In this document: piece after piece, positions 1 through 64,000 of the stretch
How the letters are laid out: each line of letters starts with the position of its first letter
How positions within the stretch are numbered: position 1 is the first letter of the stretch
From: an uncultured Opitutia bacterium
Lineage (GTDB): Bacteria; Verrucomicrobiota; Verrucomicrobiia; Opitutales; Coraliomargaritaceae
DNA length: 64,000 nt
Direction of reading: 5' to 3'
Assembly: GCA_937136395.1 (NCBI GenBank)
Contig: CAKZOI010000046.1
Coordinates: forward strand, 1-64,000
Notes under the pieces: model-generated
What the model was told of the DNA's origin: nothing
Databases searched by the model: none
The model's input: the letters and a program-made list of their open reading frames with translations, nothing else
Made by a program: the position numbers and the translations under genes

Positions 1-679
1 AAGTCACTGGTGTGATGCGCCGCAACGGCGAGCAGACGGTCAGCCATGAACGCATCTACCAGCATATCTATGCCGACTATCGCCGTGGTGGAACGCTCTA
101 CAAACACCTGCGCCAGTGCCGGAAGAAGCGCAGAAGACGGCTTGGCCGCAAGGATCGGCGCGGGAGGATACAGAACCGTGTCAGTATCGAAGAACGCCCT
201 GCGGTGGTGGAGAAGCGATTCTATTATGGGGACTGGGAGGTCGATCTGGTCAAAGGAGCTGGCCATGAAGGCTTCCTGCTGACTTTGGTCGAGCGCAAGT
301 GCGGCCACCTGCTGATGCATCCTCTGGGCAGTAAGAAGGCCGATGAGGTGACCGCGGCGATCGTCGTGGAGCTGTGGCCCTTCGTCGGAAAGATACGCAG
401 CCTGACGATGGACAACGGCAAGGAGTTCAGTGGGCACGAAACCGTTGCTGCCATCCTACAGACGAAGGTCTACTTTGCGCACCCCTACGCTTCCTGGGAA
501 CGTGGAACGAACGAGAACACCAACGGATTGATCCGGCAGTATCTGCCAAAGGGGATGAGCTTCAAAAACCTCGACATGGCCTTATGCAAACAGATCGAAC
601 GTAAACTCAACGAGCGACCCGCAAAAGATTGGGCTTCGCTGCTCCGATTGATTATCGTGACAAATTGATTGCGTCATGA
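1..679 (+). pseudogene. IS30-family transposase, 5'-truncated by window edge and frameshifted near its end
   Basis: The reading frame is open to the left edge, so the gene begins before the window; the first in-frame starts (GTG 12, ATG 15) are internal. The protein has the IS30 pattern: SHERIYQHIY, a basic stretch, then the DDE triad at D78 in GDWEVDLV, D134 in TMDNGKEF and E168 in GTNENTNGL (33 residues after the second D, the usual spacing). The main frame runs to 668 with an atypical end. Shifting by one base at about 618-620 restores the expected family ending (RKRLGFAAP followed by DYRDKLIAS) with a stop at 677-679. A one-base deletion in the Pro codon of LNERP therefore explains the lesion. 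Such elements carry out cut-and-paste or copy transposition. This copy is probably inactive unless frameshifting occurs. Confidence 0.85.
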
Positions 680-1003
680 ACAACGAAGAAGCTACATCTT
701 CCATGACGCTGCTGCCGTCGCTCCGCTCTCCGGCCTTGCCGCTTCGCGGCACCCCTTCGGGGACGGCCTCCACGGAGCGACGGCAGCAGCGCAAGACCTA
801 GCCCCTTCAGGGCTTCAACCAACAACCACAACACTAAGAACTAACAACAGTATACTGCTTCCTGTTTCTTGCACTTGTTAGTTGAACCCGCCATTCATAA
901 AAAGCAATATAAAGAGTTATTTTGCACACCAACTGGCTAGCAAGTAAGGCACAAGAAAGCGCCCTATTACCTAGGGCGCTTGTAAAGTTCACTCGTTGCT
1001 TGC
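680..1003. other. Non-coding stretch with a large cloverleaf-like inverted repeat
   Basis: No credible gene is visible. It contains perfect 19-bp inverted arms at 707-725 and 773-791. Inside them are a short GGCC/GGCC stem (732-735 with 765-768) and two hairpins, a 6-bp stem at 737-742/746-751 and a 4-bp stem at 752-755/759-762. A further small hairpin lies at about 800-815. The ahcY-side terminator-like hairpin is annotated separately. Confidence 0.7.
957..981 (-). terminator. Hairpin downstream of ahcY
   Basis: A perfect 9-bp stem (957-965 with 973-981, AAGCGCCCT arm) around a 7-nt loop lies 22 nt after the ahcY stop codon. On the minus strand it is followed by only a weak U-rich stretch, so it is a probable but not classical intrinsic terminator. 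Confidence 0.55.
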
Positions 1004-2443
1004 CTAGTAGCGATAATGCTCTGACTTGTATGGACCTTCTGGCTTCACGCCGATGTAGCCAGCTTGCTCTTCAGAGAGTGTCGTGAGCTTGCAACCGATT
1101 TTCTCCAGATGTAAACGTGCAACTTCTTCATCGATGTGCTTCGGCAAGATGTAAACACCTGGTGTATATTTCTCAACTTGCTTCCAGAGCTCGACTTGAG
1201 CGAGTGCTTGGTTGGTAAAGCTGTTGGACATCACGAATGATGGGTGACCAGTTGCACAACCAAGATTCACAAGGCGCCCCTTTGCGAGCAAGTAGATACT
1301 GTTACCATTAGGGAACGTATACTTATCTACCGCGCCTTCATTATCGGGCTTGATGGACTCGACATCAACGCCGGGCATATCGTTGAGTGCGTCGACACCG
1401 ATTTCATTATCGAAGTGACCGATATTACAGACGATCGCTTGGTCCTTCATCTTGGACATGTGATCCGCAGTGATGATTCCGTAGTTACCAGTGGTGGTCA
1501 CGTAAATATCGCCCCAACCGAGCGTGTCTTCAACAGTCAAGACACGGTAGCCTTCCATCGCCGCTTGCAGTGCGCAGATGGGGTCCACTTCAGTCACCAC
1601 GACTTGAGCCCCCATACCTTTAAGTGCTGCAGCACAGCCCTTACCGACGTCGCCGTAACCACAGACCACACCGACCTTACCTGAGATCATGACGTCGGTC
1701 GCACGCTTGATGCCGTCAAGCAAGGACTCACGGCAGCCATAAAGGTTGTCGAACTTAGACTTAGTGACCGAATCGTTCACATTGATCGCAGGCACGAGTA
1801 ACTTACCCGCATTGTGCATTTCATAAAGACGATGCACACCTGTGGTGGTTTCTTCAGAAACACCCCTCCACTCTTTCACGACTTCGTTCCAATGGTTCGG
1901 TTTCTCGGCATTGATCCTCTTAAGTAAGCTCTTAATCACCGCTTCTTCCATACTCGCGGAATCGCTGTTTACCCAGTCGCTGCCATCCTCGAGCTCTTTA
2001 CCCTTGTGAATGAGCAGTGTCGCATCGCCACCGTCGTCGACGATAAGCTGTGGTCCAGAACCATCCGGCCATGTGAGCGCTTGCTCGGTGCACCACCAGT
2101 ATTCTTCGAGGGTTTCGCCCTTCCATGCAAAGACCGGCACCCCAAGGTTCTTGGCAACATAGGCAGCCGCATGATCTTGAGTGGAGAATATGTTGCATGA
2201 GCACCAACGCACATCCGCACCCAGTTCCTTGAGCGTTTCAATCAAAACCGCTGTCTGAATTGTCATGTGGAGCGAACCCATGACGCGGACGCCCTTGAGC
2301 GGCTGCTCGTCACGATACTTTTCGCGAGTCGCCATGAGACCCGGCATTTCAAATTGTGCGATTTCAACTTCCTTACGACCGAAGTCCGCAAGGTTGATGT
2401 CTTTGACCTTATAGTCGGTCTTGGTAATAGTTTCTGTGCTCAT
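1004..2443 (-). CDS. ahcY: Adenosylhomocysteinase (S-adenosyl-L-homocysteine hydrolase)
   Basis: Cytosolic NAD-dependent enzyme that splits S-adenosylhomocysteine into homocysteine and adenosine, removing the inhibitory product of methyltransferases. The 479-residue protein shows the family signatures in order: [14 protein letters not shown] (about 82-95), [10 protein letters not shown] (109-118), the NAD-binding loop CGYGDVGKG (261-269), [19 protein letters not shown] near the end, and the nearly invariant KSEHYRY C terminus. The open frame reaches back to 2578, but those 45 extra codons overlap the end of metK and the REP-like spacer. The ATG at 2443, giving [10 protein letters not shown], is the likely start. 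It lies downstream of metK in the same direction, so the two form an activated-methyl-cycle unit, separated by a pair of REP-like hairpins. Confidence 0.96.
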
Positions 2444-2462
2444 AAATTTGTCTTTAATTAAA

Positions 2463-2526
2463 GTGGAAGCGGCACTCTTGCCGCTTAAATCTGCGTTAAA
2501 CAAAGCGACAAGAGTGTCGCTTCTAC
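2463..2526. repeat. Pair of inverted REP-like hairpins (BIME-like) between metK and ahcY
   Basis: Two 24-nt units lie head-to-head: 2463-2486 in plus orientation and 2503-2526 in minus orientation, separated by 16 nt. Each has an 8-bp stem (AAGCGGCA and AAGCGACA type arms) around a 4-5 nt loop, with GTGG or GTAG at the 5' foot. The two units are near-identical reverse complements of each other. This matches the layout of REP pairs, in which a GTAG foot is recognised by REP-associated tyrosine transposases. They may also modulate the metK-ahcY transcript. Confidence 0.65.
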
Positions 2527-2532
2527 ATAGCC

Positions 2533-3696
2533 CTACAGTGCTGCTTTTAGCTCTTCGGCTTTGGCGGTGGACTCCCATGGAAGGTTTTCCTTTGCAAAGT
2601 GACCGTAGTGAGTCGACTCACGGTAGATCGGACGAAGCAAGTCAAGCTGCTCGACGATATCAGCCGGCTTGAAGCTGAAGACCTTCTGTGCGGCTTCAGC
2701 GATCTTGGCGTCATCATACTTACCCGTGCCAAAAGTATCCACGTGAATGCTGGTCGGATATGGGTGCCCGATCGCGTAGGCGACCTCGAGCTCACACTCA
2801 TCTGCAAGGCCTGCAGCAACGATGTTCTTGGCAACCCAGCGCGTGAAATATGCTGCCGAACGATCTACCTTGGATGGATCTTTACCAGAGAAAGCACCGC
2901 CACCGTGACGCGCCCAACCTCCGTAGGTATCCACGATGATCTTACGACCAGTAAGACCAGCATCACCTTGTGGCCCACCGATGACGAAGTTACCTGTTGG
3001 GTTAATCAAATACTCGGTTTGATCCGTCAACAATTCTGTCGGAAGCACCTTCTTGATCACCTCTTCGATACAAAACTGCTTAATTTCTTCGTGCTTTTTG
3101 TCCGCAGCATGCTGCGTGGAAATAACGACGTTCTTAATCGTGACTGGCTTACCATCGACATACTCAAGCGCTACTTGGCTCTTCACATCTGGACGGAGCC
3201 ATTCGACTCCGACTTCCTTACGTTGACGAGCCATTTCACGTAATAGACGGTGCGAATACATCACTGGTGCAGGCATCAATTCGGGTGTCTGTTTACATGC
3301 ATAGCCAAACATGATTCCTTGGTCACCTGCGCCTTGCTCTGCGGTGTCTTTACCTTCAGCTTCAGCCGCATCCACGCCCTGCGCGATGTCCGAGGACTGT
3401 GCCGTCAAAATATTAGACACAAAAACCTTGTCCGCATGGAACACATCGTCGTCGTTCACGTAGCCAATCTCACGAATCGCTTCACGAACGATCTCCTCAT
3501 AGTTAAGTTTAGCATCTGTCGTAATTTCACCTGCGAGAAACACACAATTACTCTTAACTAAAGTTTCACAGGCAACACGACTCTTCGGGTCTTGCGCTAA
3601 GCATGCGTCAAGAATGCTGTCAGAAATGTAATCGGCAACTTTGTCAGGATGGCCTTCACCAACCGACTCGGAGGAAAAAATGAAATTCTTGCTCAT
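2533..3696 (-). CDS. metK: S-adenosylmethionine synthase
   Basis: Methionine adenosyltransferase, cytosolic, which makes S-adenosylmethionine from methionine and ATP with release of phosphate and pyrophosphate. The 387-residue length is normal. Diagnostic motifs are [14 protein letters not shown] at 13-26, the ATP motif [12 protein letters not shown] at 122-133, and the P-loop-like [19 protein letters not shown] about two thirds along. The ATG at 3696 gives the family-typical N terminus [15 protein letters not shown]. It precedes ahcY in the same orientation, so SAM supply and SAH recycling are coupled. A 9-bp-arm AT-rich inverted repeat 48 nt upstream (3744-3769) is a possible operator. I saw no recognisable SAM riboswitch in the short leader. 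Confidence 0.97.
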
Positions 3697-3743
3697 AAAA
3701 CGATGAAGTAATCGCCACTTTCGAAAAAAGCAAGTATTACATC

Positions 3744-3769
3744 AACATATCATGATAATTTGATATGTT
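3744..3769. promoter_or_regulatory. AT-rich inverted repeat upstream of metK
   Basis: Perfect 9-bp arms (AACATATCA at 3744-3752, TGATATGTT at 3761-3769) flank an 8-nt spacer, between the metK start and the end of the upstream winged-helix gene. The spacing and AT-richness fit a dimeric repressor operator better than an intrinsic terminator, because no T-run follows in either direction. The adjacent regulator is an obvious but unproven candidate ligand. Confidence 0.45.
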
Positions 3770-3772
3770 TCC

Positions 3773-4141
3773 TTATTTAATCTCTGACCCATGCTCCCCC
3801 ACTGTCCAACTACCGAGCAAACGCTCCTCATCGACCTCCGATTCGACCTTAGGTGATAACAACTCCAACAGCTGCCCTATCGTGCAATCAGAAAGAAATG
3901 CGTGACGAATTTGAATCCCCTTATGTATGGTATACTCATTCTGCCGCCCTTTACGCGCTCTACTTAGGTAGCCAGCTTCTTCTAAATCAGCAACGATTCG
4001 CTGCACCGCCCTTTCCGTGATCCCCACTGCCTTGGCGACCTCACGAAGTGGTTGCTTCGGCTCACGCGACAACATGACCAGCACATTCGCATGATTCGAG
4101 AGAAGGTTCCATTTTACTGCATTCGACATAAAATTAAACAT
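3773..4141 (-). CDS. Small winged-helix transcriptional regulator (MarR/ArsR-like)
   Basis: A 122-residue DNA-binding protein. Residues about 17-75 form a winged helix-turn-helix: the segment REVAKAVGITERAVQRIVAD is a clear HTH, followed by LEEAGYLSRARKGRQNEYTI, the wing. The C-terminal 40 residues carry no recognised sensor domain. The start is either ATG 4141 or ATG 4129 (MSNAVKW). The second leaves a 14-bp palindrome, CATTCTAAAGAATG (4139-4152), just upstream of the coding region, which would suit autoregulation. It is encoded directly upstream of metK-ahcY on the same strand and divergent from ppc, so control of either is possible. Its effector is unknown. Confidence 0.75.
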   Translation of the reverse strand: MFNFMSNAVKWNLLSNHANVLVMLSREPKQPLREVAKAVGITERAVQRIVADLEEAGYLSRARKGRQNEYTIHKGIQIRHAFLSDCTIGQLLELLSPKVESEVDEERLLGSWTVGEHGSEIK

Positions 4142-4152
4142 TCTAAAGAATG
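4139..4152. promoter_or_regulatory. Palindrome at the start of the winged-helix regulator
   Basis: CATTCTAAAGAATG has perfect 6-bp arms around AA and overlaps the first possible start codon of the regulator. Candidate autoregulatory operator; no binding evidence. Confidence 0.35.
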
Positions 4153-4223
4153 GGCGCAGTGTAAATCACGAAGAACATAGCGCAACAATGCAATTTAGCA
4201 CAAAAACTGCATGGTATTTATAT

Positions 4224-4229
4224 TATAAT
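4224..4229 (+). promoter_or_regulatory. Candidate -10 box for ppc
   Basis: A perfect TATAAT lies 67 nt before the preferred ppc start. No good -35 hexamer is seen at 16-18 nt, so this is only a weak promoter call. Confidence 0.35.
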
Positions 4230-4295
4230 GTAAACTTAACTGGACTTCTAATAGCCAAATGACACATGTGCTTAAACACATTGAAGCCAACTACC

Positions 4296-6968
4296 ATGAC
4301 ATCAAAAACGAACAAACAATTCCTAGAATTGGTCGAGCAAGGCCTAAAACAAGTTGAGGAAGAGCATAATTTTCTCATTGAAGCCTTCACTGATGTTTTA
4401 GAATCGATGCAACAAAGCAACGCTGCCGCGCTCATAAAGAGCCGATTGAACAACGTGTCGCCGGATAATTTAGACGACGCAAGTGTGCAAGCGATTTCAT
4501 TTTACTTCCAATTACTGAACCTCGCGGAAGAGCATGTCGCCAATAGTATGCGACGCACACGTGAAGCAAAAGTTGGCATGTCGTCCGAGCCGGGACACTG
4601 GGGCCACTATCTGAATAGACTAAAAGAAGCGCGTATTAAGCCAGACTCCATTCGCAAACAAATAAGCGATCTTTGGGTCGAGCCAGTATTCACAAAACAC
4701 CCAACCGAAGCGAAACGATGGTCCGTCCTCGGCATACACCGAGAAATTGTTCGCCTACTACGCCACCGAGAAGGCGAACGCACCTCACGAGAGAAAGAGC
4801 AAAACGAAAATGAAATTCGTGCAATCATCGAGCGCCTCTGGCTAACGGGTGAAATCTATATGCACAAGCCGCAGGTTAAGGATGAGCTCAACAACCTGCT
4901 TTACTATCTGCGTGAAGTATTCCCAACCATGTTTAACCGCCTGGATGAAAATTTGGAATATGCATGGCGTGAAACATGGCCAGACGAGCTTCCACTAAAA
5001 ACCGTGGAAATGCCACATCTTCAATTCGGATCTTGGGTGGGCGGAGACCGCGATGGGCACCCACTTGTGACGGCTCAAGTAACGGCTGAGACATTACAAG
5101 CGATGCGACTCACTGCGATTCAGATCGTTCGCACCCGATTAGATGAACTCGCACAAACACTGACGCTGTCCAACGCGCGTGCTCCGATCCCTAAAGGACT
5201 GCTCAAGCAAATCAAATCCTGGGACGGCAATCCACAAATCCAAGAGCCTTGGCTTCACTTTGTAGAGCTCCTATCCAGCAGAATCGAAACTCTACCTGAA
5301 AGCAAATTGCGCGCTCACTTAAACCAATTGATCGAATGGTTGCAGGAAGCAGGCTCTGAACGAGTGATTAAGTCCTATGTGCGCCCACTACTTCGCTTAA
5401 TCGATAGCATCGGCCTCCACTTAGCGCGCATCGATATACGGCAGAACAGTGAATTTTATGAAAAAGCACTTAGCCAGATGATGATAGCTGCTGGCGTGCA
5501 TGATGCAAAGAACTTCTCAAAATGGACCGAGGAAGCTAGGCTTGAATTCCTAAATCAAGAACTCGCGACCCCTCGCCCACTTACACATGCGTCAATGACG
5601 CTCCCCAAAGAAGCAAGTGAAGCACGCGATACGCTCGCAGTGGTCGCCAAGCACATACGAAAATATGGGGCCTCCGGTATCGGAGCGCTCGTCGTCAGTA
5701 TGACACGAAACCTCGTCGACTTACTGACCGTTTACGTGCTTGCCAAAGAAGTAGGACTCACCGCACAAGATAAAAATGGACAGCTAAGCTGCAGACTCCC
5801 CGTGGTGCCGCTTTTCGAAACTTACGAAGACCTTGAAGGAGCGCCCTCCATCTCAGATGCCTTCCTCTCTCACCCATGCACACGCAACAGTCTACGTATT
5901 GGTAAATCGAATACAAAGCCTCGCTTCATCATCATGCTTGGCTACAGTGACAGCAACAAAGACACCGGAATCCTCGCCAGCCAATGGATCCTAAAAAGCG
6001 CACAAAGTAAGCTCTTCGATGTTGGCGAAAACCACGGCGTTAAGGTCACATTCTTCCACGGGCGTGGCGGCACGGTCGGCCGTGGCGCCGGCCCTACGCA
6101 CCGCTTCCTCGAAGCACTGCCGGAAGGCTCCCTCAATGGTGGTCTCCGCGTAACCGAACAAGGCGAAGTCATTGCCCAAAAGTATAACACGCCAGCGACG
6201 GCAACCGCGAATTTAGAATGGCTACTCGCAGGTAGCTTAGGCGCTCAACTCCTCGCAGAAAAACAGAAAGCTACGCCGCAAATTGATACCGCAATGGAAA
6301 CGCTTGCGAAAAGTTCGCGTGTAGCATACCGCGAGCTACTGGAAGCCGATGGCTTTATCGATTTCTATCGTCAAGCGACACCTATCGACGCCATCGAGCA
6401 GAGTCGTATCGGCTCACGTCCTTCACGCCGCACCGGCAAGGCAAGCCTCGAAGATTTACGCGCCATCCCATGGGTCTTCAGTTGGAATCAGTCCCGCTAC
6501 TACGTCCCGGGTTGGTATGGAGTCGGTAGCGCCTTGGATGCACTCGAACAAGACGACCCTAAAGCCTACGCTGCGATTCAAAAGAATCTGCAGAACACAC
6601 CATTCCTGCGCTATGTATTCTACAACATCGAAAGCAGCATCAGCAGCTCGGACGAGAAATGGATGCGCACCTATGCGGGACTCGTGCAAGATGCAAAACT
6701 TCGCAAACGCATACTCGGGCAGATCCTGCAAGAGCGCAAACGCACCGTCGAGCAGCTCGAAAAGCTCTTCACTCGCCCGCTTCCTGAGCGCCGCCCACGT
6801 TTCTACAAAACGCTCACAGAGCGCGACATTCCGCTCGCCGCACTGCATAAAAAACAGATCGACTTGCTTCAACAAGCACGTGCCGCAGAGAAGCTAGACT
6901 CACAAACCACTGACAATCTACTTCGCGTCGTCAACGCCATCGCTGCGGGACTCCGCACAACGGGTTAG
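4296..6968 (+). CDS. ppc: Phosphoenolpyruvate carboxylase
   Basis: Cytosolic anaplerotic enzyme that carboxylates PEP with bicarbonate to give oxaloacetate. The 890-residue protein (from ATG 4296) is full length. In order it shows the catalytic HPTEAKR at about 135, GGDRDGHP, RIDIRQNSEFYEKAL, the GYSDSNKDTG segment, and the glycine loop FHGRGGTVGRGAGPTHRF with the nearby catalytic Arg region GGLRVTEQGEVI. The family normally has SDSGKDAG where this one has SDSNKDTG, and the C terminus is RTTG rather than the usual QNTG. Both are mild deviations. The frame extends to ATG 4266, but the additional ten residues are not family-like. Divergent from the winged-helix regulator; no terminator is seen after it before the MITE-like element. 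Confidence 0.96.
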   Translation: MTSKTNKQFLELVEQGLKQVEEEHNFLIEAFTDVLESMQQSNAAALIKSRLNNVSPDNLDDASVQAISFYFQLLNLAEEHVANSMRRTREAKVGMSSEPGHWGHYLNRLKEARIKPDSIRKQISDLWVEPVFTKHPTEAKRWSVLGIHREIVRLLRHREGERTSREKEQNENEIRAIIERLWLTGEIYMHKPQVKDELNNLLYYLREVFPTMFNRLDENLEYAWRETWPDELPLKTVEMPHLQFGSWVGGDRDGHPLVTAQVTAETLQAMRLTAIQIVRTRLDELAQTLTLSNARAPIPKGLLKQIKSWDGNPQIQEPWLHFVELLSSRIETLPESKLRAHLNQLIEWLQEAGSERVIKSYVRPLLRLIDSIGLHLARIDIRQNSEFYEKALSQMMIAAGVHDAKNFSKWTEEARLEFLNQELATPRPLTHASMTLPKEASEARDTLAVVAKHIRKYGASGIGALVVSMTRNLVDLLTVYVLAKEVGLTAQDKNGQLSCRLPVVPLFETYEDLEGAPSISDAFLSHPCTRNSLRIGKSNTKPRFIIMLGYSDSNKDTGILASQWILKSAQSKLFDVGENHGVKVTFFHGRGGTVGRGAGPTHRFLEALPEGSLNGGLRVTEQGEVIAQKYNTPATATANLEWLLAGSLGAQLLAEKQKATPQIDTAMETLAKSSRVAYRELLEADGFIDFYRQATPIDAIEQSRIGSRPSRRTGKASLEDLRAIPWVFSWNQSRYYVPGWYGVGSALDALEQDDPKAYAAIQKNLQNTPFLRYVFYNIESSISSSDEKWMRTYAGLVQDAKLRKRILGQILQERKRTVEQLEKLFTRPLPERRPRFYKTLTERDIPLAALHKKQIDLLQQARAAEKLDSQTTDNLLRVVNAIAAGLRTTG

Positions 6969-7061
6969 TCGAATACGCAAACTGCCCACTCAACAGTTCG
7001 TAGATGTGGTAAAAGGAAGCTGCTTCAATGTGCAACTACCCTACCCAACCGTCGCCCATTG

Positions 7062-7217
7062 CACAGGAATGGGTGCAATTTTAAGTGCGGGGTCATAGCC
7101 GAAGCGGTGACGCTTTGGACAATGCGGCCTTGCGGTGTAGATCGACCAAAACTTTACAGTTTCGGCTACAATCCTTCTTGAACTCTCCCCGCACTTAAAA
7201 TTGCACCCCACAGGAAT
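7062..7217. mobile_element. MITE-like element (7071-7208) with 9-bp target duplication
   Basis: A 138-bp element, 7071-7208, is bounded by perfect 22-bp terminal inverted repeats (7071-7092 and 7187-7208, beginning GGGTGCAATT). It is flanked immediately by identical 9-bp direct repeats CACAGGAAT at 7062-7070 and 7209-7217. The interior has subterminal inverted repeats TAGCCGAA/TTCGGCTA (7096-7103, 7161-7168) and small hairpins, but no gene. This is the architecture of a non-autonomous miniature inverted-repeat transposable element. The 9-bp duplication points to a transposase that makes 9-bp staggered cuts, as several IS families do. It sits between ppc and the lactonase gene and interrupts no coding sequence. 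Confidence 0.85.
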
Positions 7218-7269
7218 TACGGCCTTCAGAAAACATTGCATCCGGGGAATACGCAGCTAGCCTTTGCCA

Positions 7270-8412
7270 ATGCACTTCCTCATCAAACAAAGCATCTACC
7301 TTTTATCCTGCCTCATCGGTCTCGTAAGCCATGCGGAAACCCTTAATGTTTATTTCGGCACATTTGGAGATAAAGGCATTCAGCACGCGATCTTTGACAG
7401 CACAGACGGATCCTTAACTACGCCGACCAAAGTTGCAGATCTCAATCACGCAGGTTTCATCACCATCCATCCGAACAAACAATTCCTCTACTCGACAGCT
7501 TCCAACAATGCGCGAAAAGGAATCGGGCAAGTCGCTGCATTTAAAATCAATAGCGACCATTCCCTCACACCACTCAACAAGCAATCTTCCGAAGGAACGA
7601 ACCCCTGCCATGTAAGCATGGACCCAAGTGGCTCTACACTGATGGTTGCCAACTACAACAGTAATGCCAGCATAGCATCATACCGAGTCAAAGCAGATGG
7701 TTCGCTGACACCTCCGCAGTCAGTCCACACACACGAAGGTTCCGGCGCTGATCCCAAACGTCAAACCAGCCCACACCCACACTCCATTTTTGCGAATCCA
7801 AGTGGCCGGTTCGCCTATGTACCAGACCTCGGAATGGACTCAGTTGAGATCTATGCACTCGACGCAAATACGGCTAAATTGACTGCCGTAGGTAGCGCTG
7901 AGGTGCCCGGTGGTGCAAAAGGCCCACGGCATATGAAATTTTCGCAGGACGGCAAGTTCGCCTATGTGCTCAACGAACTCAGCTTAGAAGTTGCCACCTA
8001 TTCGGCCGACTCTCAAACGGGCGCACTAGAATACATTGCCAGTATTTCCACCATGCAGGATCGTAGCGACATCGAGCGCATGACCTGCGCGGAAATCCGA
8101 GTTCACCCAAGCGGGGAATTTATCTACAGCAGCAATCGCGACCTACTAGGCAATGGTCGCGACACAATCAGTGTTTACGCTAGAGACCAAGAGACCGGGC
8201 TATTGACACTTATTCAAAACGAGCCCGCACGTGTGTGGATACCGCGCAACTTCAATATCGATCCGAGCGGAAACTGGTTGATCACAGGGGGGCAAAAATC
8301 CAAAGATCTCGCCCTATTCAAAATCGATACAAGCACTGGCCGACTCAAACCTCACGGCGAAAACATTCCGTTCGATGGCAGCCCCACCTGCATCGAGTTC
8401 TTAAAAGACTAA
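7270..8412 (+). CDS. Lactonase family beta-propeller protein (6-phosphogluconolactonase type), secreted
   Basis: A 380-residue protein of the Pgl/YbhE lactonase family, a seven-bladed propeller. The family hydrolyses 6-phosphogluconolactone, but exported members probably act on other lactones or esters. The N terminus from ATG 7270 (IKQSIYLLSCLIGLVSHA) is a signal peptide, implying periplasmic location. Family features include repeated GSL/G-x-FAYV blade motifs, NYNSNASIASYRVKADGSL, and the HPHSIFANPSGRFAYVPDLG segment about mid-protein. The open frame begins six nucleotides earlier at a TTG, which is less likely. Its stop overlaps the stop of the convergent phosphatase gene by 4 nt. Confidence 0.85.
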   Translation: MHFLIKQSIYLLSCLIGLVSHAETLNVYFGTFGDKGIQHAIFDSTDGSLTTPTKVADLNHAGFITIHPNKQFLYSTASNNARKGIGQVAAFKINSDHSLTPLNKQSSEGTNPCHVSMDPSGSTLMVANYNSNASIASYRVKADGSLTPPQSVHTHEGSGADPKRQTSPHPHSIFANPSGRFAYVPDLGMDSVEIYALDANTAKLTAVGSAEVPGGAKGPRHMKFSQDGKFAYVLNELSLEVATYSADSQTGALEYIASISTMQDRSDIERMTCAEIRVHPSGEFIYSSNRDLLGNGRDTISVYARDQETGLLTLIQNEPARVWIPRNFNIDPSGNWLITGGQKSKDLALFKIDTSTGRLKPHGENIPFDGSPTCIEFLKD

Positions 8413-9242
8413 ACCATCTCAAAGACGACTGCGGTCGTATTATCCTTACCATCGGTTCGCACCGCTTCCGCCACGAGGCGCTCTGCTGGGTTGCCCTTAT
8501 CCAACGGGCCGGGGTTTCGAATCAGGCGCTTCATGCCACTATTCCAGAGGCCCTCAACCAGACCGTCGGAGCAGAGCATAAACGTGTCTCCCGGTTCGTA
8601 GCCAATCGCACCAAACTGAGGGCTCAAGTTTTGAGTCTTACCACCCATTGCTTGTTGCAATGCATTCCGACCGGAATGCGACCGAGCCTGCATCTCAGAT
8701 AACTTCCCTTCACGGTATTGCCAACCAACATGAGTGTGATCATGACTCACCTGATTAATGCTACCATCCTTCGGTAAATGATAAATTCGGCTATCGCCAA
8801 CATGGGCAAAATACACCCAACCAGGGCGCACCCAGCAGAGGCTCAGAGTTGCACCCATGCCACTAAGTTCCTCATAAGCCTGCCCCATGTGCGTCAATTC
8901 GCGATGAATTTGATCAAACAACTCACCCAACAAATCCTGAAATCCGACCGACATCCCCTTGGCCGCACTGTGAAATGTCTGCGGAAAAAGTCGCGTAATC
9001 TTATCTACCGCAATCTGACTGGCAAACTCACCCGCGTTTGCACCGCCCATTCCATCGCTTACCGCAAAAATAAAATCAGTCGCTTCGATATCGGCCTCAC
9101 CGTATTTCCCCAAGCGGCGAACCCCCTCACCATCCACAGTAAGCGCAAGAAAGGCATCTTCGTTATTCTTCCGGTAGCGCCCCACATCCGTGAGCCCCCA
9201 CCATTGGATTAACTTAGCCGACTCCTCCTCAGACTCACTCAC
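8409..9242 (-). CDS. PP2C-family serine/threonine protein phosphatase
   Basis: A 277-residue metal-dependent protein phosphatase. Signature elements are TDVGRYRKNNED (metal site, about 18-29), FAVSDGMGGANAGEFAS, GMGATL, FAHVGDSRIYHL and, near the end, the metal-binding KDNTTAVVF. No membrane segment is visible, so it is likely cytosolic. Translation probably starts at GTG 9242, which overlaps the TGA of the upstream kinase-like gene (GTGA). A strong purine-rich ribosome site (AGAAGGAAGG) lies inside the end of that gene, so the two are translationally coupled. Together they look like a small reversible phosphorylation switch. The substrates are unknown. Confidence 0.93.
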   Translation of the reverse strand: MSESEEESAKLIQWWGLTDVGRYRKNNEDAFLALTVDGEGVRRLGKYGEADIEATDFIFAVSDGMGGANAGEFASQIAVDKITRLFPQTFHSAAKGMSVGFQDLLGELFDQIHRELTHMGQAYEELSGMGATLSLCWVRPGWVYFAHVGDSRIYHLPKDGSINQVSHDHTHVGWQYREGKLSEMQARSHSGRNALQQAMGGKTQNLSPQFGAIGYEPGDTFMLCSDGLVEGLWNSGMKRLIRNPGPLDKGNPAERLVAEAVRTDGKDNTTAVVFEMV

Positions 9243-9688
9243 GCGTCACCGCCTTCCTTCTGCCAGGCCGCACGATCAGGATTTGAGCGCATCTCAGGCG
9301 ATGGCGGATACCCGGGTGCCAGAATGGTCGCAAATTCAAAATCAATCACACAAAAGCGTCCCAATTGTGCGCTGTAAGTAATATTTCGCACCTCCGCATC
9401 CTCATGACGCACCCCGAAGGCTTCCAAATTCGCAAAAATTTTCGTCACCTTCTCACCACTGATTCGATCCACGCGTCCGCCACAATTGGAAGTAACCAAA
9501 TACAGGCTATCGTCCTCCTTACTAATGATCTTAGGCACAAAACCACAGCCTGCTTTCTCAAGAAACTGCAGCACACGCACTTCGTTTTCGTAGCGCTCCT
9601 GAGCCTGAGGTCCTTTAAAACGTTTATGCACACTGCCATCAAAACCAATATGAACAGTCGCACGCGGAGAATTCTTTGCTTCATGCAT
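9239..9688 (-). CDS. Miniature protein-kinase-like protein
   Basis: A 149-residue protein that reads as a stripped-down kinase fold. K22 or K25 in VHKRFKGPQ could be the ATP lysine, E36 in YENEVRVLQFL the partner glutamate of helix C, HEDAEVRN (95-102) the HxD-x4-N catalytic loop, and IDFEF (D116) stands where DFG is expected. Nearly all of the usual C-lobe is missing: normal kinase domains have 250 or more residues. It resembles small lipopolysaccharide-kinase or RIO-like proteins. It overlaps the PP2C gene by 4 nt, supporting a kinase/phosphatase pair. Activity is inferred from motifs only. Confidence 0.7.
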   Translation of the reverse strand: MHEAKNSPRATVHIGFDGSVHKRFKGPQAQERYENEVRVLQFLEKAGCGFVPKIISKEDDSLYLVTSNCGGRVDRISGEKVTKIFANLEAFGVRHEDAEVRNITYSAQLGRFCVIDFEFATILAPGYPPSPEMRSNPDRAAWQKEGGDA

Positions 9689-9790
9689 AGTGAGATAACA
9701 GTACTAGATTTAATTGACCGCATGGCAAGAATTGAGCATCGCCAGCAACAGATTTAAGAATTTGAGCAAAAAAACTTGCAGACACATCTC

Positions 9791-9805
9791 TGGCATACAT
9801 TTTGC
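9791..9805 (+). promoter_or_regulatory. Sigma-54-like -24/-12 promoter of the glutamine synthetase gene
   Basis: TGGCATACATTTTGC has the GG-N10-GC core and matches the TGGCAC-N5-TTGC consensus at all but one position. GG is at 9792-9793 and GC at 9804-9805. It predicts a start about 12 nt later and a leader of roughly 80 nt before the ATG at 9899. Nitrogen control of glutamine synthetase by this type of promoter is well known in other bacteria. Confidence 0.6.
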
Positions 9806-9898
9806 TAAATCGTCTTATCCGCAGGTTTTTTAGGTTCAAACAGCCGCCCTACGGACAAGCAAACAGTCAAATCTCAACCTGACAAAATACACAATATA

Positions 9899-10924
<1,026 letters not shown>

Positions 10925-10954
10925 GCCTAGGGTTAAGCACAACGCTTTCATCAA

Positions 10955-10983
10955 CGCCGTCTCGAAGGAGACGGCGTTTTTTT
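10955..10983 (+). terminator. Intrinsic terminator of the glutamine synthetase gene
   Basis: A 9-bp GC-rich stem (10955-10963 with 10968-10976), GAAG loop, then seven T residues, 30 nt after the stop codon. Classical rho-independent terminator. Confidence 0.92.
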
Positions 10984-11000
10984 AGCCATAGAATGAATAC

Positions 11001-11729
11001 TCACACCACTGTCAGAGGATGAATCCTAACCTGCGCGCCCTTCGAGGCGACAACGGACTCAGGTGCACTCGCCGGCACCTCGACACCATTTAACTGAAAC
11101 AGCTCCTTCGAATATGCATCCACTGCCGCGCCCTGAATCTGATATGGCTCATGCGACACGCAGCCAGTCAGTAAATGACGGCGCTTATAGTTATAAGCGT
11201 AGAGTCGATACCGTTCGACTAGAAAGTACTCGAGCGTTCCCTCTTCGGCCGCCCCCACATCCCCCTCACGCCGCCATTGAAAACGCTGTGGAGACTCTTG
11301 CCGATTTCGCACAGAGAAATAATCCACTACACCGTCATTTGAGCGCGTCGCCCACATGCGCGCATGCACATAATTCAAATGAAAAAAGGTCCGAGCGATC
11401 CAGACCGGAAGGCGATGTGAGGTATCCAAAGAGTAAAACCAGACCCCACGACGACCATGCTCATCGATTACATACGTACGTAGATTCAACTCTTGAAAAA
11501 AAGACACGCTGGGCAATGCTGGCAAAAACCGTGGGCGCACGCCCGACATAAAAAATGGAACCACACCAATCCAAGCACGCTCATTAAAGGTATCCACTCG
11601 CAAGCCAGGAGGTAACGTTTTCGCAATAACTTTGGGCAGGACAGACCAATGCAAAAAAAGCAGTTCCTCCCATCGTTGATACATGACCACTGGTTGCTCT
11701 GGTGAACTGACCTCTAGTTTGACTGGCAT
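11001..11729 (-). CDS. DUF2071 (YqjF-like) family protein
   Basis: A 242-residue protein of the DUF2071/YqjF family, whose fold resembles acetoacetate decarboxylase but whose function is not established. Recognisable family features are the N-terminal MYQRWEELLFLHWSVLP, LPPGLRVDTFNERAWIGVVPF (split here around the VDTF turn), the ELNLRTYV segment and LDTSHRLPVWIARTFFHLNY. There is no signal peptide or membrane segment, so it is probably cytosolic. It stands alone on the minus strand between the glutamine synthetase terminator and tRNA-Ala. Confidence 0.8.
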   Translation of the reverse strand: MPVKLEVSSPEQPVVMYQRWEELLFLHWSVLPKVIAKTLPPGLRVDTFNERAWIGVVPFFMSGVRPRFLPALPSVSFFQELNLRTYVIDEHGRRGVWFYSLDTSHRLPVWIARTFFHLNYVHARMWATRSNDGVVDYFSVRNRQESPQRFQWRREGDVGAAEEGTLEYFLVERYRLYAYNYKRRHLLTGCVSHEPYQIQGAAVDAYSKELFQLNGVEVPASAPESVVASKGAQVRIHPLTVV

Positions 11730-11859
11730 GTATACCTATCTCTGGCCTTCTAGATTCATAACAACATTTCGAAAAAAAAACAAGACACGGCACATCGAAA
11801 TCAATTTTCTATTGACGGACAGTCCACCATATTCATCTTACCCATTTTCCTTTTTTAAA

Positions 11860-11935
<76 letters not shown>

Positions 11936-12139
11936 TTTCAAGTTCGCGGCATAGTTTCTCCAAGGTAAATACCGGACGCTGTTTAACCAATTTAACTATG
12001 TAAAATAAATTGATCTATCAAGAGTAAACAAATCACATTAACTCTTGCATATTAACGATACAAACAATAACAAGTTACAGATCTTTTAAGTACGAACGCT
12101 GTGACGATTTAGTCGCAAAAATACATTTTAGGGTAATAG

Positions 12140-12158
12140 TCAGAAGTAGGGCTTCTGA
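12140..12158 (+). ncRNA. Candidate small RNA or leader hairpin
   Basis: A 7-bp hairpin TCAGAAG/CTTCTGA lies 15 nt before a strong terminator. The pair is not preceded by a gene other than tRNA-Ala, over 200 nt upstream. No known RNA family is recognised. Confidence 0.3.
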
Positions 12159-12173
12159 CATGTTATTAGGGTT

Positions 12174-12207
12174 AACAGCCGCTAGAGCAATCTAGCGGCT
12201 GTTTTTA
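12174..12207 (+). terminator. Strong orphan intrinsic terminator
   Basis: A perfect 13-bp stem (12174-12186 with 12191-12203), tetraloop GCAA and a short T tract. It has no protein-coding gene directly upstream; it may end the tRNA transcript, a small RNA or an attenuated leader. Confidence 0.85.
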
Positions 12208-12364
12208 CATTACGATTGAAACCGAGCAGCCATAGTCGTCTCTAAGAATTTATTCAACTGACCTAAGACCATACCTGAAATCTGCACCTTGATATTGAAC
12301 CTATCAAATATTGATGCACCGTTCACCCTAACGATACACTAAAATATCCCTACCCTAGCAAACA

Positions 12365-13801
12365 ATGTCCCCCTACAAATCAATAAACACGATTTTCCTT
12401 TGGCTTTTCCTTGCTGGCACCCTTCACCTTTTACTGCCGAACCCTACCCATGCTCGAGAGCTTGAACGAATGGAATATAGCACGCTCGATGCCGAAGCCC
12501 TTACCTACGCTAGGGGCCCCGCGGCTAGGTTTGCTACTATAATCAACGGTAAGACGCACCAGCAATCACCGCTCACGACTTTTCGAGGGTACCAGTATGG
12601 GACCTATTTCGATGCAGAGCGCCGTGTCTGTCTTGCTCGACGAAAGTTACCATCAGGCGAGTGGGATGTCATACACTTCGAGGACCATCGCATGGAAAAG
12701 AATGATTCTCACAACACCGCAGTGGTTGGAATCTGCAAAAAGGATGGCACGATACACATGGCCTTTGATCACCACGCCGATCCGCTCAACTATCGAGTCT
12801 CAAAAATAGGCGTCGCCCTTCATCCAGACAGTGTCGAATGGAACGCAGATCTTTTTAGTGGAGTCCTGCACTCGCTCGGTGATGCGGCCACTCCAACGCG
12901 TCTGACGTACCCTCGCTTCTTCCCTGCTCCAAACGGCAATCTTATGCTGTATTATCGCTCAGTCACCTCCGCCAACGGAGATGGCATGATTCAAGAATAC
13001 GATGGCGATCTGCATCAATGGACACCTGGTCTGGGAAAATTCATCGCACGTGACATAGGCGTATACACCGACGGCAAGCGAAAAAGTAAATTCCGCTGCC
13101 CCTACATCAATGGAATTAGCTACTCTGGTGACCGGCTACATGTTTCTTGGGGATGGCGTGATCGATTTGAGAAAACGCTGATGCAAAACAATCACGATCT
13201 CTGCTACGCCTATAGCGACGATGATGGCCGCACGTGGCACAACTCCGATGGCAGTGTTATCGGCAAAACAGGCGAGTCTCCGATCCATCTTAACTCACAC
13301 GGACTCGTCGTCGCAGACATCCCAACAAATCATGGCCTCACCAATCAAAACGGCCACTACGCCTACCCAGACGGACGTGTTCACGTAATCCTGCTTCACA
13401 AGAGTGATACCGGCAAAGGCACCAGTTACCATCACTACTGGAGGACACGCAGCGGCGAGTGGAAGTCTCAAACGCTAGGCTTTAAAGGAAGTCGCCCTAA
13501 AATCATCGGCGACGATACTGGCACACTGTATTTGATTCATAGCTTCAATGATAAAGTACGCATCGCCAAAGGCATCCCCAATCGATATGGCACCAGCTAT
13601 ATCTGGTCTGCAGTCAAACCAACTAGCAAACAGCAACTGTGCGAAGCGGAACCACTGATTGATATGGAGCGCTGGGAGCTTGAACAAGTGATGTCGATCT
13701 ATGCGCAAGAACGACCTGAAAAAATCATCCGCACGAATCTACCAGGCGCGATTGATGGTATGCCTAGCCCCTTAAATGTGGTTGATTACTACTTCAAGTA
13801 A
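12365..13801 (+). CDS. Secreted BNR_4 beta-propeller, probable ulvan lyase (PL24/PL25-like)
   Basis: A 478-residue exported protein: residues 1-30 are a signal peptide (FLWLFLAGTLHLLL, cleavage near HA-RE). The rest is a BNR_4-type seven-bladed propeller, the fold and Pfam family of PL24 and PL25 ulvan lyases, which cleave between sulfated rhamnose and uronic acid by beta-elimination. H116 in DSHNTAV, H136 in AFDHHADP, Y182 in LTYPRFF and R198 in LMLYYRS have spacings that match the catalytic His/His/Tyr/Arg set I recall for PL25 (20 residues His-His, 16 residues Tyr-Arg). Typical blade motifs YPRFFPAPNG and SDDDGRTWHNSDG are present. It is the first gene of the island. Uncharacterised BNR_4 proteins with other activities exist, so lyase activity is inferred. 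Confidence 0.72.
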   Translation: MSPYKSINTIFLWLFLAGTLHLLLPNPTHARELERMEYSTLDAEALTYARGPAARFATIINGKTHQQSPLTTFRGYQYGTYFDAERRVCLARRKLPSGEWDVIHFEDHRMEKNDSHNTAVVGICKKDGTIHMAFDHHADPLNYRVSKIGVALHPDSVEWNADLFSGVLHSLGDAATPTRLTYPRFFPAPNGNLMLYYRSVTSANGDGMIQEYDGDLHQWTPGLGKFIARDIGVYTDGKRKSKFRCPYINGISYSGDRLHVSWGWRDRFEKTLMQNNHDLCYAYSDDDGRTWHNSDGSVIGKTGESPIHLNSHGLVVADIPTNHGLTNQNGHYAYPDGRVHVILLHKSDTGKGTSYHHYWRTRSGEWKSQTLGFKGSRPKIIGDDTGTLYLIHSFNDKVRIAKGIPNRYGTSYIWSAVKPTSKQQLCEAEPLIDMERWELEQVMSIYAQERPEKIIRTNLPGAIDGMPSPLNVVDYYFK

Positions 13802-14376
13802 TTTCTATTTGATCTATTTTGGTATGAGTAAAATACCACGCTTCCGGTAGAACTAGATGGGCCCTTTTCGTAAAAAAACATTCAAAATGCCCGTAAAAGC
13901 TGGCGCCCTCATTAACTTACTAGTTATATTTGCACGATTAGACCTACTGCCAGCAGCCTCATCCCGCCCAGAGGAATCCACCTTAAGAACTGGATAAGAA
14001 CCGCTTAAGAGCTTAAATATTCGCTATACATTTAGCGGTGCAAGTAAAAGAGCTAGTTTGTCTAGCAATTCGAAAATTCAACGATGTAAATCGATGTAGG
14101 CTACCACCTCATTTCGTAGATACATTATGTGTAACATGTATGCCATTAACCCGCGCATACCTCCTCCCTAAACCTAAAATTCCTGCACTGCAATTATCTT
14201 TACCATGAGATGCTTCTGCACCCTCATATCTGTATGCATCGACTGAAATAAACACTTCGATGACAATACGAACTCAGCAGACCAATCCCATAAGGTCTAA
14301 ATCTCACTGCGCGGACCAACATTAACGACTGAAATAGTAGCACCTAATTACATTAGCAGTCCCCGCCATCATTCCC
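13802..14376. other. 575-nt non-coding stretch
   Basis: No convincing gene or strong structure. A 46-codon frame at 13857-13997 starts with a leader-like hydrophobic segment (ALINLLVIFARLDLL), possibly a remnant of a secreted protein. Small hairpins such as GGTAT/ATACC just after the upstream stop are weak. Presumably it holds the promoter of the next large genes. Confidence 0.6.
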
Positions 14377-17300
14377 ATGAACAACAATAAGCTCCTAATC
14401 ATCGTCCTTGCCTTCATTCTTCTGGTTGCCGATTTATCCGCTTATAAAGTCTGGCTAGGAACCCATAAATGGGAGGGCTCCGGTGCCGACAATCTAGATC
14501 AATGGGACATGGTGCTCGATAAAATCGAAGGCATCAACTACGTATTGCTCGATGCCCGACCGAATAGGCCGACTGGTGAGGGAGCGACTGCCAGCGACTG
14601 GGATACCATGATCGGGGAGATCGATCAGTCCATTCCCGGCATGGCCGAAATTGCACGCTCTCAATACTCACCTGCAAAGAATCTAAGCTTAGACTCCAGG
14701 ATGCAAAACGAGTTTGCAACGGTTGAAAACAGAGGTGCCGTGATTGATATTATAATGCTCTACGACGAGGAGCGCGATGGCACCGTTTATAAGTTTACCC
14801 TTGCGGATGCTCAAGAGGTTCGTGACTGGCTGGATAACAATGGGCAAGCACATGTTAGCCTTTGCTTTAACCTTCGGAACAATGACCAGGAACGCTTAGC
14901 ATTGGCGCAGAATCCGATCTTTGACAGCGTGATGATTGAAGCGAGTGCTACCCGATGGGTGGAAGATCGCTTTAATGTGCATACGCTACTACAGGATTTA
15001 TGGACAGATCCCAGCACGCGCGATAAGACGATCTATTTTCAAATTCCGCGCAGTGAATCGCCTGGCACTCTCAATCAACGCGGCGGCGTCCCCTCTTCTC
15101 CCATGAATCAATATGTCGAGACCCGACGAGCCTTGTGGGTGATCAAAGACCTCATGGGCGATGAGTTCATGCGCAGCGATCAAGTTGTTTTTATCGTTTG
15201 TAACTATAGTGATACCTACGACACGTATCCAGAAACCGCGAGCAATGACACTCTCTATGTAAACACCAAGTCAGGCCTTGCCCTTTCCCTGATTGAGCAG
15301 CGACTCATTTTCGAGGGCCGCACGGGCGTGGTGAACGAAGCTTTATGCACCAGCTACGATCGCTACGAAGTCAGCCTTGGCCCCGATTCTGGCCTAGTCG
15401 CCCATTGGCCTTTGGACGAAGGTTCGGGAACCGTCGCAGCAGATGCATCAGGCTACAGCTACGACGGAGCTCTCTTGAACGGCGCATCCTGGGGCAGTGA
15501 CGGCACCCGCAGCTCGTATGTCAGCTTCGACGGCACCGATGACCGCATCGCGACAGCCTTCAATTACGCGCTGTCCGACACCGACGACTTTACCTGGGCT
15601 TGGTGGGCCAAGAAAGAAGCAACCTCACATTCTGGTTCCATCATGGTCGGCAACCGCTACGGTGGCACTGGCTCCGAAAGCTTGGAGTTCATCAAGTTTA
15701 TGCCAAACAAGGCAGCATTCGCCGATACGGGATCTGCTGCCAATATCGAAGATTATAATTACAGCGACCTGCCCTCGAACCAGTGGCACCACTACGCCAT
15801 GGTCAAAGACGGCACCAGCTATCAATGGTATGTCGACGGCGTGGCTCAAGGTTCCCCCGTCACGATCAACTATAACGAGACCTCCCCTCTCCCATTCCTC
15901 ATTGGTGGCGATGACGATGGCACGGGAACAAAGGTAAATGAACACTTTGAAGGCTGCATCGACGATGTCGTCCTTTATCGCAGCGCACTAACTCCGCAAG
16001 AGGTCAACAATGTCATTAACGGAATTTATGATCCAATCGTCACTATGATAGACCTAGGTTCGCCAGCCAATTCGACAGATGGCAGCACATGGTCGGACGG
16101 CGAGCCTGCTCATGGCGGCGCACTCTATGTGATCCCCGCCACAGGAAACCTACGAAGTGAATTAGGTGGATCGACCTTCCCCGGAACTTCATTAACTGTG
16201 GAAGCTGGCGGCAAGTTTCAAGTTCGCTCACTCGACTCAGATGGTGACGCCACCATCGTCAACAATCTGATTCTGGCCGGTGGACCGAGTTTCGGTGCGG
16301 GGCAATTTGCTGAGCTGGCAGCAGGCACAGGCACTAATGATGCAAATGTATTAAATGGCACCATCTTCCAATCCGGAGCCACACGCTTGATCACCTACAG
16401 TGGAGCCATTGCTCGTAGCCTAATCATACGTTCTCAGATCAGCGGTAATGGAACCCTACAAGCCGTCGGCGAAGGCGTCACAATTACCAATGACAGCAAT
16501 ACCTTCTCTGGCACTTGGGATACAAGCACCTCACTGATCTTCAACAGCGGCGGCGCCGTCGGCACAGCAGATGTCGAGGTGCAATCTGGTGGCAGTTTAG
16601 AAATCAAAGGTAGTTGGATCCAAAATGCAGCACTCACCGTGGCCGACACTTCAGGCACCGTAATAAAAGTAGGTTCGTATGGATGGAAGGTCTCGAGTCT
16701 AACTCTTGGAGGCAGCAGTATCGCAGATGGCATTTACACTCCCTCCGAGTTAGACGCACTAGGCAATGCACAATTCTCAGGAACAGGTCGCATCACCGTA
16801 GGCACACCTGTTTTCAACCAGGAAATCATTGCTGGCTGGGATGTCTGGAGCAGCAGCAGCGCTCCCGTCGCGAATGTGACTGGCTCTGGGATCACCGCAA
16901 CCGCGACAGCGTCTACAGCCTCAGGAAATTGGAGCATTTCTGACGACGATGGTCGCGGCTCCAGCGGCGATACCACGTGGGGAACTTTCGATGGGAATAC
17001 GACACCAGCCAGTTCCGTCACATCTGGCACTGGGGCAAACATGGCAGCCCTAAACGGCGTCACCACCGCGCAAATCACACTCACGATCACTAATAACAGC
17101 GAAGCGGATTGGGAGTTGGATGCGTTTCACATGGATGCGGTCGCATTCCGCAGCAATGCACCAAGAGCCTACGAACTGGAAGTGCTCAGTGGATCCATCA
17201 CCAATGGTGTCGTTTTCACTTCAACAGATGATGAAATTAACGAAGTTGGAGGCACTCTTTCTGGCAACCACGATCAGCATGATCAGATCGACGTAAGCCT

Positions 17301-17841
17301 CCTAGGGCTCGCGGACTCGACCCTCGATGCAAGGGGAACGGTGGTTATCAAAATTACGTTCTCGAGTGGAACAGGCTCTGGCGGTGGGCATCACTTGTTC
17401 TTAGACAATGTCGCAGTGAGCGGCGTGCTGAGCCCAGTGAATGAGCTGCAGAACTGGCGCTATGAATATTTTGGAACGGTTGAGAACATAAGCACCGCAG
17501 CCAATAGCTACGATGCGAACTTCGACGGCGAGAGCAACCTGCTCGAATTCGCTACCGCCCAAGACCCGCAAGCAAACACTCTGGTCGCCACTCCAGTGGA
17601 GCTGAATGTCGGCGACTTTGAGTTCCGCTATGCCCGCAGTACAGCAGCACTCGACAGTGGAGTCACCTTCACCGTCAAGTGGAGCGACACCCTCCTTCCC
17701 GGCTCATGGAGCTCTGTAGGTGTTGTCGATGCCCTCAATACCGAAAACCCTGGCACCAGCGACGTCGAAAACCGAGTCGTTACCATACCAGAGGGAACGA
17801 ATGGCAAACGTTTTGCGCGCTTGGAAATCTCCGCACCTTAA
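14377..17841 (+). CDS. Giant secreted protein: novel N-terminal domain + LamG + beta-rich repeats
   Basis: A 1154-residue exported protein. Signal peptide 1-22 (LLIIVLAFILLVADLSA). Residues about 23-335 form a domain I do not recognise, shared with the next gene: YKVWLG at the mature N terminus, QEVRDWLDNNGQAHV, FNLRNN, IEASATRWVE, and EALCTSYDRY at the end. Residues about 340-550 are a LamG/concanavalin module (LVAHWPLDEGSG, DDFTWAWWAK, WYVDGVAQG). Residues 555-808 are passenger-like beta repeats, 818-1020 an AGWD...HHLFLDN sandwich common in Verrucomicrobiota exports, and 1025-1154 a tail with an EF-hand-like loop (DANFDGESNLLEF) ending in EGTNGKRFARLEI. It probably binds or cleaves a polysaccharide; the activity of the first domain is unknown. 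Followed after 42 nt by its paralogue. Confidence 0.85.
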   Translation: MNNNKLLIIVLAFILLVADLSAYKVWLGTHKWEGSGADNLDQWDMVLDKIEGINYVLLDARPNRPTGEGATASDWDTMIGEIDQSIPGMAEIARSQYSPAKNLSLDSRMQNEFATVENRGAVIDIIMLYDEERDGTVYKFTLADAQEVRDWLDNNGQAHVSLCFNLRNNDQERLALAQNPIFDSVMIEASATRWVEDRFNVHTLLQDLWTDPSTRDKTIYFQIPRSESPGTLNQRGGVPSSPMNQYVETRRALWVIKDLMGDEFMRSDQVVFIVCNYSDTYDTYPETASNDTLYVNTKSGLALSLIEQRLIFEGRTGVVNEALCTSYDRYEVSLGPDSGLVAHWPLDEGSGTVAADASGYSYDGALLNGASWGSDGTRSSYVSFDGTDDRIATAFNYALSDTDDFTWAWWAKKEATSHSGSIMVGNRYGGTGSESLEFIKFMPNKAAFADTGSAANIEDYNYSDLPSNQWHHYAMVKDGTSYQWYVDGVAQGSPVTINYNETSPLPFLIGGDDDGTGTKVNEHFEGCIDDVVLYRSALTPQEVNNVINGIYDPIVTMIDLGSPANSTDGSTWSDGEPAHGGALYVIPATGNLRSELGGSTFPGTSLTVEAGGKFQVRSLDSDGDATIVNNLILAGGPSFGAGQFAELAAGTGTNDANVLNGTIFQSGATRLITYSGAIARSLIIRSQISGNGTLQAVGEGVTITNDSNTFSGTWDTSTSLIFNSGGAVGTADVEVQSGGSLEIKGSWIQNAALTVADTSGTVIKVGSYGWKVSSLTLGGSSIADGIYTPSELDALGNAQFSGTGRITVGTPVFNQEIIAGWDVWSSSSAPVANVTGSGITATATASTASGNWSISDDDGRGSSGDTTWGTFDGNTTPASSVTSGTGANMAALNGVTTAQITLTITNNSEADWELDAFHMDAVAFRSNAPRAYELEVLSGSITNGVVFTSTDDEINEVGGTLSGNHDQHDQIDVSLLGLADSTLDARGTVVIKITFSSGTGSGGGHHLFLDNVAVSGVLSPVNELQNWRYEYFGTVENISTAANSYDANFDGESNLLEFATAQDPQANTLVATPVELNVGDFEFRYARSTAALDSGVTFTVKWSDTLLPGSWSSVGVVDALNTENPGTSDVENRVVTIPEGTNGKRFARLEISAP

Positions 17842-17883
17842 AACTACAAACACTTGCTTCAACGATCAACCCATCGCCCTACG

Positions 17884-20800
17884 ATGAAACAATATATCAA
17901 AAGAAACATAAGGCAATTACTCACGGCTCTGTGCTTATTCGCTCTGTCTAGCACGAGTGCCATCGCCTACGACGTGTGGCTTGGTTTACCCTACTTTCCA
18001 AAGGGAGCGGACAGCACACTTAAGGATCAATGGGAATTGACCGCTCCGATGCTTGGCGGACTCAATCCCAATCTTTCGCAAACAAAAACACCTGTGGACG
18101 AAAGAAATACCACGACTGACTGGAAGAATATCATTCAGTTGATGCCAACGGCCAAAAACAATGCGATGTTCCCAATGCCGAGAACCCACTTCAACTACGG
18201 GACGAGAACCGATAGAGGGACACTGGCAGAGTATTTAGTCAGGACATTCAAAAACGAGCCAAGATATGGGTATAAAGTAAAATGGGTCATGCCCTTTGAT
18301 AATCAACCGGGTGAAGATCGAACCTTACCAATCCAGCAATGGACCGATGCCCAACTTCAGGAGTTAAGGGATTGGCTGGATAATAATGGGCATGCGAATG
18401 TTCGAATCATCACCAATGTTCGAAATAACGGAGCCGGTCCTAGAGCCAACGTGCAGAAGGCCATCATGGAAGGCTATTCCATTGAAGCAAGAGCGACTTT
18501 GTGGTTTGAAAACAACGGGCGCCGGCAGGATTTTCTGAAATGGGCACTCAGCACAAACTCAGTCAAAGATAAGCATGTTAAGTTTCAGATGCCTTTTGGA
18601 CGACACCTTGCAGGCTATGGTTTTCCTACAATGGATGGCTATCAGGCGATGCGTGTATGCATGCGCTGGTTGGTTGCCGATGTGCTAGAAGGCGATCTAG
18701 ACTTCATCCGTCGTGATGATGTGACATTTATGTCGATCGTCTATGATCCCGGTGAGCATTTTCCGGAAAAATCGGTCGATGGAACCGCATACGAAAATAC
18801 CGTTTGCTCAGTGCTACTCTCCATTATGGAGCAGCAAGCCTTGTTTGACGGAACTGCTCCGGGCGGCTTGATCACGGAAGCGCAAGCCATGAGTTATGAT
18901 CGGATCATCGTTCCAACCACACCGCCAGGTCCAGACCATGGCTTGGTCGCCCACTGGCCGTTGGACGAAGGAACAGGTGACACCGCGGAAGATGCCACAG
19001 GCTACAGTCCCGACGGCACGCTGCGCTACGGTGCGTCATGGGGCAGCGATGCGACGCGCGATTCCTATGTGTCTTTTGATGGCAACGACGACCGAATCGA
19101 CACGGGCTTCACTTATGCCCTCTCGGATACAGACGACTTCACCTGGGCATGGTGGGCTAACAAACAAAGCCCTAGTAACTTGGACGGCGCTGCCGTCATG
19201 GTCGGCAATCGATATGGCGGCACTGGCTCGGAGAGTTCTGAGTTTATCAAGATGACGGCTAGACAGGCAGAATTTACCAACGGTAGCAGCGAAAACTACA
19301 ACTATGCCGATATTGCAACTGGTGGTTGGCACCACTATGCAATGGTCAAATCGGGAACCAGTTACCAGTGGTATGTCGACGGCGTTGCGGAAGGGCCACC
19401 CGTCACGATCAACTACAATGAAACCTCTCCCCTCCCTTTTAAAATCGGCGGTGACGACGACGATAACACTCCTGGTGGAAAAGAGATTCAGCACTTCCAA
19501 GGTTACATTGACGATGTCCTGCTCTATCGTAGTGCACTGACTCAGCAGGATATTGCTAATGTCATTAACGGTAATTACGACCAGACGATCACCATGGTCA
19601 CACTGGGAACGCCAGCAGATTCAACTGCAGGCAGCACATGGTCGGACGGCGCTCCCGCACACGGCAACGCACATTACACGATTCCTGCCACTGGTAATTT
19701 ACGAGGTGAATCCGGCACATCGACGTTCCCAGGAACCTCATTGACTGTTGAGGCTGGCGGCAAATTCCAAGTGCGGGCGCTCGATAGCTCGGATGAAGCC
19801 ACCACAGTGGACAACCTGATCTTGAGCGGAGGTGCTGGATTTGGTGCGAGACAATTTGCCGAACTGGCAGCTGGAACTGGCAACAATGAAATCAACCTAC
19901 TCAACGGCACAATCACCCAATCCGGAGCCACGCGCTTAGTCACCTATGGAGGGTCGACTAATCGACGCTTGAAGGTCGCTTCAAGAATCAATGGTTCTGG
20001 AACGCTGCAACTTGTCGGCGAAGGGGCTATCATTGATAATGAAGGCAACACCTTCTCTGGAACATGGGAAGTCGCCACGGGCGCAACGCTAACCTTTTAC
20101 AATGCGGGTAGTGTTGGTTCAGCCGATATCGACGTCGAGAATGGCGGCCATTTGATTATACAGGGCAATTGGGACATCGGAGCCGAATTAACGGTCGCCG
20201 ACGCTTCAAACACCACGGTCGATTTAGGCAATTATGCTTGGACCGTTTCGAATTTGATCTTCGGCGGTTCACCTGTAACTGGAGGTATCTATACCGCATC
20301 CGCGTTAAATGCCTTGGGATCAAATGCTGTGTTTACCGGCAGCGGCATCATCCGCGTCCTGCCTCCTGGAACCATCTTTAAATCGGCTAGCTTCGATACT
20401 GCCGGAACCACTTCATGGATATGCCCAGAAGGCGTCACCTCCATTCAAGTAGAATGCTGGGGGGGCGGCGGTGCAGGAGGAAGCTCTTCCACCACAGGTG
20501 CCGCGCAAGTTTATGTGGCTGGCGGCGGCGGTGCAGGAGGTGCCTATGCGAGAAAATCCATTATTCCAGTGACACCGGGTAACGCATATCCGGTAACGAT
20601 TGCCCCTGCGGCAGTCGCATTGAGTCCAAGCACTGCCTCGACAGGTGATCGTGTCAACGGAGCCGACATCAGCTTTACCGGCGACAATAGCATCACCGTT
20701 TTAGCCAAAGGCGGACAAGGTGGACAATGCGTGATCAACCCTGCACAAACTCAAGGCGGCATTGGCGGTGCGGGCACGACTACGGGTTCCATTAGCGATG

Positions 20801-22233
20801 GAACTGGATTTGTTTATGCAGGCGGAGACGGCTACTTCCCACCCACCAAAGGAGGCTCCGGCGGCGGTGGTGCTGGCAATTCCGAGGACGGAGGGGACGG
20901 CTACCTCGAAGATATTGACGATGCTGATTCTGCCTCACTACCGGGAGCAGGTGGCGAACAAGGCGGCGGCGAAGGTGGCACCGGAGCCGCAAACGTTGGA
21001 AACGGCGGCAATGGATTCAGCCCCGGCGGTGGCGGCGGTGGCGCTCGAACTGGTAGATTTGTTGTCTCTTCAGGTGCGGATCTTCAGAAAGTTGGCGGCA
21101 ATGGCGGATTGGGCAAAATCATTATTTCCTACATCGTATTACCCGACTACAACACCGTAGATCCGAACGCACCGATCGCCCATTGGAAACTCGATGATGG
21201 CAACGGCAAAAATACCACCGACTCTTCGGGCAACGGCCATACCGGCTCATTACTCTATGGAGCCAACTGGAGCAGTGATGGCACACGCGAGTCATTCGTT
21301 TCCTTCGACGGCAACGACGACCGCATCTCCACCTCCTTCACCTATGCGCTGTCCAGCAGCGACGACTTCACCTGGGCGTGGTGGGCGAAACAGCAGAGCA
21401 CGAGCGGTGACAACGGTGCGATCATGGTAGGCAACCGCTACGGTGGCACGGGCTCGGAAAATTTAGAGTTCATTAAATTTATGCCGATCAAGGCCGCTTT
21501 TTCCAACACCAGTGATGCAGGACAAATCGAAGATTACGACTACACTAAAATCACCCCAAATCAATGGCACCACTACGCCATGGTCAAAACCGGCAACAGC
21601 TACCAGTGGTATGTTGACGGCATCGCGCAAGGCTCCCCTGTCACGATCAACTACAACGAAACCACTCCGATCCCCTTCAATATCGGCGGAGACGACGATA
21701 ACGAAACTCCCGAAGGCCGCGAGAATGAACACTTCGAAGGATTCATCGACGACGTCGTGCTCTACGATCGTGCACTGAGTGCGCGTGAAATCCAGAACCT
21801 AGGCGCTGGTATCTATATCTCACCACCGACCACGGCGCAAGAAGACTGGCGTATGCTCCACTTCGGCACACTTGAAAACACAGGCACCGCAGCTGACAGC
21901 TACGATGTGAACTTCGACGGTGAGCTCAATCTAATGGAGTTTGCCACTGCTCAAGACCCACGCGCAAACACTCTGGTCTCCACACCGATCGAGATGAATG
22001 GCGGCGATCTCGATTTCAGCTACACCCGAAGCAAGGCAGCGCTCAACAGTGGCGTCAGCTTTATCGTCGAATGGAGCGATACACTCTTGCCAGATTCATG
22101 GAGCACCGCAGGCGTCGTCGATGCAATCGACAGTGAAAACCCTGGTGACAGCGAAATTGAAAACCGTGTCGCCACCGTCCCCGAAGGAAGCACTGGCAAG
22201 CGCTTCGTCCGACTCAGAGTCTTACAACTGTAA
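17884..22233 (+). CDS. Giant secreted paralogue: novel N-terminal domain, two LamG modules, Gly-rich region
   Basis: A 1449-residue protein from ATG 17884; the frame also opens at a TTG 30 nt earlier. Signal peptide LLTALCLFALSSTSAIA. Residues about 28-350 are homologous to the unrecognised domain of the preceding gene (YDVWLG, LRDWLDNNGHANV, NVRNNG, IEARATLWFE, EAQAMSYDR). Then come LamG at about 354-562, beta repeats to 825, a glycine-rich segment 829-1087 (WGGGGAGGSS and repeated GGxGG), a second LamG at 1094-1310, and the shared EF-hand-like tail (DVNFDGELNLMEF...STGKRFVRL). The glycine-rich region resembles those of bacterial surface or adhesin proteins. Probably in one operon with the previous gene. 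Function of the N-terminal domain unknown. Confidence 0.85.
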   Translation: MKQYIKRNIRQLLTALCLFALSSTSAIAYDVWLGLPYFPKGADSTLKDQWELTAPMLGGLNPNLSQTKTPVDERNTTTDWKNIIQLMPTAKNNAMFPMPRTHFNYGTRTDRGTLAEYLVRTFKNEPRYGYKVKWVMPFDNQPGEDRTLPIQQWTDAQLQELRDWLDNNGHANVRIITNVRNNGAGPRANVQKAIMEGYSIEARATLWFENNGRRQDFLKWALSTNSVKDKHVKFQMPFGRHLAGYGFPTMDGYQAMRVCMRWLVADVLEGDLDFIRRDDVTFMSIVYDPGEHFPEKSVDGTAYENTVCSVLLSIMEQQALFDGTAPGGLITEAQAMSYDRIIVPTTPPGPDHGLVAHWPLDEGTGDTAEDATGYSPDGTLRYGASWGSDATRDSYVSFDGNDDRIDTGFTYALSDTDDFTWAWWANKQSPSNLDGAAVMVGNRYGGTGSESSEFIKMTARQAEFTNGSSENYNYADIATGGWHHYAMVKSGTSYQWYVDGVAEGPPVTINYNETSPLPFKIGGDDDDNTPGGKEIQHFQGYIDDVLLYRSALTQQDIANVINGNYDQTITMVTLGTPADSTAGSTWSDGAPAHGNAHYTIPATGNLRGESGTSTFPGTSLTVEAGGKFQVRALDSSDEATTVDNLILSGGAGFGARQFAELAAGTGNNEINLLNGTITQSGATRLVTYGGSTNRRLKVASRINGSGTLQLVGEGAIIDNEGNTFSGTWEVATGATLTFYNAGSVGSADIDVENGGHLIIQGNWDIGAELTVADASNTTVDLGNYAWTVSNLIFGGSPVTGGIYTASALNALGSNAVFTGSGIIRVLPPGTIFKSASFDTAGTTSWICPEGVTSIQVECWGGGGAGGSSSTTGAAQVYVAGGGGAGGAYARKSIIPVTPGNAYPVTIAPAAVALSPSTASTGDRVNGADISFTGDNSITVLAKGGQGGQCVINPAQTQGGIGGAGTTTGSISDGTGFVYAGGDGYFPPTKGGSGGGGAGNSEDGGDGYLEDIDDADSASLPGAGGEQGGGEGGTGAANVGNGGNGFSPGGGGGGARTGRFVVSSGADLQKVGGNGGLGKIIISYIVLPDYNTVDPNAPIAHWKLDDGNGKNTTDSSGNGHTGSLLYGANWSSDGTRESFVSFDGNDDRISTSFTYALSSSDDFTWAWWAKQQSTSGDNGAIMVGNRYGGTGSENLEFIKFMPIKAAFSNTSDAGQIEDYDYTKITPNQWHHYAMVKTGNSYQWYVDGIAQGSPVTINYNETTPIPFNIGGDDDNETPEGRENEHFEGFIDDVVLYDRALSAREIQNLGAGIYISPPTTAQEDWRMLHFGTLENTGTAADSYDVNFDGELNLMEFATAQDPRANTLVSTPIEMNGGDLDFSYTRSKAALNSGVSFIVEWSDTLLPDSWSTAGVVDAIDSENPGDSEIENRVATVPEGSTGKRFVRLRVLQL

Positions 22234-22249
22234 ATCCAACGACCAAAAA

Positions 22250-23365
22250 ATGAAAAGAATCATCCCAATAGTGATCAGTGCAGCAATCGTCGTCACGGTT
22301 GCCCTCATTATTCAGAGTCGAACTGATTCAAACTCAGCAACAACAGACATTGACGAGCAATCACCTCAATCGCCCACTCAAACAATGTCGCCCCCTGAGT
22401 CAGTTGTGGAAGACCAAGCCACGCCCATGAATACCGATCTAATGGAAAAAACGACTGCTGTGCCGCTAAAGGCTGCGCAATCAAGCATTCGTATGACCGT
22501 GGATGACATCCTAAAAGAACCCGACTACAAGGAGTGGCCTTCCATGCTGTTTGACCTGATGCATGAAGCTTCCCTAGAAGACGTTCAGGAATTGCTCGCC
22601 GCCAGTGAAGACAGTGCTAATTATTCATTAGGCTATAGAGACAGTATGAAAGCGGCGGCCTACGAGCGCTGGTATCAATTAGACCCTTATACCGCACTCA
22701 TAGAGATGGATGCCTCGACACTGTCTGCGAGTCAAAAAAATTCCAGGATGGAAGTCTTCCTCGAAGATTGGGCGAGCCAATCACCACAGGAAGTTTGGAG
22801 CCTTCTTGAGCAGGGACAAATTAACCGTGTCTCTTCAGATCTCACACATGGTGCACTCGCCAGAGGGAGCGCTTTGAACGGAAACTTTGAACTACTCGAT
22901 TCTGCGTTGGCCAACATTGCAGATTCTAAATTGAAGTATTATGCACTCAAATCTGCCGCACGTTCGATACAACGAGATCATGGCGATCAGTTTGATGCTT
23001 GGCTGAATACGTTACCTGAATCGGATCAAAATACCGCCCTAGCCGAAAGCGCCTGGATTCTAGCTGATCAAGATATTGAGCGCGCGCTAATTGGGCTCAA
23101 TCAATTAGAACAACGCGGCGCCGATGTGCTGCCTGTCACCCGATTAAGAGTCGCCGTAAAGTGGACAGATAGCGATCCAGTCGCTGCGGCGGATTGGGTA
23201 AGTGCCCAAAATGTGACTGGCAAGGATCGAGAAACTTTGTTTGGCAACGTCTTGAGAGTATGGGCGTCCAAGGACCAGCCAGCAGCCATAGCTTGGGTAG
23301 ATTCCTTAATTGAAAAAGGCGAAATCGACGAAGCGTTTATGAACCGTGCGCTAGGACAATTTTAG
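22250..23365 (+). CDS. Membrane-anchored helical-repeat protein of unknown function
   Basis: 371 residues from ATG 22250, 16 nt after the preceding stop; the open frame reaches further back but overlaps that gene. Residues 4-20 (IIPIVISAAIVVTVALI) form a single membrane anchor or uncleaved signal, followed by a Ser/Thr/Pro/Gln-rich linker to about residue 80. The remainder is all-helical, with repeated motifs such as DPYTALIEMD, ALIGLNQLE, SDPVAAADWVSAQN and DQPAAIAWVDSL. This tandem [D/S]-P-x-A-A-x-x-W pattern is common in Planctomycetes/Verrucomicrobiota proteins of unknown role. Location suggests it belongs to the large-protein operon, possibly as a periplasmic scaffold. No catalytic motif seen. 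Confidence 0.75.
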   Translation: MKRIIPIVISAAIVVTVALIIQSRTDSNSATTDIDEQSPQSPTQTMSPPESVVEDQATPMNTDLMEKTTAVPLKAAQSSIRMTVDDILKEPDYKEWPSMLFDLMHEASLEDVQELLAASEDSANYSLGYRDSMKAAAYERWYQLDPYTALIEMDASTLSASQKNSRMEVFLEDWASQSPQEVWSLLEQGQINRVSSDLTHGALARGSALNGNFELLDSALANIADSKLKYYALKSAARSIQRDHGDQFDAWLNTLPESDQNTALAESAWILADQDIERALIGLNQLEQRGADVLPVTRLRVAVKWTDSDPVAAADWVSAQNVTGKDRETLFGNVLRVWASKDQPAAIAWVDSLIEKGEIDEAFMNRALGQF

Positions 23366-23395
23366 TAAAAAACAAAAGACTAAGAGGCGCATATA

Positions 23396-23892
23396 ATGAG
23401 TTTAAGGAATACAGTACGAGCGATATTTCTGGTCGCAGGTTGGAATGAATGGTCCCCCGGCACAGATCTGGTCGCGAGCGTTACCACCGTGGGAATCACG
23501 GCGACGGTGACAGCTTCAACAACCGGAGCGGACTGGAGCACGACGGATAACGGCAGCGTATTCGAATCGTCCATCGACGACATCAATCACGTCGAAAGAA
23601 CGCTAGCCGGCTCCAACGACCCCCACGCCGCAACTCTAATCTACACTCCTATCATGGTTTACAGCGATAACCTTGAGTTCCGTTACAGCCGCAACAAAGC
23701 GGCACTGGCCACCGGTGTAAACTTCAGCGTCCAATGGAGGATACACTACTTCCTGGATCATGGAGCAGCGCCGCTGTCACCGAAATCATTGACCCAGAGA
23801 ACCCCAGCGGCAGCGAGGTTGATGACATCATCGCGACCCTCCCTGAAGGAGCCGAGGGTAAACGCTTTATCCGTCTAAAAATCTCGCAATAG
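23396..23892 (+). pseudogene. Frameshifted fragment of a secreted-protein C terminus
   Basis: The first frame (from ATG 23396) gives AGWNEWSPGTDLVASVTT and later LEFRYSRNKAALATGVNFSV, matching the AGWD module and the tail of the two giant proteins upstream. After NFSVQW at about 23740 the frame becomes unrelated. One base over, the sequence reads DTLLPGSWSSAAVTEIIDP and ends EGAEGKRFIRLKISQ with stop 23890-23892, exactly the family tail. A one-base deletion at the expected WSD codons (TGGAGCGAT to TGGAGGAT) explains it. The N-terminal domain, LamG and most of the AGWD module are absent, so this is a decayed paralogue remnant. Confidence 0.85.
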
Positions 23893-24072
23893 CTTCTTCT
23901 CCTAGACTTTCCCGATACCAGTCGCATCCCTCCAGCAAGCATTGCGCTTATAAAACATGGGTGTTCATGTTGATTAAACATCCGAAACAGACTAGACAGC
24001 TTTGCAATCAGAAGCTAAATATGCGGCACCAGATACAGTCAAAGCGGATCCCCTTCCAAACAACACATCACC

Positions 24073-25563
24073 ATGAAACAAGCCCCTAAACACTTCACTC
24101 GAATTCTGCGCCTAATTGCCACAGCACTATTCCTATCCGCTTCGTCTTTAATCGCGGGATCTAGTAACGATAAAAACGTGCTCATCTTCTTCATCGATGA
24201 CTTACGCCCTGAGCTCGGGTGTTACGGGGTGGACTATATCAAGAGTCCAAACATTGATCGTTTAGCAGACTCCGGTGTTGTTTTTGATCGAGCTTATTGC
24301 CAACAGGCACTGTGCGGTCCCTCGCGCATCAGCATGATGTCTGGAATGTATCCGCACACATCAGGGGTCATGGATTTGTGGACGCCGCTCACCAAAGCCA
24401 TTCCCAATGCGATGAGTTTGCCGCGTTATTTCAAGGAGCGCGGTTATAAAACTTTTTCATACGGGAAAGTCTATCATCACACACGTGATGATACAGGTAG
24501 TTGGACAGAGCTCATGCCGAAACTCACCGTAAAATACGCTAATCCAGCAACACTTCAGGGGATTAAAGACCGCGTGGCGGAAGGAGAAAAAAAGGGCCTA
24601 AGCATTGATGAGATTCGAATTCTGGGCAAAGGTCCGGCCGTTGAGAGTGCGGATGTCGCGGACAATGCGTATCCTGATGGACAGATCGCGGATAAGGCAG
24701 TTGAATCCCTGCGTAAGCATAAAAACGAACGCTTTTTCATGTGTGTAGGTTTCCCAAAACCACATCTGCCGTTTGCAGTACCGAAGCGCTATTGGGACCT
24801 CTACGAGCGTGACCAATTTGAAGTACCCAAGAAAGTGCGCCCCGAGGGAGCACCCTCTCTAGCCTTCACTGTCTGGGGCGAACTCCGCGGCTACCGCGGG
24901 ATGCCGAAAGACGGTCTTTTAACCGATAAGTTAACTCGTGAACTGAAGCATGGCTACGCCGCATCGGTAAGTTATATGGATGCTCAAGTCGGGAAAGTCA
25001 TGGCTGAACTGAATCGTCAGGGACTGCGTGACAACACCATCGTTGTTTTTTGGGGCGACCACGGATGGAAGCTCGGTGAATACGGCACCTGGTGCAAACA
25101 CACCAACTTCGAGCTCGACGCTGAAGTGCCTTTAATCATTTCCGCTCCGGGTTTTGCAAAGGGTGAGCGTTCCGGTGCACTGGTTGAAATGATCGATATT
25201 TTCCCGACCCTGGCGACACTCACCGGTGGAGCAATTCCAGAGTCTTGCGATGGCATGAGCATGGAGCCAATCCTGAAAGATCCATCCAAGGAATTCCGCC
25301 CCTATGCCCTGACGATGTATCCACGCGGATCGGTCACTGGATTTAGTATGAACGATGGCCGCTGGCGTTACACCGAGTGGATTCACAAGCCGACCAAAGA
25401 AATAAAATGGCGCGAACTCTACGACCACAAAGACTCATCTGTCTCCCATATAAACGAGGCAAGCAATCCGGAATATGCGAGCCTCATCGCCTCGCTATCC
25501 GAGCAATTGAACTCCCGTAAATTGATCGAAACCAAGCCCCTGCGAAAAGACAAAAAGAAGTAG
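24073..25563 (+). CDS. Secreted sulfatase, iduronate-2-sulfatase-like (S1 family)
   Basis: A 496-residue formylglycine sulfatase. Signal peptide about 1-28 (IATALFLSASSLIAG). The metal-binding IDDLRPELGCYG follows at 41-52, and the maturation motif C81-GPSR, in which Cys81 must be converted to formylglycine, continues as ISMMSGMYP. Further family segments are FSYGKVYHH, GFPKPHLPFAVP and FWGDHGWKLGEYG. The overall pattern is closest to the iduronate-2-sulfatase-like subgroup (S1_7 in SulfAtlas terms, tentative). It would remove sulfate esters from the polysaccharide or its oligosaccharides in the periplasm. No maturase gene is seen in this window. Confidence 0.93.
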   Translation: MKQAPKHFTRILRLIATALFLSASSLIAGSSNDKNVLIFFIDDLRPELGCYGVDYIKSPNIDRLADSGVVFDRAYCQQALCGPSRISMMSGMYPHTSGVMDLWTPLTKAIPNAMSLPRYFKERGYKTFSYGKVYHHTRDDTGSWTELMPKLTVKYANPATLQGIKDRVAEGEKKGLSIDEIRILGKGPAVESADVADNAYPDGQIADKAVESLRKHKNERFFMCVGFPKPHLPFAVPKRYWDLYERDQFEVPKKVRPEGAPSLAFTVWGELRGYRGMPKDGLLTDKLTRELKHGYAASVSYMDAQVGKVMAELNRQGLRDNTIVVFWGDHGWKLGEYGTWCKHTNFELDAEVPLIISAPGFAKGERSGALVEMIDIFPTLATLTGGAIPESCDGMSMEPILKDPSKEFRPYALTMYPRGSVTGFSMNDGRWRYTEWIHKPTKEIKWRELYDHKDSSVSHINEASNPEYASLIASLSEQLNSRKLIETKPLRKDKKK

Positions 25564-26020
25564 GTCCGATCGAATTAAACTTTTGGAAACACGGCATTTA
25601 TAACGACCTCGCTACGTCAGTGATGTTCTCGGCTGTGATTATCTTGCCATACACAGGTAGAGGATCGTTTCATTACTATTCTTAAAGGCAATGAAGACAA
25701 ACCCTTCTTGCGACGCAGGGTCAACCCCTGTTCGTCACTGAAAGGATCTAACTAAAAATAGACTATTTTTTACCCCGAACTCGCGAAGTTCTATTTCTGG
25801 CTATGCACTAACAGTGATTCAAGTGGTTTCGCGCAAATTGCCATTCAATCATTGAGTCTGCCTGAATTACATTGATCTCCGCCTTGACTACGGGACAAAC
25901 GCCAGCAACTTTGTAATGAAACCATACAAAGTTAATCTGTGGTGCTATTGGAATATATCCCTCTATTAGTCTCTACCATTGATCGAGCCGAATAAACCGC
26001 CACAGAATCACACATTGAAA
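25564..26020. other. 457-nt non-coding stretch
   Basis: No gene, no strong hairpin with T-run. A 5-bp stem GAACT/AGTTC occurs at about 25782-25796. Presumably contains the promoter of the downstream CBM-like/nucleoside-hydrolase-like gene. Confidence 0.55.
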
Positions 26021-27982
26021 ATGAACTGTAATAAACTATTAGCCCTCGCACTACTCGTGACAGCCACCGTTGCTTCGGCACAGACGTATAATGAAAGCGG
26101 AGGTCTCGTAGTGATTGAAATGGAAGATACCTCCTCTCCACTGGGTCATTGGCAAGAGCAGTCATCACTCTCAGGTCATTCGGGAGATGGCTACCTGCAG
26201 TTTCTTGGAAACAGCTACTTAAATGGGCCTGCCGCATCGCCACTTGAATTCACCTTCAAGATCAACCAAGCGGGCCTCTACTACCTACATCTACACTGCG
26301 CAAAGGAAACTCATGTTATCGAGGGTGAGACACGCACCGATGTGGCGAATGACTGCTATGTCCGAGTAGAGGGCGACTACACCGCAGGTCCCAATGCTGG
26401 CGACAATCATGGTGACAATGCCACGCTCTCTCTGCTAACGCGTGATACGAAGTATTTCGGAGGTGCCACGGATAAATGGAAATGGGAAAACGGTCAAAAC
26501 TCATCCGGAGGTGCTGGAAATCTCGACCCTGGAGGGCATCGCAACAAACGAGTCGCCGTCTATAATTTCAAGGCGGGCGAAACCTACAAGTTGGTAATTT
26601 CAGGACGTTCAAAGGCTTTCAGAATCAACCGTATCGTCTTTCGTCATGCCAACGCAGATAAGGCGACCGCGCAAAACCTAAACACACCGGAATCAGATAT
26701 GATCGCAGACAGTATCTCTAGTATCGTTTACGACGCTAGAGATGATTTCATCAACACCACGAACGGCGACGTTCCATACTATCAAGACAAGGGTAACAAC
26801 GTACTCGGCATTGCTGCCAACATTGTAGCCAACCGAACTGGCTTTGCACGTGCTTCACGCACCTTCGATGGAGCCACTGGCAGTTACGATGTGACCATTA
26901 CCACGATGACCGAGGAAGACGGTGAGTCCATTTACCGTTTGCTCGTCAACGGCACTAAAGTCGCCACTTACACAAACCCTTACGTCGGGCCAGGTTCACC
27001 ACTCGACCTACAACCGAACACGCACACTTGGTCGGGCATTTCCATTCCAAATGGTGCCACCATCGCCATTGAATCAAATGCCGACACCAACGGTAAAATT
27101 CCAGAAGACGGCGGTAGCGCATGGGCACGTGGTCGTTGGCGCCAAATCGAATTTTCAACAAGCACAGAACTGATCAAACCACCCGCAGGTCGGATCGCTG
27201 TGATAGCAGACGGTAATTCTCCCGACCCAGATGATATTGGTGCCAATGCTGTCATTTTAGGTCTGCTGAAAGGCGCTGGCTTACAAGACCGTCTCGTTCA
27301 CTTCTCCCACTCTTGTGACCTTGACCCTTTCACCAATCCAGGGCGTCAAAAAATTGACGTTACAAATGAGCTGCGGCGTCAAAAGAAGTTGCACGCGCTC
27401 TCTGGAGAGGGCATTGGATTTTTTGGTCCATTTCCAAATCTTTCTAATTACTTCAACTGGCGTACCGAAGTGGTCGGCGATTATAATCCAATGGCCCTAA
27501 ATGATCTGCGTGATGCCATCAATGCTTCTTCGGCAAGCGATCCGCTCTGGATTATCGAAGCTGGCGAACCGGACGTTATCGGCTATGCACTTAATGCCGC
27601 AATGCCTTCCAAACGTCAATACGTCCACGTCGTCTCACACCACCCTGCCAACGACAACAGCGGTGATTTTTATACATGGCAACAGATCCTAGACTTCGGA
27701 ATTACCGAACACCAAATCGGCGACCAAAATGTCGGTTTACAAGTCCGTATAAGCTCTGGTCACTGGGACTGGATCGAAGGTCACAGTAATCCAGCTATGG
27801 TATGGATTTTAAATCAATTGAAATATGCCGAAGCTGACGGCGTCGTCGGCTTTCAAAGCAACAAATACGACTGCTCCGACGCGGGCATGGTCTACTGGTG
27901 GATTAGCGGTGCCACAGAGGGTGGCAACAAGCATGCCACACCAAACGAAATCAAGAACATACTACTCAACGCACTGAATTGA
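26021..27982 (+). CDS. Secreted protein with CBM-like and nucleoside-hydrolase-like domains (truncated paralogue)
   Basis: 653 residues from ATG 26021, with signal peptide LLALALLVTATVASA. Residues about 22-215 are a CBM-like beta-sandwich (VVIEMEDTSSPLGHW, GDGYLQFLG, GLYYLHLHC, FRINRIVFRH), followed by a second beta domain (ASRTFDGATGSYDVT, YRLLVNG). Residues about 385-653 resemble the nucleoside-hydrolase-like fold, with DGNSPDPDDIGANA in place of the DxDxxxDD calcium motif, and WIIEAGEPDVIGYAL and HVVSHHPANDNSGDF later. Substrate unknown; exported members are probably carbohydrate-active. It is very similar to the first 650 residues of the next gene. It stops where that protein continues into LamG, and LamG-coding remnants remain after the stop, so this copy is shortened. 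Confidence 0.8.
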   Translation: MNCNKLLALALLVTATVASAQTYNESGGLVVIEMEDTSSPLGHWQEQSSLSGHSGDGYLQFLGNSYLNGPAASPLEFTFKINQAGLYYLHLHCAKETHVIEGETRTDVANDCYVRVEGDYTAGPNAGDNHGDNATLSLLTRDTKYFGGATDKWKWENGQNSSGGAGNLDPGGHRNKRVAVYNFKAGETYKLVISGRSKAFRINRIVFRHANADKATAQNLNTPESDMIADSISSIVYDARDDFINTTNGDVPYYQDKGNNVLGIAANIVANRTGFARASRTFDGATGSYDVTITTMTEEDGESIYRLLVNGTKVATYTNPYVGPGSPLDLQPNTHTWSGISIPNGATIAIESNADTNGKIPEDGGSAWARGRWRQIEFSTSTELIKPPAGRIAVIADGNSPDPDDIGANAVILGLLKGAGLQDRLVHFSHSCDLDPFTNPGRQKIDVTNELRRQKKLHALSGEGIGFFGPFPNLSNYFNWRTEVVGDYNPMALNDLRDAINASSASDPLWIIEAGEPDVIGYALNAAMPSKRQYVHVVSHHPANDNSGDFYTWQQILDFGITEHQIGDQNVGLQVRISSGHWDWIEGHSNPAMVWILNQLKYAEADGVVGFQSNKYDCSDAGMVYWWISGATEGGNKHATPNEIKNILLNALN

Positions 27983-28100
27983 GACATGGATGATGCAACC
28001 CATCTCATTGCCCACTGAAAACTAGACGATGGCAGTGGAACCGGAACTACGAATCGCATAATTATACCGATTTCCCAAAGCTATAACCTGATTGAAACTG

Positions 28101-28119
28101 GTAGGGACGGCTCCCGTCC
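28101..28119 (+). repeat. REP-like hairpin with GTAG foot
   Basis: GTAG at 28101-28104, then a 6-bp stem GGACGG/CCGTCC (28105-28110, 28114-28119) with loop CTC. Same foot-plus-stem design as the units at 2463-2526 and 38941-38966. Confidence 0.5.
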
Positions 28120-28470
28120 AGAGCACTTGCATAAAGTCGGACTCAAAATGATGGAAGGATGCGTTTCTACGCGTCTGCTTTCGTTGCAACACGACTTGGC
28201 CGATACAATGACACAACGGACCTCTGATTCCTAAATTTATTGGCACCCTAGAACTTTTGTTGAACAGACTGCTACATAAGGCAACGATACGACATTGGGG
28301 CCCGATGTCTTTTTTAATGAAATGAATGACAAGATCACACCTCGACACGCTCTGAAATCAGCATCTGAGCAACTTATAAGCAATGATTCATATCATGATC
28401 TGTAAATTACCAGTAAATCACTTGAACTGCCATAATAGAATTGATCTTCATCAGTAAAGATCTTTGCTAT

Positions 28471-28488
28471 ACATTACAATTGTAATGT
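28471..28488. promoter_or_regulatory. 18-bp perfect palindrome upstream of the giant CBM/GH gene
   Basis: ACATTACAATTGTAATGT is perfectly self-complementary and lies 89 nt before the start of the 2317-residue gene, surrounded by TATACA-like sequences. A likely operator for a dimeric regulator; the regulator is unknown. Confidence 0.5.
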
Positions 28489-28577
28489 TACTATACAAAT
28501 GTGATTTCGAACGACCTATGTCCCTAAACATAACTCGTTTTAGCCCTCCCGAGTAAACACCCTAAATAGCCCACCCT

Positions 28578-31500
28578 ATGAAAATTAATTGTATCAAACG
28601 ATTAGCACTCGCGCTATTCGCTACGACCGCCATTGCTTCAGCACAGACTTATAATGAAAGTGGCGGCCTCGTAGTAATGGAAGTGGAAAACACGCCCTCC
28701 TCACTAGGGCTATGGCAGGAAGAAAGCTCACTCTCCGGCTATTCAGGCTCTGGATACCTTCGCTTTCTGGGAAATACCTTCGAGACTGGCCCCGCAACCT
28801 CCCCACTTGAATACACCTTTAAGATCAATCAAGCGGGTCTTTATTACTTACATCTGCATTGTGCCAAAGAAATCCATGAGGGACGAAACGATGTGGCCAA
28901 TGACTGCTATGTGCGCGTTGAGGGGGACTACAATGCAGGACCTGGACCGTATACTAATCACGGCGACAACGCCTCGCTTTCCTTACTGCAAAGTAACACC
29001 AAGTATTTCGGCGGAGCTGTCAATAACTGGAAGTGGGAAAACGGCCAAAACTCATCTGGTGCTCAAGGCAATCTCGATCCCGGCGGACATGCCAACAAGC
29101 GGGTCGCCGTCTACGACTTCAAGGCAGGCGAAACCTATAAGCTAGTCGTTTCAGGACGTTCCAAGTTCTTCAGAATCAACCGTATCGTCTTTCGCCATAC
29201 GAACACTGCACAGTCTACCGCTCAAAACCTTAACACGCCAGAGTCACAAACCATAACAGGTGGTGGCTCTAGTATCGTTTACGACGCCATTGATGATTTC
29301 TCCAATATCACCAACGGAGACGTTCCCTACTATCAAGACAACGGTAACGACGTGTTAGCAATCGCGGCAAATATCGTTGACAACCGCACCGGTTTCGCTC
29401 GGGCATCACGCACCTTCGGTGGAGCCACCGGTAGCTACGATGTGACCATCACTACGATGACTGAAGAAGACGGCGAATCGACCTACCGCTTACTGGTTAA
29501 TGGAACCCCTGTCGCCACCTATATTAACCCTTACATCGGCCCAGGCTCTCCACTTGACCTGCAAACAAATACACACACGTGGTCAGGAATCGCCGTAACA
29601 AACGGAGACACCATCGCCATCGAATCGAATGCCGACACCAACGGTGAAATTCCAGAAACAGGTGGCACCGCATGGGCTCGGGGCCGTTGGCGCCAAATCG
29701 AATTTTCGACAAGCACAAACCTAGTCAAACCACCCGCTGGTCGGATCGCCTACGTCGCCGACGGTAATTCGCCTGACCCAGACGACATCGGGGCAAATGC
29801 AGTTGTATTAGGACTTTTGAAAGGCGCTGGTCTACAGGATCGTCTCGTGCATTTCTCAAATTCCTGTGATCTCAATCCATTAGCCACTGGTGGAAGCCAA
29901 ACTATTGACGCCGCGAATGAACTACGTCGCCAGAACAAGTTGCACACGCTCACTGGCGAAGGCATCGGATTTTTCGGACCGTTCCCGAACCTTACTGATT
30001 ACTATAACTGCCGAACTGAGCAAACTGCAGCCGTCAATGATCTTCGCGACGCCATTAATGCTTCTTCAGCAAATGATCCGCTCTGGATTGTGGAAGCCGG
30101 CGAACCTGACATAATCGGTTACGCACTCGATGCCGCCACCGCTTCCAAACGTCAATACGTCCACATCATTTCACACCACCCTGCTAACGACAACAGTGGT
30201 GACTTCTTCACTTGGCAGCAGATTCTAGACTTCGGAATTACCGAACACCAAATCGGCGACCAGAATGTCGGTCTTAAAGTGCTCATCAGCACCGGTCTCT
30301 GGGACTGGGCCGAGAACCATATCAACCCCGCCATGGTATGGATCTTAGATCAACTCAAGTATGCCGAAGCAGACGGTGTCGTCGCCTTCCAGGACAATCA
30401 TTACGACTGCTCTGACGCCGGAATGATTTACTGGTGGATCACTGGTGCGAATAACGGAGGAAACAAATTTTCCACACCAGTCGAAATCAAAGACATGCTG
30501 CTGAACGACCCCAATTCTGGCTTAGGCGATGTTACTTTTCCAGTAGCCCACTGGAAACTCGATGAAGGCAGTGGTATTATCGCCACAGACGCTTCAGACT
30601 ATGGTCACACAGGTGCACTTCTGAACGGTGTCACTTGGGCAAATGATGCGACCCGCGGCGTCTATGCTCAATTTGATGGCATCGATGATCGCATCTCAAC
30701 ACCATTTAGTTATGCACTCTCCTCCAGTGACGACTTCACTTGGGCATGGTGGGCGAAAAGCACGCTTCCCTCGACGGACACCACCCAGAAAGGTTCCATC
30801 ATGGTGGGCAATCGCTATGGAGCCACAGGTGAGCAGAATTTTGAATTCATCAAGCTCAAGCCCGATGGGGGAGCATTTGCAAACACCGATTCGATCAGTT
30901 CAATTGAGAGCTATGACTACACGGATCTTCCCTCCGATGAGTGGCACCACTACGCAATGGTGAAGAACGGTAATAGTTATCAATGGTATGTCGATGGTGT
31001 CGCCCAAGGTGCTCCTCAAACCATCAACTACAACGAAAGTTCATCAATTCCGGTTCTAATCGGCGGCGATGATGATGGCAGCGGCACTAAGGTGAACGAA
31101 CACTTTGAGGGCGGCATTGATGATGTGGTGCTGTATCAGCGCGCATTGACCACAAATGAGATTGTAGATGTCCAGAGCGGCATCTACTTCCCACCGCCCC
31201 CAGTCATTGAAATACTTGCAGGCTGGGATACTTGGGATAGTGCAACGACTCCAACAGCCTCCGTCACAGCAACGAATATATCTGCTACAGCGGCGACAAC
31301 GACTGCGCAACAAGATTGGGTTACTACAGATGAAAGAGGCGCTAGTAACGACGGCACATGGGGAAGCAATGCGAGTTCGCCTACTGCAAGCACGGCTATC
31401 GTTGATGGCGAAAACCTAACACTACCAAACGCAACAACTGACGGAACAATCACGCTAACAATCACGAATAATGGAGCAGAAGACATCGTCTTGGATGCAT

Positions 31501-34500
31501 TCCATTTTGATGCGTATGCCTTCCGTCCCAAGGCCGCAAGAACCTACGCCTTGAGCGTGCAAGCTGGCGGCGGCATAAGCGCAGGAACCGTATTCACTTC
31601 AGCAAACGACGCAATTACTAGTGTGGGAGGCACGAACAGCAACAGCGCACACGACGACATCGATATCGCGTTGGATGGACTCGCAGACCATACACTTGAA
31701 CCCGGTGAAGCCGTGCAATTCCTACTCGCTTTTTCAGGAGGTGACGGTGACGGATCTGGCGGGCATCACTTATTTTTGGATAACCTAGCCGTGACGCACT
31801 CCGTCACGACGACTCCGGTCTACGCACCTCAAGTCAATGCAGGATCGAATGTGTCCATCACCCTTCCTGAAAACCAAGTCGACTTGACTGGAACCGCTAT
31901 CGACAACGGAACAGTCGTTTCCTATCTCTGGACTCAGGAAGCTGGACCGAACACAGCCAGCTTGACCGGTGCGAACACCAACAACCTCTCTGCTGGAAAT
32001 CTAGTGCAAGGCACTTACACCTTCCGCCTGAGCGCCACCGATGATGAAGGTAACATCGGCACCGACGATGTCTCTGTAACAGTGATCGCTCAGGTAACAA
32101 CCTTTGCGGCAGTCACCTCGTATACCCTGATCAACGCAGATACCGATCAACCGGTTGCCGGATTCGATCCTATCCCGAATGGCTCAACGATCAGTAAAGC
32201 CTCCGTTGGAACAAGTTCCTTTAACATCCGTGTGAATACCTCACCCTCGACCGATTTCGGTAGTGTGATTATCGCCCTCTCGGGTGCCACCACAGAAAAC
32301 GTCACCGAAAGCATCCCGGTCTGGGCCTTGTTTGGCGACACCGCTGGTGATTATAAGCTAGGCGCACTGAATAATGGTGCACACACTCTGACTGCGACTC
32401 CGTATGACCAGGATAACGGCGCTGGCGATGCGGGAACACCGCTGACTATCAACTTTACCGTTGTGGACACCGACCTGGGACTACCTACAGTCAATGCAGG
32501 CCCTGATCAGGCGATCACCCTGCCCACCAGCTCGATCAACCTGTCCGGTAGCGCCAGTGACAATGGCTCCATAACTTCAACAGTCTGGACTCAACAATCT
32601 GGCCCCAACACCGCGGCATTGAGCCAACAAAACACGCTCAACCTGTTTGCATCTGGCCTCATCCAAGGCACCTATATCTTCCGCCTCACAGCCACGGACA
32701 ATGAAAGTAATACCGCCTACGATGAGGTTAGCGTAAACGTAATACCAGAGGGCGGTGGCAGCGCCGCGATCACTGGCGAGCTGAAAAAGTGGCATAAGGT
32801 TACCTTCTCCTGGAATGGCCCAAGCACCAGCGAAACGGCTGGAACGAATCCATTCAGTGACTATCGCCTCAACGTAACCTTTAGTCACGCTGGAAGCGGC
32901 AAGAGCTATACCGTGCCGGGCTACTTTGCTGCGGATGGAAATGCTGCTGAAAGCTCTGCTGATTCCGGAGATGTATGGCGTGCACACTTTGCACCCGACG
33001 AAATTGGTGAATGGACCTACAGCGTTTCATTCCGCACCGGATCAGATATAGCGATCAGCACTGTCGCAGGAGCTGGAGCTTCGGCGGGATCCTTCGATGG
33101 AGATTCTGGAACTTTCCAGATCACCGCGACTGACAAGACCGGACGCGATCTGCGTGGTAAAGGACGGCTTCAATACGTCGGCAAACACCACCTACAATTC
33201 GCGGAGACAGGCGAGTATTTCATCAAGGCTGGACCCGACGCACCTGAGAACTTCCTCGCATACGATGACTTCGATGGCACGCCAAACGATCAAAACAACC
33301 AGCCAAATCTCCGTAAATCATGGAGTCCTCATGCTGGAGATTATCACGCGGCTTCCGCATCACAATTCACTTGGCAAAGTGGTAAAGGCACCGAAATCCT
33401 CGGAGCGGTCCGCTACCTCGCTCAAGAAGGTCTAAACGTATTCTCCTTCCTGACTTTCAGTCTCGATGGAGATGACGACAACGTCTTCCCGCACCGCCTA
33501 AAGTCAACAGTGGCGGCCTATGAAGCTGTAGCCGACAACGGACGTTGGGCGAGTGCGAATGGCGTGTATCACGATCGCTTCGATATTTCCAAAATGGCAC
33601 AGTGGGAGCGCGTTTTCGAATATGGCACACAACAGGGCATGTATTTGCACTTCAAGACACAGGAAACTGAAAATGACGATCGCATGGACAGCGGTGAACT
33701 GGGTAGAGAACGAACACTCTATTACCGAGAACTCGTTGCCCGCTACGGTCACCACCTTGCACTGAACTGGAATTTGGGAGAGGAAAATACCAACAATGAT
33801 ACGCAGCGCAAGGCCTTCGCCCAGTGGTTTTACGACAACGATCCCTATCGCCACAACGTGGTGCTCCACACCTATCCCCTCGCGAAGAGCGCAGTCTACA
33901 CACCAATGCTTGGGGCAGCGTCCAAATTAACGGGCTTATCCCTCCAGACCAATCAGGCAGACTTCGTAAACGTCTTCCCTGACACCTTAACTTGGGTGCA
34001 GAACTCAGCAAGCGCTGGTGTGCCTTGGGTGGTCGCTTGTGACGAGCCAGGTGATGCGCAACACGCTCTTCGTCCTGCTGGCGACGAAGGAAACAGTTGG
34101 GTCGATGGACGCATCAACGCCCTTTGGGGTAATGTCATGGCTGGTGGTGCCGGAGTGGAATTCTACTTTGGTTATCAGCACGCCGAATCAGACTTAAATC
34201 TGCAAAATTTCAGATCCCGTGATGGTTTCTGGGATTACTGCCGCTTCATGATCCAGTTCTTCGAAAACAACAACGTCCCCTTCCAGGACATGAGTAATGA
34301 AAACGCCCTGTCCTCGAATGCCGACTCATGGTGTCTACGCAAGGCAGGCAGCCATTACATCGTTTATCTGAAGAACGGTGGCACCACCAATCTCGACCTA
34401 AGCGGCGCAACTGGTAACTTTGATGTCCGCTGGTATGATCCACGTAACGGCGGCGCACTTCAAAGCGGTTCGGTCACATCAGTGACGGGTGGCTCTACAG

Positions 34501-35531
34501 TAAGCCTGGGAACGGCACCCTCTTCCGCCAGCTATGACTGGGTGGTTTATGTGACCAACGGTTCTACCAGTATTCCGACCATCTCTGACGTCATGAATGG
34601 CTTTGCAGAAGATGCAGATGTCCGCTCGGATGCGGTTATTACAAACCTAAACACCGACACCTTGGTGCCTGGACGCTCAGGTGGAGGTGGTGGAGTTGAT
34701 CGCTCTTCGATTCTAGTCTTCCAGCTACCTGACTTAGGGCCCGCCTCAGCTCCGTTCACAACTGCCACGCTCACCTTCAACGTCGATAGCGTTAGCTCGA
34801 CCCCTCCAGGAGTCGATCTTTACGGCCTTGGAAAACGGAGCGCGCCTACTGTACTCGCTAGTGACTATTTCGGTGAAACTGGAACGGCCGACCCTACCGA
34901 TGCCGTCAGAATTCAGACCAACATCCTAAGTTCAAGCACAGGCACAGGCAGCAAGAGCTCCAGCGCAAGCAGCGCACTTACCACCTACCTGAATGCCCAG
35001 TATGACAATGGTAACGGGATCGGAGAGTATGTATTCCTACGCTTGAGCACAAACGCACCAATATCCGGTCTACTTCGCCATTTCGTGACCTCTGCGGATG
35101 CGGCGGGCAACAATGGTCCGCGGATTGCCTACTCCACGAGTGTCCCACAAGACGTGAACACCTGGCTTAGCACGTTTACCTTCCCACAGGGGGCCGACAC
35201 ATCGCTTAGCGGAGATGCAGACTTGGACGGCCTGAGTACTTGGTTCGAGTATCTCTTTGGTCTCGACCCTTCAAATCCAAGTTCCGTTGCTCCGATGACG
35301 AAGACACCTGAACCAACGACTGGGACCTTTCGTTACACACGAAGAAATCCCGAGCTATCAGGCAACGACTATCAAGTTTGGAAATCGACTGATCTATCAG
35401 ACTGGCAACTCGATTCATCTGCGAGCCAAAGCGTCATCATCGATGGCGATGTACAAGAAGTCGAAGTGACGCTTTCAGGGGATAAACCACTGACAGATCC
35501 ATCTATGTTCGTTCAAATTCGAGCCGAATAA
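28578..35531 (+). CDS. 2317-residue secreted multi-modular enzyme (CBM-like, nucleoside-hydrolase-like, LamG, PKD-like, DUF5060/apiosidase-like GH)
   Basis: Signal peptide 1-22. Rough domain order: CBM-like and beta domains 23-380; nucleoside-hydrolase-like 385-650 (DGNSPDPDDIGANA); LamG 656-870; AGWD sandwich 877-1075; PKD-like 1083-1172 and 1300-1390 (TGTAIDNGTVVSYLWTQ, SGSASDNGSITSTVWTQ) around another beta domain; DUF5060 at 1398-1510 (KKWHKVTFSWNGPS, FAPDEIGEWTYSV). A DUF4038/GH140-like TIM barrel spans 1531-1888, with LAQEGLNVFSFLTF and LALNWNLGEENTN, whose Glu is a candidate acid/base. A collagen-binding-like sandwich (1893-1995), a DNRLRE-like domain and an EF-hand-like tail (GDADLDGLSTWFEYLFGLDP) follow. 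It would act on the cell surface or outside the cell. Joining a nucleoside-hydrolase-like domain and a glycosidase in one chain is unusual. The substrate is inferred only from the island. Confidence 0.85.
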   Translation: MKINCIKRLALALFATTAIASAQTYNESGGLVVMEVENTPSSLGLWQEESSLSGYSGSGYLRFLGNTFETGPATSPLEYTFKINQAGLYYLHLHCAKEIHEGRNDVANDCYVRVEGDYNAGPGPYTNHGDNASLSLLQSNTKYFGGAVNNWKWENGQNSSGAQGNLDPGGHANKRVAVYDFKAGETYKLVVSGRSKFFRINRIVFRHTNTAQSTAQNLNTPESQTITGGGSSIVYDAIDDFSNITNGDVPYYQDNGNDVLAIAANIVDNRTGFARASRTFGGATGSYDVTITTMTEEDGESTYRLLVNGTPVATYINPYIGPGSPLDLQTNTHTWSGIAVTNGDTIAIESNADTNGEIPETGGTAWARGRWRQIEFSTSTNLVKPPAGRIAYVADGNSPDPDDIGANAVVLGLLKGAGLQDRLVHFSNSCDLNPLATGGSQTIDAANELRRQNKLHTLTGEGIGFFGPFPNLTDYYNCRTEQTAAVNDLRDAINASSANDPLWIVEAGEPDIIGYALDAATASKRQYVHIISHHPANDNSGDFFTWQQILDFGITEHQIGDQNVGLKVLISTGLWDWAENHINPAMVWILDQLKYAEADGVVAFQDNHYDCSDAGMIYWWITGANNGGNKFSTPVEIKDMLLNDPNSGLGDVTFPVAHWKLDEGSGIIATDASDYGHTGALLNGVTWANDATRGVYAQFDGIDDRISTPFSYALSSSDDFTWAWWAKSTLPSTDTTQKGSIMVGNRYGATGEQNFEFIKLKPDGGAFANTDSISSIESYDYTDLPSDEWHHYAMVKNGNSYQWYVDGVAQGAPQTINYNESSSIPVLIGGDDDGSGTKVNEHFEGGIDDVVLYQRALTTNEIVDVQSGIYFPPPPVIEILAGWDTWDSATTPTASVTATNISATAATTTAQQDWVTTDERGASNDGTWGSNASSPTASTAIVDGENLTLPNATTDGTITLTITNNGAEDIVLDAFHFDAYAFRPKAARTYALSVQAGGGISAGTVFTSANDAITSVGGTNSNSAHDDIDIALDGLADHTLEPGEAVQFLLAFSGGDGDGSGGHHLFLDNLAVTHSVTTTPVYAPQVNAGSNVSITLPENQVDLTGTAIDNGTVVSYLWTQEAGPNTASLTGANTNNLSAGNLVQGTYTFRLSATDDEGNIGTDDVSVTVIAQVTTFAAVTSYTLINADTDQPVAGFDPIPNGSTISKASVGTSSFNIRVNTSPSTDFGSVIIALSGATTENVTESIPVWALFGDTAGDYKLGALNNGAHTLTATPYDQDNGAGDAGTPLTINFTVVDTDLGLPTVNAGPDQAITLPTSSINLSGSASDNGSITSTVWTQQSGPNTAALSQQNTLNLFASGLIQGTYIFRLTATDNESNTAYDEVSVNVIPEGGGSAAITGELKKWHKVTFSWNGPSTSETAGTNPFSDYRLNVTFSHAGSGKSYTVPGYFAADGNAAESSADSGDVWRAHFAPDEIGEWTYSVSFRTGSDIAISTVAGAGASAGSFDGDSGTFQITATDKTGRDLRGKGRLQYVGKHHLQFAETGEYFIKAGPDAPENFLAYDDFDGTPNDQNNQPNLRKSWSPHAGDYHAASASQFTWQSGKGTEILGAVRYLAQEGLNVFSFLTFSLDGDDDNVFPHRLKSTVAAYEAVADNGRWASANGVYHDRFDISKMAQWERVFEYGTQQGMYLHFKTQETENDDRMDSGELGRERTLYYRELVARYGHHLALNWNLGEENTNNDTQRKAFAQWFYDNDPYRHNVVLHTYPLAKSAVYTPMLGAASKLTGLSLQTNQADFVNVFPDTLTWVQNSASAGVPWVVACDEPGDAQHALRPAGDEGNSWVDGRINALWGNVMAGGAGVEFYFGYQHAESDLNLQNFRSRDGFWDYCRFMIQFFENNNVPFQDMSNENALSSNADSWCLRKAGSHYIVYLKNGGTTNLDLSGATGNFDVRWYDPRNGGALQSGSVTSVTGGSTVSLGTAPSSASYDWVVYVTNGSTSIPTISDVMNGFAEDADVRSDAVITNLNTDTLVPGRSGGGGGVDRSSILVFQLPDLGPASAPFTTATLTFNVDSVSSTPPGVDLYGLGKRSAPTVLASDYFGETGTADPTDAVRIQTNILSSSTGTGSKSSSASSALTTYLNAQYDNGNGIGEYVFLRLSTNAPISGLLRHFVTSADAAGNNGPRIAYSTSVPQDVNTWLSTFTFPQGADTSLSGDADLDGLSTWFEYLFGLDPSNPSSVAPMTKTPEPTTGTFRYTRRNPELSGNDYQVWKSTDLSDWQLDSSASQSVIIDGDVQEVEVTLSGDKPLTDPSMFVQIRAE

Positions 35532-35582
35532 AAACGCTTCAATCTTCGGTGTTCGGCAAACTGCCTTGCACCTCTCTTTTAG

Positions 35583-35614
35583 AAAGACTCGGTGGCAGCA
35601 CCGAGTCTTTTTTT
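35583..35614 (+). terminator. Intrinsic terminator after the giant enzyme gene
   Basis: An 11-bp perfect stem (35583-35593 with 35600-35610), 6-nt loop GGCAGC, and seven T residues from 35608. It separates this gene from the GH2 gene. Confidence 0.93.
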
Positions 35615-35798
35615 GTTCCATACAAGACAAGTCAAGGTGATCAAACGATCCACTAAAACCAAAACTTAGTGTCACCACTCCGCCTCGCCAATCGCCCTCC
35701 AAAACCTATGTTTTTATGCGATTTCTTTTTGCCATTAAGGAGAAGGTCAAATACTACACTACGCATCAGAACTCACATTATTCCGATTCCCAATTGCT

Positions 35799-38700
35799 AT
35801 GAAGCTACGAACCCTTTCGATTTTTAATCTAACAAGTAACCTTGAGCTCACAAAAACTCACTGCCACCCGCATACGCAAAGATCCGCACCATCTATTGCC
35901 AGCCGCATAGTGAGTCGTTTCTTGCCTATCTTTTTAATGCTATGGGCAGGCACCCTGTGCTCAGCGCAACGAGTGCTCTTCAATGAGGACTGGAAATTTA
36001 TCGAAGCCGATAAAAAAGGAGCTGAGCAAGTCGATTACGCTGACTCAGCGTGGCGTACACTCGACCTTCCACACGACTGGAGTGTCGAAGGGAAATTTGA
36101 CCGTAAAAACCCCAGCACAGATCGCAGTGGTTATCTGCCTACGGGTATCGCATGGTACCGCAAAACGATCGATGTCCCGTCTGAATGGAAAGGCAAGCGG
36201 GTCGCCATAGAGTTCGACGGCATTTTCCGCAACAGCACCGTATGGGCGAATGGGAAGAAACTTGGTATGCGCCCATATGGCTGGATCTCCTTCGGATACG
36301 ATATCAGCGACATTGTTGACGACTCCAATCGCATCACTTTTGCCGTAAGAGTAGACAATAAATTACAACACGCAGCTCGCTGGTATACCGGTTCCGGAAT
36401 TTACGCAAACACTTGGATAAACGTGCGTGAAGCAATACATATCCCAAAATCGGGAATCTGGATTCGCACAAAAGGCTCAACCGTTTCAATTGATACGGAA
36501 GTCATCAATACTTCCTCAACTACTGAAAATTGTGGAGTCAGAACCACTATTCTAGATTCAAAGGGGCAGGTCTTAGCAGTCAAGGAGTCTGCCATCAGCT
36601 TAGAAGCCGGTCAGACTGACTCGGTAAAGCAAAAAATTGAAATTGAGAACCCCTCACTCTGGTCGCCAGACAATCCATACCTTTATGTAGCAGTGAGCGA
36701 GGTGGTGCTCGCTTCAGAAACACAGCATCACATCGAAACACGATTTGGAGTGCGTGATATCGAATGGAAGCCAGGTTCCGGGATGTGGCTCAATGGCGAA
36801 AACATAAAGCTAAGAGGTGTTTGTCAGCACCAGCATGTAGGAGCACTCGGCGCAGCCGCTCCAGAGAAGATTCTACGCTATCGCGTGCAACAAATGAAGG
36901 ATATGGGGTGCAACTCGATTCGCGCAGCCCATAATCCGCACACACCAGAATTTTACGCAATTTGTGATGAAATCGGCATGATTGTGATGGATGAATTTGT
37001 CGATGGATGGAACCGAAAGGCACGCCATGACTACGGGGCACATGATTTCGATGAATGGTGGGAGCGCGACCTCACCGATTGGATCAAGCGTGACCGCAAT
37101 CATCCATCGGTATTTCTCTGGAGTGTCGGTAACGAAACACATGGCGAGATTGGAAAAGAGATGGTGGCAAAGTGCCATGAACTGGACCCCACTCGGCCCG
37201 TAACATCAGGAGCCTCGGCCTCTGAATACATGGACATACTCGGTGTGAATGGCGCCAGTGAAGGCAAAGGTTGGTTCGACAATCTCCCAAATGATCGTGT
37301 CTTCATCGGCACTGAAAATACACACACTTGGCAGACACGTGGCTACTACCGCACGCAGACTTGGTATCGTGATGGCAAGTTACGCGAAGCCGTAGACATC
37401 CCCAACCTAACTGAAAAAGAGATTTTCACAGTAGACTGGACAGATAACTCTCAACGTAGCAATCGAAAGCAATTCTATAAATCAAGCTACGACAATGCCA
37501 CCGTGCGCTCCCCTGCTCGACGTATGATTGAGCAGATTCGCGACATCCCAAACAATGCAGGAATGTATCGCTGGACTGGGCACGACTATCTCGGCGAAGC
37601 AGGCCTAGCCAGCGGAGCTTGGCCCTTCAAACTGTTCTCTGGAGGCACCTGCGATTTGGCTAATTTCAAGAAGGACCTATACTTCCTCTACCAAAGCCAA
37701 TGGACCACCGAACCAATGGTGCATATTCTTCCACACTGGACCCACCCGGTCATGGAGCTGGGCACAGAAATCCCAGTTTGGGCCTATTCAAACTGTGACG
37801 AGGTTGAGCTCTTCCTCAATGGCACATCACTCGGTAAACAAAAGCCCGGCACCAAGTGGCAGGAAATGCAATGCCAGTGGATGGTCGGCTGGGCGCCTGG
37901 CGAATTGGTCGCCGTTGCCTACAATAATGGCAAAAAGGTCGCCGAAAAAGTGATCCGAACCGCTGGCACTCCAGCGAAAATTGAATTGTCCGTAGATGGA
38001 GAACCGCTAGCCGATACTGGTAAAGACATCGTTCAAGTCCGCACCACCTTTCTCGATGCTAAAGGCGAGTTCTATCCCTATGGTGAGAACCGAGTCTGGT
38101 TCGATCTCGTGGGACCTGCGAGTATCAAAGCACTCGATAACGGTAAGCCAAATGATGTTGAGCCCTTTTTCGGAACAACGGATCGCACAGCCTTCTTCGG
38201 TCTTGCGCGGGCCTATATAGAGTCAAAGAAAGAATCAGGCGACATTGCTTTGATTGCGGGTGCTATTTTGGGTGACAAGAAACTCGTGGTTTCCAATAAA
38301 GTTCATATCGACGTGCAACAAATTGCATTGCGCGGTAAGCCAGAAAACAAGTCGCTCGAGATTTTCTATACGACCGACGGATCAAGTCCCTCGACCCGAT
38401 CGACTCCTTACACCGATGGCTTCGAAGTTAACCTAGGCACCACTGTCAAAGCCCTTGTTACGAAGAACGGGAAGCAAGTATTAATGATGGAAGAACGCTT
38501 CGCGAACGACGTCGGTCTGCTCTGGGAAGGCGGAGGCTTGGACACCGATTTCGGTGGCGATCAAGCTGAGGACGCAGAGCTAGGTAATGCTAAAATTTCA
38601 ACCGAAGGTAAAAACTACAACGGATCTGCATATGTCAGAATCGACACTGTGGGTGCCTATGTAGAATGGTATCGCGAAAATGACGGCGACACCGCCGACG

Positions 38701-38933
38701 TAAAATTAGTCATCCGATACAGCGGTAAACCTGGAGATCGCACTCCGATGAAAGTTGAGTTGGATGTGAATGGACAATCAAAGGTTCACTCACTGACTCC
38801 CTCAGCAAATTGGGGCAAAAACTGGAGAACTGCCACGATTCCAATTACCATAAAGCCTGGTGCCAATACAATCCGCCTCACCGCCGTGGACAAGAAGGCA
38901 CCCTTTATTGACGAGATAGAAATTAAAGAATAA
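35799..38933 (+). CDS. Glycoside hydrolase family 2 enzyme, secreted
   Basis: A 1044-residue retaining beta-glycosidase of the beta-galactosidase/beta-glucuronidase type. The GH2 sugar-binding domain starts at VLFNEDWKF and contains LDLPHDWSVEG and GIAWYRKTI; the immunoglobulin-like domain follows, then the TIM barrel (LRGVCQHQHVGALG, SIRAAHNPHTPEFY). E446 in LWSVGNETHGE is the acid/base and E506 in FIGTENTHTW the probable nucleophile. The C-terminal part has a chitobiase-like module (IFYTTDGSSPSTRSTPY) and a CBM6/35-like end. The N terminus from ATG 35799 is unusually long. A GTG at 35910 (SRFLPIFLMLWAGTLCSA) would give a cleaner signal peptide. Substrate could be a galactoside, xyloside or uronide; GH2 enzymes recur in ulvan loci. 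Confidence 0.92.
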   Translation: MKLRTLSIFNLTSNLELTKTHCHPHTQRSAPSIASRIVSRFLPIFLMLWAGTLCSAQRVLFNEDWKFIEADKKGAEQVDYADSAWRTLDLPHDWSVEGKFDRKNPSTDRSGYLPTGIAWYRKTIDVPSEWKGKRVAIEFDGIFRNSTVWANGKKLGMRPYGWISFGYDISDIVDDSNRITFAVRVDNKLQHAARWYTGSGIYANTWINVREAIHIPKSGIWIRTKGSTVSIDTEVINTSSTTENCGVRTTILDSKGQVLAVKESAISLEAGQTDSVKQKIEIENPSLWSPDNPYLYVAVSEVVLASETQHHIETRFGVRDIEWKPGSGMWLNGENIKLRGVCQHQHVGALGAAAPEKILRYRVQQMKDMGCNSIRAAHNPHTPEFYAICDEIGMIVMDEFVDGWNRKARHDYGAHDFDEWWERDLTDWIKRDRNHPSVFLWSVGNETHGEIGKEMVAKCHELDPTRPVTSGASASEYMDILGVNGASEGKGWFDNLPNDRVFIGTENTHTWQTRGYYRTQTWYRDGKLREAVDIPNLTEKEIFTVDWTDNSQRSNRKQFYKSSYDNATVRSPARRMIEQIRDIPNNAGMYRWTGHDYLGEAGLASGAWPFKLFSGGTCDLANFKKDLYFLYQSQWTTEPMVHILPHWTHPVMELGTEIPVWAYSNCDEVELFLNGTSLGKQKPGTKWQEMQCQWMVGWAPGELVAVAYNNGKKVAEKVIRTAGTPAKIELSVDGEPLADTGKDIVQVRTTFLDAKGEFYPYGENRVWFDLVGPASIKALDNGKPNDVEPFFGTTDRTAFFGLARAYIESKKESGDIALIAGAILGDKKLVVSNKVHIDVQQIALRGKPENKSLEIFYTTDGSSPSTRSTPYTDGFEVNLGTTVKALVTKNGKQVLMMEERFANDVGLLWEGGGLDTDFGGDQAEDAELGNAKISTEGKNYNGSAYVRIDTVGAYVEWYRENDGDTADVKLVIRYSGKPGDRTPMKVELDVNGQSKVHSLTPSANWGKNWRTATIPITIKPGANTIRLTAVDKKAPFIDEIEIKE

Positions 38934-38940
38934 GAGAAAC

Positions 38941-38966
38941 GTAGGGACTTCACTCATGAAGTCCCT
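38941..38966. repeat. REP-like hairpin with GTAG foot between convergent genes
   Basis: GTAG at 38941-38944 overlaps a perfect 10-bp stem (38943-38952 with 38957-38966, loop CTCA). There is no T-run, so it is a poor terminator by itself; it shares the design of other GTAG-headed hairpins in the window. Confidence 0.5.
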
Positions 38967-38993
38967 CGGGAAAGTTTAAAATACTGAACAAGT

Positions 38994-39056
38994 GCTGTCT
39001 CAAGAATGACCAAAACGTTAGCCTTTCTGCCACTAAACAGTCATTTTTGAGGCAGC
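38994..39056. terminator. Imperfect inverted repeat between convergent GH2 and GH39-like genes
   Basis: 17-nt arms (38994-39010 and 39040-39056) pair with two mismatches. The site lies between two convergent stop codons (38933 and 39072) and could act as a bidirectional transcription stop. Confidence 0.4.
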
Positions 39057-39071
39057 CTCGATTTACCCCTT

Positions 39072-40673
39072 CTACTCTCCTAGTTTCCACTGCTTCAAAA
39101 ATTCCACATCTTCATCACTAAGCTCGGAGATAGGAATGGTGAATCGACGACCATTCGAAGAACAAATCAGATGGCCGTTTCTAACATCAATTAACTCCAA
39201 TTCAGCTTTTTGATTAGTTCCGCGTTTAGTAAAGACACGCTTAATCCCGGCAGTCGGTAGCAGTTCAAGGCCTTCCGCCAAGAGCTCGATTTTTTGAAAC
39301 GAAAAGGCAGCCAAGCGAATTGTTAAACTTAAGCTAGAATAACTGGATCCACTCACGGCTTCTGTCCGAAGCGTCTTCCAATTGGACCACCTCAAATTAT
39401 CATTATCAAGTGCCACATCACGGTATTTAATGAGTGTGCCTGGTGGCACCAAGAGAGTCGTGAAAATCGTAAGCGATTCTGTGTCATCCGCTTTTGGCTT
39501 CGCATTATAATTATAGGCGAGGATGTTGTATTGATGCTTGGCCTCATCCAACGCAAACACAGCGTCAACCATATTGCCCTTTCCAGTAGCTTCGCCGATT
39601 TTTGAGCTAGTGTAATAGATATTGCCTTCCATCGAACGGAAGACCTGCTCCGCTAATTTGTTTTCTCCAGTGCCCCATCGAAACACATCCACCATATCGT
39701 GCTCATACATCATTTTACCTAGCATGGTAGTGAATGACTCCTGATGTGCCTTCGGCGCATTATCAAAGCTATTCCCTTTCTTACTCATGCTCGAGATCAA
39801 GGCAAATTCATGAATTTCCAAGGTCGCGTCGGGGTTCCATTCTGGAATGTCTTTGATCGGTGCGAAATCCACATTATACACATGTTCTAAATCGACACGA
39901 TTCATCCGGTTATAAAAAGGGTAAAAGGAAACGCCGATAAAATCATAATCCACTCGATTCTGCTTAGCCCACTTTACAAATTCGGGACCTAAGGAATGCT
40001 TTGACGAAGCCCACAGAAAGTGAGTGCCCACTTCAACATCAGGCAGCACCGCGCGTATTGCATTTTCGGTGTTTTTATAGTGCTCGAAGAACTCCAACGG
40101 AGTGCCACGCCAATGTCCTTTGGTGCCGATTTCACGGCCGATGCAAAACCGCCACTGCTCAATCTCATCTTTGCCATACGTTTTTATGAGTTCCTTAAGC
40201 ATTGCCTGAATATATTCTGACCATGCATTTGGATCGTTCGGTGGCCATGCATTACCGTATGTCTCAACTTCAGGTTGCCCCTTTAGGTCAATTCCTCGCT
40301 GAAAGGCCCAAGGTGGATTGTCGATTAGCAGCTGGTGCATCCTCCCTCTTGATAGAACATTGTTTACGATTTTCTTAAGTGGTTCCCAATCGTAAACATA
40401 TTTCCGCCCATCCCACTTGTAGGTGTCTTCGACTATAAGCTTCTCACCATCCTTCGATTTTCCTCCCAATGGACGAACGATACAGAAGGCAGGCTCGTCA
40501 CTAACTGGCATACTCATTCCGCGTATCGGGGAAATACGATTGCTGATATCCCAATGATCAGTCATCGGCTCCCGCCGATCCATTGCCGAAGTAAAGTCGC
40601 ACTCGAGCGTAATCTGAGCAGAGCCCTGAAATGCCCAAAGGAACGTGATCAATAATAATAGCAACTGCTTCAT
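39072..40673 (-). CDS. Secreted GH39-like glycosidase with SLA1-like C-terminal tail
   Basis: 533 residues from ATG 40673 (MKQLLLLLITFLWAFQGSAQ is the signal peptide); the open frame extends upstream into the neighbouring gene. A clan GH-A TIM barrel resembling GH39: E181 in CIGREIGTKGHW is the likely acid/base and E289 in LEIHEFALIS the likely nucleophile, with FIGVSFYPFY between. The last 45 residues (ELELIDVRNGHLI, RFTIPISELSDEDVEFLKQW) look like the SHD1 module frequent in Planctomycetes and Verrucomicrobiota exports. Possible activity is beta-xylosidase, beta-glucuronidase or iduronidase-like. Forty nt downstream of the lyase-like gene in the same direction; probably one operon. Confidence 0.78.
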   Translation of the reverse strand: MKQLLLLLITFLWAFQGSAQITLECDFTSAMDRREPMTDHWDISNRISPIRGMSMPVSDEPAFCIVRPLGGKSKDGEKLIVEDTYKWDGRKYVYDWEPLKKIVNNVLSRGRMHQLLIDNPPWAFQRGIDLKGQPEVETYGNAWPPNDPNAWSEYIQAMLKELIKTYGKDEIEQWRFCIGREIGTKGHWRGTPLEFFEHYKNTENAIRAVLPDVEVGTHFLWASSKHSLGPEFVKWAKQNRVDYDFIGVSFYPFYNRMNRVDLEHVYNVDFAPIKDIPEWNPDATLEIHEFALISSMSKKGNSFDNAPKAHQESFTTMLGKMMYEHDMVDVFRWGTGENKLAEQVFRSMEGNIYYTSSKIGEATGKGNMVDAVFALDEAKHQYNILAYNYNAKPKADDTESLTIFTTLLVPPGTLIKYRDVALDNDNLRWSNWKTLRTEAVSGSSYSSLSLTIRLAAFSFQKIELLAEGLELLPTAGIKRVFTKRGTNQKAELELIDVRNGHLICSSNGRRFTIPISELSDEDVEFLKQWKLGE

Positions 40674-40713
40674 GATTGGATTATCTCTCAAAAAAATTAA
40701 CTTACAGGCGACA

Positions 40714-41754
40714 TCAACGCGCTGCTTCAATATAGCGCAACAACTCCTTTTGGTCCGAATCCGAAAGCTTCGAGGGGTGATAGGCCACCCACCTGCCGCC
40801 AACCTTGAGCGTAAACTCTCGACTATTAGAATCATAGCGAGCCTCCGCTTCTATTGTCTTCCCCTCCGCGTTTGTCCACACACGACTGGGAATGTGAATT
40901 TCGGATTCAGAATCCGCACTAGGTGTATAAACGTAGCTATCGCCGGTGGTGGTGGGATTTACCGCAGCTCCGGTAACCAAAAGCATCGCATCATGCTTCA
41001 CTGGACTCGCTCCGAGATACATCCCCCATCGAAAATTAGTTTTATGAGTCGGGCGTGGCCACGATCCAGCTCCCACTTTCTCTCCATTTAAATAGACTTC
41101 ATACTCAAGTCCATTATCCCGAATTCGGATATGAAACGGTTTTCCAGTCATATCTCTGGCAATGATCTGATCCTGCCCTCTGCGATGATTTATCTTAATG
41201 TCCCCCTTTGAACTCATGTTCAATTGAACCGACCAATCATTCTTTGGATTCTTGGCTTGAAATATGGCACAACCATGCGGCTTGATAATTGTATAGGTGC
41301 CGACCCATTCCTGCCAATCACCCTCTTCCCAACTGAAAAGACTAAACGCCTCAATTCGAGCAGCTAATTTCCTTGAATTGCGAACGTTTTCTTCGCCCTC
41401 AAAAAGTCGGAAAATTTGTGTGTTTCCATCTTCTTGATACCACCTAGACCATTTCGGAAAATCCCTTCGACTAATCGTGCTGTTACCGAGTGTGTGTATC
41501 TTAATTTCCTTTAATAACGGACGGTGAGCATTCGGGCCGTCTTTCAGCAAATCATGGTTGATCTTTATTTTAGCACCTAGAAATCCAGTCCCTGAGTTTT
41601 TTCCCTGCGGTAGCTGACCGCTATCCATAACCTCCGTAAACGTCGGGTCAGAACCCTCTTGTGTATAGAAATCTGCAGCCCTCGCTTGAACTTGGATAGA
41701 ATAGAGCAAGAGCACGAACAAAAGCAGTCCAGCTTGTTTAATGTAGAGAATCAT
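40714..41754 (-). CDS. Secreted jelly-roll protein, polysaccharide-lyase-like
   Basis: 346 residues with a signal peptide (AGLLLFVLLLYSIQVQA). The central part reads as a concanavalin-type beta jelly roll: KIKIHTL, TQIFRLFEGEENVRNSR, EWVGTYTIIKPHGCAIFQ, WSVQLNMSSKGDIKINHRRG, and YEVYLNGEKVGAGSWPRP followed by FRWGMYLGAS. That closing motif pattern is typical of polysaccharide lyases with this fold (PL7, PL20, PL28, heparinase-I-like). PL28 is an ulvan-lyase family, which would fit the island, but the family cannot be fixed by eye. The C terminus (IEAEARYDSNSREFTL, HPSKLSDSDQKELLRYI) is an SHD1-like tail similar to that of the next gene. It could also be a carbohydrate-binding protein. Confidence 0.55.
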   Translation of the reverse strand: MILYIKQAGLLLFVLLLYSIQVQARAADFYTQEGSDPTFTEVMDSGQLPQGKNSGTGFLGAKIKINHDLLKDGPNAHRPLLKEIKIHTLGNSTISRRDFPKWSRWYQEDGNTQIFRLFEGEENVRNSRKLAARIEAFSLFSWEEGDWQEWVGTYTIIKPHGCAIFQAKNPKNDWSVQLNMSSKGDIKINHRRGQDQIIARDMTGKPFHIRIRDNGLEYEVYLNGEKVGAGSWPRPTHKTNFRWGMYLGASPVKHDAMLLVTGAAVNPTTTGDSYVYTPSADSESEIHIPSRVWTNAEGKTIEAEARYDSNSREFTLKVGGRWVAYHPSKLSDSDQKELLRYIEAAR

Positions 41755-41835
41755 TTAGGGCCTAGGGTTAAGGCAAGGAAGCATTAGGCTTCTTAGGGCA
41801 TAGGACTGGCAGTGTGCCAGCAAGTGCTCATCGAA

Positions 41836-41958
41836 TCAATCGGAAATTTGAATTATCATTTCAGGAATCTCAGGAGCCTTCAAAAAGCGAACATACTGGC
41901 AGTGACTGTATTGAGGGTATAAAGGCACAACAAGCCAATCACGGGTATACACACTAAG
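41836..41958 (-). pseudogene. Orphan C-terminal coding tail
   Basis: A 40-codon frame between stop codons reads SVYTRDWLVVPLYP and continues to VRFLKAPEIPEMIIQISD, then TGA at 41836-41838. The end resembles that of the GH78 discoidin domain (APEISELIIANSQ). It lacks a start and lies between the GH39 gene and the lyase-like gene. Best explained as the 3' remnant of a deleted gene. Confidence 0.45.
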
Positions 41959-42003
41959 CTAATAATGTGAAGCGAGTCACCTCACTCTAATAGCTCAGTT
42001 CCA

Positions 42004-43710
42004 TTACAGTCTTGGTCGCATAATCCGGCTGGCTGAGCTTGACTGCGTCTCCTGTGCCTCTTGTTTCTCCTGCGCCACGGGAGTCTCTACAGCTTTCAAT
42101 TCGATAAGCTTTACCGTGTGTGCTGGAAGTTCGAAATTAAGCATAAGCGTGCCATCAGTTGAACTTATTGGCTGCATCGTAGACGTTTTTTGCAGACGAG
42201 CGAGCGTATGGTATTTACCGAGATTTTCTTTAAGAACCTCTCTCCAGCCATAACTATATCGCTGATGAAAATGAATGCCCAGGTGCGGAGCATCGGGAAG
42301 TAACTTTACACCCGCTGCCTCACAATCCCTATAAAATTCATGAATCCATGCACCGTGCCGTTTGTCGACAGTCCACTCATCCCATGCCCACTGCGTAGAT
42401 GCTAAGATTGCTTCACCCTGCAGATTGATAGTCATCGACTGTTGAACATTCGATTCACGTGGCGCTTGGTGATTGTATAGAAGTAAAAAGATAGACGTAT
42501 CCTTCCGAACCGCAATCACTCCACTCTTTCCAACACCGTCTCCATTTGCTCGAAGCGCTAATCGTTCGCCACCTGCCATGGTATCTAGCATCTCGATTAC
42601 AAGCTGACGAGGCGTAGGAACATCGGCTGCTGTATAACCCCAGTCGTAGATTTCTCGGATATTTTCACGGTATGCAATATCCGCAATCGCCGCATACCAA
42701 CTAGCACCCCACTCTGAGCCATCGTTGCCATTAATACGGCGCTTATTTTCATCTGCGAGTATACCAGACTCATGTATTTCAAGTGGGATATCACTGATCT
42801 CAGGGAACAGATCTAAACGCTCACGAACTCGACGAACACTTTCCTCAAGCTGTATCGGCTCATTGACGTGGCTGTAGTGTGAAATTGCGAAGAATGTAGC
42901 GTGTGGCTTTTCCTTGGCCAAATAATCGATCATAGTCACGCCCCAACCTTTACCATCTCCAGTCAATTGCATCGTTGTTTTCTTTCTCTTTGAGCCTGGA
43001 GGCGGTTTAGCAGGGTTGAGAATGTTACCTGGACCAATATCGGCATTCGGAATAATTCGTGTAAGTGCATCGACTGTTACTGCATAATGTTCGTAATACT
43101 GTTCACGTGTGCCGACCCAGTGTCCCGGAAAGAGATCCGGCTCCGTGCCGACGCGATAGCGCCAGGTTTGGACTTCATCCATACCGAATTCAGCCACTAG
43201 AGCATTTACAAAGGCTGTAATATAAGCATGCCATACATTGAAGTCGTCAGGGGCATTCGAATTTCCGTATTTATGCATGACCCTGTCCTTACTCATCGCA
43301 TGAGGGACATTGTCGAGCACGATACCGGGCTTAAAACCTACGTCTAGGAGTGCACGCAATCTGGGCATCAGCTCAGTGAAATCCGTTTTGATCGTGCCGT
43401 CGGGGTTCATGCCTTGATACCATTGATTCAAATTATCAGTACGCCCGCCTAAGACCCGAACACAGTTAATGGTTTCAGAAAATGGATGTGTTTCCTTAAA
43501 CTTCTCGAGAAAGCCGGGGTTTGTGAATCGATCTTGATGCGTGAGTACCCTAACTGTCCAAAAGCGGTGATTCACACCGATAGACTTGTCCGTATCTATG
43601 GAGACATCCAAATGCTGTTGGGTATGGCTAGCTGCGGGTTTACTAATTCCTTCAGGAACGCATCCGACCACACAAGCAGCAATACTCGTAATTAGTAGCG
43701 TGTATTTCAT
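42004..43710 (-). CDS. GH39-family glycosidase, probable lipoprotein
   Basis: 568 residues. The N terminus MKYTLLITSIAACVVGC carries a lipobox with Cys17, so it is probably anchored to a membrane facing the periplasm or surface. TIM-barrel GH39 features are VRVLGGRTDNLNQWY, YRVGTEPDLFPGHW with acid/base E190, FFAISHYSHVNEP, and LEIHESGILAD with likely nucleophile E314. GH39 members hydrolyse beta-xylosides, alpha-iduronides and related sugars; several ulvan loci encode one. Residues about 440-545 form a module (EWTVDKRHGAWIHEFY, LGIHFHQRYSYGWREVL, LPAHTVKLIELK) that recurs at the end of the chimeric gene at 47358-48047. The last 25 residues are Gln/Glu/Ser-rich. Confidence 0.85.
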   Translation of the reverse strand: MKYTLLITSIAACVVGCVPEGISKPAASHTQQHLDVSIDTDKSIGVNHRFWTVRVLTHQDRFTNPGFLEKFKETHPFSETINCVRVLGGRTDNLNQWYQGMNPDGTIKTDFTELMPRLRALLDVGFKPGIVLDNVPHAMSKDRVMHKYGNSNAPDDFNVWHAYITAFVNALVAEFGMDEVQTWRYRVGTEPDLFPGHWVGTREQYYEHYAVTVDALTRIIPNADIGPGNILNPAKPPPGSKRKKTTMQLTGDGKGWGVTMIDYLAKEKPHATFFAISHYSHVNEPIQLEESVRRVRERLDLFPEISDIPLEIHESGILADENKRRINGNDGSEWGASWYAAIADIAYRENIREIYDWGYTAADVPTPRQLVIEMLDTMAGGERLALRANGDGVGKSGVIAVRKDTSIFLLLYNHQAPRESNVQQSMTINLQGEAILASTQWAWDEWTVDKRHGAWIHEFYRDCEAAGVKLLPDAPHLGIHFHQRYSYGWREVLKENLGKYHTLARLQKTSTMQPISSTDGTLMLNFELPAHTVKLIELKAVETPVAQEKQEAQETQSSSASRIMRPRL

Positions 43711-43757
43711 ATAGTTTTCAAATTGTAAAGTTCTACGACCGAACGAATGGTATGACC

Positions 43758-44052
43758 TTATACAATAGCTGCAACTGTTGAATCAGTTTCCGCCGCCGCT
43801 AGCTCAGTCTTCGAATTGGCTAGCCCAGAACTCTCTTCGATATAGGCGTAATAAAAGTATGGTGCTGAAATATATGCATTAAGCCAGCTCGACTCGGCCA
43901 CGGACCGAAGCAGTCGCATAATCTGCGGCGCACCTGACTCCTGAATCAGCTAATTGATCTAAGTTCGTATGTAATTTACTACCTAATTTTCTTCTAAATC
44001 CGTCATACCACTCATTCGTTCGCAACTGGCCAGTGTGCCATGAATCATAGCG
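43758..44052 (-). pseudogene. Decayed coding remnant downstream of GH78
   Basis: Immediately after the GH78 TGA, in the same frame, the sequence continues RYDSWHTGQLRTNEWYDGF, then KLGSKLHTNLDQLADSG. A one-base shift lets it continue as APQIMRLLRSVAESSWLNAY, SAPYFYYAYIEESSG, and stop at 43758-43760. It reads like genuine protein but has no start and one frameshift. The family is not recognised. The whole gap of 342 nt contains nothing else. Confidence 0.45.
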
Positions 44053-47000
44053 TCACTGGGAATTTGCAATGATCAGTTCAGAGATCTCGGGTGCGTTTGT
44101 GGATGAAGTCACGAGCAGGCGACACTTCGTAGTGATTACGGGCTCAAAAGTATATGCCCGGGCATTTCCACAGGCTTCGCCAATTGCTAAATCATGCCAG
44201 GTCTCCTCTTTCCAAACTTGAACCCGATGCCCCGTGATGTGGTCCCCGACTTCATTGATCTGCACAGAGTTGAACGTTTGAGGCTTCACCCATTCGGCCT
44301 CAAGCCATTGCGCTTTGTTTTTCTTTGCACGCCATGAAGTCTCAGGGTTCTCATCACTCGCTTTGAATGCCTCGAAACCGGGGTTCTTCTCTGTCACAAT
44401 ATGCATCGAAGAGGCGTTCATTCGAGCGATCATCGCCAAGTTATCCGCTTGATTGATTGGATCCGGGAAGCTCACTTCTGGCATTGCAGATACTGAGAAA
44501 TGATAAACACCTGAGCCGACTTCATAGATCACGTAGTTTCCAACGGCCTCACTTTGCTCAGTCCCGACGTAGCGAACGCCCTCGGCCTGTTCAGCAGAAA
44601 GAGCGCCTTCCTTAACATGTTCCTTGCCGACGGCTGGAATATAGACAGTTGCCAAACTATTCGCAGGCACTTCGATGTGGAAACTTGCAGAATCTTCCGA
44701 TCGTTTCCAATTCGAGACAATCTTTCCATAAGGAGAATGGAATTCCGTATTTGCATAGGACAAATCGCCAACAGGAGCGGGTTTAACCAGAAAATGGCGC
44801 ATTCCTAAATGTTCAGGGTCCGGGCGAATGCCACCAAAGCCTTTAATGAAGTAACCACCGATACCGGTATAGCAGGTGTGTATCTGACTGTTCCCAACAG
44901 CTGACCAGCGCTCGGGCCACGCCGTTTTCCCCTCTCTGATAAAGTAACCATAGCTTGGATGGCGTGTATCTTGAAGGAGTTCATAAATTAGATCCATGCG
45001 CTCACCATGTTCGATAAAATATCGAGTATATAACGCCTGACCGGAACTTCCAGTATCGTAATAGGGAAAGGTATAGAGCACATTATCCACGAGTTGCGCG
45101 CTGACCTTTTCTCGTTCCTCAGGAGGCGTGACCCCTGTCAGCAAAGCAAAGGCTTGGTCGACTTGCTTCCCATCCAGATACTTCCCAGTCTTAGGATCGT
45201 ATGAGAGTTTATGCGTCGCCTGCTGCTGCACCTTAAGGCGATCAGCATATGCTTTAGCATCTTCGGTTTCACCCAGCGCCTCGGCGGTTTTCATCGCACA
45301 CCCAAGCATGTAGGCGTAAACGCAATTATTGAAATGTGCGGCATTCGGGGAATTGCTGCTATCCCAGAAATTCCCTCTAGGCGTGCACCAGTCTCCAAGT
45401 CCCGGCATCTCGCGTTTGCCCTGTTCGCCGATGATCAATGCACCACCGGTCGAATAATTGGAGTTTTTAAGTAGCCAATCCATCCATCTTTCCATCGACG
45501 CATAGTTGTCTCGAAGAATCTTCTTATCGCCCGTCATCTTGTAGGTTTCCCAGACGGTAATCGGGCTGTTCGCTTTCCACATTAGGAATGGGCGGTCTTC
45601 CTCGTTGATCACAGCACGAATCTGCCCGTCTCTTAACTGTGCATCGCGTTGAAACTGAAAATACTGCTCCATGTAGGCACCGCTCTCAAAGTTTGGCAAC
45701 GCATCACCATACATAGCCGCAACGGTCACTTCACCCCAACCCCGACGTTCACGGTGTGGGCAATCGACTAATATGCCATCCATCGTGTTCGCAATGTAGG
45801 TATTCAGGTTAATCTGATAAATCTGGTTTAGCAATTCACTCGACGATTCAAACGCACTAATCTGCTTTCGGTCGTTGGTGACCACGTAACCCTTAATGTC
45901 CTCGAGCTTAGGCTTGTAGCTCAATCCTGAAACCGTCACCCAGCGGCCAGCGGCCAAGTTGAATCGATTGCTGAAATGCCCCTGCCCGCTTTCGTCAAAG
46001 ATATATTGACTCTTCTGCTTCCAGTTTACGACCAATCCAATCTGGTCACTGATTTCGAAGGAAACGACATCTCCTTCAGCGCCGTTATACAAATTCATCT
46101 CGAAAAAGCCGGTGTAGTTTTCACCCATATCGATTCGATAAGTGCCGTCTTCGTTGTCCCTCACAGCGATGGGCTTCACTTCCTTAAAGCGAACCTGAGG
46201 CTCCACCATCTGCGCACTGAGTTCAGCAGTGATGTCGCGATACTCGACCCTCAATGATCGGTCTTTAGCGCCGTTCAGCGCAAAGCTGATGTTGTCGCCT
46301 TCGGGAATTTTTGCGTTTATTTCGGCCGTATTAAAGACGACTGCATTCATCCAATCACTGTCGTCATAACTCGCGGTATTCCAATCGTCTTCCTTCAAAC
46401 GGTCATCGATCGTTTCGCCGCCAAACCGTAAGATATCCCAATCGCCATAGTATTCGGTGTGGCTTTTCTTACACTTCCAAGTCGTGTCTGAACCAAAAGA
46501 CAAGTGTTGTGCTCCAGCAGTGATTTCCACCTGTGCCTTAAACACGAAGGGTATGTTGCGAAATTCACGAATCCGTCTCCAGCGCGCCCAACCGGCAGCA
46601 TGCCAAACTCCAATCACATTATCACCCTGCTCTAAATATTCGGAAATATCATAGGTTAAATAGGGAATGCGCTTCTTCATATACGACGAAACAGGATTCA
46701 GCACATTCTCTGTAATCTTTTTACCGTTCACATAGAGTTCATGGTAGCCGTGAGAGGCTAAATAAACAAAAGCTGAATCCGCTTCACCTGAAAGTGTAAT
46801 ATTTTTACGATACCAGTTATGGTCGGTTTTTAACTGATCTTCCTTGAGGATCCATTCACCCTTCCAATCTTCCGGGTTGAGCAATCCTATAGAGAACATC
46901 GCATGCTGGCTCCACTCAGAGAGCTCGCCCGACGCGTCCCGAACACGAACCTTCCAGTAACAAGTCTGCCCTGACGTCAGTGCTTCTCCATTGTAAATGC

Positions 47001-47310
47001 GATTAAAGGACTCTGAAGTTTCCTTCGTGCCACTGTCCCACAGATCTCCACGGTTGGCATTGAGGTTCTCCAGACTACTCGCAACGAGGACGTGATAAGC
47101 GACTTGTTGCTGACCACGTGTCGACTCATCGCCCACAAGCTTCCAACTTAATCGTGGCTGCGTGTTTTCGATACCGAGTGGATCCACTCGATACTCACAC
47201 CGTAGATCCGTCGGTATAATCGAGCCGTAGCAGCTTAACGACAGGAAAAAGGTTAAGACGAGCAATACGCGTGAGGCGTATCGGTTTTTAAAGTTCAATG
47301 TATTCTTCAT
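44053..47310 (-). CDS. GH78 alpha-L-rhamnosidase with C-terminal discoidin-like domain
   Basis: A 1085-residue inverting enzyme that removes terminal alpha-L-rhamnose. Signal peptide about 1-29 (VLLVLTFFLSLSCYG). The N-terminal fibronectin-like domain has PTDLRCEYRVDPLGIENTQPRLSW (split around the central GIEN turn). Beta domains include the FVYLASHGYHELYVNGKKI segment. The (alpha/alpha)6 barrel carries the catalytic motif LVDCPHRERRGWGEVT, whose acidic residues include the general acid. The C-terminal Greek-key domain follows, then an F5/8-type discoidin module (AWKASDENPETSWR-like, reading FKASDENPETSW) ending APEISELIIANS. The length suits GH78 plus an extra binding domain. Upstream lies the GH106-GH39 chimera, then the isomerase and RhaT on the same strand. 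Confidence 0.93.
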   Translation of the reverse strand: MKNTLNFKNRYASRVLLVLTFFLSLSCYGSIIPTDLRCEYRVDPLGIENTQPRLSWKLVGDESTRGQQQVAYHVLVASSLENLNANRGDLWDSGTKETSESFNRIYNGEALTSGQTCYWKVRVRDASGELSEWSQHAMFSIGLLNPEDWKGEWILKEDQLKTDHNWYRKNITLSGEADSAFVYLASHGYHELYVNGKKITENVLNPVSSYMKKRIPYLTYDISEYLEQGDNVIGVWHAAGWARWRRIREFRNIPFVFKAQVEITAGAQHLSFGSDTTWKCKKSHTEYYGDWDILRFGGETIDDRLKEDDWNTASYDDSDWMNAVVFNTAEINAKIPEGDNISFALNGAKDRSLRVEYRDITAELSAQMVEPQVRFKEVKPIAVRDNEDGTYRIDMGENYTGFFEMNLYNGAEGDVVSFEISDQIGLVVNWKQKSQYIFDESGQGHFSNRFNLAAGRWVTVSGLSYKPKLEDIKGYVVTNDRKQISAFESSSELLNQIYQINLNTYIANTMDGILVDCPHRERRGWGEVTVAAMYGDALPNFESGAYMEQYFQFQRDAQLRDGQIRAVINEEDRPFLMWKANSPITVWETYKMTGDKKILRDNYASMERWMDWLLKNSNYSTGGALIIGEQGKREMPGLGDWCTPRGNFWDSSNSPNAAHFNNCVYAYMLGCAMKTAEALGETEDAKAYADRLKVQQQATHKLSYDPKTGKYLDGKQVDQAFALLTGVTPPEEREKVSAQLVDNVLYTFPYYDTGSSGQALYTRYFIEHGERMDLIYELLQDTRHPSYGYFIREGKTAWPERWSAVGNSQIHTCYTGIGGYFIKGFGGIRPDPEHLGMRHFLVKPAPVGDLSYANTEFHSPYGKIVSNWKRSEDSASFHIEVPANSLATVYIPAVGKEHVKEGALSAEQAEGVRYVGTEQSEAVGNYVIYEVGSGVYHFSVSAMPEVSFPDPINQADNLAMIARMNASSMHIVTEKNPGFEAFKASDENPETSWRAKKNKAQWLEAEWVKPQTFNSVQINEVGDHITGHRVQVWKEETWHDLAIGEACGNARAYTFEPVITTKCRLLVTSSTNAPEISELIIANSQ

Positions 47311-47357
47311 TTTCTGTTAATATCGTTATCAATTATTAAATATTCAGCTGATCGCTT

Positions 47358-48047
47358 CTAGTCTTTCATCTTCAATTCGATAAGCTTCACGGTGTGTGCC
47401 GGAAGTGCGACGTTGAAGGCAAGCGCTCCATCATCACTCAAACTAATAGGACGCATCGATGCAGTCTGTTGCCGACGAGCAATCGCTTTGTATTTGTCGA
47501 AATTCTCCTCGATCACGGCTTTCCATCCATCGCCAAATCGTAAGTTGAAGTGAATCCCTAAATTTGCTGCATCTGGAAGCGTTTCGACTCCCGCTTTCTC
47601 ACAGTACTTATAAAACTCACGTATCCACTCAGCGTGTTGTCGATCAACCGTCCATTTGTTTGCAATCCATGGTCCACCACTGCTCGACCAACCTGCCGTT
47701 TGATGGTAACAGACCTCTAAGCCGAGACGATCGGCCTCTTGAATCGTATGCGTCATCAGCTCGCGCCATTCCTTACTCAGATATTTGATCGGCCCCTTAT
47801 CCATGAGCCGCTCAATCTGAAAGGCCTGAAATCCACCGATTCCAGTTCGCTGCATCGCTTCCAGATCTTTAGTGATCCCTTCAGCTGAAACATAGCCATT
47901 CATCCAGTGCCACCACGTGTGTGGCTTAGCTGAGTTCGGCGGCGATTGAAAGTTCTCCTGCAATGAGTCAGAAGCGGTCAGATTCGCCCTAGCCCCTCCC
48001 AGCCCAAGCAGAGAAACCGAGACAATACTTAAAAGTATCGTCTTCAT
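47358..48047 (-). pseudogene. Chimeric gene: GH106 N-terminal fragment joined to a GH39-type C-terminal module
   Basis: A 229-residue open frame from ATG 48047 with a signal peptide (ILLSIVSVSLLGLGGARA). Residues about 30-125 match the start of GH106 rhamnosidases: PNSAKPHTWWHWMNGYVS, GITKDLEAMQRTGIGGFQ and TAGWSSSGGPW. Directly after GGPWI the sequence switches to NKWTVDRQHAEWIREFY, LGIHFNLRFGDGWKAV and LPAHTVKLIELK, the same module as the end of the GH39 gene at 42004-43710. The GH106 catalytic barrel (about 1000 residues) and the GH39 barrel are both absent, so it cannot be an active rhamnosidase. The frame is intact, so a stable binding protein remains possible. Confidence 0.8.
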
Positions 48048-48103
48048 AATTCTTCTGTCTCGAATTTCGTGTTCAGGATGGAGCAAGCTTTTGTCATGAA
48101 GTG

Positions 48104-49510
48104 TTAGCAAACCTTTCGGACTTCAATGCCCAGCAGTTCGGCGAGCTTTTCGATTTTACCGGCAATGTGTCCTGTCCCAATAGCGCAGTGATGCGCAGGG
48201 CCGCCTTTGCTCCAATCATTCATAAAGGCCTTGGCACTAATGCTGAATTTATAGCGGCTGTTGGTATTGCCGATTTGTAGAATCGGTCCGGGAACCGATT
48301 CGCCCTCTGCCACCTGCAGGAAGACCGATCCATCCCCACGCTGAACGACGGAAAGCATCGTAATCGGACCGTGCTTCACAGTCATTTGAATCGACAGACC
48401 TTTGCCGGGCTTGCCGTGATACACTGGCACCGGCACCAGACCGACGCGGCCTTCGGCAATTGCAAAATGCGCTGGGCCATCGTGGCCGAGATAGACCACA
48501 TCGTCTTTAAAATCAGAAAGATAAAACTCAGAGAACGAACCGCCAGCACCGAGCAAATCCATAATCTTCATCGCCTGCACATTTTTCACTTCGCACTCGC
48601 CGGCCACGGGTATATTGCGGCCTGTCAGCAAGGTATTACCAGCAATGACCGACGTAACGATGTTTTCGTATTCACCCACACCTTCATAATAATAGGCCAT
48701 GGAACCGAGCTTGTGTTTAGCGACCAACTTATCCAGCGCTACCGAAGTTTTTGCCGCGCGTTCGAGTTCGGATGGCTCGCACTCCTCGGAAATCTCAAAC
48801 TCATCATTAAATACTTCGATTTTTTCCTGCACCTCGGTATCAGTCACCGCATTGCGGAGCTCAGAGAGCTCACACATTTCCAAGAGTTCGAAATGATTCC
48901 CAAAGACGGCCGACTGCTGTGTGAGATCGCTATACACATCCAGCATGCCGCAGTAGTAATGCCCCATAACACCGACTCGGTTCTCGCGCATTCCTGCGAC
49001 TGCTTTTGCGGCATCCACCCAATCCTGTATTTCCTGCCAAGCTTCCTCTTCCTGTAGGTAGCCGGTCACAACATGGTAATCGATTCCCGTGCGGTTAAAA
49101 ACACAGGCGAGTTCCGGCACCGAGCATGACTGACAATGTTCCAGCCAGACTCCAGTCATCGTGCCGCGATCGCCGATCGCATTAAACTTCTCATAATCCA
49201 GCTGTGCAACTGGCTGGAGATTTAGCATCACCACCGGCACCTTGGCCTTCTGCACTACCGGAAGAACTGTGGAAGAAAGCGCGTAGGTGGAGATAAACAA
49301 GAAAATCACTTCAACTTCCTGCTGTCTAAACAACGACGCCGCACCGCCCGCCTTGTCTACATTATCCACCATTCCCCCATCAATCACTTCGACACCCATA
49401 CTCGCAATACGGTCACGGATATGGGCATGATAGCCGTTCAGGTTGTCCAGTAGCCCGTCAAACTGATCCCAGTAAGTATCGAGCCCGATTGAAAAAATTC
49501 CTGCCTTCAT
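48104..49510 (-). CDS. L-fucose/L-arabinose isomerase family protein
   Basis: 468 residues of the L-fucose isomerase-like fold (AraA/FucI superfamily). Features are MKAGIFSIGLDTYWDQF, FLFISTYALSSTVLP, VMLNLQPVAQLDY, VGVMGHYYCGMLDVYSD, AYYYEGVGEYEN, PVAGECEVKN (acidic metal/substrate residues) and HDGPAHFAIAEG, plus GGPAHHCAIGTGH near the end. Such enzymes interconvert aldoses and ketoses. Next to RhaT and rhamnosidases, isomerisation of L-rhamnose or another released sugar is the natural inference, but it is not the classical RhaA. Cytosolic, no signal peptide. It starts 23 nt after the RhaT stop in one operon; ATG 49510 has no obvious Shine-Dalgarno. Confidence 0.85.
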   Translation of the reverse strand: MKAGIFSIGLDTYWDQFDGLLDNLNGYHAHIRDRIASMGVEVIDGGMVDNVDKAGGAASLFRQQEVEVIFLFISTYALSSTVLPVVQKAKVPVVMLNLQPVAQLDYEKFNAIGDRGTMTGVWLEHCQSCSVPELACVFNRTGIDYHVVTGYLQEEEAWQEIQDWVDAAKAVAGMRENRVGVMGHYYCGMLDVYSDLTQQSAVFGNHFELLEMCELSELRNAVTDTEVQEKIEVFNDEFEISEECEPSELERAAKTSVALDKLVAKHKLGSMAYYYEGVGEYENIVTSVIAGNTLLTGRNIPVAGECEVKNVQAMKIMDLLGAGGSFSEFYLSDFKDDVVYLGHDGPAHFAIAEGRVGLVPVPVYHGKPGKGLSIQMTVKHGPITMLSVVQRGDGSVFLQVAEGESVPGPILQIGNTNSRYKFSISAKAFMNDWSKGGPAHHCAIGTGHIAGKIEKLAELLGIEVRKVC

Positions 49511-49533
49511 ATTCTTATTCTAAGTTCGTAGAC

Positions 49534-50610
49534 TTAATGCCCTTCGCTCATTCCAAGCGTGTTACCGCAACCAATGACTATGGTGGAAATAATCAGAACC
49601 AATAATCCAAGACCGATCCATAGATGGGTAGCCTTGCTCGTCCCTTTCCACTCTTTGAGTGCGATGCCCCATAACGTGCTGAAAATAATGATACAGGCCA
49701 TGTGTAGCGTCCAGCTGGAGAAGTCATAGTCCCCCATTTGAGTAGAGCCCATGCCGTAGAAGAAAAACTGTAAATACCAGATGACACCAGCGAGTGCGCA
49801 GAAGAGATAGTTCATGACTGGAACCTTCGGCGCCGATGCCCCACCCTCTGATTGACCTAGATATTGCCCGATCGACTTGTTTTTAACTGCCAAGCCTACA
49901 CACCAAATGCAGTTACTGACAAAGCCGCCAAACAGCGCCACGATGAGAACTGGAAGGTTTTGCCACAATGTGGGCGATCCATGCTCGATGGATAGCGCGG
50001 CAATCGGCGCGCCAGCAGCAAATGCATAAGCCATGGATGCGCTGAGCGCACCGGCGATCAAAGCCACCAAGACGCCTTTCCCAAAACTAAACTCCTGAAC
50101 ACTTTCCTGTTTTTGCTCATCGGTCAGCTCCCTTTCCTTGAGGATCCCTGCACGACCGCTCAGCGCAATGCCCACTAGGCAAATGAACACGCCCAGAAGA
50201 ATCATCTGACCGGAACCGCTACCGATAATAGACAGCAGTTCACCTTTGAAGATAGGTGGAACCAGGGTTCCAAAAACTGCGCATAGGCCCAAAGCAATCG
50301 CATAGCCGAGGGCTATTCCGAGATAACGCATCGTCAGTCCGAAGGTCAGTCCACCAACACCCCAGATGACACCAAAAATCCATGTCCAAAACAAGGTCTT
50401 GGCCGGAGCCGCCGCAAGAATATCCGGGGTCTGCGGAAGAATAATCAACGCCAGTGCCCAAGGAGCAGCGATCCAGCTGAAAAATCCACCGATCAACCAG
50501 TAAACCTCCCAAGCCCAACCTTTCACTCGTTTATATGGGATGTAGAAACTGGCCGCGGCCAGTCCTCCAATCGCGTGTAACAGGACGCCTATAAATGGGT
50601 TCGTATCCAT
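49534..50610 (-). CDS. rhaT: L-rhamnose/H+ symporter family transporter (RhaT-like)
   Basis: 358 residues with about ten hydrophobic segments, matching the RhaT family (E. coli RhaT 344 residues). Recognisable pieces are MDTNPFIGVLLHAIGGLAAA at the start, SFYIPYKRVKGWAWEVYW, GLTFGLTMRYLGIALGYAIA, GTLVPPIFKG, GFVSNCIWCVGLAVKNKS and WYLQFFFYGMGSTQMG. An inner-membrane proton symporter expected to import L-rhamnose released by GH78/GH106. The ATG at 50610 is chosen because the 13 upstream codons are not family-like. First gene of the minus-strand operon with the isomerase, divergent from the AraC-type regulator across a 77-nt gap. Confidence 0.92.
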   Translation of the reverse strand: MDTNPFIGVLLHAIGGLAAASFYIPYKRVKGWAWEVYWLIGGFFSWIAAPWALALIILPQTPDILAAAPAKTLFWTWIFGVIWGVGGLTFGLTMRYLGIALGYAIALGLCAVFGTLVPPIFKGELLSIIGSGSGQMILLGVFICLVGIALSGRAGILKERELTDEQKQESVQEFSFGKGVLVALIAGALSASMAYAFAAGAPIAALSIEHGSPTLWQNLPVLIVALFGGFVSNCIWCVGLAVKNKSIGQYLGQSEGGASAPKVPVMNYLFCALAGVIWYLQFFFYGMGSTQMGDYDFSSWTLHMACIIIFSTLWGIALKEWKGTSKATHLWIGLGLLVLIISTIVIGCGNTLGMSEGH

Positions 50611-50656
50611 AATAATATTTATCGTTTTAGGAAGGGTTAAAGTATACAAATTCGAC

Positions 50657-50670
50657 CTATTTTGAAATAG
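50657..50670. promoter_or_regulatory. Palindrome in the rhaT/AraC divergent promoter
   Basis: CTATTTTGAAATAG has 6-bp arms around TG and lies in the 77-nt gap between the divergent rhaT and regulator genes. Candidate operator; AraC-type regulators more often bind direct repeats, so the ligand is uncertain. Confidence 0.35.
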
Positions 50671-50687
50671 ACATTCTGATTAATAAT

Positions 50688-51590
50688 TTGCATATTCTGA
50701 CTGCCATTTTAAATAATCCATCCAGATTCTCCCACTACCTGCCGCTTGAGACAAATGCGTTGCATTGGGGTATGCATGTTAAAGACGCGGGGAATACCGA
50801 AGTTCCCGTCGATTCACCCTACCCACCTGGCCTGCATCCAGATGAGTATAATTTGACTTGGAGTAGCGGTCGTAGATTGCAGGAGTATCAACTCATCTAC
50901 ATTACACGCGGTCGTGGCGTTTTCGAAACTGCCGAAACCGGAATGATTCGAGTCAAGGCAGGACAAGTCATCTTGCTTTTTCCAAGAGTCTGGCATCGCT
51001 ACCGACCTTTGAAAAAAACTGGTTGGGACGAAAGTTGGATTGGATTCGGGGGTGATGTAGCGGATCGTATCATGGGTTCATTTTTCTCAGCAGATAAGGC
51101 AGTGGTCTCGATTGGCTATGATCAGGAACTCAAGAATCTCATCCTTTCAGTCGCCGAACTAACACGTGAGACCCCACCCGGTTTCCAACAGTTAATGGCA
51201 GCTCGCACGATCGAAGCGCTGGCCATTGTGCGTTCGCTCTCAATGAGTTACCACTCGGCTGATCTAGAAGCCGACCGCAAAATCCAGCAAGTTCGCTATC
51301 ATCTACTGCAATATAGCCAGCAAGATATCAAGATGGAGGACTTGGCCAAAGATCTCGGTCTAAGCTACTCGCGGTTTAGAGCCCTGTTTAAAAGCCATAC
51401 CGGCGTATCTCCTCAACAATATCTGATCTCTATACGCATCAATAAAGCCAGTGAGCTACTGCGCCACACCGACCTGTCGATTGCTGAGATTTCCGAGCGC
51501 ACAGGATTCGCTTCTTCCTATTATTTCTCCCGACTGTTTAAACAAAAAACAGGATACTCACCAAGCGCCTACAAAGCAAGCGAGGGCTGA
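50688..51590 (+). CDS. AraC-family transcriptional regulator
   Basis: A 300-residue regulator with an N-terminal cupin-like sugar-sensing domain (HPDEYNLTWSSGRRLQEY, IYITRGRGVFET, GQVILLFPRVWHRYRPL) and a C-terminal double helix-turn-helix (MEDLAKDLGLSYSRFRALFK, then LSIAEISERTGFASSYYFSR and GYSPSAYK). The most upstream start is TTG 50688; the next ATG, at residue 29, would cut into the conserved WGMHV strand, so TTG or another rare start is likely. It is divergent from rhaT and therefore the obvious local activator of rhamnose-related genes, in the manner of RhaS/RhaR. Effector probably L-rhamnose or a related sugar, by inference. Confidence 0.9.
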   Translation: MHILTAILNNPSRFSHYLPLETNALHWGMHVKDAGNTEVPVDSPYPPGLHPDEYNLTWSSGRRLQEYQLIYITRGRGVFETAETGMIRVKAGQVILLFPRVWHRYRPLKKTGWDESWIGFGGDVADRIMGSFFSADKAVVSIGYDQELKNLILSVAELTRETPPGFQQLMAARTIEALAIVRSLSMSYHSADLEADRKIQQVRYHLLQYSQQDIKMEDLAKDLGLSYSRFRALFKSHTGVSPQQYLISIRINKASELLRHTDLSIAEISERTGFASSYYFSRLFKQKTGYSPSAYKASEG

Positions 51591-51640
51591 ATCCAGGACA
51601 AGGCGGCATCCGAATCTGAATTTCAATGAGTAGCTGCGAT

Positions 51641-51774
51641 TAGAGCATTCTACGTTTAGGTTGACGTGTCGTAGATAGCAGGGAGCGTTATCCCTAACGC
51701 TCCGCTGGTATACTGAGGCGGTTCGATAAGGATATCGACCCCTACCTGACTCTGAATAAACGTAGAATGCCCTA
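51641..51774. repeat. Long inverted repeat with internal GTAG-headed hairpin between convergent genes
   Basis: 18-nt arms with one mismatch (51641-51658 and 51757-51774; core GCATTCTACGTTTA) enclose a 134-bp segment. Inside is a 9-bp hairpin (51682-51690 with 51695-51703, loop TCCC), with GTAG at 51671-51674 near its foot and an extra bulged 3-bp extension. It lies between the convergent regulator and GH106 stops and slightly overlaps the latter's end. It could be a small mobile element or a bidirectional terminator. No flanking direct repeat was found. Confidence 0.55.
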
Positions 51775-54700
51775 GAGGGCCGAATGAACATAAGGACGAA
51801 TCACTACCGGTCCCAATAGGCCTGAGGTTTTCAGCTCTGAATCCTTATTCCAATGCTTATGTCCCTGGAAAGTCGTCCGACCAGATGGGCGCTCTGTCGG
51901 ATTAGAAAGCCAGTCCGGCCATTGCTTCACACTTTGACCACGACGTTTCACATCTTTAGGAAGTTGTTCATCGCCGATCAAACGGTTTGTCCATAAGTTG
52001 GTAACTCTCACTTCAAGATGGTTGACGCCTGATTTGACATGACCATCCAGATTTATTCGGAACGGTGCTTTCCATAAAACACCAAGGTTCTCTCCATTCA
52101 CCAAGATTTCTGCGATCACACGAACACGCCCCAAATCCAATTCCAATGATTGATCTGATTGCACCCAATTTTCTGGTAAATCGAACTGTTTCTTGTAGCT
52201 GGCTGTGCCAGAGAAATAGCGAATGTCGTCGTGTGGCGAGGTCGTCCATGAATCCAGCTTATTGAAGCTTTCTTTCTTTGGCGTGCCCGAGTTTGTAGGA
52301 AACTCAACGTCCCACTCCCCCTTTAAGCCTATCGCATCTGGAACCGATTCCACTTCGACTTTTTTCGTGCTACCGGATGCCATATCATAAGTCAAAGTTC
52401 CAGAATAAGGCGTCGTCCAAATGACCGCACCGTCTTGCTCAGTCAATTTCGAATCCGGTAACAACATGTGTAACTTTACCGTATTTCCTTTAAGGATCGT
52501 TTGCGCGAATTGTTCCGATTCAGAGGTGTAAACAATACGTAATGCTGTTCGGTCGCCCTCAACGAACTTGCCGTCGACCAAGTTATCACCCACTGCGATC
52601 TCATAGTTTCCTGCGTGAACCAGTGACTTGATTTTCGCCGTCACATCATGCGTTTGATAGATCGTAGGAACACCCTGTTTGCCTATTTGAAATTTACCGA
52701 AAACGGCCTTTAAGATTTCCAGCTCTCCTTTTCCTTCAGCATCAATTTCGAGCAGCTCACGTTCCTTGGCATATTTGACTGCTCGATGACTCCCAATCTG
52801 ATATTCCACACGTAACTCTTTGTGATATCCTGGAGCCGGATCACTGTCACAGAGTTGCCTGGTTGCTTCCACGCTTAGCTTTCCATTCTGAACTTGGCTA
52901 GCGACTGCTGCCGTCACATCAACTAAACCATCCGGTATAAACGTGCCGTATTCAGCCTTGAGTATTTTCAAATCCGGGAGCGGTGTCAGCTTCTCACTGT
53001 TCAGTTCAATGCCGGCATTCACAATATGATCGGACGCATCGGGAGCTTTTCGAAAGATAACAAAAATGGATCCTTCTGATTCGAGTTGAACCGAAACAGT
53101 CGTGCTTCCATCTCCGTTATCCTGCCAAACCGGTGCATCGTAAACTTCTCCACTATGCGCATCCCAGAACTCAGGTTGCTTGCCAGAAACTCGAAAACGG
53201 CACACCGCGACGCGACTGTTCGTCTTGGAATTGGCTAAGAAGTAGATATCGCTGTCACCTGCCTTACGATGAATCATACTCAAATTTTCGCTGGAGCCGC
53301 TCTCGACAACAAAGTCAGGTGCCAATGCGCCTTGTTCAAGCATCTCAAGAATAGGAACACGTTTGATGATGCCCTCACCCCACAAGGCATCTGCCATTTT
53401 AGACAGTTGATCATCGCATGTCGGATACCCTTGAAGGCTCGGAGAGCGAGTCGGTTTAGGACCCGTGATCGTAGCGCCCGCTTCGGCGAGTTTAGCCAGA
53501 AAACGAAGCGTCTCCGGGCGCATCCAAATGGTTTCGGGAAGTAATAAAATCGAATAGCGATCACCTGCAGGCGTAAGGATCTCCCCATCCTGAACGGTCA
53601 GTCTAGACAATGTATTATGCCCAATAACATCATAGTCGAAACCAAGCTCTTTGATACCTGGCACCAGAAAAGTATCATTCGGGGACGATTCACCGACGAA
53701 GACCAAGACATCTGCAACCGTTTGACCTTGCTGGAGTAAAAACTGCGCGCGTTTCACATAATCCAAATAGGCCTTCGCTTGCTCCCACCATGTATTGTGC
53801 CGGTTAAACTCAAGACCAAACGGCCCTAAAGTTAAGCCCGGCTTCGCCTCCCAAGGTTGATGCGCAAAGGTATGATAAACAAACCGATTGATTCCCTGAG
53901 CCCAAACCTGATCACCAATAACTTTCAGCATCGCCGGATGCTCATGCCAGCCTCCAAACGAGGTAAAGGATTCAGCTTCCGCGACTGGATTACCATTCAG
54001 CTTTGCAATCGAAGCGACAAATTTTGGAGAATCAAAAAAGGTCAAGTTGCCACTCCAAAATTCAGCCATCACCACATCGGCATGAGCGCCCACCTGCATA
54101 TTATCGAAGGGTCCCCAATACGGCTCCATGGAAAAGATCATAACATGCTGATGCGATAACTCACGAAAACGACCGTAGTAATGCTCAGCCATCAGATCAC
54201 CGATCGTGCGACGAAAGTCCCACAAAAATCGTTCGGTAATTTCTCCGCTTTCTACATAATACCCAGCTAATGTTGGCAGATACTGAGCGCACTCGTAAGC
54301 ACGTAGACGCTTAAACTCATTTTCAAAATCAGCGGTCCAGTTGGCAGTGCCGACCTCATAACTGTCGATATGGCATTTAGTCACCGCGCTGCCAATTAAT
54401 GGCCCGAGCTTTTGAATGATCGGATCAATGCCGTGACGCCAAAAGGCGTCCACAGCCTTGCGACTCATCTTGTCGCACTCCAAGCCGAGACCACCAACGA
54501 CACCGGGTCGATTCTTAGCACCGGTTGGTGTATGTCCTAACCGCAGGATCGTCCATTCGCCTTCAGGCGCGTCCCACTTCAACATGCCATCAGCTGAAAT
54601 TTTTTCCGTAAGATCAATCAATGTTTCCGCCTGAATAACCGCGTCGGCAGGAATTTCTTTTGTGTCAGGCATCAAACGATTACGCACTTTCCCTGAAAGT

Positions 54701-55257
54701 GTTTTATAATCTAGAGAGTTGATCCGCTCGGACACTTTTGGCGTCGGAAAAGCCAACACGGCGATATCTCTATAATAATCTAGTTTCGTTGGCGGTTGCG
54801 GTAAACGAGCATGAAACGGTTTGCCGCCTTGATGGTTCACCTCGCTAAAGACGACCTCCTGCATGGCCATTTCCGGAGTCACCCACGGGCCACCACTCGA
54901 CGACCAACCGGGTCCATTATGAAACGCAAGCTCTAGCCCCAAACGTTCAGCTCCCTCAGCAGCAAATTTAAACAGCTCCAACCACTCCGCCTTCAAATAG
55001 GCCGCGTTTCCGGGAGGATGTCCCAAATTAACATTAAAAAGTTGAGCGCCGTGAATACCCACTCGCTCCATCGCTTCCAAATCGGCCGTAATCCCTTCTT
55101 TAGAAACATTGCCATTCATCCAATGCCACCAAGTCAGTGGCTTTGCAGAATCAGGCGGGCTACGGAAGCCTTCCTTTAGGGGATCAACGGTAGTGGCGCT
55201 CACAACTCCAGCGATAACACATGCGAGCATACTGCAGAGTAACTTTTTCGTTTTCAT
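51772..55257 (-). CDS. GH106 alpha-L-rhamnosidase
   Basis: 1161 residues from ATG 55257, which gives signal peptide MKTKKLLCSMLACVIAGVVS. ATG 55287 and the frame opening at 55359 are alternatives; an AAGGAG sequence directly abuts ATG 55257, an unusually short spacing. GH106 hallmarks are FRSPPDSAKPLTWWHWMNGN, KEGITADLEAMERVGIHG, HNGPGWSSSGGPWVTPE, AEWTILRLGHTPTGAKN-type text (here EWTILRLGHTPTG), HIDSYEVGTANWT, and WWEQAKAYLDYVKRAQFLLQ. C-terminal beta domains end in a GH2-like jelly roll (ELDLGRVRVIAEILVNGENL). The family releases alpha-L-rhamnose with calcium. Periplasmic or secreted. Located 76 nt after the sulfatase in the same direction. Confidence 0.93.
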   Translation of the reverse strand: MKTKKLLCSMLACVIAGVVSATTVDPLKEGFRSPPDSAKPLTWWHWMNGNVSKEGITADLEAMERVGIHGAQLFNVNLGHPPGNAAYLKAEWLELFKFAAEGAERLGLELAFHNGPGWSSSGGPWVTPEMAMQEVVFSEVNHQGGKPFHARLPQPPTKLDYYRDIAVLAFPTPKVSERINSLDYKTLSGKVRNRLMPDTKEIPADAVIQAETLIDLTEKISADGMLKWDAPEGEWTILRLGHTPTGAKNRPGVVGGLGLECDKMSRKAVDAFWRHGIDPIIQKLGPLIGSAVTKCHIDSYEVGTANWTADFENEFKRLRAYECAQYLPTLAGYYVESGEITERFLWDFRRTIGDLMAEHYYGRFRELSHQHVMIFSMEPYWGPFDNMQVGAHADVVMAEFWSGNLTFFDSPKFVASIAKLNGNPVAEAESFTSFGGWHEHPAMLKVIGDQVWAQGINRFVYHTFAHQPWEAKPGLTLGPFGLEFNRHNTWWEQAKAYLDYVKRAQFLLQQGQTVADVLVFVGESSPNDTFLVPGIKELGFDYDVIGHNTLSRLTVQDGEILTPAGDRYSILLLPETIWMRPETLRFLAKLAEAGATITGPKPTRSPSLQGYPTCDDQLSKMADALWGEGIIKRVPILEMLEQGALAPDFVVESGSSENLSMIHRKAGDSDIYFLANSKTNSRVAVCRFRVSGKQPEFWDAHSGEVYDAPVWQDNGDGSTTVSVQLESEGSIFVIFRKAPDASDHIVNAGIELNSEKLTPLPDLKILKAEYGTFIPDGLVDVTAAVASQVQNGKLSVEATRQLCDSDPAPGYHKELRVEYQIGSHRAVKYAKERELLEIDAEGKGELEILKAVFGKFQIGKQGVPTIYQTHDVTAKIKSLVHAGNYEIAVGDNLVDGKFVEGDRTALRIVYTSESEQFAQTILKGNTVKLHMLLPDSKLTEQDGAVIWTTPYSGTLTYDMASGSTKKVEVESVPDAIGLKGEWDVEFPTNSGTPKKESFNKLDSWTTSPHDDIRYFSGTASYKKQFDLPENWVQSDQSLELDLGRVRVIAEILVNGENLGVLWKAPFRINLDGHVKSGVNHLEVRVTNLWTNRLIGDEQLPKDVKRRGQSVKQWPDWLSNPTERPSGRTTFQGHKHWNKDSELKTSGLLGPVVIRPYVHSAL

Positions 55258-55333
55258 CTCCTTATTAAAAATTGAAGTGAATTTCATAAGTAAACCACGA
55301 CCTAACGACTTATTTGTGAGAAAAATAATAGCC

Positions 55334-56953
55334 TCATTTATCGGCGCGAGCTGGCGCACTCATATCTACTAACGGATACAAACGCTCATCCTTCGATGCA
55401 TCATACTCTGGATTTAAAATCGGCAAATAACGTTCCGCCACGCTCTCCTTAATCCACGACTGTAATTGCTGCATTAGCTGCGCCTTCTTTTCTGGCATGT
55501 CTTTTGATAGGTCGTTGGCCTCGTAGGGATCCTTCACTATATCGAACAGCTCTACCTTGCCATGCCAGTCCCAGATCAGTTTATAATCGCCCGATCTAAG
55601 CCCTGAGTGCGGTGTCAATGGCAAGCCGTTATCTGGATGCTTCACGATCACATTAAACGGATAGTGCCAATAAAAAGTGCGCGGTTCGGTCTCGACCTTC
55701 GGATTTTCGATAAGCGGCACCAAACTGATACCGTCAATATCATCAGGAATGGCATTGCCCGTCAGCTCTGCCAACGTTGGTAAATGGTCAATACAGTTAG
55801 CCGGGGTATCACACCAAACACCGCCATTGATTTCCCCAGGCATCCAGAAAACAAGTGGCACGCGCACTCCCCCTTCAAATAGACAGGCCTTGCCGCCCTT
55901 AAAGGGGAAATTGTCGGTTGCGGCCGGATTGGTATACTCCACCCCACCATTGTCGGAAGTAAAAACCACTAAGGTATTTTTGACCAAGCCCCGAGTTTCC
56001 AATATCTGGAGAATGCGTCCAACCGAATCGTCGAGGTGCTTCACCATCGCCGCATACACCGCCTGATCATGACCCAGTGTGCCTTTTTGCGGCTTGTCTT
56101 CAAAATGAGCCATCGTCTCTTTCGGTGCCTGCAGCGGTGTGTGCACCGCAAAATGATTGAAATACAGAAAGAAAGGTCGCGTGTCAGCTCCAGAGCGCTG
56201 ATCGGCAGCCGCCGTTTCGATAAAGCGCAGCGCGCGATCAGTTAAATCGTCGGTCAAATAATCTGCATACGGCGGCGGACCAGCCGTTCCCATAGCTGAT
56301 TCTTTTTGTGGCATTTTTGGAAACGGAAGTGCCTTGCTATTCCAGCCACCAGCCCAGTTAAAATAGACCGAGCCACCCGCATCAAACCAAGCAGGTGCCT
56401 CGTCGAAGCCCTGATCCAACGGACCAAAGCCTTTGGCACCGTGCCCACCAAGATGCCATTTGCCGATAAAGGCCGAACGATGGGTTGCTAACACCTTCGG
56501 TAGGGTCGTCAGTGCAGGATCCAACGCAGTATTTGTTCTCCCGTTAATCCAGGCCTGCTGCTCTTTAATTGGATCTTTATGCTCTAGCACATCGTGCGGA
56601 TAGAAGCCCTCCGGGGTTTCCATATCTTGATTATAATAGGTCTCCCTTTTCGGCGTTGCTGTTGTGAAGCCGTTGCGCGCGGCATATTGTCCGCTCATGA
56701 TCGCGGCTCGAGTCGGTGAGCAAAGTTGGTTCGCGTAGTGCTGTGAAAAGGCCAAGCCCTCGCCCACTAGCCTATCCATGTGCGGCGTCTCATAGTAAAG
56801 ATCCTCCACAGGCTTGCCAGTATAATGACTGGCATAGGCAGCAATGTCCGTAATGCCTAGATCATCAGCCAGAATAAAAACAATATTTAGAGGCTCACGT
56901 GCCGCTAGAGAAGCCACACCAAAACAACAACACAGAATCCATAATTTTCGCAT
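55334..56953 (-). CDS. Secreted formylglycine sulfatase (S1 family)
   Basis: 539 residues with signal peptide MRKLWILCCCFGVASLAA. Sulfatase family S1 features are NIVFILADDLGITDIAAY with two metal aspartates, ETPHMDRLVGEGLAFSQHYA, and the maturation motif C78-SPTRAAIMSG, in which Cys78 becomes formylglycine. FIGKWHLGG, YFNHFAVHTPLQAP and VVFTSDNGGVEYTN (metal Asp/Asn) follow. It would hydrolyse sulfate esters on rhamnose or uronic acid units. It lies between the two GH106 genes on the same strand, consistent with sequential desulfation and rhamnose removal. The S1 subfamily cannot be set by eye. Confidence 0.93.
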   Translation of the reverse strand: MRKLWILCCCFGVASLAAREPLNIVFILADDLGITDIAAYASHYTGKPVEDLYYETPHMDRLVGEGLAFSQHYANQLCSPTRAAIMSGQYAARNGFTTATPKRETYYNQDMETPEGFYPHDVLEHKDPIKEQQAWINGRTNTALDPALTTLPKVLATHRSAFIGKWHLGGHGAKGFGPLDQGFDEAPAWFDAGGSVYFNWAGGWNSKALPFPKMPQKESAMGTAGPPPYADYLTDDLTDRALRFIETAAADQRSGADTRPFFLYFNHFAVHTPLQAPKETMAHFEDKPQKGTLGHDQAVYAAMVKHLDDSVGRILQILETRGLVKNTLVVFTSDNGGVEYTNPAATDNFPFKGGKACLFEGGVRVPLVFWMPGEINGGVWCDTPANCIDHLPTLAELTGNAIPDDIDGISLVPLIENPKVETEPRTFYWHYPFNVIVKHPDNGLPLTPHSGLRSGDYKLIWDWHGKVELFDIVKDPYEANDLSKDMPEKKAQLMQQLQSWIKESVAERYLPILNPEYDASKDERLYPLVDMSAPARADK

Positions 56954-57028
56954 ACTTGAAATACATTCTTAATTTCAAATAGTTACAAACAAACTTCCCC
57001 CAAAAGATACGATTTCGGCCAAAGTGCT

Positions 57029-57136
57029 TCAGTTCGCATAATTCGGATCGATCTGGCGATAAAATCCTTTGTCTAGCTTGTAGTCAATGGCCACTCGGCA
57101 TACAACATCACTGCCGATCATTAGACCATCCGTGTT
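57029..57136 (-). pseudogene. Short orphan coding tail after GH106
   Basis: A stop-to-stop frame reads NTDGLMIGSDVVCRVAIDY, then KLDKGFYRQIDPNYAN and TGA at 57029-57031. It looks like the C terminus of a vanished gene between the GH106 stop and the sulfatase start. No family is recognised; it could be chance. Confidence 0.3.
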
Positions 57137-57146
57137 TCATTCGCGA

Positions 57147-60100
57147 TTACTCCACCATGTGTAAAGTCAGCGTTAGAGGACCGATTAAGCCTGTGGGTTT
57201 CAGCGGCATGCTGGCATTGAGCATTTTGCCTCTAACCGTAGGTGCCGTCGTGAAGATAGTTTGAATTTCCCCATACTCTCTGATGTCGCCAATCAATCGG
57301 TTCCTACAAGTCGTCGCCAACGATACTTCTAATGTATTTTGCTCCTGTAACAATGCTCGAACCGGAATCACGGTATCGTGCGCCCAGATGTTTCCGATTG
57401 ATGTCCCATTTAGAGTAACCGCTGCGGTCGCATCAAATTTACCGAAATTGATCAGACCCGTTCTAGAATTCTCTAACTGTTCTTTCGTTAACTTAAATGT
57501 CAGAGTGTAATTCAAAGTTCCCGCAAAATACTGAATAGCTGGATCATCGAGTTCTGTGATCGATTTGAGTGGGCTCAAGGTAATCGGTGGTAGCTTCGCA
57601 TCATAGATCGGCTCAAAGGCGAGTTGCGTAGTGCCCGCACCGAGGTCCATCACGATGGGCTTCGCCAGATTCTTTTCAATTCGCGATCCATCACTCAGCT
57701 CAAAGATATAGGCCCCGCCCGTGTCGGATGTGAATAGAATATTCTCTTTGACATAGCTTGCCGTCGGAATCGGCCCAGCCAATTTGCCTGATTGCGGAAA
57801 CAGCAACTCATTATCCTTGGTCACCTTGGTAACATGCGGTTTTTCGGCGACATTTCGGAAGACGAAGAAGAACGATTCGCTCGGCTTAAACGTGACGGGA
57901 ATACGGGTCTGGTTGCCTTCAACCACATAAATCGGCTGATCTTTCACTTCACCGGTCTGCGCCTGCCAAATTTCTGGCTGCTTGCCTGCAACTCGAAAGG
58001 TGAGCTCCGTATTCAAAACTTCATCAGTCTGGTTGAAGATAAAATAGATATCTTCGGCAGCCGTCCGTTTGTGGATATACATAATCTCCTTTTCTGAGGC
58101 CGTTGTAGAAACGAGGTCAGGCTTCATACCCAGTGCATGAATAACTTCAGAAATCCGTTTTCCCCAAATGACACGTCCTTTTCCAACTTTGCGATCACCC
58201 GTTTTACTGATGACATCGTCACCCCATAGCGAATGAACCAACTGATCAAACACGTCCTGCTCATCGGCGATTTCCATGGCACCCAACATCCGTGTGGGGT
58301 GTGGGCCATAGAGAACTAAACCATCTTCAACGAGGGATTTAAGCAGCTTGAGGGTTTTAAGCTCCATGGAATCGCGTTTAGGCAAAGCCAGTAGTGCGAA
58401 TTGCTGCATTCCACCAAAGGATAGTTTTCCATCCACAATCGATGCCCTATTTTTCAGCATATCAAAATTGCAGGGATTGGCACGAATACCGGCAGGCAGC
58501 TCTCCTAAAATCGAATACTTCCGCTCTTGGGGATACTGATCTCCTAGAAAGAAAATACAATCCACGACTGGCTCTCCCTTTTGCAGCAAATATTGCGCGC
58601 GCGCCTGATAAGTCATCCAATCCGAAGCCAAATTCCACCACGGATTATTGCGGTTAAAATGCGCGCCGAACTGCTGCAGCGTCACCCCAGGCTTATCTTC
58701 AATGGGCTGGTGAACATAGCTATGCAGAATCATCTGATTGATTCCCGCGCAGAACGCCTCATCACCAAACCGCTTCAGACTTGCGGGAGATTCCGAATAA
58801 TACGCGCGGCTGGTATAAGCTTCGGATCCAATCACTGGCTTATTGTATGCGAGCGAAGAGAACGCAGAAAGAGTTTCCGACGGTTTTGCGCGCGGTTTGT
58901 AGATCTGGAAGCGCGTATCCGAATTATGCGTCGCCCAAAACTCAAGCATCGGCAGGTCAATATGACTATTGGACTTTAAGATATCGAGCGGCGGATACTT
59001 ACCTCCGCCATAAATAACTTCTGCATGTAATTCCAAATTGTTCGCATGGCACAAATCGCTGACTGCCTTGTAATAATTTTGATCAATCAGATCTGCAATG
59101 GTCTTGCGAAAGTCATGTAGAAATCCATCTGACAATTCGGAACTCTCGACCACCTCTCCACAGAGCACTGGAATCCAACGTATAATATCGTAGCCACGTC
59201 GCGCCTTGAATTCTTGCGGAAAAGCATGTGTCCAATTTTGATAATGGCACTCCCAGCTATCGATCATAATAAACTTAAAAATGTCTCCGACCATTGGCCC
59301 GGCCGTTTTAAGTAGTTTTCCAGTAAAGGCATCAAAATGAATTTGGGCAGCTGTCGCATCCATTTTATCAATTTCTAATCCAGTTCCTTCAGGCGTGGCT
59401 GGTTTATTTTTCATGCCGGTGGACGTATATCCAAAACGAACGATACTCCAGTTTCCAGCAGGTGCCGTCCAAGTCAATGTGCCGTCAGGTCTCATGAATT
59501 CGGTGAGGTCGATAATTTGATGGGCAGGGATTGCCGCCTGCGCACCAGATACGGAGGGCTCATAGAGCTCATTGTTACTCGTCTTCACCGCCACCGACTT
59601 CTGCAAGAGTCCGTGAACGCCAGTCAGATAGGTCGAGGGCTCTCCGCGATCCAAGAGTTCAAATTCAGCGAGCGAGCACTTGTTCTTATTCTTTACAGAC
59701 GTCAGTCTAAAATAGCGCGCCTTCGTTTTTGGTATCTTGACTCGATGCGGAATATTAGCACCCACAAGTTCCAATGTCTCAACTTTGGAGAACTTCTTTC
59801 CATCAGTCGAAGACGACAGCGTAAAGGTCATCGGAATTGTATTTATGGCGTCCCAAGAAAAGACGATGTAAGGAAGAATCATCACTTCGTCGGTTTCATA
59901 CGGCGCTTCAAAAGAAACGGTGATAGATGCCTTTTCGTTAAAGCTGGTTTTGGTCATCGGATTGCCATCCGACAAGGTCCTCTCAAGCGATGATTGCTTA
60001 ATCGTCACCGTGGGCTTTGCTTTCACATACTCGTTTTCCCTGTGCACATTGGGAAACGCCACCACAGCGGCATCCTTATAGTAATTTTCCGCAAATGGCG

Positions 60101-60584
60101 GTTTCGGAAGTTTTACCGTAACGTCTCCCCCACCCACAAGGGACGTCTTACTCCACACAAATTCTTTCATCGAATTTTCAGGTGTGATCCATGGGCCGCC
60201 ACTAGTGCTCCAACCTCCACAGTTGTGCGCACCGACTGTCATCCCGATCCGATCAGCTTCATTCAACGCATGCCGAAACATGTCATACCATTCTGATGAA
60301 TTAAATTTAATGTTCGGCACTGGAAGCTTCGTACTAACAAAACCGCCGATGTTCAGGATGGTCACCTGAGAAACACCTTGCTGATTCATCGACTCAAGAT
60401 CTTTGGTGATGCCCTCTTTCGTGATGTTTCCGCTAATCCAGTGCCACCACGCGTGCACCTTGGTCGCCTCTGGCGATGTTTCGAATAGACGTTCTTGAAC
60501 TGTCGCAGACTCTACTACACTGCCCGATGACGACCACAATCCAACCATGAGCGATAATAAATAGAGAGTTCTGAGCTTATTCAT
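57147..60584 (-). CDS. GH106 alpha-L-rhamnosidase, second copy
   Basis: 1145 residues from ATG 60584 (MNKLRTLYLLSLMVGLWSSS signal peptide); upstream in-frame ATGs at 60599 and 60620 are less likely. GH106 features are KVHAWWHWISGNITKEGI, SMNQQGVSQVTILN, HNCGGWSTSGGPWITPE, NWSIVRFGYTSTGMKN, MIDSWECHYQNWTHAF, and WWNLASDWMTYQARAQYLL. Unlike the first copy, it has an inserted discoidin-like segment at about 195-320 (KKFSKVETLELVGANIPHRV, ARYFRLTSVKNKNKC). The two copies are clearly diverged, suggesting different linkage or branching preferences. Secreted. Upstream lies the broken GH78. Confidence 0.92.
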   Translation of the reverse strand: MNKLRTLYLLSLMVGLWSSSGSVVESATVQERLFETSPEATKVHAWWHWISGNITKEGITKDLESMNQQGVSQVTILNIGGFVSTKLPVPNIKFNSSEWYDMFRHALNEADRIGMTVGAHNCGGWSTSGGPWITPENSMKEFVWSKTSLVGGGDVTVKLPKPPFAENYYKDAAVVAFPNVHRENEYVKAKPTVTIKQSSLERTLSDGNPMTKTSFNEKASITVSFEAPYETDEVMILPYIVFSWDAINTIPMTFTLSSSTDGKKFSKVETLELVGANIPHRVKIPKTKARYFRLTSVKNKNKCSLAEFELLDRGEPSTYLTGVHGLLQKSVAVKTSNNELYEPSVSGAQAAIPAHQIIDLTEFMRPDGTLTWTAPAGNWSIVRFGYTSTGMKNKPATPEGTGLEIDKMDATAAQIHFDAFTGKLLKTAGPMVGDIFKFIMIDSWECHYQNWTHAFPQEFKARRGYDIIRWIPVLCGEVVESSELSDGFLHDFRKTIADLIDQNYYKAVSDLCHANNLELHAEVIYGGGKYPPLDILKSNSHIDLPMLEFWATHNSDTRFQIYKPRAKPSETLSAFSSLAYNKPVIGSEAYTSRAYYSESPASLKRFGDEAFCAGINQMILHSYVHQPIEDKPGVTLQQFGAHFNRNNPWWNLASDWMTYQARAQYLLQKGEPVVDCIFFLGDQYPQERKYSILGELPAGIRANPCNFDMLKNRASIVDGKLSFGGMQQFALLALPKRDSMELKTLKLLKSLVEDGLVLYGPHPTRMLGAMEIADEQDVFDQLVHSLWGDDVISKTGDRKVGKGRVIWGKRISEVIHALGMKPDLVSTTASEKEIMYIHKRTAAEDIYFIFNQTDEVLNTELTFRVAGKQPEIWQAQTGEVKDQPIYVVEGNQTRIPVTFKPSESFFFVFRNVAEKPHVTKVTKDNELLFPQSGKLAGPIPTASYVKENILFTSDTGGAYIFELSDGSRIEKNLAKPIVMDLGAGTTQLAFEPIYDAKLPPITLSPLKSITELDDPAIQYFAGTLNYTLTFKLTKEQLENSRTGLINFGKFDATAAVTLNGTSIGNIWAHDTVIPVRALLQEQNTLEVSLATTCRNRLIGDIREYGEIQTIFTTAPTVRGKMLNASMPLKPTGLIGPLTLTLHMVE

Positions 60585-60698
60585 TCTGACATTTATCATT
60601 ATCCGTTCAACCGTTCGCAAATACTTTAATTACTTTCATTATTCCAGCCACTCTATGCTGTATTTCACTCACCCCCATAACAATGTCTAAGCCCAAAT

Positions 60699-63064
60699 TC
60701 ACTCAACAAAAACTGTTTGCGCTCCCGACTTGAGTGAAATCGTTTTACCACCCCACTCAAACGTCCCTGTAAGCCCATCTGGCAGGCTGATCTGCGCGCT
60801 CAAGCCTTTGCCAACCTTGCGCAATTTAACTTCAATCATGCCCTTGGGATGCGGCATACGTGCATCCACCGAGCCCAACTCCCCTAGAGCAGGCGCAATT
60901 CGCACCGTAGCGAACCCTGAAGACGCGGGCATAATTCCCGCAACCGTTGCCAAAAATTCATAGTTCGGAGAGGAGCCCCATGCATGACAATCGGAACGTG
61001 AAGGTTCTGGTTTCTCAGCCCATGTTGTAAGGTTGAGCTTCAACTGATCATGCCAAAGACCCAAGGTGTCGAGATACAGATCTGCTAAGCCCGTCTTAAC
61101 CAATGCCCTATTGTAATAAAAACGAAAGTAGATAGTCGCTGGTGCCAGTTTCACCTTTTTATCGATGATGGTACGCATTACACCCTGCTGATCTTCTAGC
61201 GGAATGGTATCCGTCAAAATGCCCAATAGGTTGGCATGTTCCGAATAGCGCTCCATGCGAGGATCATCCGAGAGCACTCCCTGGTCCGCATCCCAACACT
61301 GCGCATAAATGGCCTGCTTCATATTTCACTCCTCGCTTCGTATTCCAGCGCCGTTGGCTCATCTCCCACATAGCGCATTAGCTTAACCGCTCGATCCAAG
61401 GCATAGACATGGTTTAAAGACAACAGTTCTGACGGGTTGCGCTCATCCGATTTCCGCTCCTTTCCGTGCGATAGATGTCCAGACCAGTCGACGAAATCCC
61501 ACTCTTCCATCGCGCTGAACGTGACCAGTCCACTTTCATCGGTGAACCTTTTAAAACGTTCAATCACTGTATTCATACTCGGAAGCATATCTTGGATGAA
61601 CTCCTTATCGCCATTCAACAGGCGATAGTCATCGATCATGGCAATCCACCAATTGCAAAAGGTAGGAATGATACGGCGAATATGGCTCGGGTATCGACTG
61701 GCCGTTAAACCCTCGTCTCCTAAGGAATCATTATACAAATCGATTGCCTTTCTCATCAATCGGTCATCGCCAGATACATAAACTGATATCAATGCCTGTA
61801 TGCGAGTATCCCCCACATACTGGAGCCGCTCATAATAAGGGCAGTCGTAAAACATATCGACAGCACACAAGCGCAGGGTGTGCCAACTGACATCCCAAAT
61901 ACGATCCAAGTCCTTCCGGTTCGCCTCGAACTCAGCAGTTTCTTCAAACGGATATGCGACTGATTCGTATGACACGTCTCGCAAGACCAAGGGCTCGTCT
62001 GCCGTTTGAATTTTCAAACGTAGATATCTGAATGTCCGGAACCATAAAGGCCGATAAATCCGCTGCTCGCCGCCATCGGCTACAATTAGATCAAACGAGC
62101 CGAGCCACTCTTTACCCTTAATCTCATTCCGATCTCCTTTCTGCCTTTTCTTTGGATCTTCAAACAAGGACTCCGCATAGCCCACTTCGATGGAGGCTCC
62201 TTTGCCACCGCTAAAACGGAGTTCAGGATACGCATTCACCAGCTCTTCTCGGTCACATAAAATCGTCACCGTCTTATTCGGTGGTATTGTGACCGGTGCT
62301 TTACCGTGTAAAAAGGCATCTGATATTTGGATACCCTTCGCCTCGCGAATACGATGTAAGCGGTCGAACCGATATTCTGGCATCGGAATACGACTCGAAA
62401 CCAGACTGTAGTTAATGGTCCCCGAGACAGCCGTTTCCCACGCACTGTCGTCATACTTCGGCTGCTCCCATCCCCAAGGATACTGAGCACCATCAAACTT
62501 CTCAAAACTACCCAAAGCATAGAACGAATGCAGCCGAGGCTTGCGCAGAGGACGGTAGCTCGAATTCTCCAAAGCCTTCCACTTGCCACTACCTGTGCTG
62601 ATTGACGGATCTGTCACCCCTTTCAGGTAAAACCCAGCGGACTCTCCCATAAAGCTGACAGGAGCCAGCTATTCCCCACCGGGACTCCATACGACCGCAG
62701 CCAAAACATTTTCGCCCGACTTTAAATGCGCAGATAAATCAACCGTTTCATAGCGCCAATGATCGGGATCTCCCAGCGCTGGACCCGAGGCGATACGAAC
62801 TCCGTTTAGGTAGAGATGAAAAATCGTGCTGGCTGACACTTCAACCAGATACGACTCGGGAACCGTGCTCAGATTAAAACGTAGCCGATAATGGGAAACC
62901 GCCGGAGCACTCGCCCCATCACTTTGCGACACGATCCATGTCGCCTCATTCACATCTGGCGCAAGGGCTACTTTATTGGGCAACGCAGGTAAGACAGGAA
63001 CCACCATTAGAGCGATGAGCCCTAAAAGGAGTCCTGAAATTTTTCGATATTGTATACTAAACAT
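60699..63064 (-). pseudogene. Broken GH78-type alpha-L-rhamnosidase (in-frame stop and frameshift)
   Basis: Three adjacent frames form one GH78 protein of about 787 residues. The first (from 63064) has a signal peptide ([18 protein letters not shown]) and the N-terminal beta domain ending [10 protein letters not shown], then TAG at 62669-62671. The same frame continues LAPVSFMGESAGFYLKG through the rhamnosidase core (MFYDCPYYERLQYVGDTR, the GH78 catalytic segment; AMEEWDFVDW) to a stop at 61319. The last part (IYAQCWDADQGVLSDDP, SDCHAWGSSPNYEFLATV, the C-terminal barrel and beta domain) lies in another frame from 61322. One nonsense change and one frameshift are needed. Separate expression of the core is unlikely to give an active enzyme. 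Confidence 0.88.
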
Positions 63065-63113
63065 ACTATTTATTATCAGAAGGCAGATTAGTTGAACTCA
63101 CGATGAAAAAAGC

Positions 63114-64000
63114 TTACCGACTTACTGATAAATTATCGAATAAGTTTTGATCATACGAACTAGCCAAGGAGACATAGCCACGTTGCTGTTTCCCCTCAAA
63201 CTTGGCGATGGATTTCCCATCGATGAACGCCTCGACCTGCTTGTCAAAAAAACGAAGCTTAAGCTCATGCCACGCATTACCATCAAATCCCTCTACGAGT
63301 CCTGTTGCAAGTGTCCTCTGGTGGTTCAGTAGTGTCCACTTTCCAGTCTTATCTACCATGAGTCGCGGCCCGTTTTTCAAAAAACTGCCCAGAACGCGAC
63401 CGCCCAACTCAACGTGTCCGCCTTGAATGAGCACGTCTACCTTACAGGTATAGTTCACCCAACTTTCATCGCCGACTAAGGTATGCGGTTTGTCATTGGA
63501 GCGGCGATAAATCCGCATCCAATCATAGCCTTCTTCCGGACAGATCTGTTTCAGGCACTGCCCTCCCTGCGGATTTTCAGCAATTTCAAAACTGCCCTTT
63601 TGATCCGAATGATATTTCGGCAGGTCGCCGACTTTCCGGTCTTCATAATCCTCCGTATACGGAAATGGAAAAGGGCTGTCCTTCGGAATCTCGTAGGAGC
63701 CTTTTTGCTGACCGGTTGTGGTCGTCAGCGAATAGATACAATTGGGATCGAGTTTAATGGAGAACACACCGGCTTCTGGCTGAATTGACTGTTGTTGAAC
63801 AAACTGATTGTGCGCGTCCGATTTCCAGACCTGAACGGTTCCCGATGAAAGACCGTCCTCAATTTTAACGGTCAGCTCTTCGGCGTCTTCGGTGCAGATA
63901 ATCATACTCCAATTGTCACTGTTCTTTTCCTTCAGCGTCACGCAACTGCCTTTGTAGGTGCTCGCATCAAAAAGCCCGCAACCACTATCCAAATACTGCC
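63114..64000 (-). CDS. GH59-like galactosidase (galactocerebrosidase family), C-terminal part
   Basis: The coding frame is open to the right edge, so the N-terminal catalytic barrel lies outside. The visible 295 residues match the C-terminal half of GH59 enzymes: YLDSGCGLFDASTYKGSCV, the beta-sandwich segment VQVWKSDAHNQFVQQQSI, and the hallmark LTTTTGQQKGSYEIP. A lectin-like domain follows, with YEDRKVGDLPKYHSDQKGSF, ESWVNYTCKVDVLIQGG, WHELKLRFFDKQVEAFIDG and YDQNLFDNLSVSR. GH59 is a retaining beta-galactosidase family best known from animal galactosylceramidase; bacterial members are less studied. Here it probably removes galactose-containing side groups. Forty-nine nt separate its stop from the broken GH78 gene. 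Confidence 0.8.
   Translation of the reverse strand, partial: QYLDSGCGLFDASTYKGSCVTLKEKNSDNWSMIICTEDAEELTVKIEDGLSSGTVQVWKSDAHNQFVQQQSIQPEAGVFSIKLDPNCIYSLTTTTGQQKGSYEIPKDSPFPFPYTEDYEDRKVGDLPKYHSDQKGSFEIAENPQGGQCLKQICPEEGYDWMRIYRRSNDKPHTLVGDESWVNYTCKVDVLIQGGHVELGGRVLGSFLKNGPRLMVDKTGKWTLLNHQRTLATGLVEGFDGNAWHELKLRFFDKQVEAFIDGKSIAKFEGKQQRGYVSLASSYDQNLFDNLSVSR

Follow-up and report, generated by a model that had tools for sequence, protein, structure and literature searches.

The question raised by this locus is which of its products makes the first cut in the polymer, a step not obviously performed by its named rhamnosidases or its lyase-like protein. The window (the whole stretch of DNA analysed, 64,000 nucleotides) encodes glycosidases of GH78, GH106 (two), GH2 and a GH39-like type (two, one with a strong match to an alpha-1,4-L-rhamnosidase model), together with RhaT, an AraC-type regulator and two sulfatases, one of them at 24073–25563 (this and all features below are on the forward strand). 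The lyase-like product is a BNR_4 protein (12365–13801): its best PDB match is an L-rhamnose-alpha-1,4-D-glucuronate lyase (E 5e-49), and it also matches an alpha-L-rhamnosidase model below the cut-off. The combination of GH78, GH106, sulfatases and GH2 is like that of the Verrucomicrobiota rhamnose-polysaccharide loci described in the main text of PMC8857213, where sulfatases and GH2 are found around GH78 and GH106. Adjoining the BNR_4 gene are two genes for large proteins with a common front domain, of which the same main text gives no sign (the terms ‘hypothetical’, ‘LamG’, ‘laminin’ and ‘unknown function’ have no occurrence in it).

These two proteins, at 14377–17841 (protein 1, 1154 residues) and 17884–22233 (protein 2, counted from the first in-frame ATG at 17884 of an ORF, 17854–22233, that opens with TTG at 17854), share an N-terminal domain of ∼315 residues, here termed the VWLG domain. 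Its limits were set at residues 22–334 (14440–15378) and 38–355 (17965–18918), respectively. A blastp comparison of the two copies gave 32% identity and 49% positives over 342 columns (E 1e-40); their local alignment score is 346, as against a mean of 35 (sd 5, maximum 56) in 500 shuffles, and the similarity spans the entire domain. A sequence-only reading of the same DNA had described a shared domain of about 310 residues at the N-terminus of two giant proteins, with LamG behind it. Both points are confirmed, as is every anchor it named: YKVWLG, VRDWLDNNG, NLRNN, IEASATRW, FQIP and SYDR in protein 1; YDVWLG, LRDWLDNNG, NVRNN, IEARATLW, FQMP and SYDR in protein 2. The span it gave, 14446–18900, takes in the first domain and the rest of protein 1 and runs nearly to the end of the second domain. 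Behind the domain both proteins carry LamG (Laminin_G_3) and beta-rich modules: in protein 1 Laminin_G_3 covers residues 385–544 (15529–16008; E 7e-19 for the whole protein); protein 2 has two LamG stretches, the better at residues 1152–1314 (21307–21795), and a glycine-rich module. The proteins had also been called secreted and mature; what stands of this is a signal-peptide-like start in protein 1, recognised by eye, from which we infer that the VWLG proteins are exported.

Eleven full-length copies were found in seven genomes. Further remnants – a broken copy on C71 of the source genome and fragments in an eighth genome (G611) – are excluded from the 11-row alignment used below. The domain is rare, being present in 4 of 387 genomes of the phylum (the source genome included), and its subgroups share only 24–39% identity. 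Eight copies head large proteins; the other three stand alone as ORFs of 369, 367 and 341 residues, and the domain can thus exist as a unit. Weak matches (E 0.04–0.43) occurred in four further genomes, two of which were examined: one held an ORF read as an integrase, the other an unrelated ORF, and both were dropped. Weak matches were also seen in genomes already positive: one upstream of the true Haloferula rosea gene, one that is a G611 fragment and one in G593. A scan of genome contigs recovered a single relative, from H. rosea; since the scan relied on two strict peptide patterns, the domain may also have spread outside Verrucomicrobiota. No relative was detected in viral contigs scanned with four alignments or in plasmids searched by tblastn.

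The neighbourhoods of the other copies tie the domain to the sugar. Rhamnosidases are encoded in 4 of 10 VWLG stretches and in 0 of 20 control stretches (Fisher p 0.008), where the 10 are not independent (two come from the source genome and two from G277) and the 20 were placed by us, evenly spaced in three genomes. The window itself, the rest of its contig (L041–L043) and the 3 kb G611 contig (L044) were left out of this comparison. One query, GH78-like, came from a stretch within the set (L038); without it the count is still 4 of 10. The VWLG domain is therefore genetically linked to rhamnose degradation. A second companion is a protein without a Pfam match (25979–27982): homologues of it are encoded close to the domain in five further genomes, in 5 of 10 stretches versus 0 of 20 controls. 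Sulfatases show no such association (4 of 10 stretches versus 6 of 20 controls), and around two of the standalone copies (L035 and L036) no tested gene was found.

We give a probability of about 0.45 to the reading that the VWLG domain is an exported barrel domain that would act outside the cell as an endo-glycoside hydrolase, cutting internally a polysaccharide that contains rhamnose and uronate and is possibly sulfated. LamG and the beta-rich modules would tether the enzyme to this polymer, and its products would be processed to completion by the rhamnosidases, the lyase-like protein and the sulfatases encoded nearby, with RhaT-type uptake to follow. The putative catalytic acids are Glu188 and Glu286 in protein 1 and their counterparts in protein 2, Glu211 and Glu305. 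The sequence-only reading had proposed a new catalytic domain acting on a sulfated rhamnose polysaccharide: the rhamnose-polymer locus and the rhamnosidase linkage fit the sugar, and the barrel-like models and invariant acids described below are consistent with catalysis; the sulfatase counts lend nothing to the sulfate, nor does the test of strand ends (below) lend anything to the active site. The need for such an enzyme is made less certain by a giant protein further along the window (28578–35531), which has an N-terminal part homologous to the protein at 25979–27982 followed by LamG, PKD-like, DUF5060 and Collagen_bind_2 modules: because it carries a DUF5060-type module, it might itself hold the endo-enzyme.

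That the domain belongs to no known family, as had been suspected, agrees with our searches: neither the window copies nor all 11 members gave a credible match in Pfam, NCBIfam or PDB sequences. No curated Pfam or NCBIfam family exceeds its cut-off inside the domain; the above-cut-off matches of the full proteins fall in the LamG and glycine-rich parts. The 11 members returned three Pfam families up to E 10, each from one member (best 0.15), and six unrelated NCBIfam families, each from one or two members (best 0.029). The profile matches to PDB sequences, six up to E 10 with a best E of 0.25, were rejected as chance. Shallow hhalign comparisons with GH71, GH99, GH39, GH106 and sulfatases all gave probabilities below 1%. 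GH71 and GH99, whose barrel starts seem to us, as an impression, similar to that of the VWLG domain, are unsupported as relatives: none of the 11 members matches PF03659 or PF16317, and hhalign gave 0.6% (P 0.11; a 5-row alignment from 5 of 12 fetched loci) and 0.2% (P 0.38; a 4-row alignment from 4 of 12), respectively. These values count against the foremost competing explanation, that the domain is a very distant member of a described TIM-barrel CAZy family, beyond the reach of the libraries and tools used. The profile was built from only 11 divergent sequences, which favours that explanation, as do the structural neighbours, the best of which are ordinary barrels including GH5 and glucocerebrosidases; we consider it unlikely.

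The models of the domain have mean pLDDT values of 39.2 and 45.5, the better one with a pTM of 0.51. Strands and helices alternate in both, and six strands are called in the better. The top 50 VIA-align 2 rows (Z 7.5–8.2, in a range where the output itself cautions that values below 8 may be merely a common arrangement) include triosephosphate isomerases, glucocerebrosidases, SrfJ and a GH5 mannanase, the last three at Z 7.6–8.2; we take the top rows to be barrels and the glucocerebrosidases to be GH30. Foldseek returned no match reaching E 0.001. Judged from these models, the fold is probably a (beta/alpha)8-barrel. GH30 and GH5, of clan GH-A, show the same barrel-like alternation as the poor VWLG models, but no sequence match between such TIM-barrel hydrolases and the domain was found. 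In clan GH-A enzymes, moreover, strands 4 and 7 each have a catalytic Glu at their end, whereas the 11 members have Asp, Asn or Gly and Gln or His at those positions, as placed by the poor model.

Across the alignment 24 columns are invariant, among them those of N-x-R, I-E, P-E and S-x-x-E-Q. Three Glu are invariant in 11 of 11 copies: Glu188 (IE motif, 14938–14940), Glu286 (PE motif, 15232–15234) and Glu307 (S-x-x-E-Q motif, 15295–15297). Glu307 is the weaker candidate since it sits in a predicted helix, and its invariance shows that conservation of a Glu is in itself no mark of a catalytic residue. The C-terminal ends of the predicted strands show no excess of conserved polar residues (4 of 26, permutation p 0.52; 7 of 26, p 0.19, with two strands placed by hand), so that the pairing of Glu188 with Glu286 stays a guess. 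Of the barrel with paired acids envisaged by the sequence-only reading, the barrel-like outline, at low confidence, and the invariant Glu were recovered.

Many of the conserved polar residues lie instead in helices (RDWLDNNG, SLIEQRxxFEGR), and in each of the two window proteins the domain stands ahead of LamG modules, as would be expected if the barrel had no catalytic role and served instead to bind carbohydrate or as a scaffold, recognising the polymer and presenting those modules. We regard this as improbable: standalone copies exist, and N-x-R and three Glu are invariant despite the divergence of the subgroups. Rates of change point the same way. Between the third copy of the source genome and that of H. 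rosea, with the signal region set aside (24 codons, 29% identity), the VWLG domain is 95.8% identical and has a lower dN than the rest of the protein (0.027; dN/dS 0.066), and the four module regions behind it are 71–81% identical (dN 0.13–0.24; dN/dS 0.09–0.17). The dN/dS is not low throughout, being 0.176 in codons 101–200 of the domain, which is not below the values found elsewhere; dS itself, moreover, is lower in the domain (0.41 versus 0.75–1.55 elsewhere), so that some of the identity may be due to recent exchange.

That the domain is an enzyme with a different chemistry or target linkage (a lyase, for instance, or a debranching exo-enzyme or carbohydrate esterase) is equally improbable: N165 and R167, both invariant, and R94, conserved in 10 of 11, would suit uronate or sulfate and one stretch (L031) carries GH10 and a 3-keto-disaccharide hydrolase, but the 24 invariant columns contain no His, which speaks against esterase and metal sites of the common kinds, and polysaccharide lyases of barrel type are rare.

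An endo-hydrolase of this kind would have functional parallels. The GH168 and GH107 fucoidanases have a role like the one expected here, in that they are endo-enzymes for a sulfated methylpentose polymer; no fucanase or fucoidanase is named among the six PDB sequences that the VWLG profile matched up to E 10. Phage tailspike endo-rhamnosidases cut a rhamnose-containing polymer internally, as proposed for the VWLG domain; they are beta-helices acting on bacterial O-antigen, and no tailspike is among the domain’s matches in Pfam, NCBIfam or PDB sequences. Among titles and opening lines of abstracts in the open-access literature searched no endo-rhamnanase of the VWLG kind was found, while papers on the tailspike endo-rhamnosidases of phages did appear. 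A more tentative, and rather doubtful, proposal is that the domain founds a new CAZyme family: endo-acting barrel hydrolases for rhamnose-rich (rhamnan- or ulvan-like) polymers that, together with the unnamed protein at 25979–27982, would make the first cut.

According to PMC8857213, sulfated algal methylpentose polymers resist degradation and may act as a carbon sink, their specialist consumers being Verrucomicrobiota. If the VWLG domain makes the first cut in such a polymer, a missing enzyme class would have been named, and the domain would serve as a metagenomic marker gene and as a tool in the analysis of ulvan and rhamnan.

The adjoining, same-strand genes at 14377-17841 (protein 1, 1154 residues) and 17884-22233 (protein 2, about 1450 residues) both encode proteins whose starts, read by eye, are signal-peptide-like. 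As the sequence-only reading had proposed, the two share an N-terminal domain, here called the VWLG domain (copy 1, 14440-15378; copy 2, 17965-18918): the copies can be aligned end to end at 32% identity (E 1e-40), with a score of 346 against a maximum of 56 in 500 shuffles, and all the sequence anchors named in that reading are found in both proteins. C-terminal to the domain lie the expected Laminin_G_3 modules and beta-rich stretches, with an additional glycine-rich module in protein 2.

The view that the domain lacks a recognised family was borne out in the libraries searched. No Pfam or NCBIfam family matched the domain of either protein. When the 11 full-length members, from seven genomes, were searched singly up to E 10, Pfam returned three families, each matched by a single member (best 0.15), and NCBIfam six unrelated families (best 0.029); against PDB sequences, neither the seven-member nor the 11-member profile gave a credible match (best E 0.86 and 0.25, respectively). 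The domain may instead be a missed distant member of a known family, a less probable reading.

Besides the pair, the window's genome has two further copies: a third on the window's own contig (101295-102269) and a fourth elsewhere (contig C71, 6220-7152), broken over several reading frames; the stretch around the latter also holds ORFs that are transposase-like by eye. Further copies occur in Haloferula rosea (taken to be G277; two copies), a member of the Verrucomicrobiota that is placed in one class with the window's genome, and in the genomes G593 (two copies), G240, G307, G644 and G675; G611 has fragments only. The domain is rare and patchy among the genomes searched, as shown by the low counts at E ≤0.001: 4 of 387 genomes in the phylum (own genome counted), 1 of 43 in the own family (the window's genome itself) and, for the order and the family of H. 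rosea, 7 of 386 and 7 of 260 respectively. Four further genomes of the latter family gave matches at E 0.04-0.43 only; two were inspected as possible carriers and both were rejected. Eight of the 11 full-length copies stand at the head of long proteins (at least 1063 aa), while three are standalone ORFs (369, 367 and 341 aa). Identity between subgroups is 24-39%, and the window's two copies fall in different subgroups: the nearest relative of copy 1 is the broken fourth copy (74-75%), those of copy 2 are the third copy and H. rosea (57-59%).

Adjoining the pair is a BNR_4 protein (12365-13801) whose best match among PDB sequences is L-rhamnose-alpha-1,4-D-glucuronate lyase (E 5e-49); ulvan lyases match far more weakly (best 3e-8), and an alpha-L-rhamnosidase model reaches 150 bits, under its cut-off of 700. 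Given the lyase match, a rhamnose-glucuronate linkage is likely to be an element of the substrate. Rhamnose linked to glucuronate occurs in ulvan and in arabinogalactan caps. The window also encodes one GH78, a second GH78 that is apparently split, a pair of GH106 and a pair of GH39-like proteins; one of the latter scores 536 bits with an alpha-1,4-L-rhamnosidase model, short of that model's cut-off, 850. It further carries genes for a GH2, two sulfatases, RhaT and an AraC-type regulator. The GH78 gene at 60699-62650 looks split because two adjoining minus-strand ORFs (60699-61322 and 61319-62650) correspond, one after the other, to parts of a single GH78-type protein in another genome (stretch L034). 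A 250-residue ORF (47358-48110) matches only the start of an alpha-L-rhamnosidase model and is remnant-like. The giant protein at 28578-35531, with DUF5060 and Collagen_bind_2 modules, could hold another polysaccharidase.

Linkage was examined by tblastn in ten 15-20 kb stretches that surround other copies, including the broken copy and a G611 fragment, and in 20 evenly spaced control stretches from three of the same genomes; the ten are not independent, two lying in the window's genome and two in H. rosea. Rhamnosidases were found in 4/10 copy stretches versus 0/20 controls (p 0.008), and rhamnosidase or BNR_4 protein in 6/10 versus 1/20 (p 0.002). Sulfatases occurred in 4/10 versus 6/20 (p 0.7). 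Since rhamnosidases are enriched and sulfatases are not, the linkage is with the breakdown of rhamnose rather than with sulfatases in themselves. The BNR_4 protein by itself occurred in 3/10 versus 1/20 (p 0.1). None of the tested neighbours was detected around two standalone copies (L035, L036) or the broken copy. In H. rosea a rhamnose-glucuronate-lyase-like BNR_4 protein, carrying a fused C-terminal region that resembles the one in protein 2, lies directly upstream of a VWLG gene (L032, 4882-9021). Modular proteins that combine CotH-kinase and Lamin-tail parts share stretches with the domain in two other genomes (L031, 4747-10191; L033, 6500-9811).

The protein at 25979-27982, which has no Pfam match, and the N-terminal part of 28578-35531 make up a second unnamed family. 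Proteins of the 25979-27982 type were found in 5/10 copy stretches versus 0/20 controls (p 0.002); in five other genomes, VWLG copies have such homologues nearby, at 37-76% identity. The family carries a DGNSPDPDDIGA motif, which we take to be reminiscent of nucleoside hydrolases.

AlphaFold2, run twice on three-row alignments, yielded models of poor quality (pLDDT 39.2, pTM 0.42; pLDDT 45.5, pTM 0.51), the better of which alternates strand and helix, with six strands called. Foldseek gave no match at E 0.001 (best 0.0045). A second look at its top 1000 chains with VIA-align 2, the better model as query, placed glucocerebrosidases, triosephosphate isomerases, a GH5 and others at the top (Z 7.5-8.2), all presumably barrels. 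These low-confidence models and matches are compatible with a (beta/alpha)8 barrel, short of proof, and are uninformative on family; a binding barrel is a less probable alternative.

The 24 invariant columns of the 11-member alignment include N165, R167, R250 and three glutamates, E188, E286 and E307 (protein 1 numbering), the last within a predicted helix. Strongly conserved polar positions are not concentrated at predicted strand C-ends, the place where barrel active sites gather (4/26, p 0.52; 7/26, p 0.19, with two hand-placed strands). Directly after predicted strand 4 the members vary between D, N and G, and the position therefore has no fixed acid. Our best guess at the catalytic acids is E188 and E286; an enzyme of another chemistry is a less probable reading.

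Comparison of the third-copy gene (L038, 6821-10342) with that of H. rosea (L007, 9929-13474) shows 95.8% identity in the domain (dN 0.027, dN/dS 0.066), against 71-81% in the four module regions behind it (dN 0.13-0.24, dN/dS 0.09-0.17). Between the same genomes a neighbouring GH78-like enzyme is 79% identical, a sulfatase 68% and the housekeeping S-adenosylhomocysteine hydrolase 76%. Against a simple reading as constraint, codons 101-200 inside the domain have a dN/dS of 0.176. This value, together with the lower dS in the domain (0.41, versus 0.75-1.55 in the modules), indicates that the domain segment may have been exchanged between lineages more recently than the rest of the gene, adding to its low divergence.

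The VWLG domain most likely serves as an endo-acting glycosidase, at a probability of about 0.45, judging jointly from its setting in a rhamnose locus with several enzymes, the LamG modules behind it, likely export and its occurrence as standalone ORFs. The proteins, with their appended LamG modules, are probably exported, and the domain would make endo cuts beside the named enzymes of the locus, which by family we assume to be mostly exo-acting or lyase-like. It would work much as endo-fucoidanases do in fucoidan loci, a proposed likeness of role and not a claim of family membership.
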